Part shown: positions 1 to 64,000 of the stretch, piece by piece
Layout of the letters: every line of letters begins with the position of its first letter
Position numbering within the stretch: the stretch's first letter is position 1
DNA from: Mesorhizobium sp. J8
GTDB taxonomy: Bacteria; Pseudomonadota; Alphaproteobacteria; Rhizobiales; Rhizobiaceae
Assembly (NCBI RefSeq): GCF_016591715.1
Contig: NZ_AP024109.1
Location: 5,642,001-5,706,000 of the forward strand
Reading direction: 5' to 3'
Length of the DNA: 64,000 nucleotides
Notes under the pieces: model-generated
Told to the model about the DNA's origin: nothing
Databases searched by the model: none
Seen by the model: the letters and a program-made list of their open reading frames with translations, nothing else
Position numbers and translations under genes: made by a program

Positions 1-1
1 G

Positions 2-463
2 CATATGCCGGCCGATGACAGCCGCGTTTCGCTTGTCCATGGCGACTACCGGCTGGACAACGTGATGTTCGCGCCGGACGTGCCGAAAGTCATCGCGGTG
101 CTCGACTGGGAGCTGTCGACGCTCGGCCACCCCTTCGCCGACCTCGCCTATCAATGCATGCAGTGGCGTCTGCCCCATGCCTCGGGTTTCCGCGGCCTCG
201 GCGGCGTCGACCGCACGGCTGCCGGCCTTCCTTCCGAGGAGGCCTATGTCGCAGCCTATTGCACACGGCGCGGCATTGGGAACATCGACAACTGGACCTT
301 CTTCCTCGCCTTCTCCTTCTTCCGGCTGGCGGCGATCTGCCAGGGCGTCTACCGCCGCGCGCTGGACGGCAACGCCTCCAATCCGGAAAAGGCAAGGACC
401 TATGGTGAGGCAGTAAAACTGCTTGCCCAGCTTGCGGTCGAACTGATCGACGATAATCGCTGA
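2..463 (+). CDS. APH-like phosphotransferase, C-terminal part (cut by window edge)
   Basis: The reading frame is open from the first bases, so the true start lies upstream. The visible part carries the kinase-like catalytic motif HGDYRLDNVMF (near position 32) and the metal-binding LDWE motif, which identify the aminoglycoside-phosphotransferase/choline-kinase fold. Proteins of this subgroup usually sit beside acyl-CoA dehydrogenases and are thought to phosphorylate small hydroxylated metabolites rather than antibiotics; that is family knowledge, not visible here. An SDR gene begins 17 bases downstream on the same strand, so the two probably form an operon with genes left of the window. Substrate unknown. 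Confidence 0.85.
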   Translation, partial: HMPADDSRVSLVHGDYRLDNVMFAPDVPKVIAVLDWELSTLGHPFADLAYQCMQWRLPHASGFRGLGGVDRTAAGLPSEEAYVAAYCTRRGIGNIDNWTFFLAFSFFRLAAICQGVYRRALDGNASNPEKARTYGEAVKLLAQLAVELIDDNR

Positions 464-480
464 ACAAGGAGAGCCGAGCG

Positions 481-1257
481 ATGGGCCGTTTCGATGGAAT
501 GACGGTGCTGATCACCGGCGCGACCGGTGGTCTCGGCAGCGGCGCGGCAAAGGCCTTCGCCGCTGAGGGGGCGCGGCTGGTGCTCTCCGATCTGGACGAG
601 GCAGCACTCGGTGGTTTCGCCGCAACGCTCGACGCAGAGACCGCTCACCTTGCCGGCAATATCGCCGATGAAAAACTCTCGGAGGACCTGGTGAAGCTTG
701 CCATGCAGAAGTTCGGCCGGCTCGACATCGCCGTCAACAATGCCGGCATCGTGCACAGCTTCGTGCGCCTGCCGCAGGTGTCCTCGGAGGAGGCGCGCCG
801 CGTGGTCGAGGTCGACCTGCTCGGCGTCTTCTATGCCATGAAGCACCAGATTCCGCAGTTGGAGCGGCAATTCAAGCAGAGCGGCAAGGGCGGTGTCATC
901 GTCAACATCGCTTCGGTTGCCGGCCTCTCGGGCGCGCCGAAGCTGTCGGTCTATGCCGCCGCCAAGCACGGTGTCGTCGGGCTGACGCGCTCGGCGGCGG
1001 TCGAATACGCCAGCAAGGGCATCCGCATCAATGCCGTCTGTCCGGCGCACACCAGGACGGCGATGGTCGACGGCTTCGTGCGTTTCACAGGGGCGCCCGA
1101 AGCCGAAGCGCTTGCCGAACTCACGCGCGGCGTGCCGATGAAACGTGTCGGCGAAGTCGGCGAGATCATCGCCGGCATCCTGTTCCTTGCCGACCCTGGC
1201 AACTCGTTCATGACCGGCCACACGCTGGCGCTCGATGGCGGCATTGGCGCGATCTGA
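481..1257 (+). CDS. SDR family NAD(P)-dependent oxidoreductase
   Basis: A 258-aa classical short-chain dehydrogenase. The N-terminal Rossmann cofactor motif TGATGGLGSG, the NNAG motif and the catalytic YAAAKHG are all present, and the length is normal for the family. The ATG start is preceded by AAGGAGAG. It follows the APH-like gene after 17 bases and probably shares its transcript. Together with that gene it may oxidise a hydroxy-acyl or alcohol intermediate in a lipid- or steroid-like degradation pathway, but this is inference from the neighbour only; the substrate cannot be read from the sequence. Confidence 0.9.
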   Translation: MGRFDGMTVLITGATGGLGSGAAKAFAAEGARLVLSDLDEAALGGFAATLDAETAHLAGNIADEKLSEDLVKLAMQKFGRLDIAVNNAGIVHSFVRLPQVSSEEARRVVEVDLLGVFYAMKHQIPQLERQFKQSGKGGVIVNIASVAGLSGAPKLSVYAAAKHGVVGLTRSAAVEYASKGIRINAVCPAHTRTAMVDGFVRFTGAPEAEALAELTRGVPMKRVGEVGEIIAGILFLADPGNSFMTGHTLALDGGIGAI

Positions 1258-1336
1258 GGACGCCGGGCGCGGCTTGCGCCCGCAACCCGTGTTAACCGAA
1301 GAGTCCGAACGGACGTTGCGGAACCGGAAGGCTCCC

Positions 1337-1364
1337 TTGTCCGTTTCCGTACAGCGTATATAAT
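1337..1364 (+). promoter_or_regulatory. Putative promoter of the TetR gene with embedded GTAC-type operator half
   Basis: TTGTCC at 1337-1342 is separated by 16 bases from a consensus TATAAT at 1359-1364. Between them CGTACAGCGTA (1348-1358) resembles the GTAC-containing palindromes found downstream of tetR near 2116 and 2164-2186, so it may be an autoregulatory operator. Pattern match only. Confidence 0.4.
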
Positions 1365-1397
1365 TCGCCAGGCAACCAACGACAAAGGCAGCGGACA

Positions 1398-2042
1398 TTG
1401 ACGCTGAGCGTTCAGAAACGCCGCGAGAAACAGAAGGCGGAGCTTCGCTCGGAACTCGTCGCGGCGGCTCACAAGCTGGTGCAGGAAGAAGGCTACGAGG
1501 GCCTGACCATCCGCAAGCTGGCCAAGCGGGTCGGCTACGCGCCGATGTCGGTCTATTCCTACTTCGCCGACAAGCAGGACATCCTCTTCGCGCTGGCCGA
1601 GGATGCCTTCGAGACGCTGGCGCGGCGCATCGAGGAGCATCCCGCCGACGACCCCGTCGAGGCGCTCAAGGCGGTGATGACCGAATACGCCGCCTTCGGG
1701 CTTGGCAACCCTAATGAGTACCGCACCGTCTTCATGACCGAGAAGACCAGGCTGCCGGAAGGCCGCAGCTATGAGGACATGGAGGAGGGCAATCCGGCCA
1801 TGAGGGTGCTGATCAAACGCGTCGAGGCCTGCGTTGCCGCCGGCAAGCTCAAGGGCGACCCGCGCGCCATCGCGACCATGCTGTGGACCGTCGGTCACGG
1901 CACGATTTCGCTTTTGATCACCTTTCCCTTCTATCCTTTCGGCGACCCTCAGGCCTATGTGAGACGGATGTGCGATTTCATGCTGGCCTCATTGTCGGCG
2001 CGGGATATCCCTCCGCTCACCGAAACCCCGATAAATTGCTGA
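1398..2042 (+). CDS. TetR/AcrR family transcriptional regulator
   Basis: A 214-aa protein with an N-terminal TetR helix-turn-helix: residues about 12-60 include GLTIRKLAKRVGYAPMSVYS followed by YFADKQDILFAL, the standard recognition-helix signature. The C-terminal ligand-binding domain is of the WHG type (residues about 80-200). The frame begins with TTG at 1398; no better in-frame ATG with a ribosome site precedes the HTH. It lies 140 bases after the SDR gene and 168 bases before a small exported protein; GTAC-rich palindromes lie on both sides of the gene, so it may control itself and that small gene. The inducer is unknown. Confidence 0.88.
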   Translation: MTLSVQKRREKQKAELRSELVAAAHKLVQEEGYEGLTIRKLAKRVGYAPMSVYSYFADKQDILFALAEDAFETLARRIEEHPADDPVEALKAVMTEYAAFGLGNPNEYRTVFMTEKTRLPEGRSYEDMEEGNPAMRVLIKRVEACVAAGKLKGDPRAIATMLWTVGHGTISLLITFPFYPFGDPQAYVRRMCDFMLASLSARDIPPLTETPINC

Positions 2043-2115
2043 TCGCCACAGCTGTTTTTGCGCTCCCATCGGCTTGATTCGGCGCGGCGAGTTCTTACGT
2101 TCAAAAAAAGTTGTC

Positions 2116-2125
2116 GTACGCGTAC
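2116..2125. promoter_or_regulatory. GTACGCGTAC palindrome (candidate TetR-type operator)
   Basis: A perfect 10-bp palindrome lies 20 bases upstream of the putative -35 element of the small exported protein gene. It shares the GTAC core with the sites at 1348 and 2164-2186. The binding protein is inferred to be the adjacent TetR regulator. Confidence 0.35.
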
Positions 2126-2135
2126 AGATTTCGTC

Positions 2136-2164
2136 TTGAAATTCAGCTCCAGTCACCGTATCTG
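2136..2164 (+). promoter_or_regulatory. Putative promoter of the small exported protein gene
   Basis: TTGAAA at 2136-2141 and TATCTG at 2159-2164 are separated by 17 bases. They lie between two sets of GTAC palindromes, as expected for a repressible promoter. Inference from pattern only. Confidence 0.35.
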
Positions 2165-2186
2165 TACGCTATATCGTACATGTACG
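2164..2186. promoter_or_regulatory. Overlapping GTAC palindromes, including CGTACATGTACG
   Basis: CGTACATGTACG (2175-2186) is a perfect 12-bp palindrome. An imperfect one, GTACGCTATATCGTAC (2164-2179), overlaps it. They cover the likely transcription start of the downstream small gene and so could block its transcription. Confidence 0.4.
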
Positions 2187-2210
2187 AAAAGAGATGACTG
2201 GAGACGGAAA

Positions 2211-2444
2211 ATGAAGAAGACCATCCTCGCTCTCGCCGCCGTGCTGGCTTTCTCCGGCGCCGCTCTTGCCGGTACGCATCAGCCGGCTAAGCATGCCCCG
2301 GCAGCCTGCGTCCAGACCAACACCAATGTGATTCTTGATTGCACCGCGACCGGCTCGGTCGAAAAGGCGGACGCCAACAAGACCCAGACCAAGAGCCCGC
2401 GCCTCGGCATCGATGTGAACCCGTGGTTCGTGCCCGGCCTGTAA
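2211..2444 (+). CDS. Small exported protein of unknown function
   Basis: A 77-aa protein with a clear Sec signal peptide: MKK, a hydrophobic core and SGAALAG, with likely cleavage after about residue 20. The mature part is short, polar and contains two cysteines (AACVQT and LDCTATG) that could form a disulfide in the periplasm; it ends in DVNPWFVPGL. The ATG at 2211 follows GGAGACGG and gives the signal peptide; longer upstream reading would lose it. Short exported proteins with this layout are numerous in Mesorhizobium (DUF680-like), but membership is not certain. A strong terminator follows at 2524. Confidence 0.7.
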   Translation: MKKTILALAAVLAFSGAALAGTHQPAKHAPAACVQTNTNVILDCTATGSVEKADANKTQTKSPRLGIDVNPWFVPGL

Positions 2445-2514
2445 GCGCTGGAGCAATTCCGGAACAGAGCGGTTCGCCGTTTCCGTGAACGGTGAAGCGC
2501 CCTACCGGCAAATC
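2445..2514. repeat. RIME-like intergenic palindromic repeat, types B/C
   Basis: Contains GAGCAATTCCGGAACAGAGC followed by GGTTCGCCGTTTCCGTG and AACGGTGAAGCGCC, matching the B and C modules repeated at 26619, 45273 and 46629. It lies between a gene end and its terminator. The sequence folds back on itself. Confidence 0.6.
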
Positions 2515-2523
2515 AACGAAAAC

Positions 2524-2547
2524 GGGCGGCACTTGGCCGCCCTTTTT
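2524..2547 (+). terminator. Rho-independent terminator
   Basis: GGGCGGC (2524-2530), five-base loop, GCCGCCC (2536-2542), then TTTTT. Terminates the small exported protein transcript. Confidence 0.8.
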
Positions 2548-2584
2548 CATTCTGCCTGAAGTCCGATTGACTGCCGCGACGGCG

Positions 2585-3465
<881 letters not shown>

Positions 3466-3473
<8 letters not shown>

Positions 3474-6459
3474 TGAGGCGTTCTCCCTTCTCGTCGACGA
3501 ACACCATGCCGGTGACTTCCACCTCGATCGTGCCGTTCGGCATCGGCACGTAGAGCGTCTCACCCATACGGTCGCGGCCGCCGGCGACCAGCGCCAGGGC
3601 GATCGAACGGCCGCAATTCTCCGACCAGTAGCTGGAGGTGACGTGGCCGATCATCTTCATCGGGATCGGCTGCTTCGGATCCGCGACGATCTGCGCGCCC
3701 TCCTCCAGCACCACCTTCGGGTCCTTGGTCTTGAGGCCGACAAGCTGCTTGCGGCCCTTCGCCACAAGATCCGGGCGGGTCAGGCCGCGAATGCCGACGA
3801 AGTCGGTCTTCTTCTTGCCGACCGCCCAGTCGAGCCCGGCATCGTTCGGCGTCACCGTGCCGTCGGTGTCCTGGCCGACGATGATGTAGCCCTTTTCGGC
3901 GCGCAGCACGTGCATCGTCTCGGTACCGTAGGCGGTCGCGCCATGCTTCTGGCCTTCGGCCCACAGCGCTTCCCACACGGCCTCGCCGTAGTCGGCCGGC
4001 ACATTGACCTCGAAACCGCGCTCGCCGGTGAAGGACATGCGGAACAGCCTTGTCGGCACGCCGCAGATCCTGCCCTCGCGCACCGACATATGCGGCATCG
4101 CCTCGTCCGACATGTCGATGCCTTCGACCAGCGGCGCGATGATGTCGCGCGACTTGGGCCCCTGTACCGCGATCACCGCCCATTGCTCGGTGATCGAGGT
4201 CAGCCAGACATTGAGATACGGGAACTCGGTCTGGAGGTAATCCTCCATATGGTTCATGACGCGCGGCGCGCCGCCGGTGGTCGTCGTGACGTGGAATCGG
4301 TCCGGCGCCAGTCGGCCGACGACGCCGTCGTCATAGATGAAGCCGTCCTCGCGCAGCATGATGCCGTAGCGGCAGCGGCCGGTTTCGAGCTTCTCCCACG
4401 GATTGGTGTAGAGCAGCTCCATGAACTTCGCCGCGTCCGGCCCGACCACCTCGATCTTGCCGAGCGTCGAGGCGTCGAACAGGCCGCCCACTTTTCGCAC
4501 CGTCACGCATTCGCGGTTGACGGCGGCGTGCATGTCCTCGCCGGCCTTGGGGAAGTACCAGGCGCGCTTCCAGTTGCCGACATCCTCGAACACCGCGCCC
4601 TGGCGCGCCGCCCATGGATGGATCGCCGTACGGCGGGTCGGGTCAAACAGCGCGCCGCGCGCATGGCCGACGATCGAGCCGAAGGTGACCGGCGTGTAGG
4701 GCGCGCGGAACGTGGTGAGGCCGACCTGCGGGATCGGCTTGCCGAGTTCCTCGGCGGCGATCGCCAGGCCATGCATGTTCGACGTCTTGCCCTGGTCGGT
4801 CGCCATGCCGTTGGTGGTGAAGCGCTTGACGTGCTCGATCGAGTGCATGCCTTCATGCACCGCCTGGCGGATATCCTTGGCGGTAACGTCGTTCTGGAAA
4901 TCGACGAAGGCCTTGACCGTGGTGCCCGGCCCGGCGCCGGGCGCAGCGCCCAGCATGCCGCGCGACCAGCTCTCGCCGGCGTCGACCTTCGGCTTGGCGC
5001 TCTTGCCGGCCTTGCCGCCGGCTTCCTTCGCCGCCTTGGCGCCGGCCGCATAGGCCTCATCGATCGTCGCGTCCAACCCGTCCGTGCCGTTGCAGGCGCC
5101 GACCGAGACGCAGTCCTGCGCATAAGTGCCGGGCACGAAGCGCCTTGTCTCGTCGTTGAAGGCGACCTTGCCGCGCGACTGCGAGAACAGATGCACCGAC
5201 GGCGTCCAACCGGCCGACATCAGGATCGCGTCGACCGGGATGGTCCGCCCGCCGCCGCCATTCTTCGGCTGCACGGTCATCGACGACACGCGTAACTTTC
5301 CGCCGGCGCTGACCACCGCGCGGCCGAAATTGATCTCGATGCCGAGCGCCCTCGCCTCATCGATCACCGCTCCCGAGGGATTGTCGCGAAGGTCGACGAT
5401 CGCCGCGACATTGATGCCCGCTCTCTTGAGGTCGATCGCGGCGGCATAGGCGGAGTCATTCGCCGTATAGACGCCGACATTCCTGCCGACCGCGACGCCA
5501 TAGTGGTTGAGGTAGGTGCGCGCCGCCGAAGCCAGCATCACGCCCGGACGGTCGTTGTTGGCGAACACCATGTGGCGTTCGATGGCGCCGGTCGCGATGA
5601 CGACGCGATTGGCACGCACCTGCCACAGGCGTTCGCGCGCCAGCTCGCGGCCCGGGCTCTTGAGATGGTCGCTGACCCGCTCGACCAGGCCGACGAAATT
5701 CTGCGCGTAATAGCCGAAGGCCGTGGTGCGGGAGAGCACCCGCACATTGCCCATCGCCTTTAGCTGCGCGATCGCCGCTTGCGCCCAGGCGTAGCCGTCC
5801 TGGCCGTCGATCCTGGCGCCGCTCTCGAAGCGCAGGCTGCCGCCGAACTCGCCCTGCTCATCGGCGAGGATCACCCTCACTCCCGTCTCTGCCGCGGCAA
5901 GGGCGGCTGCAATGCCGGCAGCGCCGCCGCCCAGCACCAGCACTTCGCAATGCGCGTAGCGCGAGGCATAGTGATCCGGGTCCGGCTTTTCGGGCGAAAC
6001 GCCGAGGCCGGCCGCAGCGCGGATCTTCGGCTCGTAGAGATCCCTCCAGGCCCATTTCGGCCACATGAAGGTCTTGTAGTAGAACCCGGCCGAGAACATC
6101 GGCGATGCAAGGTCGTTGACGGCGCCGACGTCGAAAGCGAGCGACGGCCAGCGATTCTGCGAATTGGCGATCAGCCCGTCATAGAGCTCCTGCACGGTGG
6201 CGCGCACATTCGGCGTCTTGCGCGCATCGTCGCGCACGATCTGCACCAGCGCGTTGGGCTCTTCCGCGCCCGCCGACAGGAAGCCGCGGGGGCGGTGATA
6301 CTTGAACGAACGGCCGACCAGATGCACGCCGTTGGCGAGCAGCGCCGAGGCGAGTGTATCGCCCTCGATGCCTGTGTAGGACTTGTCGTCGAAGCTGAAA
6401 GAGGCGGTCCTGGCCTGGCTGAGGCGACCGGCGCCGGAGATACGGAAGGCGGCGTTCAT
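3466..6459 (-). CDS. soxA: Sarcosine oxidase alpha subunit
   Basis: A 997-aa alpha subunit of normal length. Order of domains: an N-terminal ferredoxin-like segment containing the YTGIEGDTLASALLANG region and the RSFKYHRPRG motif; a NAD/FAD-binding fold around residue 180 with VLVLGGGAAGIAAALAAAE; a second nucleotide site region containing the CNGTDGLDATIDEAY segment; and a C-terminal aminomethyltransferase (GCVT)-like folate domain from about residue 600. It binds NAD+ and tetrahydrofolate in the cytoplasmic complex. The start overlaps the soxD stop by four bases (6456-6459), and soxG overlaps the end. Confidence 0.96.
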
Positions 6460-6752
6460 TTCGAGGCTCCAGGCAGCTTCGCGGGCTTCGGCTCGCCGGC
6501 CTTGTAGGTCATGACGAACTTGTCGGTGACGGTGTCGCGAACCGCGTTGAAGAAGCGCGCGCAGCCATGGATGTGCCGCCAGCGCTCATAGATGACGCCC
6601 TTGGGATTCGCACGGATGAAGAAGAATTTCTCGAAATCGTCGTCGCTCTCGGCGGCAATGTTGGTCGGGCGCGCGATATGCGCCTCGCCGGCGTTGCGGA
6701 ACTCGAGTTCCGGGCGCTCTTCCTCGCAATAGGGGCAGCGGATGAGAAGCAT
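6456..6752 (-). CDS. soxD: Sarcosine oxidase delta subunit
   Basis: A 98-aa delta subunit. The N-terminal LLIRCPYCEEERPELEF carries two of the cysteines of the structural zinc site, and HIHGCARFFN supplies further His/Cys ligands. The family is about 90-110 aa long, so it is complete. Start ATG at 6752 follows AGGATC. The gene lies between soxB and soxA in the usual order and is coupled to soxA. Confidence 0.95.
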   Translation of the reverse strand: MLLIRCPYCEEERPELEFRNAGEAHIARPTNIAAESDDDFEKFFFIRANPKGVIYERWRHIHGCARFFNAVRDTVTDKFVMTYKAGEPKPAKLPGASK

Positions 6753-6824
6753 CTGGGTGATCCTAAAACTTGCCGTGACCGGCGCACGCGCCGGCCGATT
6801 GATCGCAAAACAGCTGAGCTGGCA
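6753..6824 (-). other. soxB-soxD spacer with small hairpin
   Basis: The spacer contains CCGGCG (6779-6784), four-base loop, CGCCGG (6789-6794), without a T-run. Such a hairpin could protect the upstream soxB message from 3' decay or set subunit ratios; that role is inference. Confidence 0.3.
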
Positions 6825-8078
6825 TTAGTGCGCCACCGCCGCCGCTGCCGCCTCGTCGATGAGACGGCCGGTGCGAAAGCGCTCGAGCGTGAACGGCGCG
6901 TTGATCGGGTGCGGCTCGTCCTTCGCGATCGTGTGCGCAAAGACGTTGCCGGAGCCGGGCGTCGCCTTGAAACCGCCCGTGCCCCAGCCGCAATTGACGT
7001 AAAGCCCCTTGACCGGCGTCTTTGCCAGGATCGGCGAGCGGTCCGGCGTGACATCGACGATGCCGCCCCAGGAGCGCAGCATCTTCATGCGCGTGAAGAT
7101 CGGGAACATCTCGCAGATGGCGTCGAGCGTATGCTGCAATATGTGCAGGCCGCCGGTTTGCGAATAGGAGACATATTGGTCGGTGCCGGCGCCGATGACC
7201 AGCTCGCCCTTGTCGGACTGCGAGATATAGGCGTGCACCGTGTTCGACATCACCACGCAAGGCACCACAGGCTTGATCGGCTCCGACACCAGCGCCTGCA
7301 GCGGATAGCTTTCGAGCGGCATGCGCACGCCGGCCATGTTCATGATGACCGAGGAATGGCCGGCCGCGACCACGCCGACCTTCTTGGCGCCGATGAAGCC
7401 GCGCGTCGTTTCCACGCCGCTCACCGCGCCGTTCGCCGCCCGCTTGATGCCGGTGACCTCGCAATTCTGGATGATGTGCACGCCGCGCGCCGAAGCGCCG
7501 CGCGCATAGCCCCAGGCCACCGCGTCGTGACGCGCCGTGCCGCCGCGCCGCTGCAGCGCCGCGCCCATCACCGGATAGCGCGCATCCTTGGAGATGTTGA
7601 GCGGCGGGCAGAATGCCTTCGCCTCTTCCGGCGTCAGCCATTCATTGTCGATGCCGTTGAGGCGGTTGGCGTGGATGTGGCGCTTGAACACCTGCACGTC
7701 ATGGACGTTGTGCGCAAGCATCATGACGCCGCGCGCCGAATACATGACGTTGTAGTTGAGCTCCTGGCTGAGCCCGTCCCACAGCTTCAGCGCATGGTCG
7801 TAGATGCCGGCGCTTTCGTCATAGAGATAGTTGGAGCGGATGATGGTGGTGTTGCGGCCGGTGTTGCCGCCGCCGAGCCACCCCTTCTCCAGCACCGCAA
7901 TGTTGGTGATGCCATGCTCGGTCGCCAGGTAATAGGCCGTCGCCAGGCCATGCCCGCCGGCCCCGACGATGATGACGTCGTATTCCTTCTTCGGCTCGGG
8001 CGAGGTCCACTGCTCTTCCCAGCCCTTGTGGCCGCGCATCGCCTCGCGGGCAATGGCGAATACCGAGTATTTCTTCAC
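6825..8078 (-). CDS. soxB: Sarcosine oxidase beta subunit
   Basis: A 417-aa beta subunit. It has the FAD-binding motif [19 protein letters not shown] near residue 34 and the flavin-attachment region near [15 protein letters not shown], where the covalent FMN His of SoxB proteins is expected. The beta subunit oxidises sarcosine. I chose the GTG at 8078 because it gives the family N-terminus [16 protein letters not shown] and normal length; the frame could extend to 8129 but this adds 17 residues not typical of the family. First gene of soxBDAG, divergent from an SDR gene at 8319. Confidence 0.95.
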
Positions 8079-8318
8079 GTTAAGCCTCGCGCCAAAAATC
8101 GCGGATGTGGTTCGGGCCTTTCCCGTCACGCGAGGTGTATCACTAGCGAAACCGCGATGTCATCCTTGCGCTGTTTGCGACGGCGCTTGCCGCTTTGCGC
8201 CAGGACCGCAATGCCTGCGCGACGACGGCAAGGCAGCTTTCGGGTGGCTGCATCCATGCACATCTGCGACCAGGCATCCATCCGCCGCGAGCCCGGCACA
8301 AAGGAAGGATGCAAAGAC

Positions 8319-9077
8319 ATGTTCACCCTTACAAACAAGGTCGCGATCGTCACCGGCGCAAGTTCCGGCATCGGCCGCGCGACCGCGAAGCTGTTTGCAG
8401 AGCAAGGCGCAAGCCTGGTCGTCGCCGCTCGGCGTCAGGCCGAGCTCGACGTGCTCGTCGGCGAGATCGAGGACGTCGGCGGTACGGCGGCCGCGCTTGC
8501 AGGCGATGTCAGGGACGAAGCTTACGCAAAGGCCTTGGTGGAAGTCGCTGTGGCCCGCTTCGGCGGCCTCGACATCGCCTTCAACAATGCCGGCGCCGTC
8601 GGCGTGATGGGACCGGTGCCCGACATGACCCCAGCCGTGTGGCATGAGACGATGGACACCAATCTGACCAGCGCTTATCTCGCCGCCAAGTACCAGATTC
8701 CGGCCATGCTGGAGCGCGGCGGCGGCTCGCTGATCTTCACCTCGAGCTTCGTCGGCTACACCGCCGGCATGCCAGGCATGGCGGCCTATGCCGCGGCAAA
8801 GGCCGGCCTGATCGGGCTGACGCAGGTGCTGGCCGCCGAATACGGCCCAAGCGGTTTGCGCGTCAACGCGTTGCTGCCCGGCGGCACCGACACGCCCGGC
8901 GCGACCACGACCACGCCCGAGGCGCGCGCTTTCGTCGAAGGCATTCACGCGCTGAAGCGCATGGCGCAGCCGCAGGAGATCGCCCGCTCCGCGCTTTATC
9001 TCGCCTCGGACGCATCGAGCTTCACCACCGGCACGGCCTTGTTTGCCGATGGCGGTGTCTCGATCAACCGGACGTGA
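8319..9077 (+). CDS. SDR family oxidoreductase
   Basis: A 252-aa classical SDR with TGASSGIGRATA (cofactor), NNAGA and the catalytic YAAAKAG. The ATG at 8319 lies ten bases after a strong AAGGAAGGA site. Transcribed divergently from soxBDAG and followed by a SET-domain gene. The C-terminal GTALFADGGVSIN is the standard closing strand. Substrate unknown; a link with sarcosine use is not supported by anything but position. Confidence 0.9.
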   Translation: MFTLTNKVAIVTGASSGIGRATAKLFAEQGASLVVAARRQAELDVLVGEIEDVGGTAAALAGDVRDEAYAKALVEVAVARFGGLDIAFNNAGAVGVMGPVPDMTPAVWHETMDTNLTSAYLAAKYQIPAMLERGGGSLIFTSSFVGYTAGMPGMAAYAAAKAGLIGLTQVLAAEYGPSGLRVNALLPGGTDTPGATTTTPEARAFVEGIHALKRMAQPQEIARSALYLASDASSFTTGTALFADGGVSINRT

Positions 9078-9186
9078 TCCGGCCGGCAGGCTGGAAACAC
9101 GTCCATCCGCTGAAATGTGGCGGCGCGGCCTTGCATTTCGGCGCGAATTGACGATTTCGTTTCCCGTCGAGAATGGACGGGGAACG

Positions 9187-9573
9187 ATGCTGCTGATCAG
9201 AACCTATGTTGCCCAGAGCGCCATCGAAGGCGTCGGCGTGTTCGCCGCCGAGCCGATCCGCAAGGGTGCTTCGATCTGGCGGCTCGACCCGGATTTCGAC
9301 CGGCTGATCCCGATGGATAAATACGAGGCCGCGCCGCCGCATCTGCGCGAGTTGCTCGACCGCTACGCCTATCCGAGCCCCGACAAGCCCGGCTTCATGG
9401 TCTATGAGGTGGACAATGGCCGCTTCATGAACCACTCCGAGCGGCCGAATACCGATTTCTCGCAGTATGGCGGCGCCACCGCCATTCGCGACATCGCCGC
9501 CGGCGAGGAAATCACCTGCGATTACGGTGAGTTTTTCGAGGACTTTGCGCGCCTCCATCTGACGACCGCGTAG
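9187..9573 (+). CDS. SET domain-containing protein
   Basis: A 128-aa single-domain SET protein. The methyltransferase signature is intact: VGVFAAEPIRKG near the N-terminus, the pseudoknot NHSERPNTDF (about residue 78) and the final EEITCDYGEFF that binds S-adenosylmethionine. The start ATG at 9187 follows GGACGGGGA; reading further upstream runs into the end of the SDR gene. Bacterial stand-alone SET proteins of this size are presumed protein-lysine methyltransferases; the next gene is ribosomal protein S21, a basic Lys-rich protein, but any substrate link is speculation. Confidence 0.85.
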   Translation: MLLIRTYVAQSAIEGVGVFAAEPIRKGASIWRLDPDFDRLIPMDKYEAAPPHLRELLDRYAYPSPDKPGFMVYEVDNGRFMNHSERPNTDFSQYGGATAIRDIAAGEEITCDYGEFFEDFARLHLTTA

Positions 9574-9752
9574 GGCGAACAAACGCCTGCTCGCAGCGCT
9601 CGGGTTTTTGATCGCTGATTCCCGCAATCAGAGGTGGACATCCCAGCCTGATTCTGCTATCAGCCGCCACAATTCGCGGTGCAGCTCGCCGCGGAGGCAT
9701 CCCGGCTATGGCCGATTGCCTAACGATTTCAAACCCGAAGACAGGATTGCCC

Positions 9753-10019
9753 GTGCAGGTACTCGTCCGCGACAACAACGTTGATCAGGCGCTTCGCGCG
9801 CTGAAGAAGAAGATGCAGCGCGAAGGTATTTTCCGCGAAATGAAGATGCGCGGTCACTACGAGAAGCCGTCCGAGAAGCGTGCCCGCGAGAAGGCGGAAG
9901 CCGTGCGCCGCGCCCGCAAGCTGGCCCGCAAGCGCGCCCAGCGCGAAGGCCTGCTGCCGATGACCCCGCGCCCGGCTCCGGCTGGTGCTGCCGGCGCATC
10001 GCGCTCGCCGCGCTCATAA
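9753..10019 (+). CDS. rpsU: 30S ribosomal protein bS21
   Basis: An 88-aa S21 with the family start [19 protein letters not shown] and the highly basic middle [20 protein letters not shown]. The C-terminus has an Ala/Pro extension after REGLLPM. I placed the start at GTG 9753 because it gives the conserved N-terminus; the frame could run back to 9708 but this adds residues foreign to S21. A strong terminator follows at 10052. bS21 binds the small subunit near the anti-Shine-Dalgarno end of 16S rRNA. Confidence 0.93.
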
Positions 10020-10051
10020 CGCCAATTTTTCGTCCTTTTCGAAGGATACCG

Positions 10052-10086
10052 AGGTGGCGCGATGCGAAATCGCCGCCACCTTTTTG
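10052..10086 (+). terminator. Rho-independent terminator after rpsU
   Basis: AGGTGGC GCGAT, small loop, ATCGC then CGCCACCT and TTTTT. A long near-perfect stem in the rpsU-TPR gene gap. Confidence 0.85.
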
Positions 10087-10150
10087 TTTATAGATTCGAG
10101 CCGGTTCGGAGAGGGAACGGACTGACGGCGCTGCGGCAGTGAGGACAAAG

Positions 10151-11002
10151 ATGAACGCTATTACCGTAGAGCGCGGAACCGCTTTTCGCGGCTTCGCCCT
10201 GACGGCGACCCTGCTTTCGGGTCTGGTGCTTGCAGCATGCCAGACGACCCCGACAGGCGAGTTCAACTCGATCGACAAGGCGCAGGGGTCGAGCGAGAAC
10301 ATCTCCTCGCTTTCGGCGGTCATCCAGCGCAATCCGCAGGACCCCGAAGGCTATAATGTGCGCGGCTCGGCCTATGGTCGCGGCGGCCAGTATCAGGCGG
10401 CGCTCAAGGACTTCAACCAGGCCATCCAGCTCAATCCGAACTTCTACCAGGCCTATTCGAACCGCGCGCTGATCCAGCGCTTCCTCGGCAATCAGCAAGC
10501 CGCTTTGGCCGACTACAACCGCGCGATCCAGATCAACGCCAACTACGACGCCGCCTATATCGGTCGCGGCAATCTCTACCGCAAGGCGGGCCGTACCCAG
10601 GATGCCTTCAACGACTTCCAGAAGGCGATCCAGCTCGACACCACCGATGCGCGCGCCTACCACAATCGCGGCCTGATCTATCAGAGCCAGGGCCAGCACA
10701 AATTCGCCATCGAGGATTTCTCGACCGCGATCTCGCTTGCCCCGGACGCCGCCGAGCCCTACAACGGCCGCGGCCTCTCCTACCTGGCGATGGGCGACGA
10801 GGACAACGCCTTCTCCGACTTCAACATGGCCATCAAGCTCGACGGCAAGAACGCCGAGGCCTGGGCCAACCAGGCGCTGATCTACGAGAAGCGCGGCGAC
10901 AAGGCCAAGGCTTCCAAGTCCTATCGCGAAGCCATCCGCCTCGACCCCACCTATCAGCCAGCCAAGGACGGCCTGTCGCGCGTCGGCGGCAGCGCCAGCT
11001 GA
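10151..11002 (+). CDS. TPR-repeat lipoprotein (NlpI-like)
   Basis: A 283-aa envelope protein. The N-terminus has a signal sequence ending in a lipobox LVLAAC with the lipidated Cys near residue 28. From about residue 65 six tandem TPR units follow, each with the pattern YNxRGxxYxxxGxxxxAxxDFxxAIxLxP; the last one is EAWANQALIYEKRGDKAKA. Start ATG 10151 follows GAGGAC. TPR lipoproteins of this kind act as scaffolds for envelope enzymes such as peptidoglycan hydrolases; the partner here is unknown. Confidence 0.88.
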   Translation: MNAITVERGTAFRGFALTATLLSGLVLAACQTTPTGEFNSIDKAQGSSENISSLSAVIQRNPQDPEGYNVRGSAYGRGGQYQAALKDFNQAIQLNPNFYQAYSNRALIQRFLGNQQAALADYNRAIQINANYDAAYIGRGNLYRKAGRTQDAFNDFQKAIQLDTTDARAYHNRGLIYQSQGQHKFAIEDFSTAISLAPDAAEPYNGRGLSYLAMGDEDNAFSDFNMAIKLDGKNAEAWANQALIYEKRGDKAKASKSYREAIRLDPTYQPAKDGLSRVGGSAS

Positions 11003-11214
11003 GCGGAAGCTGACGCAACCAGACGGGTGCAGCGCACGGACGCACGGTCGCCGCCGGCGACCGTAGTGTTGCGCCTGGGAGACGCCTTTAGCGACGCGTT
11101 AACTGTCGGCCGCAATGCGTTAACCTTTGCCATGTTCGCGCCAAGTTTTCGACGGAACGCTCCGTGCACCTCGTTCGTTAAGGCGGGGCCAAATTTCGCG
11201 AAAGGACCTTTCCA

Positions 11215-11691
11215 ATGATCAAATCCCTTGCCTGCGTCGCTGCCGCGCTTGCCGCCACGGTCCTTGCTTCTCCGGTAAGCGCCGGCACGCTCCGGCTCGG
11301 CACACTCGATTGCACAATCGACGGTGGCGTCGGCTACGTCATCACCTCGAACAAGGGCGTGTCCTGCGTCTTCCGTCCCTCCCACCACGGCCCGGCTGAG
11401 ATTTATACCGGGATGATCTCCAAACTCGGTGTCGATGTCGGCCAGACGCATCAGGGCCAACTCGTCTGGGCGGTGCTTGCCGCCACGCGCAACCATGATG
11501 CCGGCGATCTCGCCGGGAGCTATTACGGCGTCAACGCCGAGGCTTCCGTGGTGACCGGCGGCGGCGCCAACGTCCTCGTTGGCGGCCTCGACAGCGCCTT
11601 CATGCTGGAACCGCTCAGCGTCCAGGCCCAGACGGGCCTCAACCTGGCCGTCGCGGTGGCCTCGCTGGACCTCGTCCACTCCTACAAGTGA
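11215..11691 (+). CDS. DUF992 family exported protein
   Basis: A 158-aa protein with a Sec signal peptide (cleavage near PVSAG, residue 23). The mature part has the DUF992 pattern: LGTLDCTIDGGVGYVITS, the second cysteine in VSCVFRP, and the LVWAVLAATRNHDAGDLAGS segment. DUF992 proteins are small periplasmic or outer-membrane associated proteins of alphaproteobacteria with no assigned function. It stands alone between the TPR lipoprotein and an MFS transporter and is followed by a strong hairpin. Confidence 0.9.
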   Translation: MIKSLACVAAALAATVLASPVSAGTLRLGTLDCTIDGGVGYVITSNKGVSCVFRPSHHGPAEIYTGMISKLGVDVGQTHQGQLVWAVLAATRNHDAGDLAGSYYGVNAEASVVTGGGANVLVGGLDSAFMLEPLSVQAQTGLNLAVAVASLDLVHSYK

Positions 11692-11720
11692 GGCTTCGGC
11701 TTCCAAATTCGCTGCGTGCA

Positions 11721-11750
11721 TACGGCCCGGAACATCCGTTCCGGGCCGTA
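11721..11750. terminator. Strong 12-bp stem-loop after the DUF992 gene
   Basis: TACGGCCCGGAA (11721-11732), six-base loop, TTCCGGGCCGTA (11739-11750): a perfect stem. Only TGCTTT follows, so termination is likely but not of the classic T-rich form. Confidence 0.65.
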
Positions 11751-11917
11751 TGCTTTGGAAAAGCCGTATCCCTCCGAGCAACAATGGTGGCTCGCCTCGA
11801 AATCCGCGAAAAAGCTCTTGAGCTCAACTGCGCTTGAGGTTCTACAAGCCCTGCCGAACTGGATCTGGCGCCTTCATCGGAAATGGATGAGGCTGCCGCG
11901 GCTAGCAGGAGATCGAT

Positions 11918-13384
11918 GTGACGGCAGCAGGGGGCGACAAGAAGGCTGACGACAAGGTGGCCGGCAACAGGGTCGACTGGCGGGCGCTGTGGGCGAGCGG
12001 CGATCTGGCGCGCTTCTGCTTCGTCAGCCTCGGCATCCTGCTGCATGCCACCAACGAGACGATGGTGGCGACGGTGATGCCGGCCATGGTCGGTGATCTC
12101 GCGGGCGTGCAACTGGTCGGCTGGTCGCTGGCGATCTATGAGCTCGGCGCGATCGTCGCCGGCGCCGCCGCCGGCCGCCTTGTCAGCTATGTCGCCCTGC
12201 GCTCCAACATGATGGTCGCCGCGCTGCTCTACGCGATCGGCGCGCTGATCTGCGCCGCGGCGCCTTCCATGCCCTTGTTCCTCGCCGGGCGCCTTGTCGA
12301 GGGGCTTGGCGGCGGTGCGCTTGTGTCGCTCGCCTTCGTATCAGTCGAGCGTCTCTTCGCGCGCAACATCTGGCCGCAACTCTTCGGCATCATGTCCGCG
12401 GTCTGGGGCGTCGCGGCCTTCAGCGGCCCGATGCTCGGCGCGCTCATGACCGAATTCCTGTCATGGCGCTGGGCTTTCGGCATCTTCACCTTCGGCGGCG
12501 CGGCGATGGCGCTGGCCAGCTTCATCGTGCTCGACACGCCCGAGGCAAGGAGGCCGCAGGCGGTCGGCGGCAAGGCACCACCCTTTCCCTATCCGGCGCT
12601 CGCCTGTCTCGCCCTCAGTGTCGTGCTGATCGCCGCTGCCGGTATCGACATTGCCCTGTTGCGCTCGTCACTGCTGCTCCTCCTCGGCGTGATCGGCCTG
12701 GCGCTGTTCTTCCGCATCGACGCCCTCAGGCCACAATCGCGGCTCTTTCCGTCGCCATTGTTTTCATGGCGTTCGCCGCTTGGCAGCGGCATGACCCTGG
12801 TTGCGGCATTCTCCGTGGCGACCTGCACCTTCACCATTTACGGGCCGCTGCTTCTGACCACGCTGCACGGCATTCCGATCCTGACCACCGGCTACATCAT
12901 CGCCGCGGAATCGATCGCCTGGTCGATCCTATCGATCCTCATCGCCAATGCTCCGCTCGAGCGCGAGAGGCTGATCATAGTCATCGGCGCGCTGATGATT
13001 GCTTCCGGCCTTGCCGGCTTCGCCTACACGATCCCGGCAGGCTCGATCCCGCTCATTCTGCTGTGCGCCCTGCTGCAGGGCGGCGGCTTCGGGGTTTGCT
13101 GGCCATTCCTCACGCGCGTCATCGTCGCCTCGGCGCGCGACGGCGAGCAGACGATCGCCTCGGCTGCCGTGCCGACCATGCAGCGCATCGGCTATGCCGT
13201 GGGCGCAGCGCTTGCCGGCATCGTCGCCAACGCCAGCGGCTTCTCGGAAGGCCTGACCCGTGAAGCCGCCGCAGGCGTTGCCGGGTGGCTGTTCCTCGCC
13301 TTCGTGCCTCTGGCTGTCCTGGGATGCATCGCCGCGCTGAGGATCGCGCTGCCGACGCTGCGGCCTCAGCAGGCGACTGGCTAA
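11918..13384 (+). CDS. MFS transporter
   Basis: A 488-aa polytopic inner-membrane protein of the major facilitator superfamily. The first membrane helix contains HATNETMVATVMPAM, close to the motif of multidrug antiporters, followed by GWSLAIYELGAIVAG and the loop ending in the RLVEGLGGGALVSLAF segment. It has roughly 12-14 hydrophobic segments; length fits the DHA2-like drug exporters. Start is GTG 11918 after CAGGAG. It is convergent with coaBC, overlapping its end by four bases (13381-13384). Substrate unknown. Confidence 0.85.
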   Translation: MTAAGGDKKADDKVAGNRVDWRALWASGDLARFCFVSLGILLHATNETMVATVMPAMVGDLAGVQLVGWSLAIYELGAIVAGAAAGRLVSYVALRSNMMVAALLYAIGALICAAAPSMPLFLAGRLVEGLGGGALVSLAFVSVERLFARNIWPQLFGIMSAVWGVAAFSGPMLGALMTEFLSWRWAFGIFTFGGAAMALASFIVLDTPEARRPQAVGGKAPPFPYPALACLALSVVLIAAAGIDIALLRSSLLLLLGVIGLALFFRIDALRPQSRLFPSPLFSWRSPLGSGMTLVAAFSVATCTFTIYGPLLLTTLHGIPILTTGYIIAAESIAWSILSILIANAPLERERLIIVIGALMIASGLAGFAYTIPAGSIPLILLCALLQGGGFGVCWPFLTRVIVASARDGEQTIASAAVPTMQRIGYAVGAALAGIVANASGFSEGLTREAAAGVAGWLFLAFVPLAVLGCIAALRIALPTLRPQQATG

Positions 13385-14853
13385 ACAACGACGGTCTGCA
13401 GACGCTCCGCGATCAGCGCGGCGAGCCGCGCCGCCACCTCGTCCTTGCCCATCTCCGGCCATTCCTCGACGCCGGTGCTGGAGACGATGCGCACCTTGTT
13501 GCGGTCGCCGCCCATCACGCCGGACGGGCCGATGCCGCTCTCATGCGAGACGTCGTTGGCGACGATGAAATCGGCGCCCTTCTTCTTGAGCTTGGCCTCG
13601 GCATTGGCGATGAGATCCTGCGTCTCGGCGGCGAAGCCGACGACAAGGCCCGGCCGCTGCGCATGATGGCCGATGCCGGCAAGGATGTCGGGATTTTCGA
13701 CCATCTTGAGCGAAGGCGGCCCCTCGCCCGCCACCTTCTTGATCTTCTCGCCGGCGGCGTTTGCCGTGCGCCAGTCGGCGACGGCGGCGACGAACACGGC
13801 GGCATCCGCCGGCAGCAGGCTTTCGACCGCCTGCTTCATCTGGGCGGCCGTTTCGACATGAGTGGTCGCAACACCGGCCGGATCGGCGATGGTGACCGGA
13901 CCGGAGACCAGCCGCACATCGGCGCCGAGCTTCGCAAGCGCCGCCGCGATGGCGTGGCCCTGCTTGCCGGAAGACCGGTTGGCGATATAGCGCACCGGAT
14001 CGATCGGTTCATGCGTCGGCCCGGAGGTGACGATGATCCTGCGGCCGGCAAGCGGCTTCGGCCTCTCGTCGAGCATGGCCTCGATCGCGGCGGCGATCTC
14101 CAGCGGCTCGGCCATGCGGCCCTCGCCCGCTTCGTTGCTTTCGGCCATCTCGCCCTTGGCAGGCCCGACAAAGGCGATGCCGTCCTTCTGCAAGATCGCC
14201 CGGTTGCGGCGCGTGGCGGCGTGCGCCCACATCTTTGGGTTCATCGCCGGCGCCATCAGCACCTTCTTGTCGGTGGCCAGGAGCACCGTCGAGGCAAGGT
14301 CGTTGGCGTGGCCGTTGGCGAGCTTCGCCATCAGGTCGGCGGTGGCGGGCGCCACCACCAGCAGATCGGCCTCGCGCGACAGCCTGATATGGCCGACATC
14401 GTGCTCGTCCTTGCGGTCGAACAAATCCGTGAAGACATGATCGGCCGAAAGCGCGCCGACCGACAGCGTGGTCACGAATTCCTGCGCGGCCGGCGTCATG
14501 ACCACCCGCACCGAGGCGCCGCGCTCGCGCAGTCTGCGGATCAGATCAAGCGATTTATAGGCCGCGATGCCGCCGCCGATGATCAGCAGGATCCGCTTGC
14601 CGGAGAGCGAACCTCGTCCTAGGAGCTTGCCGGAGGCTGCCACAACCGGGGCCGCAGTTTGGTTTGAATCCGCCAGCGCGCGCAGCGTCTTCTCGATCTG
14701 GTCGATGCGGCCGGCCCGCCCTGCCCGGCCTTCGACCGCGGCGCGTATCATGGCCCGCGCCTGTTCCTCCATCGAGCAGCCATTTTCGGCGGCGAGCAGT
14801 CGGAGCAGGTCCTTGACCTCGTCATCGAGATTCCGGATCGTGATGCTGGCCAT
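13381..14853 (-). CDS. coaBC: CoaBC with N-terminal ribbon-helix-helix domain
   Basis: Residues from about 83 onward are the normal bifunctional enzyme: CoaC (LSGKRILLIIGGGIAAYKSL, catalytic His in DVGHIRLSREADL, MAPAMNPKMW) decarboxylates phosphopantothenoylcysteine and CoaB (VTSGPTHEPIDPVRYIANRS, SGKQGHAIAAAL, KK near the end) joins phosphopantothenate and cysteine with CTP, both for coenzyme A. Residues 1-45 (MASITIRNLDDEVK and GCSMEEQARAMIR) are a FitA-type ribbon-helix-helix DNA-binding domain, joined by a linker of about 40 residues. No start codon was seen at the CoaC boundary, so the fusion is encoded. Family length is about 400 aa; this is 490. Downstream of ubiE-ubiB on the same strand. 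Confidence 0.93.
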   Translation of the reverse strand: MASITIRNLDDEVKDLLRLLAAENGCSMEEQARAMIRAAVEGRAGRAGRIDQIEKTLRALADSNQTAAPVVAASGKLLGRGSLSGKRILLIIGGGIAAYKSLDLIRRLRERGASVRVVMTPAAQEFVTTLSVGALSADHVFTDLFDRKDEHDVGHIRLSREADLLVVAPATADLMAKLANGHANDLASTVLLATDKKVLMAPAMNPKMWAHAATRRNRAILQKDGIAFVGPAKGEMAESNEAGEGRMAEPLEIAAAIEAMLDERPKPLAGRRIIVTSGPTHEPIDPVRYIANRSSGKQGHAIAAALAKLGADVRLVSGPVTIADPAGVATTHVETAAQMKQAVESLLPADAAVFVAAVADWRTANAAGEKIKKVAGEGPPSLKMVENPDILAGIGHHAQRPGLVVGFAAETQDLIANAEAKLKKKGADFIVANDVSHESGIGPSGVMGGDRNKVRIVSSTGVEEWPEMGKDEVAARLAALIAERLQTVVV

Positions 14854-14926
14854 GTGATTGCACTCGCCTCAGATTGCGCTTGCAACGATAGCAATGCAAT
14901 CAATCTGCGACAAGCCAATTGGCGCT

Positions 14927-15036
14927 TAGAGCATGATCCCGAAAAGTGGGAACCGGTTTTCGGAGGAAGATCATGCTCCAACAAAGAGTTGGATCGTGAG
15001 GGCGCTTCAACGAAACGCCATCATGATCTAGAGCAA
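14927..15036. repeat. RIME-like repeat, type A
   Basis: GAGCATGATC with CCGAAAAGTGGGAACCGG, then TTTTCGG and GATCATGCTC form a long imperfect hairpin, followed by a second arm ending GATCTAGAGCAATT. It closely matches 26516-26632 and 32282-32389. Its CTAG supplies the stop codon of ubiB (15028-15030). Confidence 0.8.
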
Positions 15037-16602
15037 TTTCCACGCGATGTAGATCAGCGTCAGCGCGATCACCCACAGCGCCACCCGGCCGGAGCGGGTG
15101 TGGCGCGCTTCCGCCCTACCTATGGCGTGCGCGGTGGCTTCGTCGAAGCGCAGACCGTTCTCCGCCATCAGGTCGATCTCGCGCGACAGCCGCTCGGTGC
15201 GGGCCACAAGATCCGGCGCCTGCCTTGCCAGCGACACGAGGGCTCTGCCGGCGTCACGCGCATCGGTGAGCATGCCGCGCGGGCCAAGATTGCTGGCGAT
15301 CCAGTCGCTGACAACGGGCTCCGACGTCTTCCACATGTTGAAGGCCGGATCGAGCGTGCGCGCGACGCCTTCCACCACCACCATGGTCTTTTGCAAAAGC
15401 ACCAGCTCGGTCCGCGTCGCCATATCAAACAGCTCGGTGACTTCGAACAGCAGCGTCAGCAACTTCGCCATCGAAATGGTCTCGGCCGACTGGCCATGGA
15501 TCGGCTCGCCGATGGCGCGGATCGCCTGCGCGAAGGCCGATACATTGTGCTGGCGCGGAACATAGCCGGCCTCGAAATGCACCTCGGCGACGCGCTGATA
15601 GTCGCGCACGATGAAGCCATAGAGGATCTCGGCGAGGAAGCGTCGTTCCTTCTTGCCGAGCCGGCCGGCAATGCCGAGATCGACCGCGACGATGGTGCCG
15701 TCCGCCTCAACGAACAGGTTGCCCGGATGCATGTCGGCGTGGAAGAAGCCGTCGCGCAACGTGTGCCTGAGGAACGACTGGACCACATTGGCCGCAATCG
15801 CCTTGAGGTCGTGGCCGGCAGCGGCGAGGCCGGCCAGATCGTTCATCTTGATGCCGTCGATCCATTCCATGGTGAGAACATCGCGGCCGGTCCGCTCCCA
15901 GTCGACCGCCGGCACGCGAAAGCCGGGATCGTCCTTGGTGTTCTCGCCGAGTTCCGAAAGCGCGGCCGCCTCGAGCCTCAGATCCATCTCGATTCTGGTG
16001 GTCTGCGCCAGCGTCTCGGTCACCTCGACCGGGCGCAGGCGACGCGACGCGGGGATGTATTTCTGCTGCAGGCGGGCAGCTAGGAAATAGCTTTCGAGGT
16101 CCTGGAAGAAGCGGCGCCGCACGCCGGGCCGGATGACCTTCACCGCTACCCGCGAAGCGGCGCCCTCGCGCACGACTTCGGCGCTGTGCACCTGGGCGAT
16201 CGAGGCCGCGGCCACCGGTTCGCCGAAGCTCGAATACAGGTCGTCTATCCTGCGTCCGAGCGAGGCTTCGATCGCGTGGACCGCCTCCGCCTTCGGGAAA
16301 GTATGCATCTTGTCCTGCAAGAGCGCGAGGTCGAGCGCCATGTCGTTGCCGACGACGTCGGGCCGCGTGGCCAGGAACTGGCCGAGCTTGACGTAGGAGG
16401 GTCCAAGCCGCACCACTGCCCGCGCCAGCCTGTCGCCGCGCTGGTAGCTCAACGCCCGGCGGCGGGTGAACAACCGCGCCACCTGCCAGCCGAATTTCGG
16501 CATGCCGGAGAGCTCTTCGCCCGGCAGCGCCGCGACGACGCCCTCGCGGACCAACACCCAACCGGCCCGGGCGAGCCTGAAAGCGGCGGCGACGCTGCTC
16601 AT
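15028..16602 (-). CDS. ubiB: Ubiquinone biosynthesis protein UbiB (ADCK-like kinase)
   Basis: A 524-aa atypical kinase-like protein needed for ubiquinone synthesis. Seen are the family KxGQ motif in YVKLGQFLATRPDVV (about residue 75), the nucleotide-loop region AAASIAQVHSAEV, VAVKVIRPGV with the invariant Lys, FHADMHPGNLFV and VDLGIAGRL (catalytic and metal loops). A single C-terminal membrane anchor (VALWVIALTLIYIAW) fixes it to the inner membrane. It follows ubiE by 58 bases. Its last codons and stop overlap a palindromic repeat. Confidence 0.95.
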   Translation of the reverse strand: MSSVAAAFRLARAGWVLVREGVVAALPGEELSGMPKFGWQVARLFTRRRALSYQRGDRLARAVVRLGPSYVKLGQFLATRPDVVGNDMALDLALLQDKMHTFPKAEAVHAIEASLGRRIDDLYSSFGEPVAAASIAQVHSAEVVREGAASRVAVKVIRPGVRRRFFQDLESYFLAARLQQKYIPASRRLRPVEVTETLAQTTRIEMDLRLEAAALSELGENTKDDPGFRVPAVDWERTGRDVLTMEWIDGIKMNDLAGLAAAGHDLKAIAANVVQSFLRHTLRDGFFHADMHPGNLFVEADGTIVAVDLGIAGRLGKKERRFLAEILYGFIVRDYQRVAEVHFEAGYVPRQHNVSAFAQAIRAIGEPIHGQSAETISMAKLLTLLFEVTELFDMATRTELVLLQKTMVVVEGVARTLDPAFNMWKTSEPVVSDWIASNLGPRGMLTDARDAGRALVSLARQAPDLVARTERLSREIDLMAENGLRFDEATAHAIGRAEARHTRSGRVALWVIALTLIYIAWKLL

Positions 16603-16660
16603 TGGCCATCCCGATTCAAGAGGGCCTGTTTCAAGGGCGGCTGCTTCAAGGGGTTCGGCC

Positions 16661-17437
16661 TCAAAGCTTCCAGCCGGAATGAAGGGCGGCGATGCCGCCC
16701 GAATAGTTGCGGAAGGTGACGCGGTCGAAGCCGGCGCGGGTGATCATCGCCGCGAAATTTTGCTGGTTGGGGAACTTGCGGATGGATTCCACGAGATAGG
16801 AATAGGGTTCACCGTCGCCGGTCACCGCCTTGCCGATCCTGGGGATCGCGTTGAACGACCATGCCTCATAGGCCTTGTCGAGCAGCGGCATCTCGACCTC
16901 GGAGAATTCCAGGCACAGAAACCGTCCGCCGCGCTTCAGCACGCGATAGGCCTCGGCAAGCGCGACCTCGATGCGCGGCACATTGCGGATGCCGAACGCG
17001 ATCGTATAGGCGTCGAAGCTATCGTCCTCGAACGGCAACGCCTCGGCATTGGCCTCGACGAAGTCAGTGTTTGCGGCCAAGCCCTGCTTCTCGGCCCGGT
17101 CGCGGCCGACGGCCAGCATCGAGCCGTTGATGTCGAGCACCGTCGCATGGGCCTGGCGCTGGCTGGCCTCGACGATACGGAAGGCGATGTCGCCGGTGCC
17201 GCCGGCGACATCGAGCACCTTCCAGCCCGGGCGCTTCGGCGGGTTCAGCCAGGCGACCATCGCGTCCTTCCACAGCCGGTGCAACCCGGCCGACATCAGA
17301 TCGTTCATCAGGTCGTATCGATTGGCCACCTTGTGGAAGACGTCGTTGACCAGGGGCTGCTTCTCCCCTGCCCCGACCTTCCTGAAACCATAGGAGGTTT
17401 CCATGCCGCCCGCGGCCGTGGTTCTCTCAACTGACAT
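16661..17437 (-). CDS. ubiE: Ubiquinone/menaquinone C-methyltransferase UbiE
   Basis: A 258-aa class I SAM methyltransferase. Family motifs are intact: [18 protein letters not shown], the SAM site [15 protein letters not shown], and the C-terminal [17 protein letters not shown]. It methylates the demethoxy-quinone ring in ubiquinone synthesis. First gene of the ubiE-ubiB-coaBC cluster that is common in Rhizobiales. In many relatives mutM lies divergently upstream; here the divergent gene is add, suggesting a local rearrangement (inference). Confidence 0.96.
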
Positions 17438-17605
17438 TATTTTGATCCGTCATAAAACCGGCGGGACCATAGCCGATCGATGGTGCCGACGCTATTGTCC
17501 AAGGCGCGGTTTTCGGCCGCGCTTTCAAAACCCGGCCGGAAAAGGTCTCGCATGATTTTCCGGCCAGCACCTGTGCCAGAGCAGCACACCGGACGGGATA
17601 AAAGC

Positions 17606-18580
17606 ATGATTTTGAAGGCCGAACTGCACTGCCACATCGAAGGCGCGGCAGCGCCCGAGCTCGTCGTCGCCCAGGCCCGCAAATACGGCAAGGATCCTAC
17701 GCCCTACATCCAGAACGGTTCCTTCGTCTGGCACGATTTCACCTCTTTTCTCGCCGCTTACGATTTCGCTTCCGACCTGTTCCGCAGCGAGGAGGATTAT
17801 GCGCGCCTCGCCGACCATTATCTGACCAGCCTCGCCCGCGACGGCGCCATCTATTCGGAGATCTTCACCTCGCCGGATCATGCCAAAAAGGCCGGGCTGT
17901 CGCCAAAAGCCTACACGGATGCGTTAGGTGAAGGCATCGTCCGCGCGAAGGCCAAGACCGGCATCGAAGGCCGCATGATCGTCACCGGGGTGCGTCATGT
18001 CGGCGTCGAGGCGGTCGAGCAGGCGGCGCGCTTCGCGGCGCGCTGCGGCCATCCGCTGGTGACCGGTTTCGGCGTCGCCGGCGACGAGCGCATCGGCGAT
18101 TTCGAGGATTATGTGCGCGCGGTCGAGATCGCGCGCGAAGCGGGCCTTGGCATCACCATCCATGCCGGCGAGCTGATGGGCTGGGAAAGTGTCAAGGCGG
18201 CGCTCGACCACATCCGCCCGTCGCGCATCGGCCATGGCGTTCGCGCCATCGAGAACCCGGACCTCGTCCGCCGCATCGCCGACCAGGGCGTGGTGCTGGA
18301 ATGCTGCCCCGGCTCCAACATCGCGCTGAAGGTCTTCGACAGCTTCGCCGACCACCCCTTTCCGGCGCTGCGCGCCGCCGGCTGCAAGGTGACGCTCAAC
18401 TCCGATGACCCGCCCTATTTCTGGACCTCGCTGAAGCGCGAATACGATATCGCCGCCGAGCATTTCCACATGGACGACAAGGCGCTCACCGGCGTCACCA
18501 GGACGGCCATCGAGGCGGCTTTCGTGGACAAGAAGACCAAAGCCGCCCTGCTTGCCCGCGTCAATGGCGGCGCCCGCTGA
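17606..18580 (+). CDS. add: Adenosine deaminase
   Basis: A 324-aa amidohydrolase-fold enzyme. Zinc ligands and catalytic residues are visible: [12 protein letters not shown] at residue 8, [17 protein letters not shown] and NSDDPPYF. It converts adenosine to inosine, feeding the phosphorylase encoded nearby. I placed the start at ATG 17606, immediately before LKAELHCH; the frame continues 42 codons upstream with no ribosome site and no family similarity. Divergent from ubiE, and followed 123 bases later by upp. Confidence 0.93.
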
Positions 18581-18703
18581 CTCTCTGCTGGATTCGTCCT
18601 TCTTCTGGATTTAAGGCAAAAGCTGTGGTGGATGGCCGCCGGGCGGTTCCTTGGCCGGCGCATTGTCGCTAGGGTCGCGTCAAGCAAGCTTAAGGAGATC
18701 ACG

Positions 18704-19333
18704 ATGCAGGGCGTCACCGTCGTCGACCACCCCCTTGTCCAGCACAAGCTGACCATCATGCGCAAGAAGGAGACCTCGACGGCCGGCTTCCGGCGGCTGC
18801 TGCGCGAGATTTCACTTCTGCTCGGCTATGAGGTGACCCGCAATCTCGAGCTGACCACGACCATGATCGAGACGCCGATCGAGGAGATGGAGGCGCCGAC
18901 GCTGGAAGGCAAGAAGCTGGTCTTCGCCTCGGTGCTGCGCGCCGGCAATGGCCTGCTCGAGGGCCTGCTCGACCTGGTGCCGGCCGCGCGCGTCGCCCAT
19001 ATCGGGCTCTACCGCGACCATGAGACGCTGGAAGCGGTCGAGTATTTCTTCAAGGCGCCGAGCGATCTTGCCGACCGTCTGGTGATCGTCGTCGATCCGA
19101 TGCTGGCGACCGCGAATTCTGCGATCGCCGCGATCGATAAGCTGAAGGGACGCGGCGCCACCAACATCCGCTTCCTGTGCCTGCTCGCCGCCCCGGAAGG
19201 CATCGAACGCTTCACCAAGGCGCACCCGGATGTGCCGATCTTCACCGCCTCGATCGACCGCCAGCTGAACGACAAGGGCTATATCATGCCCGGCCTCGGC
19301 GACGCCGGCGACCGCATGTACGGGACAAAGTGA
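18704..19333 (+). CDS. upp: Uracil phosphoribosyltransferase
   Basis: A 209-aa enzyme of family length. Motifs: [15 protein letters not shown] at the N-terminus, [16 protein letters not shown], the PRPP-binding [16 protein letters not shown] and the C-terminal uracil-contact region [18 protein letters not shown]. It makes UMP from uracil and PRPP. ATG 18704 follows TAAGGAGAT. Belongs with add, deoA, the phosphorylase and cdd in a nucleoside salvage region. Confidence 0.96.
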
Positions 19334-19462
19334 GCGCTCTTCTTAACTGGCCGTTTACGCAAGCTTGTGGTTCCAGCACGCGTTAAAGTCGTAAACACCA
19401 TGCCGGGCTTAAGGATGCTGCCCTCGGGAGCAGCGGTTTCCGTTGCTCCAAAACACAGGGGG

Positions 19463-19502
19463 TAGAGCGGTTCAACGTTCTTTGAAACGGTGAAGCGATC
19501 CA
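19463..19502. repeat. Partial type C repeat
   Basis: GAGCGGTTCAACGTTCTTTG and AAACGGTGAAGCGATC are a diverged copy of the C module (compare 26682-26716), just before the protease gene start. Confidence 0.4.
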
Positions 19503-19511
19503 GGGGCGTCC

Positions 19512-20078
19512 ATGCTGCGCAAGCTTCTCATCCTCGGCATCTTTGCCGGAACTTCGGCTTCGATTCCGATCGTCTATCAGGCTAACCCGCATCTGGTGGA
19601 CGGCCTCTTGAAATCGACCGTCGCCCCGCAGCCGACAGGCCCGGAGGCTCAGCCGCAGGTCAATCTCGCCTCGGTCCCGGACAAGCCGGCGACGCCGATG
19701 CCGCTCGGCCGCCAGGTGCTGGTCAACGCCGATGCACGGGGCCACTTCACGTCGCAGTTCAAGCTCAACGGCCGTCAGATCGACGGCATGATCGACACCG
19801 GCGCGACGCTGGTCGCCATCAACAGCTCGACCGCGCGCCGGATCGGCATCTCGCTCAACCCGTTGGATTTCAATCGCCAGGTGAATACAGCGAACGGGGC
19901 GATCAAGGCCGCCGTCGTGACGATCGACCGCCTGCAGGTCGGCAAGATATCCATCGACGGCGTCCAGGCGATGGTGCTCGACGACAAGGCGCTGCAGACC
20001 AACCTGATCGGCATGAGCTTCCTGCAGCGCCTGCAGAAATACCAGGTCCAGGACGGCGCGCTTCTGCTCGTCCAGTAG
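19512..20078 (+). CDS. Retropepsin-like aspartic protease (clan AA, TIGR02281 type)
   Basis: A 188-aa protein. A hydrophobic N-terminal anchor (LLILGIFAGTSASIPIVYQ) is followed by a Pro-rich linker and one aspartic protease domain with the active-site triad in GMIDTGATLVAIN and a second conserved strand around NLIGMSFLQRL. One domain means it must dimerise. Such proteins are periplasmic-facing single-pass membrane proteases of alphaproteobacteria with unknown substrates. Tail to tail with deoA, with only five bases between the stops. Confidence 0.88.
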   Translation: MLRKLLILGIFAGTSASIPIVYQANPHLVDGLLKSTVAPQPTGPEAQPQVNLASVPDKPATPMPLGRQVLVNADARGHFTSQFKLNGRQIDGMIDTGATLVAINSSTARRIGISLNPLDFNRQVNTANGAIKAAVVTIDRLQVGKISIDGVQAMVLDDKALQTNLIGMSFLQRLQKYQVQDGALLLVQ

Positions 20079-20083
20079 ATGGA

Positions 20084-21400
20084 TCAGCGCGGCAATATCC
20101 GCCTGATCACGGTCTTCTCGGCGGGCGGCTTGGAACCCCCGATCGTGTAAGCCGCACGCACGGCGGCCGCTGCCGCCTCGGCTTCCGCATCGGTGCGGGC
20201 ATGGACCAGCGCCAGCGCCTCGCCTGAACGCAGCTCGGCGCCGACCGGCAACAGGCGGGTCAGGCCGACGGCATGATCGATCTTGTCGTCCGGATGCGAA
20301 CGCCCGCCGCCGAGCGTCACGACGGCAAGCCCGATTTCGCGTGTGGCGATGCCTATCACGAACCCGTCCTGTTCCGCTTTCACGGCCAGCTCCACCCGCG
20401 CCGCCGGCAGGTACTTTTCCGGCTTCTCGATGAAATCGCTGGGGCCGCCAAGTGCGGAAACCATCCGCGCGAAGACGCTGGCCGCCCGGCCGCCGGCGAG
20501 CGCTTCGGTGGCGCGCCTGATACCATCCTGGTTGGACGAGACGAGCCCCGCCGACTGCAGCATCTCGGCGGCCAAAGCCAGCGTCACATCCTCCAGCCGG
20601 CGGTCGCGGTAGCGCCCGGTTAGGAAATCGACGGCGTTCTTGACCTCGACGGCATTGCCGGCGGCCGAGGCCAGCGGCTCGTTCATGCCCGTCACCAGCG
20701 CCGACGCGCTGAGGCCAGCGCCATTGGCGACCTCCACCAGGCTGTTTGCCAAGGCGGCCGCGTCGCGCGACTTTTCCATGAAGGCACCGTTACCGACCTT
20801 GACGTCGAGCACCAGCGACCCCAAGCCTGCAGCAAGCTTCTTCGACAGGATCGAAGCGGTGATCAGCGGCACCGATTCGACCGTGCCCGTCACGTCGCGG
20901 ATCGCGTAGAGCCGGCGGTCGGCCGGCGCGAGATTGGCGGTCTGGCCGATGATGGCGCAGCCGGTCTCGAGCACCGTCTTGCGGAAAAGCGCCACGTCCG
21001 GCTGGCTGACATAGCCGGGAATGGCGTCCATCTTGTCCAGCGTGCCGCCGGTGTGACCGAGGCCGCGGCCGGAGATCATCGGCACATAGGCGCCGCAGGC
21101 GGCGACGATCGGCGCCAGCATCAGCGAGACATTGTCGCCGACGCCGCCGGTGGAATGCTTGTCGGTGACCGGGCCCGGCAAGTCGGACCAGTCGAGCACG
21201 TCGCCGGAATCGCGCATGGCGACCGTCAGCGCCACGGCCTCCTCGCGGCTCATGCCGTTGAGGAACACGGCCATGGCGAAAGCCCCGACCTGGCCCTCGG
21301 AGATGCTGCCGGCCGTCAGCCCGGCGATGAAGGCCGCGATCTCGTCGGCCGAGAGCCTGTGCCCATCGCGTTTGCGGCGGATGATCTCCTGCGGCAGCAT
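20084..21400 (-). CDS. deoA: Thymidine phosphorylase
   Basis: A 438-aa pyrimidine phosphorylase of normal length. The family signature is present: the phosphate/substrate region TDKHSTGGVGDNVSLMLAP, SGRGLGHTGGTLDK, and the LVLDVKVGNGAF segment. It splits thymidine into thymine and deoxyribose 1-phosphate. The start ATG at 21400 overlaps the stop of the upstream phosphorylase (ATGA); the longer frame to 21673 is antisense-like and lacks family similarity. Last gene of the transporter-cdd-pnp-deoA operon. Confidence 0.95.
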   Translation of the reverse strand: MLPQEIIRRKRDGHRLSADEIAAFIAGLTAGSISEGQVGAFAMAVFLNGMSREEAVALTVAMRDSGDVLDWSDLPGPVTDKHSTGGVGDNVSLMLAPIVAACGAYVPMISGRGLGHTGGTLDKMDAIPGYVSQPDVALFRKTVLETGCAIIGQTANLAPADRRLYAIRDVTGTVESVPLITASILSKKLAAGLGSLVLDVKVGNGAFMEKSRDAAALANSLVEVANGAGLSASALVTGMNEPLASAAGNAVEVKNAVDFLTGRYRDRRLEDVTLALAAEMLQSAGLVSSNQDGIRRATEALAGGRAASVFARMVSALGGPSDFIEKPEKYLPAARVELAVKAEQDGFVIGIATREIGLAVVTLGGGRSHPDDKIDHAVGLTRLLPVGAELRSGEALALVHARTDAEAEAAAAAVRAAYTIGGSKPPAEKTVIRRILPR

Positions 21401-22203
21401 CAGTCGGGCAAGCCGTCCTGAAAGACGCGTCGCAGGATCGCCGCCAGCCGCGCGCCGCCGACCGGCGCCATGTCCTTGGTTTCCTGATGCGAGAGTTCCG
21501 CGCCGGTCATGCCGGCCGCCAGATTGGTGATGACCGAGCAGGCGGCGACCTTGAGCCCGAGGAAGCGGGCGAGGATGACCTCCGGCACGGTCGACATGCC
21601 GACGGCGTTGGCGCCCATGACGCGCGCCATGCGGATTTCGGCCGGCGTCTCGAAGCAGGGTCCGGAGAACCACATATAGACGCCTTGATGCAGCGCTGTG
21701 TCCGTCGCCTTCGCAGCCTTTTCGATCGCGCCGCGCAGGCCGGAATCATAGGCCTCGGTGAGGCCGACGAAGCGGCGGTCGCTCGGCTCGCCGATCAGCG
21801 GGTTGGAGCCGGAGAAATTGATGTGGTCGGTGATCAGCATCACCGAGCCCGGTCCCATCTCAGGGTCGACGGAGCCGGCGGCATTGGTGAGGATGAGATG
21901 CGAGATGCCGATACCGGCGAGCACCTCGAGCGCCGGGCGCATCGCTGCGGCATTGCCATGCTCGTAATAATGCGCGCGGCCGGAGAGCATCAGCACCGGC
22001 GTGCCGGCGAAATGCCCGGCCACCACCTCGCCGGCATGGCCGGACACACCGCTGCGCGGGAAGCCCGGCAATTCGGCGTAGGAAATGCGCCTGGCATCCT
22101 TGACCTGGTCGACCAGCCCGCCGAGGCCCGAGCCCAGCACGAGCGCCGCCGTCGGAGCCAGCCCGTCCAGCTTCTCGACCAGATGATCCAGCGCTTCCAT
22201 CAT
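21400..22203 (-). CDS. Purine nucleoside phosphorylase (trimeric class)
   Basis: A 267-aa PNP of the trimeric type: LVLGSGLGGLVDQV, GHAGEVVAGHFAG, the RAHYYEHGN loop, ILTNAAGSVDPEMGPGS and the base-binding VGMSTVPEVILAR segment. It cleaves inosine/guanosine (and deoxy forms) with phosphate, so it takes the product of adenosine deaminase. The start ATG at 22203 overlaps the cdd stop by four bases; an adjacent in-frame ATG at 22200 is equally possible. It overlaps deoA by one base. Confidence 0.93.
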   Translation of the reverse strand: MMEALDHLVEKLDGLAPTAALVLGSGLGGLVDQVKDARRISYAELPGFPRSGVSGHAGEVVAGHFAGTPVLMLSGRAHYYEHGNAAAMRPALEVLAGIGISHLILTNAAGSVDPEMGPGSVMLITDHINFSGSNPLIGEPSDRRFVGLTEAYDSGLRGAIEKAAKATDTALHQGVYMWFSGPCFETPAEIRMARVMGANAVGMSTVPEVILARFLGLKVAACSVITNLAAGMTGAELSHQETKDMAPVGGARLAAILRRVFQDGLPD

Positions 22204-22592
22204 TTCAGGATATCGCCCCTGAAACCGTAGGGCAGCATGTCGTCCATGGTGACCGTCTCGGCCACGCCGGTGTTGTCGCACAGATAAAGCTTCGTCTCCG
22301 GCCGGCAAAACTCGGCCAGCCGCTGCCGGCAGCCGCCGCAAGGCGAGCATTTGGCCATGCGTTCGGCGACCACCGCGATCTCGACGATCCTGCCGCCACC
22401 ACCCATAATGTAATGGCCGAGCGCGGTCGTCTCGGCACACCATCCCTCGGGATAGGACGCCACCTCGATATTGGCGCCGGTGAAGACGCGCCCGTCCTCG
22501 GTGCGCAGCGCGGCGCCCACCGGGAACTTCGAATAGGGCGCATAGGCCTTGGCCATCGCCGTCTTCGCCGCCTCGAACAGATCATGCGACAT
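22200..22592 (-). CDS. cdd: Cytidine deaminase
   Basis: A 130-aa homotetrameric-type cytidine deaminase. Zinc motifs CAETTALGHY (catalytic Glu) and CSPCGGCRQRL are intact, with FPVGAALRTEDG at the substrate site. It converts cytidine to uridine. I chose ATG 22592 after GGGAGAGAAG; a further 10 residues upstream are possible but unlike the family. It sits 61 bases after the last transporter gene. Confidence 0.95.
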   Translation of the reverse strand: MSHDLFEAAKTAMAKAYAPYSKFPVGAALRTEDGRVFTGANIEVASYPEGWCAETTALGHYIMGGGGRIVEIAVVAERMAKCSPCGGCRQRLAEFCRPETKLYLCDNTGVAETVTMDDMLPYGFRGDILK

Positions 22593-22653
22593 CCGGTTCT
22601 TCTCTCCCACGATCTTGTTCAAATGCCGGTCGCCCCCGGACGAAAATCCCGTC

Positions 22654-23625
22654 TCAGCGTTCCTTCACATAGGGCACGCCGCCGGCCCGCGGCGGGATCG
22701 CCTTGCCGATGAAGCCGGCGAGCAGGATGACGGTGAGCACATAGGGCAGCGCCTGCATGAGTTGCGCCGGCACCTTGCCGACAAGAGGAAGCGGCGAACC
22801 CTGCAAGCGGATCGAGGCCGCGTCGAGGAAGCCGAACAGAAGGCAGGCGAACATGGCGTTGACCGGCTTCCATTTGGCGAAGATCAGCGCCGCCAGCGCG
22901 ATATAGCCCTTGCCCGCCGTCATATCCTTCACGAAGCCGCCATTCTGGACCATGGAAAGGTAGGCGCCGGCGACCCCGGTGAGGATGCCGGTGCAGATCA
23001 GCGCGCGGTAGCGCAGCCAGGCGACCGAGATGCCGGCGGTGTCGACGGCGGCGGGATTTTCGCCGACGGCGCGCATCCTCAGCCCAAAGCGGGTGCGAAA
23101 CAGCACCCACCAGGTGAACGGCACCATGGCGAAGGCGAAATAGACCAGGATCGAATGGCCGGAGATCAACTCGGCATAGATCGGGCCGATGAGCGGCACA
23201 TCCTTGACCGCATCGGCGCCGGGCCAGATGATCGCCTCGAACCGCTCGCCCGGCTGCAGCGCTGGCGTGCGCCCGCCCTGGCTGAACCAGGCCTGGCCGA
23301 GGATAATGGTCGATCCGGCGGCGATGAAATTGATCGCCACGCCGGAGACGATCTGGTTGCCGCGATGCGTGATCGAGGCGAAGCCGTGCACCAGCGCGAA
23401 GGCGACCGAGATCAGGACGGCCGTGCCGAGGCCGATCAGCGCCGAATGGAAGACGGCGGCGGCGGAAGCCCCGGCAAAGGCGCCGACCAGCATCTTGCCT
23501 TCGAGCCCGATGTCGAAGATGCCGGCCCGTTCCGAATAGAGACCCGCCAGGCAGGCGAGCAGCAACGGCACCGAAAGGCGGATCGTCGAATCGAGCACCT
23601 GGATGATTGCGTTGAAACTGTCCAT
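22654..23625 (-). CDS. Nucleoside ABC transporter permease 2 (BMP-type)
   Basis: A 323-aa polytopic membrane protein of the BPD_transp_2 class, with about nine hydrophobic segments. The LYSERAGIFDIGLEGKMLVG segment at the N-terminus and the later RAVGENPAAVDTAGI (coupling helix to the ATPase) are typical of permeases paired with basic-membrane-protein binding proteins. Follows the first permease with a one-base gap and precedes cdd, consistent with nucleoside import. Confidence 0.9.
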   Translation of the reverse strand: MDSFNAIIQVLDSTIRLSVPLLLACLAGLYSERAGIFDIGLEGKMLVGAFAGASAAAVFHSALIGLGTAVLISVAFALVHGFASITHRGNQIVSGVAINFIAAGSTIILGQAWFSQGGRTPALQPGERFEAIIWPGADAVKDVPLIGPIYAELISGHSILVYFAFAMVPFTWWVLFRTRFGLRMRAVGENPAAVDTAGISVAWLRYRALICTGILTGVAGAYLSMVQNGGFVKDMTAGKGYIALAALIFAKWKPVNAMFACLLFGFLDAASIRLQGSPLPLVGKVPAQLMQALPYVLTVILLAGFIGKAIPPRAGGVPYVKER

Positions 23626-23626
23626 C

Positions 23627-24766
23627 TCAGGCCCCCTTCCCGTTCACCGCCTGCATGCCGACCGACTTCGGACTGACCGAGGCGAACAGCGCCTGGATGT
23701 AAGGCCTGAACATGTGTTCCAGCGCGCCGGCGAAGAGGATGACGAGGCCCTGGATGATGACGATCATGTCGCGGCTGATCGCCGGCATCTCGAAGGCAAG
23801 CTCGGCGCCGCCCTGGTAGAGCATGCCGAACAGGATTGCCGCCAGCACGATGCCGACAGGATGCAGCCGGCCCATCAGTGCCACGGCGATGCCGACAAAG
23901 CCGGCGCCGGAGACGAAATCGATCGCGACATTGTGCTGGTCGCCCATCACCGGGTTGAGCGCCATCATGCCGGCCAGCGCGCCTGATATCATCATGGCGG
24001 TTATGATGATGCGCGTTTCCGAAATGCCGGCATAGCGCGCCGCCTTCGAGCTGTGGCCATAGGTGCGCATCTCGTAGCCCAGCCTGGTCCGCCAGATCAG
24101 CAGCCAGACCAGGAAGGCCATGACCAGCGCCAGCAGGAAGCAGATGTTGAGCGGAGCGGAGCGGATCTTGGCGCCGAACAGTTCGATCATCCAGTTGAGC
24201 TTCGGCAGTTCGGCGCCGGCGAGGAAATTGCGCGTCTGCGGCGCCTGCGAGCCGGCCGGCTTCAGCGGGCCGACCAGCAGATAGACCATCACCGAGGCCG
24301 CGATGAAGTTGAACATGATGGTGGTGATGACGATGTGCGAGCCGCGCTTGGCCTGCAGATAGGCCGGGATCAGGCCCCACGCCGCGCCGAACGCGGCAGC
24401 GGCCACGATCGCGATCGGAAAGATCACCCACCAGGGCAGCAGGCTGTCGAGGCTGAGGCACACGAGCGCGATGCCGAGGCCGCCTATATAGGCCTGGCCC
24501 TCGGTGCCGATGTTGAACAGGCTGCAATGCGCCGCCACCGCCACCGACAGCCCGGTGAAGATGAAGGTCGTGGCGTAGAAGAGCGTGAAGGCAATGCCGG
24601 TGCCCTTGCCGAAGGCGCCTTCGACCAGGATGACGGCGGCGCGGAACGGGTTTTCGCCGACCAGCATGACGACGAAGCCGGCGACGATGAAGGCGACCGA
24701 CAGGTTGATCAACGGAATCAACCCATAATCGGCCCAGGCCGGCAGCTTGGCGTAAGGCGTGCTCAT
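23627..24766 (-). CDS. Nucleoside ABC transporter permease 1 (BMP-type)
   Basis: A 379-aa polytopic permease of the same class. SLFNIGTEGQAYIGGLG is the conserved equivalent of the EGKM segment, and the EMRTYGHSSKAARYAGI loop is the ATPase coupling region. It has about nine to ten membrane segments. The ATG overlaps the ATPase gene's end by four bases (24763-24766), so translation is coupled. Confidence 0.9.
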   Translation of the reverse strand: MSTPYAKLPAWADYGLIPLINLSVAFIVAGFVVMLVGENPFRAAVILVEGAFGKGTGIAFTLFYATTFIFTGLSVAVAAHCSLFNIGTEGQAYIGGLGIALVCLSLDSLLPWWVIFPIAIVAAAAFGAAWGLIPAYLQAKRGSHIVITTIMFNFIAASVMVYLLVGPLKPAGSQAPQTRNFLAGAELPKLNWMIELFGAKIRSAPLNICFLLALVMAFLVWLLIWRTRLGYEMRTYGHSSKAARYAGISETRIIITAMMISGALAGMMALNPVMGDQHNVAIDFVSGAGFVGIAVALMGRLHPVGIVLAAILFGMLYQGGAELAFEMPAISRDMIVIIQGLVILFAGALEHMFRPYIQALFASVSPKSVGMQAVNGKGA

Positions 24767-26295
24767 TCGGCGGCCTCCTGGTGCTCGACACCGGCCATGA
24801 GCAGGCCAAGCTCGCCTTCGGTCGCGTCCGGGCCGCGCTCGCCGACGATACGGCCCGCGAACATCACCAGGATGCGGTCTGAGAGCGAGCGGATCTCGTC
24901 GAGCTCGACCGAGACCACCAGCACCGCCTTGCCCTGGTCGCGCATGGCGATCAGCCGCTTGTGGATGAATTCGATCGCGCCGACATCGACGCCGCGTGTC
25001 GGCTGGCCGACGATCAGCACGCCGGGATCCTGCTCCATCTCCCTGGCCAGCACGATCTTCTGCTGGTTGCCACCGGAGAAATTGGCCGTCTTCAGCCGCG
25101 GATTGCCGGGGCGGATGTCATATTTCTCGATCTTGTCCTTGGCGTCGGCCATGATGGCGTCGATGTCGAGGAACGGCCCTTTCAGATAGCGCTCGTCGTC
25201 ATGATAGCCGAGGATCGAATTCTCGTTCTCCTCGAAGGCGAGCACCAGCCCGACATGGTGGCGGTCCTCGGGCACATGGGCGAGCCCGCGGTCGCGCAAT
25301 TCGCCGGGATCGGCCTTGCCGGTGAGATCGATCGGCTTGCCCTCCAGCATCACCTCACCGGAGACCGCATGCCGGATGCCGGAGATCGCTTCGAGCAGTT
25401 CCGACTGTCCGTTGCCGGCAACGCCGGCGATGCCGACGATCTCGCCGCCGCGCACGTCGAAGGAGACATTGTCGACCATGGTGACGCCGCGCTGATCCTT
25501 CACCGTCAGGTTCCTGACCGAGAGCCTTATCGCGCCGGCTTCCGATTGGCCCTTCTCGACCCTGAGCAGCACGCGCCGGCCGACCATCAGCTCTGCCAGC
25601 TCGCCGACCGTGGTTTCTTTCGTCACCCGCGTCGCCACCATCGTGCCCTGGCGCATCACCGAAACCGTGTCGGTGATCGCCATGATCTCGCGCAGCTTGT
25701 GGGTGATGAGCACGATGGTTTTTCCTTGATCCTTCAATTGCTTGAGGATGCGGAAGAGGTGGTCGGCCTCGGCCGGCGTCAACACGCCCGTCGGCTCATC
25801 GAGGATCAGGATCTCGGCGCCGCGATAGAGTGCCTTGAGGATTTCGACACGCTGCTGCAGGCCGACCGGCAGCTCCTCGATGACGGCGTCGGGATCCACC
25901 TCGAGGCCGTATTCGCGCTCCAGCCGGTCGAGCTCCGAGCGCGCCTTGGCGATGCTGCTCTTCAGCAGCGCATCGTTCTCGGCGCCGAGGATGACGTTTT
26001 CCAGCACCGTGAAATTGTCGACCAGCATGAAATGCTGATGCACCATGCCGATGCCGAGCGCGATCGCGTCGTTGGAGGTGTTGATCGACACCGGCTTGCC
26101 GTCGACGCGGATCTCGCCGCTGTCGGCCTGGTAGAAGCCGTAGAGGATCGACATCAGCGTCGACTTGCCGGCGCCGTTCTCGCCGACAATGCCGTGGATG
26201 GTGCCGCGCGCGACTTCCAGGTTGATGTCGCGGTTGGCGCGCACGGCGCCAAAACTCTTGTTGATGCCTATGAGCTCGATTGCGGCTTGCGCCAT
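24763..26295 (-). CDS. Nucleoside ABC transporter ATP-binding protein
   Basis: A 510-aa double-ATPase like those of sugar/nucleoside importers. The first half has Walker A GENGAGKST, signature LPVGLQQRVEIL and Walker B LILDEPTGVL; the second half has a degenerate Walker A (GVAGNGQSE), signature SGGNQQKIVLAR and IVGQPTRGVDVG. The degenerate second site is normal for the family. First gene of the operon ATPase-permease-permease-cdd-pnp-deoA. The likely binding protein is the BMP gene at 27966, which is not contiguous. Confidence 0.93.
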   Translation of the reverse strand: MAQAAIELIGINKSFGAVRANRDINLEVARGTIHGIVGENGAGKSTLMSILYGFYQADSGEIRVDGKPVSINTSNDAIALGIGMVHQHFMLVDNFTVLENVILGAENDALLKSSIAKARSELDRLEREYGLEVDPDAVIEELPVGLQQRVEILKALYRGAEILILDEPTGVLTPAEADHLFRILKQLKDQGKTIVLITHKLREIMAITDTVSVMRQGTMVATRVTKETTVGELAELMVGRRVLLRVEKGQSEAGAIRLSVRNLTVKDQRGVTMVDNVSFDVRGGEIVGIAGVAGNGQSELLEAISGIRHAVSGEVMLEGKPIDLTGKADPGELRDRGLAHVPEDRHHVGLVLAFEENENSILGYHDDERYLKGPFLDIDAIMADAKDKIEKYDIRPGNPRLKTANFSGGNQQKIVLAREMEQDPGVLIVGQPTRGVDVGAIEFIHKRLIAMRDQGKAVLVVSVELDEIRSLSDRILVMFAGRIVGERGPDATEGELGLLMAGVEHQEAAE

Positions 26296-26753
26296 GCAGC
26301 CTGTCCCACTCGTTATTTTTTTATCGCTTGGTCAAAACGCCTAGCATGATGCCCCGCTTATGCCAATCGGCCGTTCACTCTCGACAAATCCCCGCGCCCT
26401 TGTCAATTTCGAACCTGAGCAGGTCCGCAAAAGTGTCCCACGGTTTTGCGATCGGAACCTGCGAGAACCAACAGAGCATAAGCAGATAATCGCGGGCATC
26501 CCGCGAATATCTGCCTAGAGCATGATCCCGAAAAGTGGAAACCGGTTTTCGGAGAAAGATCATGCTCCAATGAAGAGTTAGATCGTGACGGCGATTCAAC
26601 GAAACGCCATCACGATCTGGAGCAATTCCAGGAAAAGTGTGAGCGGTTTTCCGCCCGGAATTGCTAAAAGCAAGGAGATAGAGCATTTCACCGTTTCCGT
26701 GAAACGGTGAAATGCTTGATGAAGGCTTCACATTCGCAAGGGTTCGGTTTTGC
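26296..26753. other. Intergenic region upstream of the nucleoside transporter operon
   Basis: A 458-base gap between the divergent ATPase and slyX genes. The first 100 bases are relatively AT-rich and should hold the ATPase promoter, but I see no clear boxes. From 26516 to 26716 it is filled by a composite A+B+C palindromic repeat. No coding potential recognised. Confidence 0.6.
26516..26716. repeat. Composite RIME-like repeat A+B+C
   Basis: Type A hairpin (26516 to about 26620), type B (GAGCAATTCCAGGAAAAGTG to GGAATTGC, 26619-26665) and type C, where the arms 26682-26696 and 26702-26716 form a perfect 15-bp inverted repeat around CCGTG. The same A/B/C order occurs at 45169-45372. Confidence 0.85.
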
Positions 26754-26963
26754 ATGGCCATGCCTGACGATCGGCTGACGACGCTGGAAATCCGCGCCGC
26801 GGAGCAGGAAAAGACCATCGAGGAACTGTCCGGCCAGATCGCCGAGCAGTGGAAGGTGATCGAACGCATGGAGCGCAAGCTCGCCGTCCTGACGGACCGG
26901 TTCCTGGAGTTGGAAGAACAAACCGCTCCCGATGTTCCGGTGACCAAGCCGCCGCATTGGTGA
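26754..26963 (+). CDS. slyX: SlyX family protein
   Basis: A 69-aa coiled-coil protein: heptads from RLTTLEIRAAEQEKTIEEL through RMERKLAVLTDRFLELEE, then the family ending VTKPPHW. SlyX proteins are small, widespread and of unknown role. The start is ATG 26754 (MAMPDD) or the ATG at 26760; the frame extends back into the palindromic repeat, which is unlikely to be coding. It is followed 22 bases later by an anti-sigma-like gene. Confidence 0.88.
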   Translation: MAMPDDRLTTLEIRAAEQEKTIEELSGQIAEQWKVIERMERKLAVLTDRFLELEEQTAPDVPVTKPPHW

Positions 26964-26985
26964 GGCGCCATGGGGAAAGACGGCA

Positions 26986-27393
26986 ATGTCCAGTGAAAGC
27001 GACCGTGTCGCCAGAGCCGGCGACTATGTCTTTGGCCTGATGAACGACAGGGAACGCGCCCGCGCCGAGCGCGACCTTCAGATCGATCCCGCCTTTCGCG
27101 ACACGGTGCTGCGGCTGGCCGAACGCTTGCGCGCCTTCGATCCCGCGGGACCTGACGAGCGCGACAACCGCTGGGAGCTGGTCACGCAACGCCTTGCCGA
27201 ACTGCCGCAGATGCAGACGCGGCTGGCCGCCGTCGCCGATCCAGAGACGGAACCGTCGCCGCCGATGATCCACCGGCTCGAGCGCAAGCCCTACGGCGTC
27301 GGCCTGCATTCGCTTGGCGGCAGGCTGGGCTTAGTCATCGCGCTTGCCCTGCTGGCCGCCTTTGCGCTCGGCTATCTCGCCGGCACGCTATAA
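26986..27393 (+). CDS. Putative membrane protein, anti-sigma-like N-terminus
   Basis: A 135-aa protein. Residues about 8-45 (RAGDYVFGLMNDRERARAER and PAFRDTVLRLAERLR) resemble the N-terminal helix region of RskA/anti-sigma-K proteins, which hold an ECF sigma factor. A C-terminal membrane helix (LGLVIALALLAAFALGYLAG) anchors it with the N-terminus inside, but there is no periplasmic domain after the helix and no sigma gene beside it. ATG 26986 follows GGGGAAAG. The role is therefore open: a reduced anti-sigma factor or simply a membrane protein. Confidence 0.65.
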   Translation: MSSESDRVARAGDYVFGLMNDRERARAERDLQIDPAFRDTVLRLAERLRAFDPAGPDERDNRWELVTQRLAELPQMQTRLAAVADPETEPSPPMIHRLERKPYGVGLHSLGGRLGLVIALALLAAFALGYLAGTL

Positions 27394-27437
27394 AAGCAAT
27401 CCATAAAAGTGCTGGCGGTCTTCCGTCCGAAATTGCG

Positions 27438-27896
27438 TCAAAGCAGAGACTTCGACATCAGAAGCATCGGCGCGCCGTCCTGCTCGAAAGTCTCGACCGC
27501 CGACCATCCAAGCGCTTCGTAAAAGCCGCGCGCTTGCCAGGTGTAGAGGTGGAGCATGCCGATACCGGCCGACGCGGCGTGGGCCTCGACGGTTTTGACC
27601 AGTGCCGTGCCGACACCGCCGCCTCGATAGGTTTCCTCGACGACCAGACCGGCCAACCATGGCGTTAAATTGTGCGGCGAGTCGATCTCGTCGCGAACGA
27701 GCAGGCAGCTCCCGATCGGCCGGCCACGCTGGCGGGCGACGAAAGCCGCCTCGAAGCCATCGCCGGTGATCAGCCCGCGCAGTCCGGCCATGTCTTCGTC
27801 AAGCATCCGGCCCGTGCCCTCGAAGAAAGCTTTGACCCGAAGCCGCGCTATTTGTTCGATGTCGTCCTCGGCCATCGCTTCGATTATCGGCCTCAT
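27438..27896 (-). CDS. GNAT family N-acetyltransferase
   Basis: A 152-aa acetyltransferase with the GNAT fold. The acetyl-CoA binding motif A is seen as LVVEETYRGGGVGTALVKTVE, with the preceding strand LTPWLAGLVV, and motif B as LYTWQARGFYEALGWSAVE. The ATG at 27896 follows TTGGAG. It lies just below the terminator of the BMP gene, so it is probably its own transcript. Substrate unknown. Confidence 0.88.
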   Translation of the reverse strand: MRPIIEAMAEDDIEQIARLRVKAFFEGTGRMLDEDMAGLRGLITGDGFEAAFVARQRGRPIGSCLLVRDEIDSPHNLTPWLAGLVVEETYRGGGVGTALVKTVEAHAASAGIGMLHLYTWQARGFYEALGWSAVETFEQDGAPMLLMSKSLL

Positions 27897-27907
27897 CGCC
27901 GAGTCTC

Positions 27908-27941
27908 CAAAAAACGAAACCGCCGGGCCATAGCCCGGCGG
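27908..27941 (-). terminator. Rho-independent terminator of the BMP gene
   Basis: On the minus strand CCGCCGGGC, TATG loop region, GCCCGGCGG, then TTTCGTTTTTT. Lies 24 bases after the BMP stop codon. Confidence 0.9.
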
Positions 27942-27965
27942 CTCAAAGCTTGGTTCAACTGCCGA

Positions 27966-28955
27966 TCAATACGGGCAATTGTTATCGGCGGTGTAGTCGT
28001 GCACCTGCACCTTGCCGGCGATGATGTCGGCCTTGGCCTTTTCGACAGCCGCCTTCATCTCGTCGGTCACCAGCGCCTTGTTGTTGTCGTCCATGGCATA
28101 GTCGACGCCGCCTTCCTTGAGGCCGAGATTCTGGACGCCGCCCTTGAAGGTACCGTTCTTGCCGTCCATGAACGCGTTGTAGACGGCAACGTCGACGCGC
28201 TTCATCATCGAGGTCAGCACCTTGCCGGGCTGCAGGCCGTTCTGGTTGGAATCGACGCCGATGCCGAGCTTGCCGGCATCCGCCGCGGCCTGCAGCACGC
28301 CGACGCCGGTGCCGCCGGCGGCGGCATAGATCACGTCGGCGCCCTGGTCGATCTGCGTCTTGGCGATCTCGCCGCCCTTGGTCGGGTCGTTCCAGGCGGC
28401 CGGCGTGTCGCCGGTCATGTTCTGGATGACGTCGGTCGCGCCGGCCGACTTGGCGCCGCCGACATAGCCGCATTCGAACTTGCGGATCAGCGGGATGTCC
28501 ATACCGCCGACGAAGCCGACCTTCTTCGACTTCGACGCCATCGCCGCCAGGATGCCGACGAGATAGGAGCCTTCATTCTCCTTGAACACCAGCGAGCGGA
28601 CATTGGGCAGGTCGACGGCATCGTCGATGATGGCGAAATTCAGGTCGGGATAATCTTTCGCGACCGCTTTCAACGCGTCTTCCCAAGCAAAGCCCGCCAT
28701 GACGATCGGGTTGCGGCCATCCTCGGCGAAACGGCGCAACGCCTGCTCGCGCTGCGAGGCGTTGGAGACCTCGAATTCGACATAAGCCACGCCGGTTTCG
28801 GCCTTGAACTTCTCGGCGCCGTGATAGGCGGCTTCGTTGAAGGATTTGTCGAACTTGCCGCCGAGATCGTAGAGGATGGCCGGTTGGACATCCGCGGCGA
28901 AAGCCGGAAGAACCATTGCGGTTGCGGCCAGAAGGCCGAGAACGATACGTTTCAT
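27966..28955 (-). CDS. BMP family nucleoside-binding protein
   Basis: A 329-aa periplasmic binding protein of the basic membrane protein family. A Sec signal (MKRIVLGLLAAT, cleavage near AFAAD) is followed by LYDLGGKFDKSFNEAAYHGA, the characteristic N-terminal motif, and the later FVGGMDIPLIRKFECGYVGG and ADVIYAAAGGTGVGVLQAA. It is the probable substrate binder for the ABC system at 22654-26295, from which it is separated by a GNAT gene and two plus-strand genes. ATG 28955 was taken in preference to the start three codons upstream. Confidence 0.92.
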   Translation of the reverse strand: MKRIVLGLLAATAMVLPAFAADVQPAILYDLGGKFDKSFNEAAYHGAEKFKAETGVAYVEFEVSNASQREQALRRFAEDGRNPIVMAGFAWEDALKAVAKDYPDLNFAIIDDAVDLPNVRSLVFKENEGSYLVGILAAMASKSKKVGFVGGMDIPLIRKFECGYVGGAKSAGATDVIQNMTGDTPAAWNDPTKGGEIAKTQIDQGADVIYAAAGGTGVGVLQAAADAGKLGIGVDSNQNGLQPGKVLTSMMKRVDVAVYNAFMDGKNGTFKGGVQNLGLKEGGVDYAMDDNNKALVTDEMKAAVEKAKADIIAGKVQVHDYTADNNCPY

Positions 28956-29190
28956 GTGATCCACACCCTGTCGGTTATTTTCCGTTTGCGCCGCCCGCCG
29001 GCCCGGTTCTCCGGCAGGCCTGCGACGTCAGGCAGGAAGTGTTTTTCCCCTCCCGCTCGCGGTCAATCTGGCACGGCGCGAAACAAAATTCACGTGGAAT
29101 TTTGACCTGTTGGAAAAAGCGGTTACCGGCGGTTGGGCTCGGCGCCTTCGCCTCATACTCCCGTCTGTGATTGCGTCAAAACAAGAGCCT

Positions 29191-29517
29191 TCAGGGGCTT
29201 GGGGCGAATTCCGCGCCGCGGCGCCTGCGCCGGTAGCCGATGGCATAGAGCAGGAAGGCGAGCACCGCGAACACCGCGAAACCAGGTTGCGCGAGCACCC
29301 AGGCGACGGCGCCGTCCCAGACCAGCGGGCTTGCCTTGGCGCGCACGAAAGTCTCGAAGGCCGCGCGGGTATCGGGTGAGACCGCCAGCCAGCTTGCGTT
29401 GAGCGGCGTCAGCACCAGCGAGGAGGCGGCGACCGAGCGTGTCGTGTCGATCACCGCCATGATGACGGCAATCGACAGCGCAACCATGGCTGCCAGCCGA
29501 AAGATGAAACGCAACAT
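29191..29517 (-). CDS. Small two-helix membrane protein
   Basis: A 108-aa protein: a first membrane helix at residues 3-22 (FIFRLAAMVALSIAVIMAVI), a periplasmic loop of about 50 residues with SWLAVSPDTRAAFETFV, and a second helix near residues 78-93, then a basic tail YRRRRRGAEF. ATG 29517 follows GGGGAGAG, a good ribosome site. I recall similar rhizobial hypothetical proteins with this topology but no function. It starts 84 bases after the next membrane gene and may be cotranscribed with it. Confidence 0.7.
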   Translation of the reverse strand: MLRFIFRLAAMVALSIAVIMAVIDTTRSVAASSLVLTPLNASWLAVSPDTRAAFETFVRAKASPLVWDGAVAWVLAQPGFAVFAVLAFLLYAIGYRRRRRGAEFAPSP

Positions 29518-29600
29518 CGACGCTCTCCCCGGGAACGCTCCGTCTACCCCGCAACCGACATAGAGCGTGCGTGGTTCCCGCGCAATCGCGGCCGGCGAAA

Positions 29601-30296
29601 TTAACGAACCCGCGCCGGCCTGCGCCGGTTCACCGGCCAGATGGCGAAAATGCCGCCGGCGATCGCGCCGACGATCAGCCCGCCAAGGCCGACGAAAGCC
29701 GCGAAAAATCCGCAGGCGCCCTCGAAACAGCTCATATGCGTCAAGTCGGCGATCAGCGAACCGGCGAAGAACCCGCCGAATGCGCCGACCGCGCCACCAA
29801 GGATGATGCCGAGCAGCGCGGCAAGGATCGAGACGAAGACTGGCGGCCGCTCGGTCTCCGGATTGGCATAGACGGTCTCGGACCCCGCGCCGTTGCGCAG
29901 AAGATAGATGCAGAGCAGGCCGATGGCGATCTCGGTCACGGTGAAGCCCAGCGCCTCGACCGAGAAGACGAAGGCATAGGACACATAGGCCTGGCGCAGG
30001 ATGAGCCAGACGATGATGGCGGCCTGCCAGATCGTGTAATGCCGCGGGAAGCGGGCCGAGCGGTTGAAGGCAAGGCCAAGCAGGTACAATCCCCACAGGA
30101 TGGTGATCACGCCGCCGGTCAAGCCGCCATAGACGAGCAGGAACGCATTTTCCGGCAGGCTGAAATCGCCGATCAGCCGCCAGTTCGCGATCAGGCCGTA
30201 GGCCGACAGCCCCATGACGATGACGAGCCAGGCCACCGGGATGAAGGAAAGCCCGCTATCCGGCCGCCCCGCGGGCTGCTGGTCGATCGACGCCAT
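29601..30296 (-). CDS. Polytopic membrane protein of unknown function
   Basis: A 231-aa protein. Four hydrophobic helices fill residues about 20-140 (for example FIPVAWLVIVMGLSAYGLIA and TEIAIGLLCIYLLRNG), followed after a short loop by two Gly/Ala-rich helices at about 155-175 and 195-222 (LGIILGGAVGAFGGFFAG and VGLGGLIVGAIAGGIFAIW). The first half resembles DUF2569-type membrane proteins in layout; this is a weak resemblance. Both cysteines lie in the loop MSCFEGACGFF. Same strand as the 108-aa membrane protein. Confidence 0.72.
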   Translation of the reverse strand: MASIDQQPAGRPDSGLSFIPVAWLVIVMGLSAYGLIANWRLIGDFSLPENAFLLVYGGLTGGVITILWGLYLLGLAFNRSARFPRHYTIWQAAIIVWLILRQAYVSYAFVFSVEALGFTVTEIAIGLLCIYLLRNGAGSETVYANPETERPPVFVSILAALLGIILGGAVGAFGGFFAGSLIADLTHMSCFEGACGFFAAFVGLGGLIVGAIAGGIFAIWPVNRRRPARVR

Positions 30297-30755
30297 GTCA
30301 GGACGATGCCCCTCGCCCAGGCAATTCCAGGAAAAGCATATCGCGGCTTTCCGTCAGGAACTGCAAAAATTGAACCGGAGGGAAAGCTCGCAACCGTCCC
30401 GACCCGGATTGCATTAAATAAACAGTTCGGGCAGTCGACAGCCGCGCGGAACCGAAGTCAAGCGCAGCCAGCCAGAGGCGGCTTACCTGTGCACATCATT
30501 CGAACGCTTCGGCCCTTCCCAGGCCCACGGCTCCGCCCTTTCCGCGGCGAAAGCCTTTGCAATACCATCCATTATGGCTTGGCATTCGCTTTCGGATCGA
30601 CTAGATGAGCCCCGCGCCTGTTTGCCTAGACGGCTATCGGCGCGGGAAGGGGTTGCCTGCCGGTTGAAGGCACACCACATATCCGTCGAGGACTTCCCAT
30701 GGGAGCATCTCCCCAACCCGCGCGGCGAAACCGGCCGGCGCGAGATGTCAAGGAC
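30297..30755. other. Intergenic region upstream of tRNA-Ser
   Basis: A 459-base gap. A diverged type B repeat occupies 30321-30364 (GCAATTCCAGGAAAAGC to CAGGAACTGC). The rest has no gene I can support; short frames on both strands are not protein-like. The tRNA promoter should lie in the last 100 bases. Confidence 0.55.
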
Positions 30756-30845
30756 GGAGAGGTGGCCGAGTGGTTGAAGGCGCACGCCTGGAAAGTGTGT
30801 TTACGGGAAACCGTAACGCGGGTTCGAATCCCGCTCTCTCCGCCA
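30756..30845 (+). tRNA. tRNA-Ser (anticodon GGA)
   Basis: A 90-nt class II tRNA including an encoded CCA. Acceptor stem GGAGAGG pairs with TCTCTCC (last pair G-T); discriminator G; the loop CTGGAAA has anticodon GGA at 30790-30792; the long variable arm TTACGGGAAACCGTAA identifies serine; the T-arm GCGGGTTCGAATCCCGC is perfect. Confidence 0.97.
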
Positions 30846-31057
30846 GCTCATTCACCTAAAAACCGTTTATTTTCAAAAATTCGTTGCTGCCGGCGCGGCC
30901 CAGTCCGAATGGTGCGCCAATTTCCCTGTATTTTCAGACGGTTGTATGATCAAGGATCTGCCTGGTCCATATCTCGGCGATGCCGTGAAAGCGAAGTATC
31001 CGCTTCTGTTTGCCGAAGCCGCTGTCGATCGCCTGCGTTGCAGGCATCGACAACATC

Positions 31058-32050
31058 TTATTGGGCAGGCAGTCGACGGAACGCGCCTGGCGGCCGGCCG
31101 ACAATTTTCGAGAAGGCCTTGTTGAAGTGCACCTGGTCGGCAAATCCGCATTCGGCGGCTATTTGCATGATGGGCATCGATGTATTCGCCAGCAGGTAGC
31201 GAGCGCGCTGGATACGGCTGTCCATCAAATATTGATACGGCGTCTTGCCGGTAGCCTTTTTGAAAAGGCGAGCGAAATGATCCGGCGAAAAACCGCTCCT
31301 TTCAGCCAAATCAGCCAAGGAAAGCTTCTGGCTCATTCTGGCTTCTATCACTTCGTGAACGGAGGCGAGCTGCTTACTATCAAATTCTCCGGTCGGATAT
31401 TCTGCCGTATTGGCCGGATGTAGATTGGAATACCTGCGCAGAATTCGGCCCGCCGCGACCCGCGCCAGATGCTCCACATAGGAGTACGGCCCCTCGGCGT
31501 CGAACTCCAGCGCCTCGCTGATCTCGGTGACCAACTGCTCAAGCAAGGGGTCGGTCAAGGCCAACCTGCTGAAGATTTCGATTGGCCGGGTTTCGCCAAG
31601 ATCGGCAGCGATTTCGGCCAGAAGGGTGGCGTGCAGATAAAGATGTGTCGTGTGGACGCACCTGTCCCATTTCAGCCGGATCGGCTGGCCGGGCGTCACG
31701 ATGTCCAAATGTCCGGGGCGGGTGTTCGCACGGTGCTCTTGCCCCTCGATGTTGGCGACGATTTTGGCGGAACCGGACCTCGTCAACCTGATGAGAAGGT
31801 GCGGGCTGGCAGGGAAAGTTGCGTCATTGGGATCTTCAATCTGCATCGAAAGATACACTTTTTCCCAATTGCGACCGGCGCTCGTCTGAAGGGTCCGGCA
31901 GGAAGCGAGCGCGCCAAAGCCGTGGATTTCCTTCACCGGAAACTCTTGGGGGGAGGCAGTTTCCGCCGCTTGGCGGGCGGATCGAGCCTCCGTGTGTACG
32001 CTCTCGTACCGAGATTGTACGCGCTCTGGCCAGCTTGTTCGGATGTTCAT
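31058..32050 (-). CDS. AraC family transcriptional regulator
   Basis: A 330-aa regulator. The C-terminal 100 residues hold two helix-turn-helix motifs: SLADLAERSGFSPDHFARLF with KKATGKTPYQYLM, then MPIMQIAAECGFADQVHFNK with FSKIVGRPPGAFRR. The N-terminal part (RTLQTSAGRNWEKVYLSMQI and beyond) resembles the AraC-binding-2 sensor domain, which responds to an unknown small molecule. Start ATG 32050 is tentative; the frame could extend to 32149. The gene is visibly less GC-rich than its surroundings, stands alone next to a tRNA, and has two perfect palindromes upstream, all suggesting acquisition. Confidence 0.87.
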   Translation of the reverse strand: MNIRTSWPERVQSRYESVHTEARSARQAAETASPQEFPVKEIHGFGALASCRTLQTSAGRNWEKVYLSMQIEDPNDATFPASPHLLIRLTRSGSAKIVANIEGQEHRANTRPGHLDIVTPGQPIRLKWDRCVHTTHLYLHATLLAEIAADLGETRPIEIFSRLALTDPLLEQLVTEISEALEFDAEGPYSYVEHLARVAAGRILRRYSNLHPANTAEYPTGEFDSKQLASVHEVIEARMSQKLSLADLAERSGFSPDHFARLFKKATGKTPYQYLMDSRIQRARYLLANTSMPIMQIAAECGFADQVHFNKAFSKIVGRPPGAFRRLPAQ

Positions 32051-32140
32051 CGCAACCACCCGATCGCTTCGCGTATACATCCGAAGCTTTGCTTGGATAC
32101 TTACGATTACTAGGAATAGAGCCGTTCGGCGGAGGACGGC

Positions 32141-32158
32141 ACCTGACAAAAGTCAGGT
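32141..32158. promoter_or_regulatory. Perfect palindrome ACCTGAC-AAAA-GTCAGGT
   Basis: Seven-base arms with a four-base centre. It is one of a pair spaced exactly 22 bp start to start, about two helical turns, 91-130 bases upstream of the AraC gene ATG at 32050. Could be an operator or, if transcribed, a hairpin. Confidence 0.6.
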
Positions 32159-32162
32159 TCGG

Positions 32163-32180
32163 ACATGACGAAAGTCATGT
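32163..32180. promoter_or_regulatory. Perfect palindrome ACATGAC-GAAA-GTCATGT
   Basis: Second member of the pair; shares the TGAC....GTCA core with the site at 32141. As plus-strand RNA it would form a stem capped by a GAAA (GNRA) tetraloop. Confidence 0.6.
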
Positions 32181-32281
32181 TTGTTACCGGCGCTTCTCGA
32201 ATTGCTGCAGCTTCGGATGCCCCCGAGTCCGTCGACCAGGTTGACCTCGGCCTATGTAGGCAGAGGTCCACTGAACGCCAT

Positions 32282-32389
32282 TAGAGCATGATCCCGAAAA
32301 GTGGGAACCGGTTTTCGGAGAAAGATCATGCTCCAACAAAAAGTTAGATCGCGAGGGCGATTCAACGAAACGCCATCACGATCTAGGGC
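32282..32389. repeat. RIME-like repeat, type A
   Basis: Near-identical to the copies at 14927 and 26516: GAGCATGATC, CCGAAAAGTGGGAACCGG, GATCATGCTC, then the AACGAAACGCCATCACGATC arm. Confidence 0.8.
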
Positions 32390-32482
32390 ATGGACCGCAA
32401 TACTTGCGCCAGAAGCGCCAAAACCCTTCTAGCTCCCTGAGCAAACGGATTCTTGATGCGTAGATTTGCTGCCTCGGTGCCC

Positions 32483-32512
32483 CAAAAAAAGGCCGCCCGG
32501 AGGCGGCCTTTC
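32483..32512 (-). terminator. Rho-independent terminator of the giant gene
   Basis: On the minus strand AAAGGCCGCC, four-base loop, GGCGGCCTTT followed by TTTT. Begins about 23 bases after the stop codon. Confidence 0.88.
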
Positions 32513-32534
32513 TCTTGTATGGCCAGCTGCCGAG

Positions 32535-35500
32535 TTATTTGACGTCCGTCTTCGCGGCCGCCTTCTTCATCGGCGTAGCGGCGGCTTCGAGCCCCTTTTC
32601 CTCGGCCATCAGTTCTTCCTTGGTCACCTTCTTGTCGGTGACGGAGATCTGACCGAGCAGGTGGTCGACCACCTTGTCCTCGAAGATCGACGCACGCAGC
32701 GTGCGCAGCGCCTCGGGATTGGAGCTGTAGAAGCCGAGCGCCGCCTGCTGTTGGTTGGCAGGGAGGCGACGCACCTGCTCGAGTACGCCTCGCTGCAGTT
32801 CCTCGTCGGAAACGGAGATGCCCTCCTTCTTGCCGATCTCGACGAGGATCAGGCCGAGGCGTATGCGACGTTCGGCAAGTCGCATGCTGTCGGCACGCGC
32901 TTTCTCCTCGGTCGTGCCCTCGTCGGCGAAGGTGCGCCCTGTCGCCTTGAGATCCCGGTTGACCTGCGCCCAGATCGTGTTGAACTCGGCCTCCACCAGC
33001 TTCGAGGGCACCTCGAATTGGTAGGAAGCGGCGAGTTGGTCAAGCAATTGCTGCTTGACCTTCTGGCGCGCTATCGAGCCGAACTGGTTCTCGATCTGGC
33101 TGCGCACGACTTCGCGCAGGCGCTCCAGCGAGTCCAGGCCGAGCGCCTTGGCGGTCGCGTCGTTGATCTCCAGCTTGCCGGGCTTCGCCACTTCCATGAC
33201 GGTGACGTCGAAGGTCGCTTGCTTACCGGCCAGACTGGCGATCTGGTAGTTCTCCGGGAAGGTGACGGTGATCTTCTTCTGATCGCCTGCCTTGGCGCCG
33301 ATCAGCTGGCCCTCGAAGCCCGGGATGAAATCCTGGGCGCCGAGCACCAGCGGCTGGTTGGCGCCAGTCCCGCCGGAAAAGGCTTCTTCGATCTTGCCGA
33401 CATAGTTGATCGTCACACGGTCGCCTTCGGCGGCCTTGCCGTCGGCAGGCTTGTAGGTGCGAGCCGCTTCGGCGACACGCTTGATCTGCTCATCGATCTC
33501 GGATGCCGGCACGTCATACACCGGGCGCGTTACCTTGATGTTGGCGAAGTCCTTGATGTCGATCGCCGGAACAATCTCGCGGTTCAATTGAGCCGAGCCG
33601 GTACCGGCCGCAAGGGTACTGCCGGCGGCGCCGCAATCCGCGTTGGCGCCGACGCTTCCGGCCGCGGCCTTGGAGGCACCACCAGCCGAACTGCATGCCG
33701 TGTTGGCAAGCTGTTCACCTGAGCCGGCGACAGCTTTGGCGACACCGTCAGTTGGATTGCTGGCCGCGTTGGCGAGCATGCCAGTCGAGCCGGCGCCGGC
33801 GCCAACGGCTGCCTTCTTGGAGGCTCCGCCAGCCGGATTGCCGTCAGCATAGGCAAGCAGGCCATTATAGGCGAGCAAGCCGCCTGAGCCGACTCCGACG
33901 CCTCCGTTCCCACCATTGGAGACGCCGGTTGCATTGGCAAACAGGCCGTTTGAGCCGGCACCGGCGCGATTGGCCATGCTGTTGAGAGCACCGCCAGCCA
34001 AATCGCTGGTCGCGTTGGCAAGCAGACCTTTCGAGTCGGCGCCGCTGCTGCCGGTTGCACCATTGGAGGCACCGCTGGCCGGATTGCCAGCCGCGTTGGC
34101 AAGCAGGCGATTTGAGCCGCTGCCGATGCCATCGTTCGGAGCACCTCCAGTCGCTTTGGCAAGCAGGGGAACTGAACCGGCAGCACCGGTCGCACCGTTG
34201 GAGGCCCCGCCAACCGGATCGCCAGCCGCGTTGGCAAGCAGGCGAGTTGAACGGGCACCGCCGGCCGCACCGTTGGGGATGCTGCTGGTCAGGTCAGCGT
34301 CGACGACGTATCCGCCAGGGCTGCGGCTGTCCGCGAGGACGACCAAACCGTCGAGCGAACTGCCGCAGTGTGGGCCGCCCTGAGCTGAACTGTTGCAATC
34401 GATGCTTCCCAGGACGCTCCCGATGATCCCGCCGCCAGTGCCGCCGCCACCGGTCCCACCGGTGCTGCCACCGGCAGTGCCGCCACTACCAGTGCCGCCT
34501 CCACCAGTGCCGCCTCCGCCAGTGCCGCCTCCGCCAGTGCTCCCGCCGAGGCCTCCGCCGATCGAGCCGATAATTCCGCCGACTATGCTGTTCGCGCTGC
34601 CGATCAAACCGTTCACGGCGCTGGCCAGTGCGCCGACGGCACCGCCGATCGAGCCGACCGCCCCATTTGCGGCATTGGTCAGCGAGCCGACCGTGCCATT
34701 AGCTGTGCTGCCCAGCGAGCCGACTGTGCCACCGAGCGAACCACTGACGCCACTTGCACCGCCGGTCGCGCCGTTCAGGGCATTGCCCAGCGAGCCAATC
34801 GCGCTGCCGAGCGTACCGCCGGCACCACCGGTACCACCAGTACCGCCGGCCGCGCCATTCAAGGCATTGCCCAGCGAACCAATCGCGCTGCCGAGCGTAC
34901 CGCCGGCACCACCGCCACCAGCGCCGCCGGCCGCGCCATTCAGGGCATTGCCAAGCGAACCAATCGCGCTGCCGAGCGTACCGCCGGCACCACCGGTACC
35001 ACCTGCACCGCCGGCCGAGCCGTTCAGGGCATTGCCAAGCGAACCAATCGCGCTGCCGAGCGTACCGCCGGCACCACCGGTACCACCTGCACCGCCGGCC
35101 GAGCCATTCAAGGCATTGCCAAGCGAACCAATCGCGCTGCCGAGCGTACCGCCGGAACCACCGGTACCACCTGCACCGCCGGCCGCGCCATTCAGGGCAT
35201 TGCCCAGCGAGCCAATCGCGCTGCCGAGCACACCGCCGTCACCACCAGTGCCACCAGCGCCACCGATCGCGCCGTTCAGGGCATTGGCGAGTGAGCCGAG
35301 CGTACCGCCGGCATTGCCAGCATCGCCCGTTGCGCCATTCAGGGCGCTGGCCAAGGCGCCAACGGCGCCGCCGAGCGAGCCGCCGATGCCACCGGTACCA
35401 CCGATCGCCCCATTCAAGGTATTGGCGAGTGAGCCGACCGCCCTATTCGCAGCGCCACCAAGCGAACCAACCGTTCCGCTGAGCGAGCCGCCAATGCCAC

Positions 35501-38500
35501 CGGCGCCATTCAAGGCATTGCCCAGGGCGCCGACCGCGTCACTGAGCGTACCTCCGGCACCGCCAGCTCCGCCGATCGCGCCGTTCAGAGCGCTGGCCAG
35601 CGAACCAACGGCGCCATCGGCAAGGCCACCCAGTGAGCCAACCGTGCCACCGAGCGAGCCGCCGATACCACCGGCGTCGCCGAGCGCGCCGTTAAGCGCG
35701 GTGCCCACAGCACCGACCACGCCGCCGAGCGTGCCTTCGGCACCGCCAGCGCTACCGACTGCACCATTTAGGGTGCTACCCAGGGCACCAACGGTACCGC
35801 CAAGCGAACCACCAACGCCACCGGCACCACCGACCGCACCGTTGAGCGCGTTACCCAGAGCGCCGACCGCGCCTCCGAGCGTACCCCCAGCACCTCCAGC
35901 TCCGCCGATCGCACCGTTTACGGCACTGGCCACCGAGCCAACCGCGCCATTGGCAGCGCCACCAAGGGCGCCAACCGCGCCGCCGAGCGTGCCACCGGCA
36001 TCACCGGCTCCGCCGACCGCGCCGTTCAGAGCATTGCCCAAGGCACCAACCGCGCCGCCAAGCGTACCTCCGGCACCGCCAGCTCCGCCGATCGCGCCGT
36101 TGAGCGCAGTGCCCACGGCACCGACCGCGTCACCAAGCGTACCGCTGACACCGCCGGCTCCGCCGACCGCGCCGTTGAGGGCATTACCCAGGGCACCAAC
36201 GGCACCGCCAAGCGTACCTCCGGCACCGCCAGCTCCGCCGATCGCGCCCTTGAGCGCAGTGCCCACGGCACCGACCGCGCCGCCAAGCGTACCGCCGACA
36301 CCACCAGCTCCGCCGACCGCGCCATTCACGGCGCCGGCCAGCGAGCCGATCGCGCCATTCGCGGCACCGCCGAGCGAGCCACCGACTCCACCGGCTCCGC
36401 CGAACGCGCCGTTTAGGGCATTACCCAGGGCGCCAACGGCACCACCGAGCGTGCCGCCGGCACCACCGGCACCGCCGACCGCACCATTCAGGGCGTTGCC
36501 CAGGGCACCAACAGCGCCGCCAAGCGTACCGCCGGCGCCGCCAGCTCCGCCAATCGCGCCATTCACGGCGCTACCCAAAGCGCCAACCGCGCCATTGGCA
36601 GCGCCACCAAGGGCGCCAACCGCGCCGCCGAGCGTACCTCCGGCACCGCCAGCTCCGCCGACCGCACCATTGACGGCGCCGGAGAGCGAGCCGATCGCGC
36701 CATTCGCGGCGCCGCCAAGCGAGCCGACCGTGCCGCCGATGCCACCCGCTCCGCCGACTGCACCGTTCAGCGCAGTACCCAGAGCGCCGACCGCGCCGCC
36801 GAGCGTACCTCCGGCACCGCCAGCTCCGCCGACCGCACCGTTCAGCGCAGTGCCCAGGGCACCAACAGCGCCGCCAAGCGTACCGCCGGCACCTCCGGCA
36901 CCGCCGATCGCGCCATTCACGGCGCTACCTAAAGCGCCAACCGCGCCATTGGCAGCGCCACCAAGGGCGCCAACAGCACCGCCGAGCGTACCTCCAGCAC
37001 CACCAGCACCACCGATCGCACCGTTGAGCGCGGTGCCCAGGGCACCAACGGCACCGCCAAGCGTACCGCCGGCACCACCAACTCCTCCGACCGCCCCATT
37101 CAGGGCGTTGCCAAGGGCGCCAACCGCGCCGCCGAGCGTACCTCCAGCACCACCAGCACCACCGATCGCACCGTTGAGCGCAGTGCCCACGGCACCGACC
37201 GCGCCACCAAGCGTACCGCTGGCACCGCCAGCTCCGCCGACCGCACCATTGACGGCGCTGGCGAGCGAGCCGATCGCGCCATTCGCGGCGCCGCCAAGCG
37301 AGCCGACCGTGCCGCCGATGCCACCCGCTCCGCCGACTGCACCGTTCAGCGCATTACCCAGAGCGCCGACCGCGCCGCCGAGCGTACCTCCGGCACCGCC
37401 AGCTCCGCCGATTGCACCATTCAGGGCATTGCCCAGGGCGCCAACGGCACCACCGAGCGTGCCACCAGCGCCGCCAGCTCCGCCAATCGCGCCATTCACG
37501 GCGCTACCCAAAGCGCCAACCGCGCCATTGGCAGCGCCACCAAGGGCGCCAACCGCGCCGCCGAGCGTGCCACCGGCATCACCGGCTCCGCCGACCGCGC
37601 CGTTCAGGGCATTACCCAAGGCACCAACCGCGCCGCCAAGCGTACCTCCGGCACCGCCAGCTCCGCCGATCGCGCCGTTGAGCGCAGTGCCCACGGCACC
37701 GACCGCGTCACCAAGCGTACCGCTGACACCGCCGGCTCCGCCGACCGCACCGTTGAGGGCATTACCCAGGGCACCAACGGCACCGCCAAGCATACCTCCG
37801 GCACCGCCGGCTCCGCCGATCGCGCCGTTGAGCGCAGTGCCCACGGCACCGACCGCACCACCGAGCGTGCCACCGGCGCCGCCAGCTCCGCCAATCGCGC
37901 CATTCACGGCGCCGGCCAGCGAGCCGATCGCGCCATTCGCGGCACCGCCAAGCGAGCCGACCCTGCCGCCGAGCGAGCCACCGATGCCACCGGCACCGCC
38001 GACCGCACCGTTGAGCGCAGTGCCCAGGGCACCAACAGCGCCGCCGAGCGAACCGCCGATGCCACCGGCACCGCCGACCGCGCCGTTCAGGGCACCACCC
38101 AGGGCGCCAACCGCGCCGCCGAGCGTACCTCCGGCACCGCCGGCGCCACCGACCGCACCGTTGAGCGCAGTGCCCAGGGCACCAACAGCGCCGCCAAGCG
38201 TACCGCCGACACCTCCGGCACCGCCGATCGCGCCATTCAGGGCACTACCCAGAGCGCCAACCGTGCCGCCGAGCGAGCCGCCGATGCCACCGGCACCGCC
38301 GACCGCGCCATTCACAGCGCTACCCAGAGCACCGACCGCGCCGCCAAGCGTCCCGCCGGCACCTCCGGCACCGCCGATCGCGCCATTCAGGGCACTACCC
38401 AAAGCGCCAACCGCGCCATTGGCAGCGCCACCAAGCGAACCAACCGCGCCGCCGAGCGTACCTCCAGCACCACCAGCTCCGCCGATCGCACCATTTACGG

Positions 38501-41500
38501 CGCCGGCCAGCGAGCTGATCGCACCATTGGCAGCGCCACCAAGCGAACCAACCGTGCCGCCGAGCGTGCCACCGATGCCACCAGCACCACCGACCGCGCC
38601 ATTCAGAGCGCTACCCAGAGCACCGACCGCGCCGCCAAGCGTCCCGCCGGCACCTCCGGCATCGCCGATCGCGCCATTCAGAGCGCTACCCAGAGCACCG
38701 ACCGCGCCGCCAAGCGTCCCGCCGGCACCTCCGGCACCGCCGATCGCGCCATTCAGGGCACTACCCAAAGCGCCAACCGCGCCATTGGCAGCGCCACCAA
38801 GCGAACCAACCGCGCCGCCGAGCGTGCCACCGGCACCACCGGCTCCGCCGATCGCGCCATTCAGGGCACTACCCAGAGCGCCGACCGTGCCGCCGAGCGA
38901 GCCACCGATGCCACCGGCACCCCCGATTGCTTCGTTAACGGCATTGCCCAGGGCACCGACCGCGCCACCGAGCGTACCTCCAGCACCACCAGCTCCGCCG
39001 ACCGCGCCATTCACGGCGCCGGCCAGCGAGCCGATCGCGCCATTCGCGGCACCGCCGAGCGAGCCACCGACTCCACCGGCACCACCGATTGCTCCGTTCA
39101 GGGCGCCACCCAGGGCACCAACGGCACCACCAAGCGTACCGCCAGCACCACCGGCACCACCGACTGCACCATTCACGGCACTGCTCAGGGCGCCAACCGC
39201 GCCGCCGAGCGTACCTCCAGCACCACCAGCTCCGCCAATCGCACCATTTACGGCGCCGGCCAGCGAGCCGATCGCACCATTGGCAGCGCCACCAAGCGAA
39301 CCAACCGTACCGCCGAGCGAGCCGCCGATGCCACCGGCACCGCCGACCGCGCCGTTAAGCGCACTGCTCAGGGCGCCAACCGCGCCGCCGAGCGTACCTC
39401 CAGCACCACCAGCTCCGCCAATCGCACCATTTACGGCGCCGGCCAGCGAGCCGATCGCACCATTGGCAGCGCCACCAAGCGAACCAACCGTACCGCCGAG
39501 CGAGCCGCCGATGCCACCGGCACCGCCGACCGCGCCGTTAAGCGCACTACTCAGGGCGCCAACCGCGCCGCCGAGCGTACCTCCAGCACCACCAGCTCCG
39601 CCGATCGCACCATTTACGGCGCCGGCCAGCGAGCCGATCGCACCATTGGCAGCGCCACCAAGCGAACCAACCGTGCCGCCGAGCGTGCCACCGATGCCAC
39701 CAGCACCGCCGATTGCTCCGTTAACGGCATTGCCCAGGGCACCGACCGCGCCGCCAAGCATACCTCCGGCACCGCCGGCGCCACCGACCGCACCGTTCAG
39801 CGCAGTGCCCAGAGCACCAACCGCGCCGCCAAGCGTACCGCCGACACCTCCGGCACCGCCGATCGCGCCATTCAGGGCACTACCCAAAGCGCCAACCGCG
39901 CCATTGGCAGCGCCACCAAGCGAACCAACCGCGCCGCCGAGCGTGCCACCGGCACCACCGGCTCCGCTGACCGCGCCGTTCAGAGCATCACCCAGGGCGC
40001 CAACCGCGCCGCCGAGCGTACCTCCAGCACCACCAGCTCCGCCGATCGCACCATTTACGGCGCCGGCCAGCGAGCCGACCGCACCATTCGCTGCACCACC
40101 AAGCGAACCAACCGTGCTACCGAGCGAGCCACCGATGCCACCAGCACCACCCACCGCGCCATTCAGCGCACTACTCAGGGCACCGACCGCGCCACCGAGC
40201 GTACCACCGACGCCGCCTGCTCCACCGACCGCACCGTTCAGCACATTACCCAGGGCACCAACGGCACCACCGAGCGTGCCACCGGCACCGCCAGCTCCGC
40301 CGATCGCGCCATCCAGGGCACTACCCAGAGCGCCGACCGTGCCGCCGAGCGAGCCACCGATGCCACCGGCACCGCCGATTGCTTCGTTAACGGCATTGCC
40401 CAGGGCACCGACCGCGCCACCGAGCGTACCTCCAGCACCACCAGCTCCGCCGACCGCGCCATTCACGGCGCCGGCCAGCGAGCCGATCGCGCCATTCGCG
40501 GCACCGCCGAGCGAGCCACCGACTCCACCGGCACCACCGATTGCTCCGTTCAGGGCGCCACCCAGAGCACCAACGGCACCACCAAGCGTACCGCCAGCAC
40601 CACCGGCACCACCGATTGCACCATTCACGGCACTGCTCAGGGCGCCAACCGCGCCACCGAGCGTGCCACCGGCACCGCCAGCTCCGCCGATCGCGCCATT
40701 CACGGCGCCGGCCAGCGAGCCGACCGCGCCATTGGCGGCACCGCCAAGCGAGCCGACCGTGCCACCGAGCGAGCCGCCGATGCCACCGGCTCCTCCGACC
40801 GCGCCATTCAGAGCGCTACCCAGAGCACCGACCGCGCCGCCGAGCGTACCGCCGGCACCTCCGGCACCGCCGATCGCGCCGTTGAGCGCAGTGCCCACGG
40901 TACCGACCGCGCCGCCAAGCGTACCGCTGACGCCGCCGGCTCCGCCGACCGCGCCATTCAGGGCACTACCCAGGGCGCCAACGGCACCACCGAGCGTGCC
41001 ACCGGCGCCGCCAGCTCCGCCAATCGCGCCATTCAGGGCGCTACCCAAAGCGCCAACCGCGCCATTGGCAGCGCCACCAAGCGAACCAACCGCGCCGCCG
41101 AGCGTACCTCCGGCACCGCCAGCTCCGCCGATCGCGCCGTTCACGGCGCTGGCCACCGAGCCGACCGCACCATTCGCTGCACCACCAAGCGAACCAACCG
41201 TGCTACCGAGCGAGCCACCGCCACCAGCACCACCCACCGCGCCATTCAGCGCATTACCCAGGGCACCAACGGCACCACCGAGCGTACCTCCGGCACCGCC
41301 AGCTCCGCCAATCGCGCCGTTCACGGCGCTCCCGAGTGAGCCGATCGTTCCACCGAGCGAACCACCGATGCCGCCGGCACCACCGATCACACCGTTGACG
41401 GCGCCGGCCAGCGAGCCGACCGTGCCACTGAGCGTACCAGTTGCAACACCGATTGGGCCGTTCACAGCGGCATCCAGAGTGCCCACCGCGCCGCCCACCG

Positions 41501-42170
41501 TCGAAACAACGCCGGCCGCTGACTTCCTCGCAGATTTGCCAACAGCATCCGCGCTCTTAAGCGCTGATTTGCCAAGGCTGGCCACTGATTTGCGCGCAGA
41601 CTTGCTGACAGCGCCAGCGGTCTTGCGGGCAGACTTTCCAAGGCCGGCTACAGTCTTACGCACAGGTTTGTGAATGTTGCGAACGGCCTTGCTAACGCCT
41701 TTTGTCACGCCGCTCACTGATTTGCCGACCGCACTTACGCCGTGATCACCCACTGCACTTACACCGCCAGCCGCTCCGCCGATTGCGCCGCCGAGGCCAC
41801 CCACAGCGCCGCCGACGGCACCACCGAGGCCGCCGACCGCGCCGCCAACGCCACCCACAGCTCCGCCGACCGCGCCGCCGAGGCCGCCGACTGCGCCGCC
41901 GACCGCACCACCAAGACCACCGACCGCGCCGCCGACTGCACCACCGACGCCACCGACCGCGCTGCCAACACCACCCACAGCTCCGCCGACCGCACCACCA
42001 AGGCCACCCACCGCGCCGCCGACTGCGCCGCCGAGGCCGCCTACTGCGCCGCCGACCGCACCACCAAGACCACCCAACCCGCCACCTGCCTGGGCTGTGA
42101 TAGTTGTCAGCAACGCAATTGACGCCGTGGTGGAAAGGAGGAAATGAGAACGCTTGTAAGTCTTGGACAT
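32535..42170 (-). CDS. Giant exported Gly-rich repeat protein fused to trigger factor PPIase and chaperone domains
   Basis: A 3211-aa frame without interruption. Order: signal peptide (residues 1 to about 28, ending TTITAQA); short [11 protein letters not shown] repeats to about 140; a basic segment (about 147-223) of GKSARKS-type repeats; some 80-90 unit-lengths of a 25-residue Gly/Ala repeat starting NGA(I/V)GGAGG (about 257-2514); a GGGGTGGGG hinge (about 2540-2570) with nearby cysteines; a second repeat type with LLANAAGxP (about 2637-2855); then from residue 2864 a trigger factor lacking its first 140 or so residues: [16 protein letters not shown]-type PPIase ([36 protein letters not shown]) and the whole C-terminal chaperone domain, ending in a Lys-rich tail. 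The ribosome-binding domain and its GFRxGxxP loop are absent. The ribosome site GGAG overlaps the stop of the preceding gene. Automated annotation may call it simply trigger factor. Confidence 0.85.
34630..41400. repeat. Coding array of 75-bp tandem repeats
   Basis: About 6.8 kb of degenerate 75-bp units (25 codons), with shorter inserted units of about 33-36 bp encoding [10 protein letters not shown]. Blocks of several units recur nearly unchanged (for example around 39230-39480 and 39410-39660), showing recent block duplication. Within the giant exported protein gene. Confidence 0.85.
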
Positions 42171-42179
42171 GGCACGCTC

Positions 42180-42758
42180 CTATTGGTTTCCTGTGCTGGT
42201 TTCTTGCAGTGACAACGGCGAGGCCGCAGCGGACGACCCGAGAAGCTGGTCGACCGCTTTGGCCTTGGAAAACTGGGAATCCGGCAAGCCCCGACGGGGA
42301 TGGCCAAGCCAAAGCTTGCCACCCTCGTCCCTCGGGACGAGTTCGATCGTCTCAGGCTCTTCGATGTTGAAAAGAGTCAGGATCCGGGTCTTCTTGCCAG
42401 GTTGCGGCTCGACGGCCGGATTCAGTCCGTCCCGTGAATGCCTGGCTGCGTGGCGCCGCGAGATCGCTGTAATCGGGGACGCATCTGACAGCGCGCTCAT
42501 TACAATGGAACACGTTGCATCACTTCCATTAGAATTAGCTGCGGCTAAAATTATTGCCGGCGAAAATGACGCGGCAGGCTTCGCATCCCCAGACAAAGTC
42601 CTGGAATTGATGCGATCGGCCATGTCCATTGCCTCCTGAGCAAGATTTCGAGCCAAGTAGAAGCGATCGCCGGCTACGGAGACCTTTGAAGACTTGTTCT
42701 CCAAGACATCGGCGGGCCGCCTGGAAACCGTTGCATCCAACAGTTTCCTGTAATCCAA
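42180..42758 (-). CDS. Hypothetical protein coupled to the giant gene
   Basis: A 192-aa frame whose TAG stop (42180-42182) is part of the TAGGAG ribosome site of the giant gene, so translation should be coupled. The start is uncertain (TTG at 42758; no ATG before about residue 43). No signal peptide or membrane helix. The sequence is Ser/Ala-rich with ordinary-looking stretches such as VAGDRFYLARNLAQEAMDMA and RILTLFNIEEPETIELVPRD; I recognise no domain. A short frame on the opposite strand is less protein-like. It may assist or regulate the giant protein; that is inference from position. Confidence 0.45.
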   Translation of the reverse strand: MDYRKLLDATVSRRPADVLENKSSKVSVAGDRFYLARNLAQEAMDMADRINSRTLSGDAKPAASFSPAIILAAANSNGSDATCSIVMSALSDASPITAISRRHAARHSRDGLNPAVEPQPGKKTRILTLFNIEEPETIELVPRDEGGKLWLGHPRRGLPDSQFSKAKAVDQLLGSSAAASPLSLQETSTGNQ

Positions 42759-43124
42759 GCCTGAGCGGGTCCTTTTAGGTACCTAGCCTGTTACGCGTTT
42801 ATCCGTGGAATTCTCCACCATTTCTTCAACCAATACAGAAATACATTTTGCTCACGCCCATCGATCTACGTCATTGTCGATTCGCGCGAAGAATTGACAG
42901 AAAACATCACATAATAAGCGAATATGACCTTGAGTTACTTATGTATTAATTGATTTGCTTTTCTTAAAACTTTAGCGATCGCCGGCAGCCAAACCGTCCA
43001 GGAGGATTTCGTCCCTAACCGCTCTGGCGTGCTTTCCTTGCCGTTGCCCAGTCTTATGTTCATTCGCTTCGATCCCGGCGCGACCCTGCCTGGAAGCTCC
43101 GGTGTTGTGGTCTCGCTGCCGGGC
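42759..43124. other. AT-rich leader upstream of the giant gene operon
   Basis: About 200 bases (42790-42990) are far AT-richer than the rest of the window. It is the natural place for the minus-strand promoter of the 42758-32535 operon. I found no convincing box pair, and a plus-strand TTGACA at 42894-42899 has no well-spaced -10. No gene seen. Confidence 0.5.
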
Positions 43125-43340
43125 GCTAGGCGCCAGTTAAGCCCCTTCTGAAACGTGTCGGGAATTCCAAGGATCTCGGCCTTCTCGTAGACGCGCAGGG
43201 CGCCCTCGCAGCCGGGGCGGAACCGCTGCAGCGCGGGATCGAGCTTGAGGCCTCGCAGCCCGCGCCTCTTGATCGCGTGTCCGAGGGCCGGCGCGGCCGA
43301 GTCATTCGGATCGACCGAGGCGAACCCATCAGGCGGGCAC
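43125..43340 (-). pseudogene. Amidohydrolase (metal-dependent hydrolase) remnant
   Basis: Translating the minus strand from 43329 gives GFASVDPNDSAAPALGHAIK then GLRGLKLDPALQRF and YEKAEILGIPDTF, which matches the middle of amidohydrolase-2/ACMSD-like enzymes (GFASVDP, GLKLHPALQ, YEKAxELGIP). The catalytic His of KLHP is Asp here, the HTG motif after GIP is replaced by TFQKG, there is no start codon, and the similarity fades after about 43060. A decayed fragment of about 72 codons. Confidence 0.5.
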
Positions 43341-43762
43341 TCCGCCAGCGTCAGGCGTGCTTGACGGCGGCAGGGCGAACGCCAGCCGCCAGATTCAATT
43401 CGGACGTCCGAAAACGTTCTCCCACCGATTCGCAGAAATATGCGGCAGCTCCAACTCCGGCTCCCGCCCCAGCATCAGTCCAAGCACCCGGGGCGGTGCG
43501 AGCGGCGTCTGCTGCACCCAGCAGCGGGGAGCGAAGGCACGCCGGGACACCCGGCGATGGTCATGCCCGACCCTTCCTTGCCTTCGGTTTCGACCCGGCC
43601 GGAGCGCAGGACGAGCTTGTCCGGCACGGTCTGCGGCCACGCGCCGGGCGGCCTTCAATATCTGATCGCGGACGCCCGCTGCCGCGGCGAGGCTGGCCGC
43701 GCCGAGCGAGCCAGCCTCGGCAGCTGCCAGCCCTTGCCCCCGCTGGGCGCTCAATGGCAGCC
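43341..43762. other. Degenerate region without a supported gene
   Basis: About 420 bases with GC-rich open frames on both strands but none with a ribosome site and consistent protein character. Short minus-strand stretches such as TVPDKLVLRSGRVETEGKEG look protein-like but shift frame, suggesting more gene debris beside the amidohydrolase remnant. Confidence 0.4.
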
Positions 43763-43966
43763 TCAATGCTCGACCAGGTGGTATCTGAAACGATCGCGCA
43801 CGAATTCGTTGAAAAATTGCCCTTTCGAGAATGCCGCCTTGAAAGCCGCGTAGACCTCGGGTCCGACGTCCTCATAATCATAGCGCTTGCCAGTTGGGAC
43901 GAACCACACCGAAAGGACCCGCCTCGACCGATCGTAGTGGATATTCTGGATCGCGGTGGAAGGCAT
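43763..43966 (-). CDS. KTSC domain-containing protein
   Basis: A 67-aa single-domain protein: IQNIHYDRSRRVLSVWF, then GKRYDYEDVGPEVYAAF and FSKGQFFNEFVRDRF, the standard KTSC layout (normally ending near a K-T-S-C-like or YHL stretch). The start ATG 43966 follows a strong GGAGGTGG; 18 additional residues upstream are possible but unsupported. KTSC domains are small, often phage- or nucleic-acid-associated, and of unknown function. Divergent from the AlkB-like gene. Confidence 0.85.
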   Translation of the reverse strand: MPSTAIQNIHYDRSRRVLSVWFVPTGKRYDYEDVGPEVYAAFKAAFSKGQFFNEFVRDRFRYHLVEH

Positions 43967-44067
43967 GTGCCACCTCCTGCTTCCAACTTTAATCTTCCGT
44001 GCGCCCCTGGGTTCCGCCATGCCTGGACCCGCCTTGCAGAAGCGCTTTCATTGCCTATCTGAGCCGC

Positions 44068-44676
44068 ATGTCATCAGCCAAGAGCCGAACCACGGGGCGC
44101 GCCTTCCAGGGCGATCTCTTCGGCATGCCTGCAAGCCCGCCAGCACCCGAAGGCTTCTCCTACCGGCCGGACCTGATTGCACGCGACGAAGAACAGGAAC
44201 TGGTCCGTCATATCCGGAGCCTGCCCTTCAAACCTTTCGACTTCCATGGCCATCTTGCCAACAGACAGGTGGTCGGCTTCGGCCTGCGCTACGACTACGA
44301 GCGCCGCCAGGTGCTTGAAGCGCCACCGATTCCGGACTTCCTGCTGCCGCTTCGCGCCAAGGTTGCCGCCTTCGCGGGCGTCCCGGCAGCCGAATTCGCG
44401 CAGGTGCTGATCAACGAGTACCGCCCGGGAGCCGGCATAGGCTGGCACCGGGACAAGCCCCATTTCGAGCTCGTGGCGGGCGTTTCCCTGCTCGCGCCCT
44501 GCAGCTTCCGGCTGCGCCGCAAGACCGGCGCGGCATGGGACCGCGAAACGATCGAGGTCGAGCCCAGATCCGTCTATCTCATGGCCGGGCCGGCGCGGAA
44601 CGAGTGGGAGCACTCTATTCCGCCCGTGGAACATCATCGCTATTCGGTGACGTTCCGGACGATGCGGGCTCTGTAG
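44068..44676 (+). CDS. AlkB-like 2-oxoglutarate/Fe(II) dioxygenase
   Basis: A 202-aa member of the 2OG-Fe(II) oxygenase AlkB type. Iron ligands: H and D of GWHRDKPHFEL (about residue 132) and H of EWEHSIPPVEHHRYS; the 2-oxoglutarate arginine lies in RYSVTFRTM. NEYRPGAGIGWH is the usual approach motif. AlkB proteins remove alkyl groups from DNA or RNA bases; this lineage (ABH-like, with FxFHGH near residue 65) has not been assigned a substrate by the sequence alone. Start ATG 44068 has only a weak ribosome site. Confidence 0.88.
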   Translation: MSSAKSRTTGRAFQGDLFGMPASPPAPEGFSYRPDLIARDEEQELVRHIRSLPFKPFDFHGHLANRQVVGFGLRYDYERRQVLEAPPIPDFLLPLRAKVAAFAGVPAAEFAQVLINEYRPGAGIGWHRDKPHFELVAGVSLLAPCSFRLRRKTGAAWDRETIEVEPRSVYLMAGPARNEWEHSIPPVEHHRYSVTFRTMRAL

Positions 44677-44758
44677 GCAGCCGCACCGGCGACCATCCGG
44701 GAACCATCGCCTGACCCCGGGGTTGTGTCGTCAGATTTCGAGATCGAAAGGAAAGACG

Positions 44759-45166
44759 ATGCGTATGTTGACGATAGTCCTGACGCTGTCGGCAATGGCA
44801 TTGGCGCAGCCGGCTTCCGCCCAGCGCGCCGATCCGCAGCCGCCGCAAGCGCCGCCCCCTGCCCAGGAGCCGATCCCCGGCCAACCTCAACCCGGCCAGA
44901 ACCCCGGTCAGGATGATGCCACCCAGAATGTCACCAATATCGTCGTGGTGGCGATGGAGGACCTGCCTGCGGAAGTGAAGGCGCAGGCCGAAGCCATAGT
45001 CACCAGGACGACCGCCAAGGAACTGGCCAAGCTGCAAAGCTCTGTCGACGCCTCGCCCGAGGCGACGTCGGTCCTGCATGCGAACGGACTGAATTCCTCG
45101 CAGGTCGTCGCAGCCAACATCGACGGTGACGGCACGCTGACGCTGATCATCCAGACGACGGCCTGA
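44759..45166 (+). CDS. Exported Pro-rich hypothetical protein
   Basis: A 135-aa protein with a Sec signal (MRMLTIVLTLSAMALAQPASAQ, split by cleavage after about residue 20), a Pro/Gln-rich linker (PQPPQAPPPAQEPIPGQPQP), and a C-terminal half predicted as helix then beta (LPAEVKAQAEAIVTRTT, then VVAANIDGDGTLTLIIQ). ATG 44759 follows AAAGGAAAG. I know of no named domain. It stands between alkB-like and the orphan nuoD. Confidence 0.65.
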   Translation: MRMLTIVLTLSAMALAQPASAQRADPQPPQAPPPAQEPIPGQPQPGQNPGQDDATQNVTNIVVVAMEDLPAEVKAQAEAIVTRTTAKELAKLQSSVDASPEATSVLHANGLNSSQVVAANIDGDGTLTLIIQTTA

Positions 45167-45168
45167 CC

Positions 45169-45372
45169 TAAAGCATGTCTCCCGAAAGTGGGAACCGGTT
45201 TCGGCACAAAGACATGCGTAAAATCAAGAACCTAAAGCGCAGGGAGCGAATCTGAAAGATCGCGACGCGCTTTAGAGCAATTCCAGGAAAAGTGTGAGCG
45301 GTTTTCCGCCAGGAATTGCGTAAAAACAAGGAGATAGAGCATTTCACCGTTTCCGTGAAACGGTGAAATGCT
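45169..45372. repeat. Composite RIME-like repeat A'+B+C
   Basis: A diverged A module with arms AAGCATGTCTCCCGAAAG and AAAGACATGCG, then B from 45273 and C with the perfect arms 45338-45352 and 45358-45372. Ends about 70 bases before the nuoD start. Confidence 0.8.
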
Positions 45373-45440
45373 CAAGGGGTACGATCCGGCCGAACGGCGA
45401 CCCCGGTTTGCCTTCGATCCTCACTCTTGCGGAGGCCGTC

Positions 45441-46631
45441 ATGACCGAAGCCGCAGTACGCAGCTTCACGCTCAATTTCGGGCCGCAGCATCCCTCGGCC
45501 CATGGCGTGCTCAGGCTGGTGCTGGAACTGGACGGCGAGATCGTCGACCGCGCCGACCCGCATATCGGCCTGCTGCATCGCGGCACCGAGAAGCTGATCG
45601 AATACAAGAACTATCTGCAGGCCCTGCCCTATTTCGACCGGCTCGACTATGTCGCGCCGATGAATCAGGAGCATGCTTTCTGCCTCGCCGCCGAAAAGCT
45701 GCTCGAACTGTCCGTCCCCCGGCGCGGCCAATTGATCCGCGTGCTGTTTTGCGAGATCGGGCGGCTGTTGTCGCATCTTCTCAACGTCACCACGCAGGCG
45801 ATGGACATCGGCGCGCTGACGCCGCCGCTCTGGGGTTTCGCCGAGCGCGAGAAGCTGATGGTCTTCTATGAGCGTGCGTCCGGCGCCCGCATGCACGCGA
45901 ATTATTTCCGGGTCGGCGGCGTGCATCAGGACCTGCCGGAAGAGCTGCTCGACGACATATGGGATTTCTGCGATCCGTTCCTGAAGGCCTGCGACGATCT
46001 CGATAGCCTGCTTACCGGCAGCCGCATCTTCAAGCAGCGCAATGTCGATGTCGGCGTGATCTCACTCGATGACGCCTGGGGCCTGGGCTTCTCCGGCCCC
46101 ATGGTGCGCGGCTCGGGCGCCGCCTGGGACCTGCGCAAGGCGCAGCCCTACGAATGCTATGCGGAGATGGATTTCGACATCCCCATCGGCAAGCACGGCG
46201 ACTGCTACGATCGCTATCTGGTGCGCATGGAGGAGATGCGCCAGTCGGTGCGCATCATGCGGCAATGCCTGGAAAAGCTGCGCTCGGCCGATGGCCGGGG
46301 TCCAGTCGCCGCGGCGAACCGGAAGATCACGCCGCCGCCGCGCGCCACCATGAAGCGTTCGATGGAAGCGACGATCCAGCATTTCAAGCTCTATACCGAA
46401 GGCCACCGCGTGCCGGCTGGCGAAGTCTATGCGGCGGTCGAGGCGCCGAAGGGCGAGTTCGGCGTTTATCTGGTCTCGGACGGCAGCAACGTCCCCTATC
46501 GCTGCAAGATACGCGCTCCCTCCTTCGCCCATCTCCAGGCGATGGATTTCCTCTCGCGCGGGCATATGGTGGCGGACGTCGCGGCGATCATTGGCTCGCT
46601 CGACATCGTCTTCGGCGAGATCGATCGCTAG
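45441..46631 (+). CDS. nuoD: Orphan NADH-quinone oxidoreductase subunit D paralogue
   Basis: A 396-aa NuoD-type protein of full length. Family motifs: [59 protein letters not shown], and the C-terminal [14 protein letters not shown] and [12 protein letters not shown]. In complex I, subunit D (49 kDa) lines the quinone site; the His and Tyr there (in HPSAHG and YFDRLDYV) are kept. No other nuo gene is nearby, whereas nuoD normally lies in a 14-gene operon. ATG 45441 follows GCGGAGG. The stop codon is part of a downstream palindromic repeat. Confidence 0.93.
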
Positions 46632-46730
46632 AGCAATTCCAGGAAAAGTGTGAGCGGTTTTCCGTCCGGAATTGCGTAAGAACAAAGAGCTAGAGCGGTT
46701 CGCCGTTTCCGTGAAACGGTGAACGCTCTA
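46629..46730. repeat. RIME-like repeat B+C
   Basis: TAGAGCAATTCCAGGAAAAG to GGAATTGCG, then a C module with GGTTCGCCGTTTCCGTG and AAACGGTGAACGCTC. Its first TAG is the nuoD stop codon. Confidence 0.8.
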
Positions 46731-46816
46731 AAGAGGGAGCGCAGAGACCCCGGTCAGGCCTCCACCGCTCCCATCGAGTTTCTGATCGGTCGCGATTGCA
46801 TGCATCGCGGCCGTCG

Positions 46817-47251
46817 CTAATGCATGAACACCGCTCTCAACCAGGCAAGGATACCCGCGCCCGGAGAGATCGCCGCGCGCACGCGCGATGCCGCCCAGCG
46901 GGACGGCATGTTGGCGCCGACATGGCAATGGCAGACGACCTCATGCAGCTGCCAGTCGCTCATCTCGAAGAAGCGTTTGGCTTCTCCGTAGGTATCGTCC
47001 CGCAAGCCTTGCGCGCGGAAGATCGGATCCTCGAAAGCGACGGTGATCGCCGATCCGTCCGTGCGCATTCTTTGACGCACGTCTGGCGTAGCGTATTCGG
47101 TGCCCGTCAACGCCGTGAGGCGACGGCCGGGGTTTTGTTCGAGAAGTTGCGCCCAGCGCTCGAGGCGCTGGGCGCGATTGGCGATGAGAGCCGGTGCTTC
47201 GGCATGAACGTCGGCAACGGCGTTGATTTGGTCAAGGGTTTGGTGCTTCAC
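46817..47251 (-). CDS. Conserved hypothetical protein
   Basis: A 144-aa cytoplasmic protein. It has ordinary protein character with AQRLERWAQLLEQNPGRRL, a GTEYAT strand, ITVAFEDPIFRAQGLRDDTY and GEAKRFFEMSDWQLHEVVCHCH, ending in an Ala-rich helix. I recall similar hypothetical proteins in rhizobia, with the GEAKRFFExSDxQLH segment best conserved, but no function. GTG 47251 after AGGAG is the preferred start; the frame reaches 47272. Convergent with nuoD. Confidence 0.7.
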   Translation of the reverse strand: MKHQTLDQINAVADVHAEAPALIANRAQRLERWAQLLEQNPGRRLTALTGTEYATPDVRQRMRTDGSAITVAFEDPIFRAQGLRDDTYGEAKRFFEMSDWQLHEVVCHCHVGANMPSRWAASRVRAAISPGAGILAWLRAVFMH

Positions 47252-47549
47252 GGCCGTCTCCTGTATCGGCACAATTGGCCACCCGCTGGCAATGGAACTA
47301 AGGCACGGCCAGTCGCCGGCAAGAGCCGAAACAGGCGCACGGAATCATTTGATCGCCACTGGCCGCCATCACGCGGCGCGATCGTGTGGGAACTATCCGC
47401 GGGCGTGGCCGTTCTGCCACTTGCGCTGCCGATCGCACCCGGCGAAGCGTCCGATGGGCGGCGATCGCATCATCGTTTCAGGTCGGGCGGCTGATCCCGG
47501 TTTTGGATCGCAGCAAAGCCTGTCGGGCACAGAGCGGAAGGAAAACGCG

Positions 47550-47732
47550 ATGGCCATTCTCCCCAATCCGGACCCATCCCCCACCCCGGTGCCCACGCCG
47601 CCGCCGATCCCGGAGCCGAAGCCGGTGCGCGAGCCGGATCCGGACCGGTTGCCCGACGAGGAGCCGATCCCTAATCCAGACGAAAACGACGCGCCGCCAA
47701 AGCATTCCGCGTCCGGACGGCGCCCGCGTTGA
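47550..47732 (+). CDS. Small Pro-rich acidic protein
   Basis: A 60-aa protein consisting of Pro-X repeats (NPDPSPTPVPTPPPIPEPKP then VREPDPDRLPDEEPIPNPDE) with a basic end. No signal or membrane helix. ATG 47550 follows GGAAGGAAAA, a good site. Probably disordered; possibly a real gene, as similar short Pro-rich proteins occur in rhizobia. Ends in the cruciform at 47730-47777. Confidence 0.5.
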   Translation: MAILPNPDPSPTPVPTPPPIPEPKPVREPDPDRLPDEEPIPNPDENDAPPKHSASGRRPR

Positions 47733-47777
47733 CAGGCATGCGGGAGGCGCGACGAACGCCCTCCCGCGCCACTGTCA
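47730..47777. terminator. Bidirectional stem-loop containing both stop codons
   Basis: Inner stem GCGGGAGGCG (47740-47749) with CGCCCTCCCGC (47757-47767), one bulge; outer arms TGACAG (47730-47735) and CTGTCA (47772-47777). The outer arms are the TGA of the plus gene and the TCA (TGA on the minus strand) of the SIS gene. Confidence 0.55.
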
Positions 47778-48566
47778 TTCCCCGCGCATCGTCGCCTGGA
47801 AGGTGGGCAGGTGCTTCTTCTGCGCCTCGATCATGCGCTCGCGGTAGACGCCGTAGATGACGTCGGTGTCGTGCAGCGTCACGCCCGCGATGGTCGGCGA
47901 GGCGAAGACCGGCAGCTCGATGCCGCGCTTCGACAGCTGCTCGGCGGTGCGCGCAAGCAGCTCATGCGCCATGATCATCGCCAGCACCGTCGACGATCCC
48001 GCCACCGGGCGGCTCCAGCCTTCGACCGGCACCACCGCATCCTCGATCGGCGAGCAGGTGTCGATGACGAGGTCGGCGGCGTCGGCCAGCCTTTTGCCGG
48101 ACGAATGCGTGGCCGGCTTGTCCAGATTGTTCTTGCTGGTGACGGCGACGACGAAAATGCCGCGCTTCTTGGCATAGAGCGCGGTGTCGATGCCCGACGA
48201 ATTGCGGCCGCTATGGCCGAAGATGATGATGGAATCACCCTCGTTCAGCGGCTGATGGTCTAGGAACTTCTCAGCATATTTCTCCGTCCGCTCCAGCCAC
48301 AGAAGCTCGCGCACGCCGCCGGCGCCGAGCACGTTGTGCCACATCACGCGCGGGTCGGTCAGCGGGTTGAAGCCGACGAAGCTGCCATAGCGCGGGAACA
48401 TTTCCTGCGCCGGCAGGACCGAATGGCCTGAACCGTAGAGATGGACCAGCCCGCCATTTTGCAGCGTGTCGGCGAAACGGTTCGCCGCCTGGCCGAAGGC
48501 TTCCGAATTGGCCTTCGATGCCTGTTCGATGAGAGCGACGAGACGGGGGATGTAAAGATCGGACAC
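47775..48566 (-). CDS. SIS domain sugar isomerase-like protein (UPF0309 type)
   Basis: A 263-aa SIS-domain protein. The phosphosugar-binding motifs are LVHLYGSGHSVLPAQEMFPR and IIIFGHSGRNSSGIDTAL, and the length and C-terminal IAGVTLHDTDVIY match UPF0309-type sugar isomerase domain proteins. GTG 48566 follows ACAGGAG. It is the last gene of the amino-sugar-like operon, so it may isomerise or bind the phosphorylated sugar product; the exact substrate is not visible. Confidence 0.88.
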   Translation of the reverse strand: MSDLYIPRLVALIEQASKANSEAFGQAANRFADTLQNGGLVHLYGSGHSVLPAQEMFPRYGSFVGFNPLTDPRVMWHNVLGAGGVRELLWLERTEKYAEKFLDHQPLNEGDSIIIFGHSGRNSSGIDTALYAKKRGIFVVAVTSKNNLDKPATHSSGKRLADAADLVIDTCSPIEDAVVPVEGWSRPVAGSSTVLAMIMAHELLARTAEQLSKRGIELPVFASPTIAGVTLHDTDVIYGVYRERMIEAQKKHLPTFQATMRGE

Positions 48567-48589
48567 TTCGGTACTCCTGTTTGATCGTG

Positions 48590-49357
48590 TCAGCTTCTGG
48601 TGTTCGGGAGGCGGCCGGCGCGCAGCGTCGAGCGTATCTCGTAGCGGTCGCCGCGCATGACGGAGACGGTGAATTCGAACGGGCCGCGTTCGTCGATGGT
48701 GATGCGCTCGACGACGAAGGCCGGGCTGCCCGCGGGCAGGTCGAGCAATTCGGCGTCCGCCGCGCTGACGGCGCCGACGCGGTAGTTCTCGCGCGCCTCG
48801 ACCGGCACGATGCCGTATTGCCGCTCCAGCGCTTCGTAGAGCGAGCCCTTGAGCAGGCCGGCATCGAGGAAGCCCGGCACGCGTGCGGCCGCCAGTTGCG
48901 CCGTCTGGATGCCGATCGGCTCGTTGTTGCCCAGCCGCAAGCGCCGGATGCGCACGATGGGATCGCCCTCCTCGATCTCCAGCGCGCCGGCCGCCGCCGC
49001 GTTCGCCGTCGTCAGACTGCAATCGAGCAGGCGCGAGCCGGCCACCACGCCGATATTGCCCATCTCCTGGGTGAAGGAGGTGAGCTCGCGCGTGCCGGCG
49101 ACCAGCGTGGCCGAGCGCACGAAGGTGCCTCTGCCGTGCTCGCGCCTGAGCAGCCCGCTTTCCTCCAGATTGCGCAGCGCGTGGCGCAGTGTGATGCGGC
49201 TGACGCCGAACAGCGCGCAGAGCCGGTCCTCGGCCGGGATCTGGTCGCCGGTCGCCCACTCGCCGCTCTTGACGATGGCGCGGATCGCCTCCTCGACCTG
49301 GTACCAGAGCGGCTCCGGCCGCCTGCGGTCCGGCTGTTGAAAGCTCGCTTCGCTCAT
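48590..49357 (-). CDS. GntR family regulator, HutC subfamily
   Basis: A 255-aa regulator. The winged helix covers residues about 15-80 (LWYQVEEAIRAIVKSGEWAT, QIPAEDRLCALFGVSRITLR, GRGTFV) and a UTRA effector domain follows (LLDCSLTTANAAAAGAL onward). HutC/UTRA members often sense phosphorylated sugars such as glucosamine 6-phosphate. ATG 49357 follows GGTGGAGG and overlaps the ROK gene stop by four bases. Likely local regulator of the operon. Confidence 0.9.
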   Translation of the reverse strand: MSEASFQQPDRRRPEPLWYQVEEAIRAIVKSGEWATGDQIPAEDRLCALFGVSRITLRHALRNLEESGLLRREHGRGTFVRSATLVAGTRELTSFTQEMGNIGVVAGSRLLDCSLTTANAAAAGALEIEEGDPIVRIRRLRLGNNEPIGIQTAQLAAARVPGFLDAGLLKGSLYEALERQYGIVPVEARENYRVGAVSAADAELLDLPAGSPAFVVERITIDERGPFEFTVSVMRGDRYEIRSTLRAGRLPNTRS

Positions 49358-50226
49358 CGGATCTGCCTCCACCCGCTTCCCGCCTGCCCGGCAAGCGCGG
49401 CACCCGCTAGGCCGGCGCGGGAGCCGAATTTTCCTGGCCTAAGTTCGATGCCGCGCAGATGCGGCGGCAATTGACGCCGCAGCGCAGCAAGCAATGGCGG
49501 CGCGATCACGTCCAGCGCGTCCGCCAGGCCGCCCGAGACCAGGATGACACCCGGATCGAGCAACCCCACGGCGCCGGCCAGCGCCGTGCCGAGCTGGCGC
49601 GCCGGCACCTCGAGCAGCGACTGCGCGGCAAGCTGGCCTGCTTTGGCGGCTGCGATCAGCTGGCGGGCGTCGGCCAGCCCGATCTGTGCGGCAAGGGCGT
49701 CCAGCGCGCGCCCGGAGGCGACACGTTCCAGCCAGCCGCTGCGCTCCTCGCCATGGTCCTTGATGTCGGCGCTGGCCCAGCCGAAGGAGCAGGCGCCGCC
49801 ATGCGCGCCGGCGACGATGCGGCCATTGGCCAGCACCGCCGAGCCGATGCCGGTGCCTATGGCCAGCAGGATCGCATCGGACACGTCCCTGGCCGCGCCC
49901 TCGGCCGCTTCCGCCAGAAGCGCGATCTGCGCGTCGTTGCCGACCGCCACGCTCATGCCTGGGAACAGCGCGGCGACATCGACCCCATCGAGCCAGGGCA
50001 GGTTCGGGATCCAACGGCAGACAGACCCTTCGGTCAGACCGGGGACCGCGAGCCCGAGAGCTTTGGCTTCGCCGGCGGCCGCAAGCGCGCGAACGCCCGC
50101 GGCGAAGGCGTCGAGGCTTGTCGGTGCCGGCTCGTGGACTTGCGGTGCAAGAGCGCCGAGATCGCCCGTATGGACAGCGGCGCGCAGATTGGTGCCGCCG
50201 AGATCGATGGCGAGAACCCGTGTCAT
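49354..50226 (-). CDS. ROK family sugar kinase without zinc motif
   Basis: A 290-aa ROK/ASKHA kinase. The phosphate-1 motif LAIDLGGTNLRAAV, the catalytic Asp in AVGNDAQIALLAE and the phosphate-2 motif LLAIGTGIGSAVLANG are present. The cysteine-rich zinc motif of typical ROK proteins (CxCGxxGC) is missing: the region reads HGGACSFGWASADIKDHGEE. It probably phosphorylates a hexose or amino sugar; the missing zinc site suggests a divergent branch. Overlaps both neighbours by four bases. Confidence 0.88.
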   Translation of the reverse strand: MTRVLAIDLGGTNLRAAVHTGDLGALAPQVHEPAPTSLDAFAAGVRALAAAGEAKALGLAVPGLTEGSVCRWIPNLPWLDGVDVAALFPGMSVAVGNDAQIALLAEAAEGAARDVSDAILLAIGTGIGSAVLANGRIVAGAHGGACSFGWASADIKDHGEERSGWLERVASGRALDALAAQIGLADARQLIAAAKAGQLAAQSLLEVPARQLGTALAGAVGLLDPGVILVSGGLADALDVIAPPLLAALRRQLPPHLRGIELRPGKFGSRAGLAGAALAGQAGSGWRQIR

Positions 50227-50963
50227 CTCTCGCTGCTCCGACCGGCAGGCGGCGCGAACAGGCCGCTGCCGGCATTCCAGGAATGCGAGGCCGCCGCGAA
50301 GGCCTGCGCGTGGCGCGTGCCGCGCAGGCACCCTCGCAGCCGGTAGAGCGCGCTGTAATAGTCGACATAGGGAAAGCTGCTTAGGCCCCGCGCCAGCTCA
50401 TACTCCGTCACCGCCTCGTGCCAGGCGTCGAAGCCAACGCTGACGTCGACGAGATGCTCGGGCCGGAAGCCCTCGTCGTCCTCCCAGTTCTCGCCGAAGA
50501 GCAGGAGCTGCGGCGTATGCGCGGGATGGAGACGCTTCAGCGTCGGCAGAGCCGAGAAGAAAATGCCGGTCTGCGTGAGATGCGCGGCCGCGCGATGATC
50601 CTTGTGCCAGCTGCCGTGCCAATGCGTGATGACGACCTCCGGCTGCAACTCGCGGATGACATCGCAGACCTGGAGCGCGGTCGCATTGTCATTGGGCAGG
50701 AAGGCGTCACGCAGCTTCATGTTGCGCATGGAAACGCCGAGCCGCGCCGCTGCCTTCGCCGCCTCGTCCTCCTTCTGCGTCGAATAGTGCTCCGGGATCA
50801 GGCAGGGATGGCCCTGCTCGCCCATCGACAGATGCAGGAAGGTGACCTGGGTTCCATTCTTGGCGGCGGCCGCCGCAAGAGGCCCGGCGATGACCTCGGC
50901 GTCGAAGGCATGCGCCCCGACGACCAGGATCGAGCGCGCGGCATAGATCTTGTCCTCGATCAT
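50223..50963 (-). CDS. PIG-L/LmbE family hydrolase with altered first motif
   Basis: A 246-aa LmbE-like protein. It keeps the fold (ILVVGAHAFDAEVIAG, VTFLHLSMGEQG, VVITHWHGSWHKDHRAAAHL), but the usual AHPDD motif reads AHAFD: the zinc-binding His and second Asp are kept while the first Asp, the general base in enzymes such as MshB, is Phe. HKDH is present as the third zinc ligand. The family deacetylates N-acetyl-glucosamine groups. ATG 50963 overlaps the permease stop by four bases, and the stop overlaps the ROK gene. Confidence 0.87.
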   Translation of the reverse strand: MIEDKIYAARSILVVGAHAFDAEVIAGPLAAAAAKNGTQVTFLHLSMGEQGHPCLIPEHYSTQKEDEAAKAAARLGVSMRNMKLRDAFLPNDNATALQVCDVIRELQPEVVITHWHGSWHKDHRAAAHLTQTGIFFSALPTLKRLHPAHTPQLLLFGENWEDDEGFRPEHLVDVSVGFDAWHEAVTEYELARGLSSFPYVDYYSALYRLRGCLRGTRHAQAFAAASHSWNAGSGLFAPPAGRSSER

Positions 50964-51799
50964 TTCATGCCTCCCCCGGCGCCGACGCCCTCGCGAATCT
51001 GGCGCGCCAGCAAACAATACATGATCAGGATCGGTGCCATGGAGATCGCCAGCGAAGCGAACACCAGGCCCCAATCGGTGCGGAACTGTCCGACGAACAC
51101 GCTGATTGCCAGCGGCACGGTCTTGTAGCGGTCGTCGAAGATGAAGATCAGCGGGAAGAAGAAATCGTTCCACACCGCGATCGCCGTGAAGATGGCGACG
51201 ATGGACACCGCCGGCTTCACCATCGGCAGCACGATCTGGAACAGGATGCGGGTCTCTCCGGCGCCGTCCATGCGCGCCGCCTCGTCGAGCTCAGACGGCA
51301 AAACGCGCATGAAATTGGCGAAGATGAAGACGGCGAAGGGGATGCGGATCGCCGAATAGACGAGGATCAGCCCGGTGAGGGAATCGAGCAGGCCGAGCCC
51401 GCGCATCAGCGTGAACAGCTCCACCGAGGCGAGCCTGATCGGCAGCATGATGCCGGACAGGAAGAGGCCGAGCATGATACCGTTCCAGCCGAGCCTGTAG
51501 CGGCTGAGCGGATAGGCGGCCATCGCCGAGACGACGATGGTGAGGGCCACCGCGCCGCCGGTGACGATCAGGCTGTTGATGAAGTTGTGGCCGAGATCGG
51601 CGCGCGTCCAGGCGCGCACGAAATTGTCGAGCGCCCAGCTCCGCGGCAAGCCGAGCCGGTTGTCGTAGATCTCCGCTGTCGTCTTGAAGCAGGAGACGAC
51701 CAGGACGTAGAGCGGCAAGAGCACGGCCGCCGTCCACACCAGCAGGACAATCCAACCAGGCAGCCGCGCCAGCTTCTGTGGAATGGCGAGTGTGGTCAT
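50960..51799 (-). CDS. Carbohydrate ABC transporter permease (MalG type)
   Basis: A 279-aa inner-membrane permease with six hydrophobic segments. The coupling motif LPSELDEAARMDGAGETRIL (EAA loop) contacts an ATPase, and the C-terminal DRYKTVPLAISVF is typical of CUT1 sugar importers. ATG 51799 overlaps the preceding permease (51796-51799). No ATPase is encoded in the operon. Confidence 0.92.
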   Translation of the reverse strand: MTTLAIPQKLARLPGWIVLLVWTAAVLLPLYVLVVSCFKTTAEIYDNRLGLPRSWALDNFVRAWTRADLGHNFINSLIVTGGAVALTIVVSAMAAYPLSRYRLGWNGIMLGLFLSGIMLPIRLASVELFTLMRGLGLLDSLTGLILVYSAIRIPFAVFIFANFMRVLPSELDEAARMDGAGETRILFQIVLPMVKPAVSIVAIFTAIAVWNDFFFPLIFIFDDRYKTVPLAISVFVGQFRTDWGLVFASLAISMAPILIMYCLLARQIREGVGAGGGMK

Positions 51800-52728
51800 A
51801 GCTCGACCGTCCGCTTGTCGAAGAAGCGCAGCATCAACAGCGTGCCGATGCTGAGGACGAGGAACAGCATGGTGCCCAGCGCCAGCGCCAGGCCGATGTC
51901 GGTGATGCCCACAGCCCCTTCCGCGCCGAAGGCCAGCCGGTAGAAATAAGTCACCAGCGTGTCGGTCGCGTAGCTCGGATTGCCCTGCACGCCCTGCATC
52001 ACGTAGACGATGTCGAACTGGTTGAAGGTGTTGATGAAGGAAAGCGTCGTCAGCGTGCCGAGCGCCGGCATCAGCAAAGGCAGCGCGACGGAGAACAGCA
52101 TGCGCGCATTGCCGGCGCCGTCGAGTTTCGCCGCCTCGAACACCTGCGGCGAAATTTGCCGCAAACCTGCCGTGTAGATCAGCACCGGCAGCCCCATCCA
52201 GTTCCAGGCATCGACGGCGATCAGCGTGCCGAGCGCGGTGTGGCTGTTGCCGAGCACGGTCAGGCTGCCCTGATGCAGGCCAAGGCCGTTCAGCGCCCAT
52301 TCGACGATGCCGCCGGGCGCGAGCAGCAGCCGCCACAGCGCGCCGACGATGACGGGGCTGAGCACGGCGGGGAAGAAGAACACCGACTGGAAGAAGGCGG
52401 CGCCCCTGCCGCGCAGGAAAAGCAGCCAGGCGAACAAAAGCCCGAGCCCGTTCTGCAGCAGCATGATGCCGAAGAACCATGCGACATTGTGCCAGAGCGC
52501 GCCGTAGAGCCGCGCGCCGCTCGGGAACACGAACAGCCGCGAGAAGTTCGCGAGCCCCGCGAACTCCTGCATGCGCAGCCCCTTCCAGGTGAAGAAGCTG
52601 CCCCACAGCGACAACAGGAGCGGGTAGAGCACGAACAGCCCGTAGATGGCCAAGGCCGGCAGGATGAACAGCACCGCCATGCGCTGCTGCGTGCGCTGGA
52701 GGCTGGTCGTGCGGCGAAGCTTGGTCAT
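51796..52728 (-). CDS. Carbohydrate ABC transporter permease (MalF type)
   Basis: A 310-aa permease with six hydrophobic segments and the EAA loop ISPQVFEAAKLDGAGNARML. AVLFILPALAIYGLFVLYPLL is the usual first helix. It pairs with the MalG-type gene downstream and the binding protein upstream. A type A-like repeat lies between it and the binding protein gene. Confidence 0.92.
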   Translation of the reverse strand: MTKLRRTTSLQRTQQRMAVLFILPALAIYGLFVLYPLLLSLWGSFFTWKGLRMQEFAGLANFSRLFVFPSGARLYGALWHNVAWFFGIMLLQNGLGLLFAWLLFLRGRGAAFFQSVFFFPAVLSPVIVGALWRLLLAPGGIVEWALNGLGLHQGSLTVLGNSHTALGTLIAVDAWNWMGLPVLIYTAGLRQISPQVFEAAKLDGAGNARMLFSVALPLLMPALGTLTTLSFINTFNQFDIVYVMQGVQGNPSYATDTLVTYFYRLAFGAEGAVGITDIGLALALGTMLFLVLSIGTLLMLRFFDKRTVEL

Positions 52729-52765
52729 GCGCTGCGTTCTGTGGGGCAGAGATGCCGGCCGGCTG

Positions 52766-52813
52766 GGGCATGATGCCGAAAAGTGTGAAGCGGTTTTCGG
52801 ACGACATCATGCT
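52766..52813. repeat. RIME-like repeat, type A core
   Basis: GGCATGATGCCGAAAAGTG then AAGCGGTTTTCGG and CGACATCATGCTC. An intra-operon copy between the binding protein and first permease genes; could attenuate or stabilise the message so that binding protein is made in excess. Confidence 0.75.
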
Positions 52814-52844
52814 CCTGCTTTTTGACAAGAGCGGCCGGCGCTCC

Positions 52845-54116
52845 TTACTGCTTGGGCTTGAACCAGGTGGCGACGGCGGCCTGCATGTCGGCCGCCAGCT
52901 TTTCGGGCGCGACATTGCCTTCGACCATGTCGATGATCTCGGACTGCAGCACCGACGACGCGGTCGGCGTCTGCCAGCGGAAGCCGACCAGCGTGAGATA
53001 CGGCGTCGAGTTCTTCGCCATCTCCATCATCCTGGCAAGCACCGGATCCTTCACCGTGACGTCGGTGCGGGCCGGCGGCCATCCGAGCTCGTCGGCGAAG
53101 GCCTGGGCGAACTCGGCCGAGGCCATGTAGTTCAGCACCTTGATGGCCGCCTCCTTGTTCTGGCTTTCCGAGACGAGGCCGTAGGAGCCGTCCGAGAAAG
53201 CCGAGGTGTAGAGCTTGGTCGAGGCGTCGTCGGCCGGGAATGGGAAGATCGAGAACTTCAGCTTCGGGTTCTGCGACTTGAAGCTGCCGTTCTCGAACGA
53301 GCCGCCGAAGAACATCGCCGCCTTGCCGCCGATGAACTGCTGCGTGGCGGTGGTGTAGTCGATGCCGGCGAAGCCATCGGAATAGTATGGCTTCAGCTCG
53401 GCGAAGCGCTTCAGCGCCGCGACATAGCGCGGATCTTCGAAGGTCGCCTTGCCGCTCATCATCTCGTCATAGAAGCCCGGACCGTAGAGCGTCGGCCCGA
53501 TAACGCCGACGCCTATCTCCAATTCCCAGGCCGAGCCGTTGGCGCCGCCATTGGCGATCGGCGTGATGCCTGCCGCCTTGAGCTTTTCGCAGGCGGCGAC
53601 GAAGTCCTTGTAGGTCTTCGGAATGTCGATGCCTTGCGCAGCGAAGATATCCTCGTTGTAGAAGACGCCCATCATCGGCACCGAATAGGGAACGCCGTAG
53701 AGCTTGCCGTCGGCGCGGCCGCGCGCCCCGCCAAGGGCGGCGTCGGGCATGTTCTTCAGTTCCGCCACGCTGTCGTCGAGCGCGTCGAGATAGCCGCCTT
53801 CGATGAAAGGCTGCAATTCGCCATAGGCCTTGAGCTGCGCGATATCGGGTCCGCGCCCCCCGCGCAGCGCCGTGCTCAGGCGGTTCTGGTAATCGGCGTC
53901 GGGCGTGAACTGGATGTCGACCTTGATGCCGGGATTCTTCTTCTCGAACGCCTCGAAGATACGATGCATTGCGGCCTCGTCCTCGGTGCGCCAGCTCCAC
54001 AGCGTCACGGTGGAGTCGGCGCGGGCCGGCAGCGTCGAAAGCGCGCCCGCGCAAACAGCGGCGAGGCCGCCGATCAGCCCGAGCGCCGCGCGCCGGTGGA
54101 TTGAAAGCATGCTCAT
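52845..54116 (-). CDS. Carbohydrate-binding protein of ABC transporter (CUT1)
   Basis: A 423-aa extracellular solute-binding protein family 1. The N-terminal signal is Tat-like (HRRAALGLIGGLAAV; Arg-Arg) with cleavage near ARADS. Features: TVTLWSWRTEDEAAMHRIFE, FEKKNPGIKVDIQF and LYGVPYSVPMMGVFYNEDIF, typical of sugar binders. ATG 54116 follows TGGGAG. First gene of the minus-strand operon, divergent from a second binding protein gene at 54425. Confidence 0.92.
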   Translation of the reverse strand: MSMLSIHRRAALGLIGGLAAVCAGALSTLPARADSTVTLWSWRTEDEAAMHRIFEAFEKKNPGIKVDIQFTPDADYQNRLSTALRGGRGPDIAQLKAYGELQPFIEGGYLDALDDSVAELKNMPDAALGGARGRADGKLYGVPYSVPMMGVFYNEDIFAAQGIDIPKTYKDFVAACEKLKAAGITPIANGGANGSAWELEIGVGVIGPTLYGPGFYDEMMSGKATFEDPRYVAALKRFAELKPYYSDGFAGIDYTTATQQFIGGKAAMFFGGSFENGSFKSQNPKLKFSIFPFPADDASTKLYTSAFSDGSYGLVSESQNKEAAIKVLNYMASAEFAQAFADELGWPPARTDVTVKDPVLARMMEMAKNSTPYLTLVGFRWQTPTASSVLQSEIIDMVEGNVAPEKLAADMQAAVATWFKPKQ

Positions 54117-54424
54117 TGCCAGTTCTCCCATTTTCTCGGTTCTGAGGCATTCAAGAGAGTCGTCTGCTTTTGCGAAAAGTCATTATAACGACATGATGCA
54201 TCTCGCAAGAGCCTCAAAGCCGCGAACGATTGCCCACCACTGGCCGGTCAATGCGTTATCGAGATGTAAATGTTTATTTTGAAACGTAAATTGGCTACCT
54301 TTGACCATGTGGAGGATTTTCGGCTACTCACGCCCAACGGAACGTTCGTAGGTTCAGGCTTGCGCCAGCGCTTGAACTTGTCATAACGTCATCGCTCGTG
54401 TCGCGACTTTTGTGGAGGATGCCA
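54117..54424. other. Divergent promoter region between two binding protein genes
   Basis: 308 bases, clearly AT-richer than the flanks from 54160 to 54310. It must contain promoters in both directions; no clear -35/-10 pair with good spacing. Two related GTCAT..AAC motifs are listed separately. Confidence 0.6.
54179..54192. promoter_or_regulatory. GTCATTATAACGAC near-palindrome (candidate operator)
   Basis: Twelve of 14 bases match the reverse complement. A related sequence TGTCATAACGTCA lies at 54379-54391 before the plus-strand gene. The local GntR regulator is the natural candidate binder; inference. Confidence 0.35.
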
Positions 54425-55717
54425 ATGTCGCTTGCCCGGATCTCGAAGCTGGCTCTCGCCGCGGCGCTCGTCGCGCTGCCCGCGACCGGCTGGGCGCAAT
54501 CGGTGAACATCTCCTACCTGACCCACTGGTCGCCGGAGACGGTGGCCTTGCTCGAAGCGGCGGCGAAGGTTTTTTCCACTACTCATCCGGATGTCGCCGT
54601 AACCGTGCGCGCGGTTCCTTTCGGGGATCTCTTGACCACGCTGCGCTCGCAGGGCGGCTCCTCCGACGGTCCGACGATCGGCGGCATCTACGATCTGTGG
54701 CTGCCGGAACTGGCGAGGGACAAGCTGGTCGCCCCTGCCCCCGACGCTGTCGCCAATGAGGTGAAAAGCGCCTGGCCGGCCGGCGTCGTCAGTGCCGCTT
54801 CTGTCGGCGGCACGCTCTACGGCATCCCCAACGAAATCGACGTCTACGCGCTGAACTACAACAAGGAACTGTTCAAAAAAGCGGGCATCGCCGCCCCGCC
54901 CAAGACATGGGCCGAATTCAAGGATGCCGCCGCCAAGCTGACCGACAAGGACAAGGGCCAGCAGGGTTTCGGCATGATCAACTCATGGGCGGCGGGCGTG
55001 GTCCATCCTTTCGCCTCGTTGCTCGTCTCCAATGGTGGCAACCTGGTCAAGGACGGCAAGCCGGCGCTGGACAGTCCCCAGGCCGGCGAGACCTTCGCGC
55101 TCTATGAAGACTTGATAAAGTCCGGCGTGAGCAATCCGGCGATGGCGACGGCCGACGCCAACACCACCGGTCCGTTCCTCGACAATTTCGTCTCCGGCAA
55201 AACCGGCATGATCATCATGGCGAACTGGTGGGAGAGCGCGCTGAAGACCGGCATGGGCGACAAGTTCTCGCAAGTCGCCACCGCGCCGATCCCGGTGGGG
55301 CCGAGCGGCGACAAGCCGCATTCGATCTCCTATTCCTGGATGACGGTCGTCAATGCCAAGGCCGGCGAGGCCGAGCAGAAAGCGGCCTGGGAATTCCTGG
55401 CCTGGCTGAACAGCCCGAAATCGGGCAAGAACGGCGCATCGGCCATGTCCGACATTTTGATGTCGATGGGCATCCTGCCGTCACGCACTTCCGACATCGA
55501 GGCGCACAAGGACAAGCTCGGCTCGGAGTTCCTGTCCGGCTATGTCTCCGTGCTCGCCGATGCGCGGCCTTTCCCGGTCGTGCTCGGCGGCCAGGAGTTC
55601 TCGGAATCCCTCCAGCAGACGCTCGAGGCGTTGCAGTATGGCCAGGTCTCGGCCAAGGATGCGCAGGCGAACGCTCAGGCCGACGCCACGTCGATCCTGG
55701 AGCGCGCCGCCAAGTAA
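54425..55717 (+). CDS. ABC transporter substrate-binding protein (CUT1)
   Basis: A 430-aa family 1 binding protein. Signal peptide with core LALAAALVALPATGWA, then NISYLTHWSPETVALLE, the IGGIYDLWLPEL region and the LYGIPNEIDVYALNYN ligand site. ATG 54425 follows GGAGG at a normal distance; the ATG six bases earlier touches the ribosome site. First gene of a three-gene importer with two permeases downstream. Confidence 0.92.
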   Translation: MSLARISKLALAAALVALPATGWAQSVNISYLTHWSPETVALLEAAAKVFSTTHPDVAVTVRAVPFGDLLTTLRSQGGSSDGPTIGGIYDLWLPELARDKLVAPAPDAVANEVKSAWPAGVVSAASVGGTLYGIPNEIDVYALNYNKELFKKAGIAAPPKTWAEFKDAAAKLTDKDKGQQGFGMINSWAAGVVHPFASLLVSNGGNLVKDGKPALDSPQAGETFALYEDLIKSGVSNPAMATADANTTGPFLDNFVSGKTGMIIMANWWESALKTGMGDKFSQVATAPIPVGPSGDKPHSISYSWMTVVNAKAGEAEQKAAWEFLAWLNSPKSGKNGASAMSDILMSMGILPSRTSDIEAHKDKLGSEFLSGYVSVLADARPFPVVLGGQEFSESLQQTLEALQYGQVSAKDAQANAQADATSILERAAK

Positions 55718-55745
55718 GTTCGGGTCGCTGACCGGAAGCAGGTGA

Positions 55746-56636
55746 ATGGCCAAAGCTTTTAGTGCCTCGGCGGGCATCATGCTTGCGCCCGCCGTGACAT
55801 TGATCGGCGTGTTCGTGCTGTTGCCGATGCTGCTCACCATCTGGCTGTCCTTCCAGGACTGGTCGACGCAGACGCCCTTTTCCGAGGCCAGCTTCGTCGG
55901 CCTCGGCAATTTCCACGAGATCTTCGGCCCCACCTCGGTCGGCCGCGACTTCAAGACGGCGCTCCTCAACACCGCGATCTACACCGCGCTGTCGGTCGTC
56001 CTCATCCTGCCGCTGTCGGTCGTCTTCGGGCTGCTGGTCTATCAGCGCGAGGTCGCCGGCGGCACGGCGCTGCGCACGGTGCTGTTTTCGACCTACATGG
56101 TGCCGATGATCGCCGTGGCGCTGGTCTGGTCGAAGCTCTATTCGCCGAGCGAGGGTCCGCTCAACCAGTTGCTCTGGCTGGTCGGCATTGGCCCGCAACC
56201 CTGGCTCTCCTCGCCCCGGTCGGCATTGATCTCGATCGTGCTCCTCAATGTCTGGCAGCAGGTCGGCTATTTCACCGTATTGGCCATCGCCGGGCTGACG
56301 CAGATTCCGGGCAGCCTCTATGAAGCCGCGACGCTCGACGGCGCCAACGGCCGCGAGCAGTTCCGCTTCATCACCCTGCCCCTGCTTCGCCGCACGCTGC
56401 TGTTCAGCGCCGTCATCGCCATCATCAACGCGGTGCAGGTGTTCGAGCCGGTGGCGCTGATCACCCAAGGCGGGCCGGTCGGCTCGACCAATGTGCTGAC
56501 CTACCATATCCGCCGCGTCGGCATCGAACGCGCGCAGGGCGGACTGGGCTCGGCCATGGCGGTGATGCTGATGCTGTCACTGATCGTCTGCGTCTCGGCG
56601 CTGTTTGCCTTCGTCAACCGCAAGGACAGCGAATGA
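55746..56636 (+). CDS. ABC transporter permease (MalF type)
   Basis: A 296-aa permease, six hydrophobic segments. EAA loop IPGSLYEAATLDGANGREQF; first helix ASAGIMLAPAVTLIGVFVLL. Follows the binding protein gene by 28 bases. It overlaps the next permease by four bases. Confidence 0.92.
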   Translation: MAKAFSASAGIMLAPAVTLIGVFVLLPMLLTIWLSFQDWSTQTPFSEASFVGLGNFHEIFGPTSVGRDFKTALLNTAIYTALSVVLILPLSVVFGLLVYQREVAGGTALRTVLFSTYMVPMIAVALVWSKLYSPSEGPLNQLLWLVGIGPQPWLSSPRSALISIVLLNVWQQVGYFTVLAIAGLTQIPGSLYEAATLDGANGREQFRFITLPLLRRTLLFSAVIAIINAVQVFEPVALITQGGPVGSTNVLTYHIRRVGIERAQGGLGSAMAVMLMLSLIVCVSALFAFVNRKDSE

Positions 56637-57493
56637 GCGCGGCTGCCCGATCGCTGTCTCGCAAGCGTCCTTCGGGCCGCAAGGCGCTGCTTGCCACCGC
56701 AATGCTTCTGGTCGCCGTCGCCTCCGCCTTCCCGATCGCCTGGATGGTGCTGTCCAGCCTGAAGACGCCGGCCGAGACCATGCAGGTGCCGCCGGTCTGG
56801 ATCCCGCGCACGCCGACGCTCGAGGCCTATGACAAGGTCGCCGGCGTCGTCAATGTCGGACGCTCGATGTGGAATTCGCTTGTCATCGCCACGGTCACCA
56901 CCGCCGGCATCCTGGTGACGAGCATGATGGCCGGCTACGCCTTCGCCAAATGCTCCTTCCCCCGCCGCTCGCTGCTCTTCTCCCTGCTGATCGCCACCAT
57001 GTTCCTGCCGCCGATCGTGACGCTGATCCCGCTTTACCGCATGGTCGGCTCGATCGGCTTGAGCGCCAGCCTCGCCGGCATCATCGTGCCCAACCTCGCC
57101 AACGCCTTCGGCATCTTCCTGATGCGCCAGTTCATCGCCGGCGTGCCTGACGACCTCATCGACGCCGCGCGCATGGACGGCGCGTCCGAGCTCCTCATCC
57201 TGTTCAAGATCGTCGCGCCGAGCATTGCGCCGGCGATCGCGGCGCTTGCGCTCTTCGCCTTCGTCTATCACTGGAACAGCTATCTGTGGCCGCTCACCGT
57301 GCTCCAGGGCAATGCCGACGCCTATCCGATCGTCATCAGCCTCAGCCGGCTGCTCAGCTACAACCGCGGCGCCGTCAACACCGGCCTGGTAATGGCCGGC
57401 GCCACGCTCGCGGTGCTGCCGCCGCTGGTGCTCTTCGTCTTCCTGCAGCGCTTCTTCGTCGATTCGATCGTCGGGTCGGCGATCAAGGGGTAG
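56633..57493 (+). CDS. ABC transporter permease (MalG type)
   Basis: A 286-aa permease with six hydrophobic segments; EAA loop VPDDLIDAARMDGASELLIL and the family end FVDSIVGSAIKG. Coupled to the MalF-type gene. No ATPase gene follows; the next gene is on the opposite strand. Confidence 0.92.
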   Translation: MSAAARSLSRKRPSGRKALLATAMLLVAVASAFPIAWMVLSSLKTPAETMQVPPVWIPRTPTLEAYDKVAGVVNVGRSMWNSLVIATVTTAGILVTSMMAGYAFAKCSFPRRSLLFSLLIATMFLPPIVTLIPLYRMVGSIGLSASLAGIIVPNLANAFGIFLMRQFIAGVPDDLIDAARMDGASELLILFKIVAPSIAPAIAALALFAFVYHWNSYLWPLTVLQGNADAYPIVISLSRLLSYNRGAVNTGLVMAGATLAVLPPLVLFVFLQRFFVDSIVGSAIKG

Positions 57494-57508
57494 CGCGATC
57501 GAGCACGA

Positions 57509-57745
57509 TCAAGCCTCGGTCTCGGTTCCGCCGCATATCAGATAATAACACTTGTCGTAGCGGATATACTCAGGAGCACCCGCATCTGGCCAATCGCCGG
57601 TGTCGCTGAAGGTTTTGATGAGGCGCGTGCATTGCGCCACTTCCTTGGCATTGTTGCCCCGAAAAGCTTGCGGCGCCGCGAACGCAGCTGCCGCAAGAGC
57701 AAGGCATCCTAAGCTGGCGGCAAGGAAGACGTCGGATTTGTTCAT
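57509..57745 (-). CDS. Small exported hypothetical protein
   Basis: A 78-aa protein with a hydrophobic signal or anchor (VFLAASLGCLALAAAAFA) and a short polar domain with four cysteines (VAQCTRLIKTF, DKCYYLICGG), possibly disulfide-bonded in the periplasm. The start at 57745 has no good ribosome site, so confidence is limited. Lies between two convergently or tandemly placed sugar genes without relation to them that I can see. Confidence 0.5.
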   Translation of the reverse strand: MNKSDVFLAASLGCLALAAAAFAAPQAFRGNNAKEVAQCTRLIKTFSDTGDWPDAGAPEYIRYDKCYYLICGGTETEA

Positions 57746-57799
57746 CGTCGTCGAATACAGTCGGGCGAATGTCCTGCCAATCGACAATCGATACTATCA

Positions 57800-58993
57800 T
57801 TAACGTGTCTGCGCCAATCTCGCCGGCATCCACGCCCCTCCAGCCGCGTTCGACTCCACCGCCGCGGCGACGAACTTCACGCCGCGAGCGCCGTCGACAA
57901 CGTCGGGCACTTGTGCTGCCCGCGCCGCATCGACCGCACCACCCGCGCGATGCGCGCGGATGATGTCCGCTGCGTCGCGGTAGAAATTGGCGAAGGCCTC
58001 GATATAGCCTTCCGGATGCGCGGCCGGCATGCGCGAGACACGCCGGGCTTCCGCCGTCGAGCCGTGGCCACCGCGCACCAGCGTGCGCGTTTCCTCGCCA
58101 TAGGGTGAGAATCGCAATTCCTCCGGCCGTGATCCGGACCATTCGAGGCCGGCTTTCTCGCCATAGATACGCACCGAAAGATCGTTGTAGTGGCCGGGCG
58201 AGGTCTGGCTGGCGAGGATGGTTCCGCGCGCGCCGCCCGCCCAGCGCAGCAGCACATGCGCGTTGTCGTCGAGGCGACGACCGGGCACGGCGGTGAACAG
58301 ATCGGCGGAAACCGCCTCGGCCTCGAAACCGGACACGAAGCTTGCCAGATTGAAGGCATGTACGCCGATATCGGCGAGCACCGCCGACTGGCCGGCGCGC
58401 GCCGGATCGGTGCGCCATTCAGCCTGCTTCTGGCCCTCGGCGTCGATCGGTTTGGTCAGCCAGTCCTGGATATAGGCGCCATGCACCGACACGATCCGGC
58501 CGAGCTCGCCCGCCGCCACCATTTCGCGCGCCTGGCGCACCATGGCGTAGCCGGTGTTGTTGAGCGTGACGACGAATCGGCGCTTCTTGGCCTTGGTCAG
58601 CGCCACCAGCGCTTCAGCCTCGGCAAGCGTCGTCGACAGCGGCTTGTCGCAGATCACGTCGATGCCGACCTCGAGGAAGGCGGTGGCGATCGGCGCGTGC
58701 AGATGGTTGGGGGTGACGATGACCACGGCCTCGATGCCGTCTGGCCGTGCAGCTTCGGCCCTCGCCATGACGTGGTAGTCGGCATAGCTGCGCTCCGGCG
58801 CGATGCCGATCTCCGCCGCGGAGGCGGCGGCATTCTCCGGATCCGAGGACAATGCGCCGGCGACCAGAGCGATCCGGTCGTCGAGCCGCATGGCGAGGCG
58901 ATGCACGGCGCCGATGAAGGCGTTGCGGCCGCCTCCGACCATGCCGACCCGCAGGCGTTGACGCGACGTGCCATCGGCGGTTGCATAGACCAT
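57800..58993 (-). CDS. Gfo/Idh/MocA family oxidoreductase
   Basis: A 397-aa NAD(P)-dependent dehydrogenase. N-terminal Rossmann motif VGMVGGGRNAFIGAVHR, the catalytic-loop CDKPLSTTLAEAE (usually EKP, here DKP), and a C-terminal substrate domain with ADIGVHAFNLASFV, containing the His that commonly takes part in catalysis. It acts on sugars or inositol derivatives. ATG 58993 follows AAGGAT. Divergent from the RpiR regulator gene. Confidence 0.9.
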   Translation of the reverse strand: MVYATADGTSRQRLRVGMVGGGRNAFIGAVHRLAMRLDDRIALVAGALSSDPENAAASAAEIGIAPERSYADYHVMARAEAARPDGIEAVVIVTPNHLHAPIATAFLEVGIDVICDKPLSTTLAEAEALVALTKAKKRRFVVTLNNTGYAMVRQAREMVAAGELGRIVSVHGAYIQDWLTKPIDAEGQKQAEWRTDPARAGQSAVLADIGVHAFNLASFVSGFEAEAVSADLFTAVPGRRLDDNAHVLLRWAGGARGTILASQTSPGHYNDLSVRIYGEKAGLEWSGSRPEELRFSPYGEETRTLVRGGHGSTAEARRVSRMPAAHPEGYIEAFANFYRDAADIIRAHRAGGAVDAARAAQVPDVVDGARGVKFVAAAVESNAAGGAWMPARLAQTR

Positions 58994-59084
58994 GATTGCG
59001 ATTATCCTTCCCAAGGTCGATATGCCGGTCGGTGCGGATGCCGTGACCGGCGACGGTTGTTTTCGAATGATATTTCTATTTTTT

Positions 59085-59096
59085 GTTTTGTAAAAC
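59085..59096. promoter_or_regulatory. GTTTTGTAAAAC inverted repeat (candidate RpiR site)
   Basis: Perfect five-base arms around GT, in an AT-rich stretch between the divergent dehydrogenase and rpiR genes. A second inverted repeat TTCCAT/ATGGAA lies at 60134-60155 before the SDR gene. Binding by the RpiR protein is inference. Confidence 0.3.
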
Positions 59097-59204
59097 GATT
59101 GTGCCGCGTTAGCTTTTTACGCTCGGTCCATCTGATGGCCCGGGGCCGGAGGGCAGGGATCGGATGACGCATCCGATGGTTGGGGTCACGATGAGGCATA
59201 TCCT

Positions 59205-60104
59205 ATGAGCGGCCGCGGCAAGGCGGCCGACGAGCCGTCCACCCATAGCCTGGAGACGGCGGCGAGAAAGCGGAGCCGATCACTGGCAGCACTTGGCTAT
59301 ACAAAGCCGCAAACCTACGAGGAGCTGCGGGCGGTGCTTGCGTCGGGAACCGTGCATTTCCCGAAACGGCTTCGCCAGGTGGCGATCTTCCTCTGGCAGC
59401 ATCCGAGCGAGGTGGCGCTTGGCACGATCGCGCAGGTGGCGGACCAGGCCGGCGTGCAGCCCTCGACCCTGGTGCGCTTCGCGCAGATCTTCGGCTATTC
59501 CGGCTTTTCCGATTTCCAGCTCCTGTTCAAGGACCGCATGAAGGGCTCCTGGCCGGATACGCAGGGCACCCAGGACAAGGTCGGGGAGCCGAATGCAAAC
59601 CTGCATTTTCTCAACGGCATGATCGGCGCCTGCCAGGCCTCGCTCGGCCGCATCGGCAACGATCTCGATATCGCCGCTTTCGAGACGATGGTCGATCATC
59701 TGGCGGCCGCGGAGCTGATCTATGTCATCGGCAGCAAGCGCGCCTTCCCCGTCACCACCTATCTGTCGCTGACGCTGTCGCAGCAGGGCGTGCGCAACGT
59801 GCTGGTCGACAATGTCGGCTCGACCGCGCTCGACCAGGTTGGCTGCATCACGCCGCGCGACGCGGTGCTGGCGGTCTCCTTCAGCCCCTATAATTCGATC
59901 ACGCCCGACCTCGTCGCAGTCGCGCATGAGCGCAAGGCGCGCATTCTCGCCATCACCGACAGCACCTTCTCGCCGCTGGCAAAACTCTCCGACACCTGGC
60001 TGGAGGTGGTTGAGCAGGACTTTGGCGGTTTCCGCTCGCTCGCCGCTTCGCTCGCCGTCGGCATGGCCTTGGTCCATGGCGTCGTCGCGCGGCGGACGGT
60101 TTGA
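59205..60104 (+). CDS. RpiR/MurR family transcriptional regulator
   Basis: A 299-aa regulator. An N-terminal HTH_6 domain (RLRQVAIFLWQHPSEVAL, IAQVADQAGVQPSTLVRFAQ, GYSGFSDFQLLFKD) and a C-terminal SIS domain (AELIYVIGSKRAFPVTTYLS, DAVLAVSFSPYNSITPDLVA) that would sense a phosphosugar. ATG 59205 with GAGG upstream. Directly followed by the SDR-polyol dehydrogenase-epimerase operon, which it likely controls. Confidence 0.92.
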   Translation: MSGRGKAADEPSTHSLETAARKRSRSLAALGYTKPQTYEELRAVLASGTVHFPKRLRQVAIFLWQHPSEVALGTIAQVADQAGVQPSTLVRFAQIFGYSGFSDFQLLFKDRMKGSWPDTQGTQDKVGEPNANLHFLNGMIGACQASLGRIGNDLDIAAFETMVDHLAAAELIYVIGSKRAFPVTTYLSLTLSQQGVRNVLVDNVGSTALDQVGCITPRDAVLAVSFSPYNSITPDLVAVAHERKARILAITDSTFSPLAKLSDTWLEVVEQDFGGFRSLAASLAVGMALVHGVVARRTV

Positions 60105-60175
60105 TTGGCGCGATTGACTAACGGGAATTGTCGTTCCATATTTGAAAAAATGGAAACTTTGTTCCGGGAGGAGGA

Positions 60176-60958
60176 ATGGAGGTTCGTCTCGACGGCAAGG
60201 TGGTGCTGGTCACCGGCGCGACGCAAGGCATCGGCCGGGCGGTCGCCAAGATCGCCGCGCGCTCCGGCGCCGCCGGCCTGCTGATCACCGGGCGGGACCA
60301 GAAGCGCGGCGACGCGGTTGCTGCCGAGCTGGCGGCCCTGGGCACCCCTGCCGCCTTCGCTGCTGCCGATCTCGGCGATCCCGAAGCCCCGGCGCGGCTC
60401 GCAGAGGCCTGCACCAAACGCTTCGGCCGCATCGACGGCCTCGTCAACGCCGCCGGCCTGACCGACCGCGCTTCCTTCGTCGATGCCAGCCTCGACGACT
60501 GGGCATCGCTGTTTGCGGTCAATGCCCGCGCCCCCTTCTTCCTGATGCAGGCGGCGATCGCCGACATGAAGAAGCGCGGTCAGGGCGGCTCGATCGTCAA
60601 CATCCTGTCGATCAACGCGCATTGCGGCTCGCCGGAGCTGGCCGTCTATTCCGCCACCAAGGGCGCGCTGGCGACGTTGACCAAGAACGCGGCCAACGCG
60701 CACCGCTTCGACCGTATCCGCGTCAACGGCATCAATGTCGGCTGGACCGACACGCCCGCTGAGCGCGTCATGCAGGCCGAGACGCTCGGCCAGGGTCCGG
60801 GCTGGCTCGACGCGGCCAATGCGACGCAACCCTTCGGCCGCCTGTTCTCCGTGACCGACATCGCCAACCTCGCCGTCTTCCTGCTTTCCGAGGTTGCCGG
60901 CCCGATGACCGGCGCACTGGTCGACCAGGAGCAATGGGTGATCGGAGCCAACCGGTGA
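60176..60958 (+). CDS. SDR family oxidoreductase (sugar/polyol type)
   Basis: A 260-aa classical SDR with TGATQGIGRAVA, NAAG (LVNAAGLTD) and catalytic YSATKGA. ATG 60176 follows GGGAGGAGGA, a very strong site. Its stop overlaps the GTG start of the polyol dehydrogenase. Probably oxidises a polyol or sugar in the same pathway. Confidence 0.92.
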   Translation: MEVRLDGKVVLVTGATQGIGRAVAKIAARSGAAGLLITGRDQKRGDAVAAELAALGTPAAFAAADLGDPEAPARLAEACTKRFGRIDGLVNAAGLTDRASFVDASLDDWASLFAVNARAPFFLMQAAIADMKKRGQGGSIVNILSINAHCGSPELAVYSATKGALATLTKNAANAHRFDRIRVNGINVGWTDTPAERVMQAETLGQGPGWLDAANATQPFGRLFSVTDIANLAVFLLSEVAGPMTGALVDQEQWVIGANR

Positions 60959-62481
60959 GTGCCGAAAAGCTCAGCCCTGCCCTGCTCGGCCACTTGCCGT
61001 CCCAGGTTCGCAAGCCGGCTTACGATCGCGCGGCACTCAAGCCCGGGATCGCCCATATCGGCGTCGGCGCCTTCCACCGCTGCCATCAGGCCGAATACAC
61101 CGACGATCTGCTGGCGAAGGATTTCGGCCGCTGGGGGCTGGTCGGCATCAACATCCGCCCGCCTCTGCTTGCCGAGACGCTTGGCAAACAGGACGGCCTC
61201 TACACGCGCCTCATCCGCCAGAACGACGAGGTCGAGGCGCGCGTCATCGGCAGCATCGTGCGCGTCGTCGACAGCCAGGAAAGCGCAGCGCCGGCGCTGG
61301 ACGTGCTCGCCTCGCCCGAGATCGAGATGGTCACGATGACGGTGACCGAGAAAGGCTATTGCCACATCCCCTCGAGCGGCGCTCTCGACCTCGACCATCC
61401 CGATATCGTCCACGATCTCGCCAACCCCGAGGCGCCGCGCAGCGTGCCCGGCATCCTGGCGCGCGCGCTGGAGCTGCGCATGGCCTCCCATGGTCGGCCG
61501 GTGACGCTGCTCTCCTGCGACAATATCCCCACGAACGGCGTCATCCTCGGCAATGTCGTGCGCACCTTCGCCGAACGCCGCGGCGGCAAGCTGGCGGACT
61601 GGATCGAAGCCAATGCCGCCTTCCCCTCGGCCATGGTCGACCGCATCGCGCCGGCGACGACCGAAGCCGATGTCGACGCGATCGAGCAACGTTTCGGTTA
61701 TCGCGACGACGCCGTGGTGGTGGGCGAGCGCTTCCGCCAATGGGTAATCGAGGACCGCTTCGCCGGGCGCGTGCCGCGCTGGGATCTTGTCGGCGCGACC
61801 TTGGTCGACGACGTCACGCCATTCGAGCATCTCAAGATGCGCGTGCTGAACGGTGCCCAGACGACGCTCAGCTATCTCGGCGTCCTGGGCGGCTTCGAGC
61901 ACACGTTCGAGACGATCGCCGACCCGCTTCTGGCCCGTTTCGTCCGCCGCATGCTCACCGAGGAAACACTACCGACGCTGATGCCGGTGCCCGGCATCGC
62001 GCCGGCCGCCTATGTCGAGCAGAGTCTGTCCCGCCTCACCAACACGGCGATACGCCATCGCAACCACCAGATCGCCACCGACGGCTCGCAGAAGATCGTG
62101 CAGCGCCTGCTCAACCCGATTCGCGACCGCCTGGCGAAGGGCGGGAGCATCGCGCTCCTCTCGGTGCCGGTCGCCGGCTGGATGGCCTATCTGATCAAGG
62201 CTTCCACCCGCTTCGGCCGCGCCTGGCAGGTGTCCGATCCGTTTGCCGACAAGATTGCCGCCATTGCCAACCGCATCGGTTCGGACAGCAAGGCGCTCGC
62301 CGATGCGATCCTCGCCATCGACGCCATCTTCGACCCGTCCCTGGCCGCCAACGCGACATTCCGCGCTCATGTTGTCGCCGGGCTCGATGGCCTGCTCTCG
62401 AACGATCCGATGGGGTTTATCGGACAAGTCTGCGCTGGGCCAACCGATGCGCGGTTGAAGCAGCCGGCGCGATCTGCATAG
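60955..62481 (+). CDS. Long-chain mannitol/polyol dehydrogenase
   Basis: A 508-aa enzyme of the mannitol dehydrogenase family. Cofactor motif IGVGAFHRCHQAEYTDDL, then TVTEKGYC, SCDNIPTNGVILGNVV and FPSAMVDRIAPAT. The active-site motif, usually KxxxxNxxH, reads KMRVLNGAQ: Lys and Asn are kept but the His is Gln. GTG 60955 overlaps the SDR stop (GTGA) and is preceded by GGAG. Acts on mannitol, arabinitol or hexuronates; the exact substrate is unknown. Confidence 0.9.
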   Translation: MSAEKLSPALLGHLPSQVRKPAYDRAALKPGIAHIGVGAFHRCHQAEYTDDLLAKDFGRWGLVGINIRPPLLAETLGKQDGLYTRLIRQNDEVEARVIGSIVRVVDSQESAAPALDVLASPEIEMVTMTVTEKGYCHIPSSGALDLDHPDIVHDLANPEAPRSVPGILARALELRMASHGRPVTLLSCDNIPTNGVILGNVVRTFAERRGGKLADWIEANAAFPSAMVDRIAPATTEADVDAIEQRFGYRDDAVVVGERFRQWVIEDRFAGRVPRWDLVGATLVDDVTPFEHLKMRVLNGAQTTLSYLGVLGGFEHTFETIADPLLARFVRRMLTEETLPTLMPVPGIAPAAYVEQSLSRLTNTAIRHRNHQIATDGSQKIVQRLLNPIRDRLAKGGSIALLSVPVAGWMAYLIKASTRFGRAWQVSDPFADKIAAIANRIGSDSKALADAILAIDAIFDPSLAANATFRAHVVAGLDGLLSNDPMGFIGQVCAGPTDARLKQPARSA

Positions 62482-62500
62482 TTAGAACCTGGGAGGGATC

Positions 62501-63412
62501 ATGAAGCTTGGACTGCTGACAGCACCGTTTCCGGATACGCCGCTCGGCGAGGTCGCCGACTGGGCGCGCTCGGCCGGCTTCGAGGCGCTGGAAATCGCCT
62601 GCTGGCCGAAGGCTTCCGGCGCCAGCCGCCGTTATGCCGGCACCAGCCATATCGACGTGGATGCCTCGGCCGCTGAAGCCAGGGACATCGCTGACGAGCT
62701 TGCCGGCAAGGGCCTGGCCGTCTCGGGTCTCGGCTTCTATCCCAATCCGCTCCATCCCGACCGGGCCCATCGCGAGGCGGTGATCGACCATCTCAAGAAG
62801 GTGATTTTGCTGGCGAGCCGCATGGGTGTCTCCCTAGTCAACACTTTCTGCGGCGGCGACGCCTCGAAGCATGTCGATGCCAATTGGGAGGATGCGCAGA
62901 AAATCTGGCCGGCGATCATCGCCCATGCCCGCGAGCATGGCGTGAAGCTCGCCTTCGAGAACTGCCCGATGATCTTCAGCTATGACGAATGGCCGGGCGG
63001 GCACAACATTGCCTACTCGCCCTATGTCTGGCGCCGCATCCTGGAAGCCTGGGGCGGCGATGTCGGCATGAATTTCGACCCCTCGCATCTCGTCTGGCAG
63101 ATGATCGACCAGGAGCGCTTCATCCGCGAGTTCGGCGCAAACATGCTGCATGTGCATGCCAAGGACCTGATGATTGATCATGATGGTTTGTACGAGCGCG
63201 GAATCCTTTCGGCTGGCATAGGCTGGCAGGTGCCGCGCATGCCGGGACTTGGGGACATCGATTGGAGCAGGATTTTTTCGGGCCTCTACCGGGCCGGATA
63301 TGACGGGCCGGTCATCGTCGAGCATGAGGACCGGCGCTTCGAGGGGACGGATGAAAAGGTCAAGCGCGGCTTCCTGCTGGCCCGCGACGTGCTGCGCCCC
63401 TTCATCAAATGA
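62501..63412 (+). CDS. Sugar phosphate isomerase/epimerase (IolE-like TIM barrel)
   Basis: A 303-aa xylose isomerase-like TIM barrel protein. Metal ligands are seen in order: E in KLAFENCPMIF, D in GMNFDPSHLVW, H in LHVHAKDLM, E in VIVEHEDRR. Start ATG 62501 follows TGGGAGG. It interconverts sugars or acts on keto-inositol-type intermediates. Follows the polyol dehydrogenase by 19 bases, in the same operon. Confidence 0.92.
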   Translation: MKLGLLTAPFPDTPLGEVADWARSAGFEALEIACWPKASGASRRYAGTSHIDVDASAAEARDIADELAGKGLAVSGLGFYPNPLHPDRAHREAVIDHLKKVILLASRMGVSLVNTFCGGDASKHVDANWEDAQKIWPAIIAHAREHGVKLAFENCPMIFSYDEWPGGHNIAYSPYVWRRILEAWGGDVGMNFDPSHLVWQMIDQERFIREFGANMLHVHAKDLMIDHDGLYERGILSAGIGWQVPRMPGLGDIDWSRIFSGLYRAGYDGPVIVEHEDRRFEGTDEKVKRGFLLARDVLRPFIK

Positions 63413-63503
63413 CGAAAAGCTTGGCGCCGGTGGCATTGGCGCCCCAGGAACTAACCTGAAAAAATCGAACTGAACTGAAAGATCAATGTGGAGGAGTACT
63501 GAC

Positions 63504-64000
63504 ATGAAAAGACATCTGACCGTGGCCTCGCTGCTGGCCGGCGCCGCCTTGCTTGCTTCGGCGGGCGTTTCGACCGCCGCCGGCAAGTACACGATCGGCA
63601 TTTCCAACACCGTCCAGGGCAATGGCTGGCGCGAGGAAATGATCTGCGCCATGAAGGCGCAGGCGCTCGCTTCCGGCGAGGTGGCGAAGCTCAACATCGC
63701 CCACCGCAACACCGACGCCGCCGGCCAGCTCGAGGACATCCGCAACCTGATCAGCGCCAAGGTCGACGCCATCGTCGTCAATCCGGCCGATCCGGCGGGC
63801 ATCAAGGCCGGCCTCGAGGAAGCCACCAAGGCCGGCATCGTCGTCGTCGCCGTCGACCAGGCGGTGACCGAGCCGTCCGCCTACATCATCTCCAACAACC
63901 AGGAAGAGTACGCCTATCTCGGCGCCAAGTGGCTGTTCCAGCAGATGGGCGGCAAGGGCGAGGTGTTCTACATGCGCGGCGCCGCCGGCGCTTCGGCCGA
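63504..64000 (+). CDS. Ribose-type sugar-binding protein (cut by window edge)
   Basis: The first 165 codons of a periplasmic binding protein of the LacI-like ribose class. Signal peptide (core LLAGAALLASAGVSTA), then YTIGISNTVQGNGWREEM and DAIVVNPADPAGIKAGLEEA. GTGGAGGAG upstream of ATG 63504. Different class from the CUT1 binders in this region, so its own permease and ATPase should lie right of the window. Confidence 0.92.
   Translation, partial: MKRHLTVASLLAGAALLASAGVSTAAGKYTIGISNTVQGNGWREEMICAMKAQALASGEVAKLNIAHRNTDAAGQLEDIRNLISAKVDAIVVNPADPAGIKAGLEEATKAGIVVVAVDQAVTEPSAYIISNNQEEYAYLGAKWLFQQMGGKGEVFYMRGAAGASA

Follow-up and report, generated by a model that had tools for sequence, protein, structure and literature searches.

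The window analysed here, a stretch of 64,000 nucleotides from Mesorhizobium sp. J8, carries on its minus strand an open frame of 3211 codons (42170-32535) that begins with ATG and ends with a stop at 32535. The ORF list and relatives in other genomes place the whole gene, codons and stop included, at 32535..42170, and all of the parts described below are read on this strand. A ribosome-binding site, AGGAG, lies 5' of the ATG (42177..42181), and the same motif was found 6-10 bases 5' of the ATG in all five fusion starts examined. The predicted product opens with a putative signal peptide (residues 1-28; 42087..42170) with a candidate cleavage motif, A-Q-A, read by eye. This is followed by a first glycine repeat of the GGAVGG type (residues 29-138; 41757..42086) and by a basic segment rich in lysine and arginine (17.6%; residues 139-240; 41451..41756). 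A comparable segment was recognised by eye in the fusion of Rhizobium sp. BK602, which is described below.

Residues 241-2540 (34551..41450) make up the core of the protein, an array of Gly/Ala repeats with a period of about 25 amino acids, or 75 nucleotides, in which 0.8% of the residues are charged and none is proline. Beyond the core lie a GGGGT linker (residues 2541-2580; 34431..34550), a module with a cysteine pair (IDC-x9-C, then SLDGL; residues 2581-2615; 34326..34430) and a second repeat region of the GLLANATG type (residues 2616-2863; 33582..34325), which is proline-rich in Mesorhizobium sp. 1M-11 and Mesorhizobium sp. IRAMC:0171, unlike the core in the window. The remaining residues, 2864-3211 (32538..33581), were recognised by BLAST, Pfam and structure match as a trigger factor (TF) without its ribosome domain. 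A 2426-aa frame also stays open antisense to the repeats (34393-41673, plus strand); it is taken as an effect of repeat composition, and because it spans the repeats as well, ORF length was rejected as evidence by itself.

An AraC-family regulator identified by sequence match adjoins the fusion (31058..32149, minus strand). In M. loti UFLA 01-765 (L058 1935-2822) a homologue with 61% identity is found upstream of where the fusion starts, on the opposite side from that in the window. The regulator is not a fixed neighbour, as none was found at the BK602 locus, in the IRAMC:0171 stretch or in two of the N-terminal stretches, and the 1M-11 stretch gave matches of 32-35% only. In IRAMC:0171 (L060 3-815) and 1M-11 (L061 1652-2371) a further frame of low complexity, which contains units like GVLGSLVGDH, lies upstream of the fusion start. 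Elsewhere in the window, a tRNA-Ser(GGA) gene (30756-30845, plus strand) lies about 1.7 kb from the 3' end of the fusion, and a gene for a NuoD-type NADH-quinone oxidoreductase subunit D (45363-46631, plus strand) is also near. Genes for a purine nucleoside phosphorylase, a thymidine phosphorylase, an ABC transporter and a PnrA-like binding protein are grouped at 20084-28964. The permeases and ATPase of this transporter came closest to B6 transporter models, under the cut-off, and by its gene content the cluster looks like one for nucleoside uptake and salvage.

Two of the TF domains were found above the Pfam cut-offs, namely an FKBP-type PPIase domain (FKBP_C, 46.9 bits, cut-off 21.1; residues 2912-2991; 33198..33437) and the C-terminal chaperone domain (Trigger_C, 121 bits, cut-off 22.7; residues 3014-3172; 32655..33131). 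Structure comparison gave a fold match to TF, and the best solved relative was E. coli TF 1w26 (residues 108-430; 29% identity over 318 residues), with which the fusion shares the FKBP and C-terminal chaperone domains. Unlike this ordinary tig product, the TF part of the fusion follows on a giant repeat protein that starts with a signal peptide, and it has neither the ribosome-binding domain nor the motif. Trigger_N stayed below its cut-off (16.3 vs 22.2 bits) and matched over the last 36 profile columns only, and the ribosome motif GFRxGxxP, which is present in the separate tig of the same genome, does not occur in the fusion. An earlier note on this DNA had described a TF that had lost its ribosome-binding domain and was attached to an exported-type giant, and both statements hold, with the two parts in one frame. 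The lysine-rich tail mentioned in that note needs qualification; the TF part does run to the gene end, but its tail is much shorter than that of tig.

The genome is a single closed contig of 6.69 Mb, in which a Trigger_C search led to two places, the fusion and a complete tig of 498 codons at 4.03 Mb, so that the intact separate tig that had been anticipated is indeed present. The end of the fusion is 67% identical to this tig by BLASTP over 367 residues, which take in a little of the linker, and 79% identical by BLASTN over 999 columns; the TF part alone is 71% identical. A terminator-like hairpin lies 3' of the fusion gene (32488..32511, minus strand, with its T run read from the sequence), and 27 of its 28 bases are common to the stretch directly 3' of the genome's own tig. 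A consensus terminator scan reported the hairpin on the plus strand only, with one found against 0.6 expected by chance. On the strength of these alignments, the TF part would most simply have arisen by copying of the 3' part of tig together with its hairpin. A second TF copy beside one complete tig was also found in 1M-11, IRAMC:0171, UFLA 01-765 and BK602.

TF has been described as the one chaperone that associates with the ribosome in bacteria, and Wan et al. 2024 (PMC11559001) report a single copy in 97.44% of the TF-bearing genomes that they scanned. According to the same source, several TFs occur in 390 of the 15,241 genomes with a TF; for 367 of these, the ribosome motif is confined to one TF, for which the authors' reason is that extra complete copies are harmful. 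The fusion follows this rule of one motif-bearing TF per genome. Like the N-deficient paralogues reported there, it is an extra copy beside a complete tig and lacks the ribosome motif. Those paralogues are reported to be shorter than complete TF, whereas the fusion has 3211 residues against 498, its N domain being replaced by some 2,860 residues with a signal peptide. The main text of that paper contains no occurrence of either 'signal peptide' or 'Rhizobi'. The earlier note knew of no described protein of this architecture, which holds in so far as the literature searched, judged by titles and starts of abstracts, yielded no exported giant TF fusion. It does not hold for N-less TF copies, which that source describes, or for a relative in Brucella cytisi that is present in NCBI. 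N-less TF duplicates are thus already described, and what appears to set the fusion apart is its giant size and export-type N-terminus. Both this protein and the chloroplast protein Tig2 of plants are truncated TFs. Tig2 keeps the ribosome-binding part, the opposite truncation to that in the fusion. The truncation of Tig2 is reported in PMC11731035.

Among 146 Mesorhizobium genomes, a second TF copy in the fusion context was found in four, the window genome and three other species. The frame is open for 1871 aa up to the contig end in 1M-11 and for 1092 aa up to the contig end in IRAMC:0171; in UFLA 01-765 one frameshift in the draft contig leaves the TF part in two frames, which may reflect either a real lesion or an error of sequencing. 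Low-complexity repeats precede the TF part in frame in all three. Their N-termini, located by searches with the window N-terminus and then with that of UFLA 01-765, lie on separate contigs at contig edges, and the pairing of each N-terminal contig with a C-terminal one is suggested by their co-occurrence. When the four N-termini were combined into a profile, it matched the same four of 146 genomes, with one weak match in another (G035, E 0.005). The join that the earlier note had wished to see compared with Mesorhizobium proteomes therefore recurs in three other species. Assembly error or a frameshift at the junction was ruled out by the identical join in independent genomes, and because these share the architecture, chance or misassembly is excluded.

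All fifteen of the 146 genus genomes with more than one TF match were re-searched, and four proved to be the carriers. Another (G124) has two TF pieces that align to separate portions of the query, counted here as a single split tig; for the remaining ten, the second match was weak (E 3e-5 to 9e-4, frames of 155-233 aa, partial PPIase domain only). One genome (G136) had no TF match better than E 5.5e-6 and another (G013) a partial match only. A diagnostic DNA pattern was derived from a residue string that, of 65 loci compared, occurs in the four fusions only. It returned 25 contigs, of which 4 are fusions, 20 show the tig ribosome motif in the stretch displayed and 1 is too short to judge. Because exact residues are demanded, divergent fusions, that of B. 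cytisi among them, escape it. The new carrier obtained in this way was Rhizobium sp. BK602, whose fusion is complete (3846 codons), lies well inside a 664-kb contig and has its parts in the same order as in the window. BK602 is the only genome of 148 in its genus with two TF matches at E 1e-60.

In a sample of 394 genomes of the family, which included two carriers, a five-row N-terminal profile matched those two and no others, and a TF search with a threshold of E 1e-20 gave two matches in the carriers and in a single further genome, a 69%-complete draft (G493). Protein-database searches with the window protein returned nothing at E 0.001 among candidates of 0.55-1.75 times its 3211 aa (2379 and 7999 scored). 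A search with the IRAMC:0171 protein, in which 8000 candidates were scored, gave one match, a B. cytisi protein of 1170 aa annotated 'trigger factor [Brucella cytisi]'. As annotated, this protein starts within repeats, and it contains the Cys pair and a TF without Trigger_N. A tblastn search against plasmid records gave 44 matches, all below 60% identity, of which the 15 listed resemble ordinary tig by coverage and name.

A maximum-likelihood tree was built from 37 rows that included 26 of the 146 genus tigs, one Rhizobium tig (that of BK602) and no Brucella tig. The six fusion TFs group together in one clade (100/100) that lies among the Mesorhizobium tigs (node 97/94). The BK602 tig falls outside, and the outcome was the same with four and with five fusions. 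The BK602 fusion is 67.6% identical to the window fusion and 49.7% identical to its own tig. Because the TF parts form one clade inside the Mesorhizobium tigs, a single fusion event and probable horizontal transfer are indicated; these trees would be best explained by one origin in a Mesorhizobium lineage and later transfer to Rhizobium and Brucella. The direction of transfer to Brucella is one that we only infer. Branching within the fusion clade is unsure, several of the end branches being long. That the architecture is as described and arose once we regard as close to certain.

Between 1M-11 and IRAMC:0171 the fusion TFs have diverged to a dS of 0.43 (tigs 0.50) with a dN/dS of 0.17 vs 0.03 in tig, and the stretch 5' of the TF part gave 0.35-0.47 in the same pair. 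For the window genome and UFLA 01-765, compared over 296 codons of the second piece, dS was 0.44 (tig 0.32) and dN/dS was 0.34 by NG86 and 0.20 by YN00. Because of these values we consider the frame to be kept as a protein, several-fold less strictly than tig, and by these estimates the fusion is under purifying selection; simple decay is disfavoured by dN/dS. An accidental fusion that is decaying and is retained for its repeat part only could account for the frameshift in UFLA 01-765, the patchy distribution and a dN/dS 6-fold above that of tig in one species pair. Such an origin is very improbable, as dN/dS is still 0.17-0.34 over a dS of about 0.43 and the whole gene was found in other genera. 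In addition, the TF frame is unbroken in the B. cytisi protein and in four of the five genomes read, those of 1M-11 and IRAMC:0171 to their contig ends only. The view that the frame is open and not decaying is thus upheld, save for UFLA 01-765.

A basic and hydrophobic N-terminus with a start site was read from the sequence in all five starts examined, in agreement with the export signal postulated earlier, and the Cys pair occupies an equivalent place in all five testable carriers, the IRAMC:0171 contig ending short of this segment. Both observations argue against a cytosolic scaffold or condensate that bears a TF module and leaves its signal peptide unused, a reading in keeping with a family that is cytosolic and with cleavage sites judged by eye only, and one that we consider improbable.

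In E. coli TF the pocket of the PPIase domain is presumably formed by F177, F198, Y221 and F233, and the equivalents of all four are retained in the window fusion and in UFLA 01-765, where I195 is replaced by Met. The assignment of F198 as a TF pocket residue is given in PMC7804408. F198 and F233 are retained in all six carriers, F177 is replaced in every carrier except the window genome and UFLA 01-765 (4/6), and the Y221 and F168 positions are altered in B. cytisi. The earlier statement that the PPIase motifs are intact is therefore true of two genomes and fails for F177 in the other four. Mean identity among five fusions was 0.624 in the PPIase domain vs 0.629 in the C-terminal domain, and the fusions retain 26/55 and 47/109 of the tig-invariant columns, respectively. 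Since the PPIase domain is no more eroded than the rest, the case for a loss of catalysis is carried by few residues. The TF part was probably conserved for a task other than PPIase catalysis. The proposal that the TF part isomerises its attached repeat finds no support in the form given, in view of the changes at F177 and the absence of proline from residues 240-2599 of the window fusion and 1-2855 of the BK602 fusion.

The retained pocket in the window genome and UFLA 01-765, and the equal conservation of the two domains, would also suit a periplasmic chaperone or PPIase of the SurA or PpiD kind that acts in trans on envelope clients, with the repeat as a mere tether. SurA carries parvulin domains, whereas a Pfam scan of the fusion found no parvulin domain and an FKBP domain instead, and SurA was not among the 50 structure matches listed for the TF part. 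PpiD is likewise reported to carry a parvulin domain, and the fusion differs from it in combining an FKBP domain with a Gly-rich giant (PMC2956729). The same source reports that the C-terminal domain of TF is structurally homologous to the SurA chaperone module. The term SurA-like, as used in the earlier note, is therefore plausible for this module only; besides the module, the likeness to SurA and PpiD lies in a predicted envelope location. A trans-acting role of this kind we judge unlikely; a gene found in 4/146 and 1/148 species of two genera is not a housekeeping chaperone, and F177 is altered in four of six carriers.

A surface adhesin, with the repeat as a stalk and the TF part as a protein-binding tip, would be compatible with repeats that vary from species to species and with a report that pneumococcal TF located at the cell wall has a part in adhesion (PMC6414539). 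The three Pfam matches of the fusion include no surface anchor or autotransporter domain, and the carriers, as far as their descriptions go, include a cave methylotroph and a legume symbiont and therefore have no obvious common host. An adhesin is accordingly decidedly unlikely.

The reading that we favour is that the repeat protein is secreted and silk-like and that a TF-derived holdase domain caps it. The signal peptide would direct the protein through Sec to the oxidising envelope, where the Cys pair could close, and the nearly uncharged Gly/Ala core may form a long silk-like stalk or matrix fibre. At the other end, the charged C-terminal TF part would act in cis as a holdase cap that provides solubility or controlled assembly of a sticky, proline-free core. 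Spidroins similarly combine a Gly/Ala repeat core with a folded end domain, and folded terminal domains cap silk proteins. No homology between spidroins and the fusion is expected, and the likeness is one of analogy. The structure model of the repeat was poor (mean pLDDT 54, pTM 0.21), too poor to interpret, so that 'silk-like' here refers to composition. In Myxococcus xanthus, TF paralogues without the N domain are reported to have refolded GAPDH and not to have prevented its aggregation (PMC11559001), and because of this a strong holdase role is disfavoured. Building on a computed architecture, single origin, selection and patchy spread, we infer export, fibre and cap by sequence and analogy, and put the full mechanism at a little under an even chance.

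On a wider and somewhat more tentative view, the fusion may be an extracytoplasmic TF whose cradle has taken on the role of an in-built assembly cap for a secreted silk-like giant, encoded by a gene that spreads horizontally among rhizobia and their relatives. With its ribosome domain missing, an export-type N-terminus gained and one giant candidate client attached, this TF duplicate offers a natural test of whether the cradle can function in cis and away from the ribosome, and of the means by which Gly-rich secreted proteins stay soluble.
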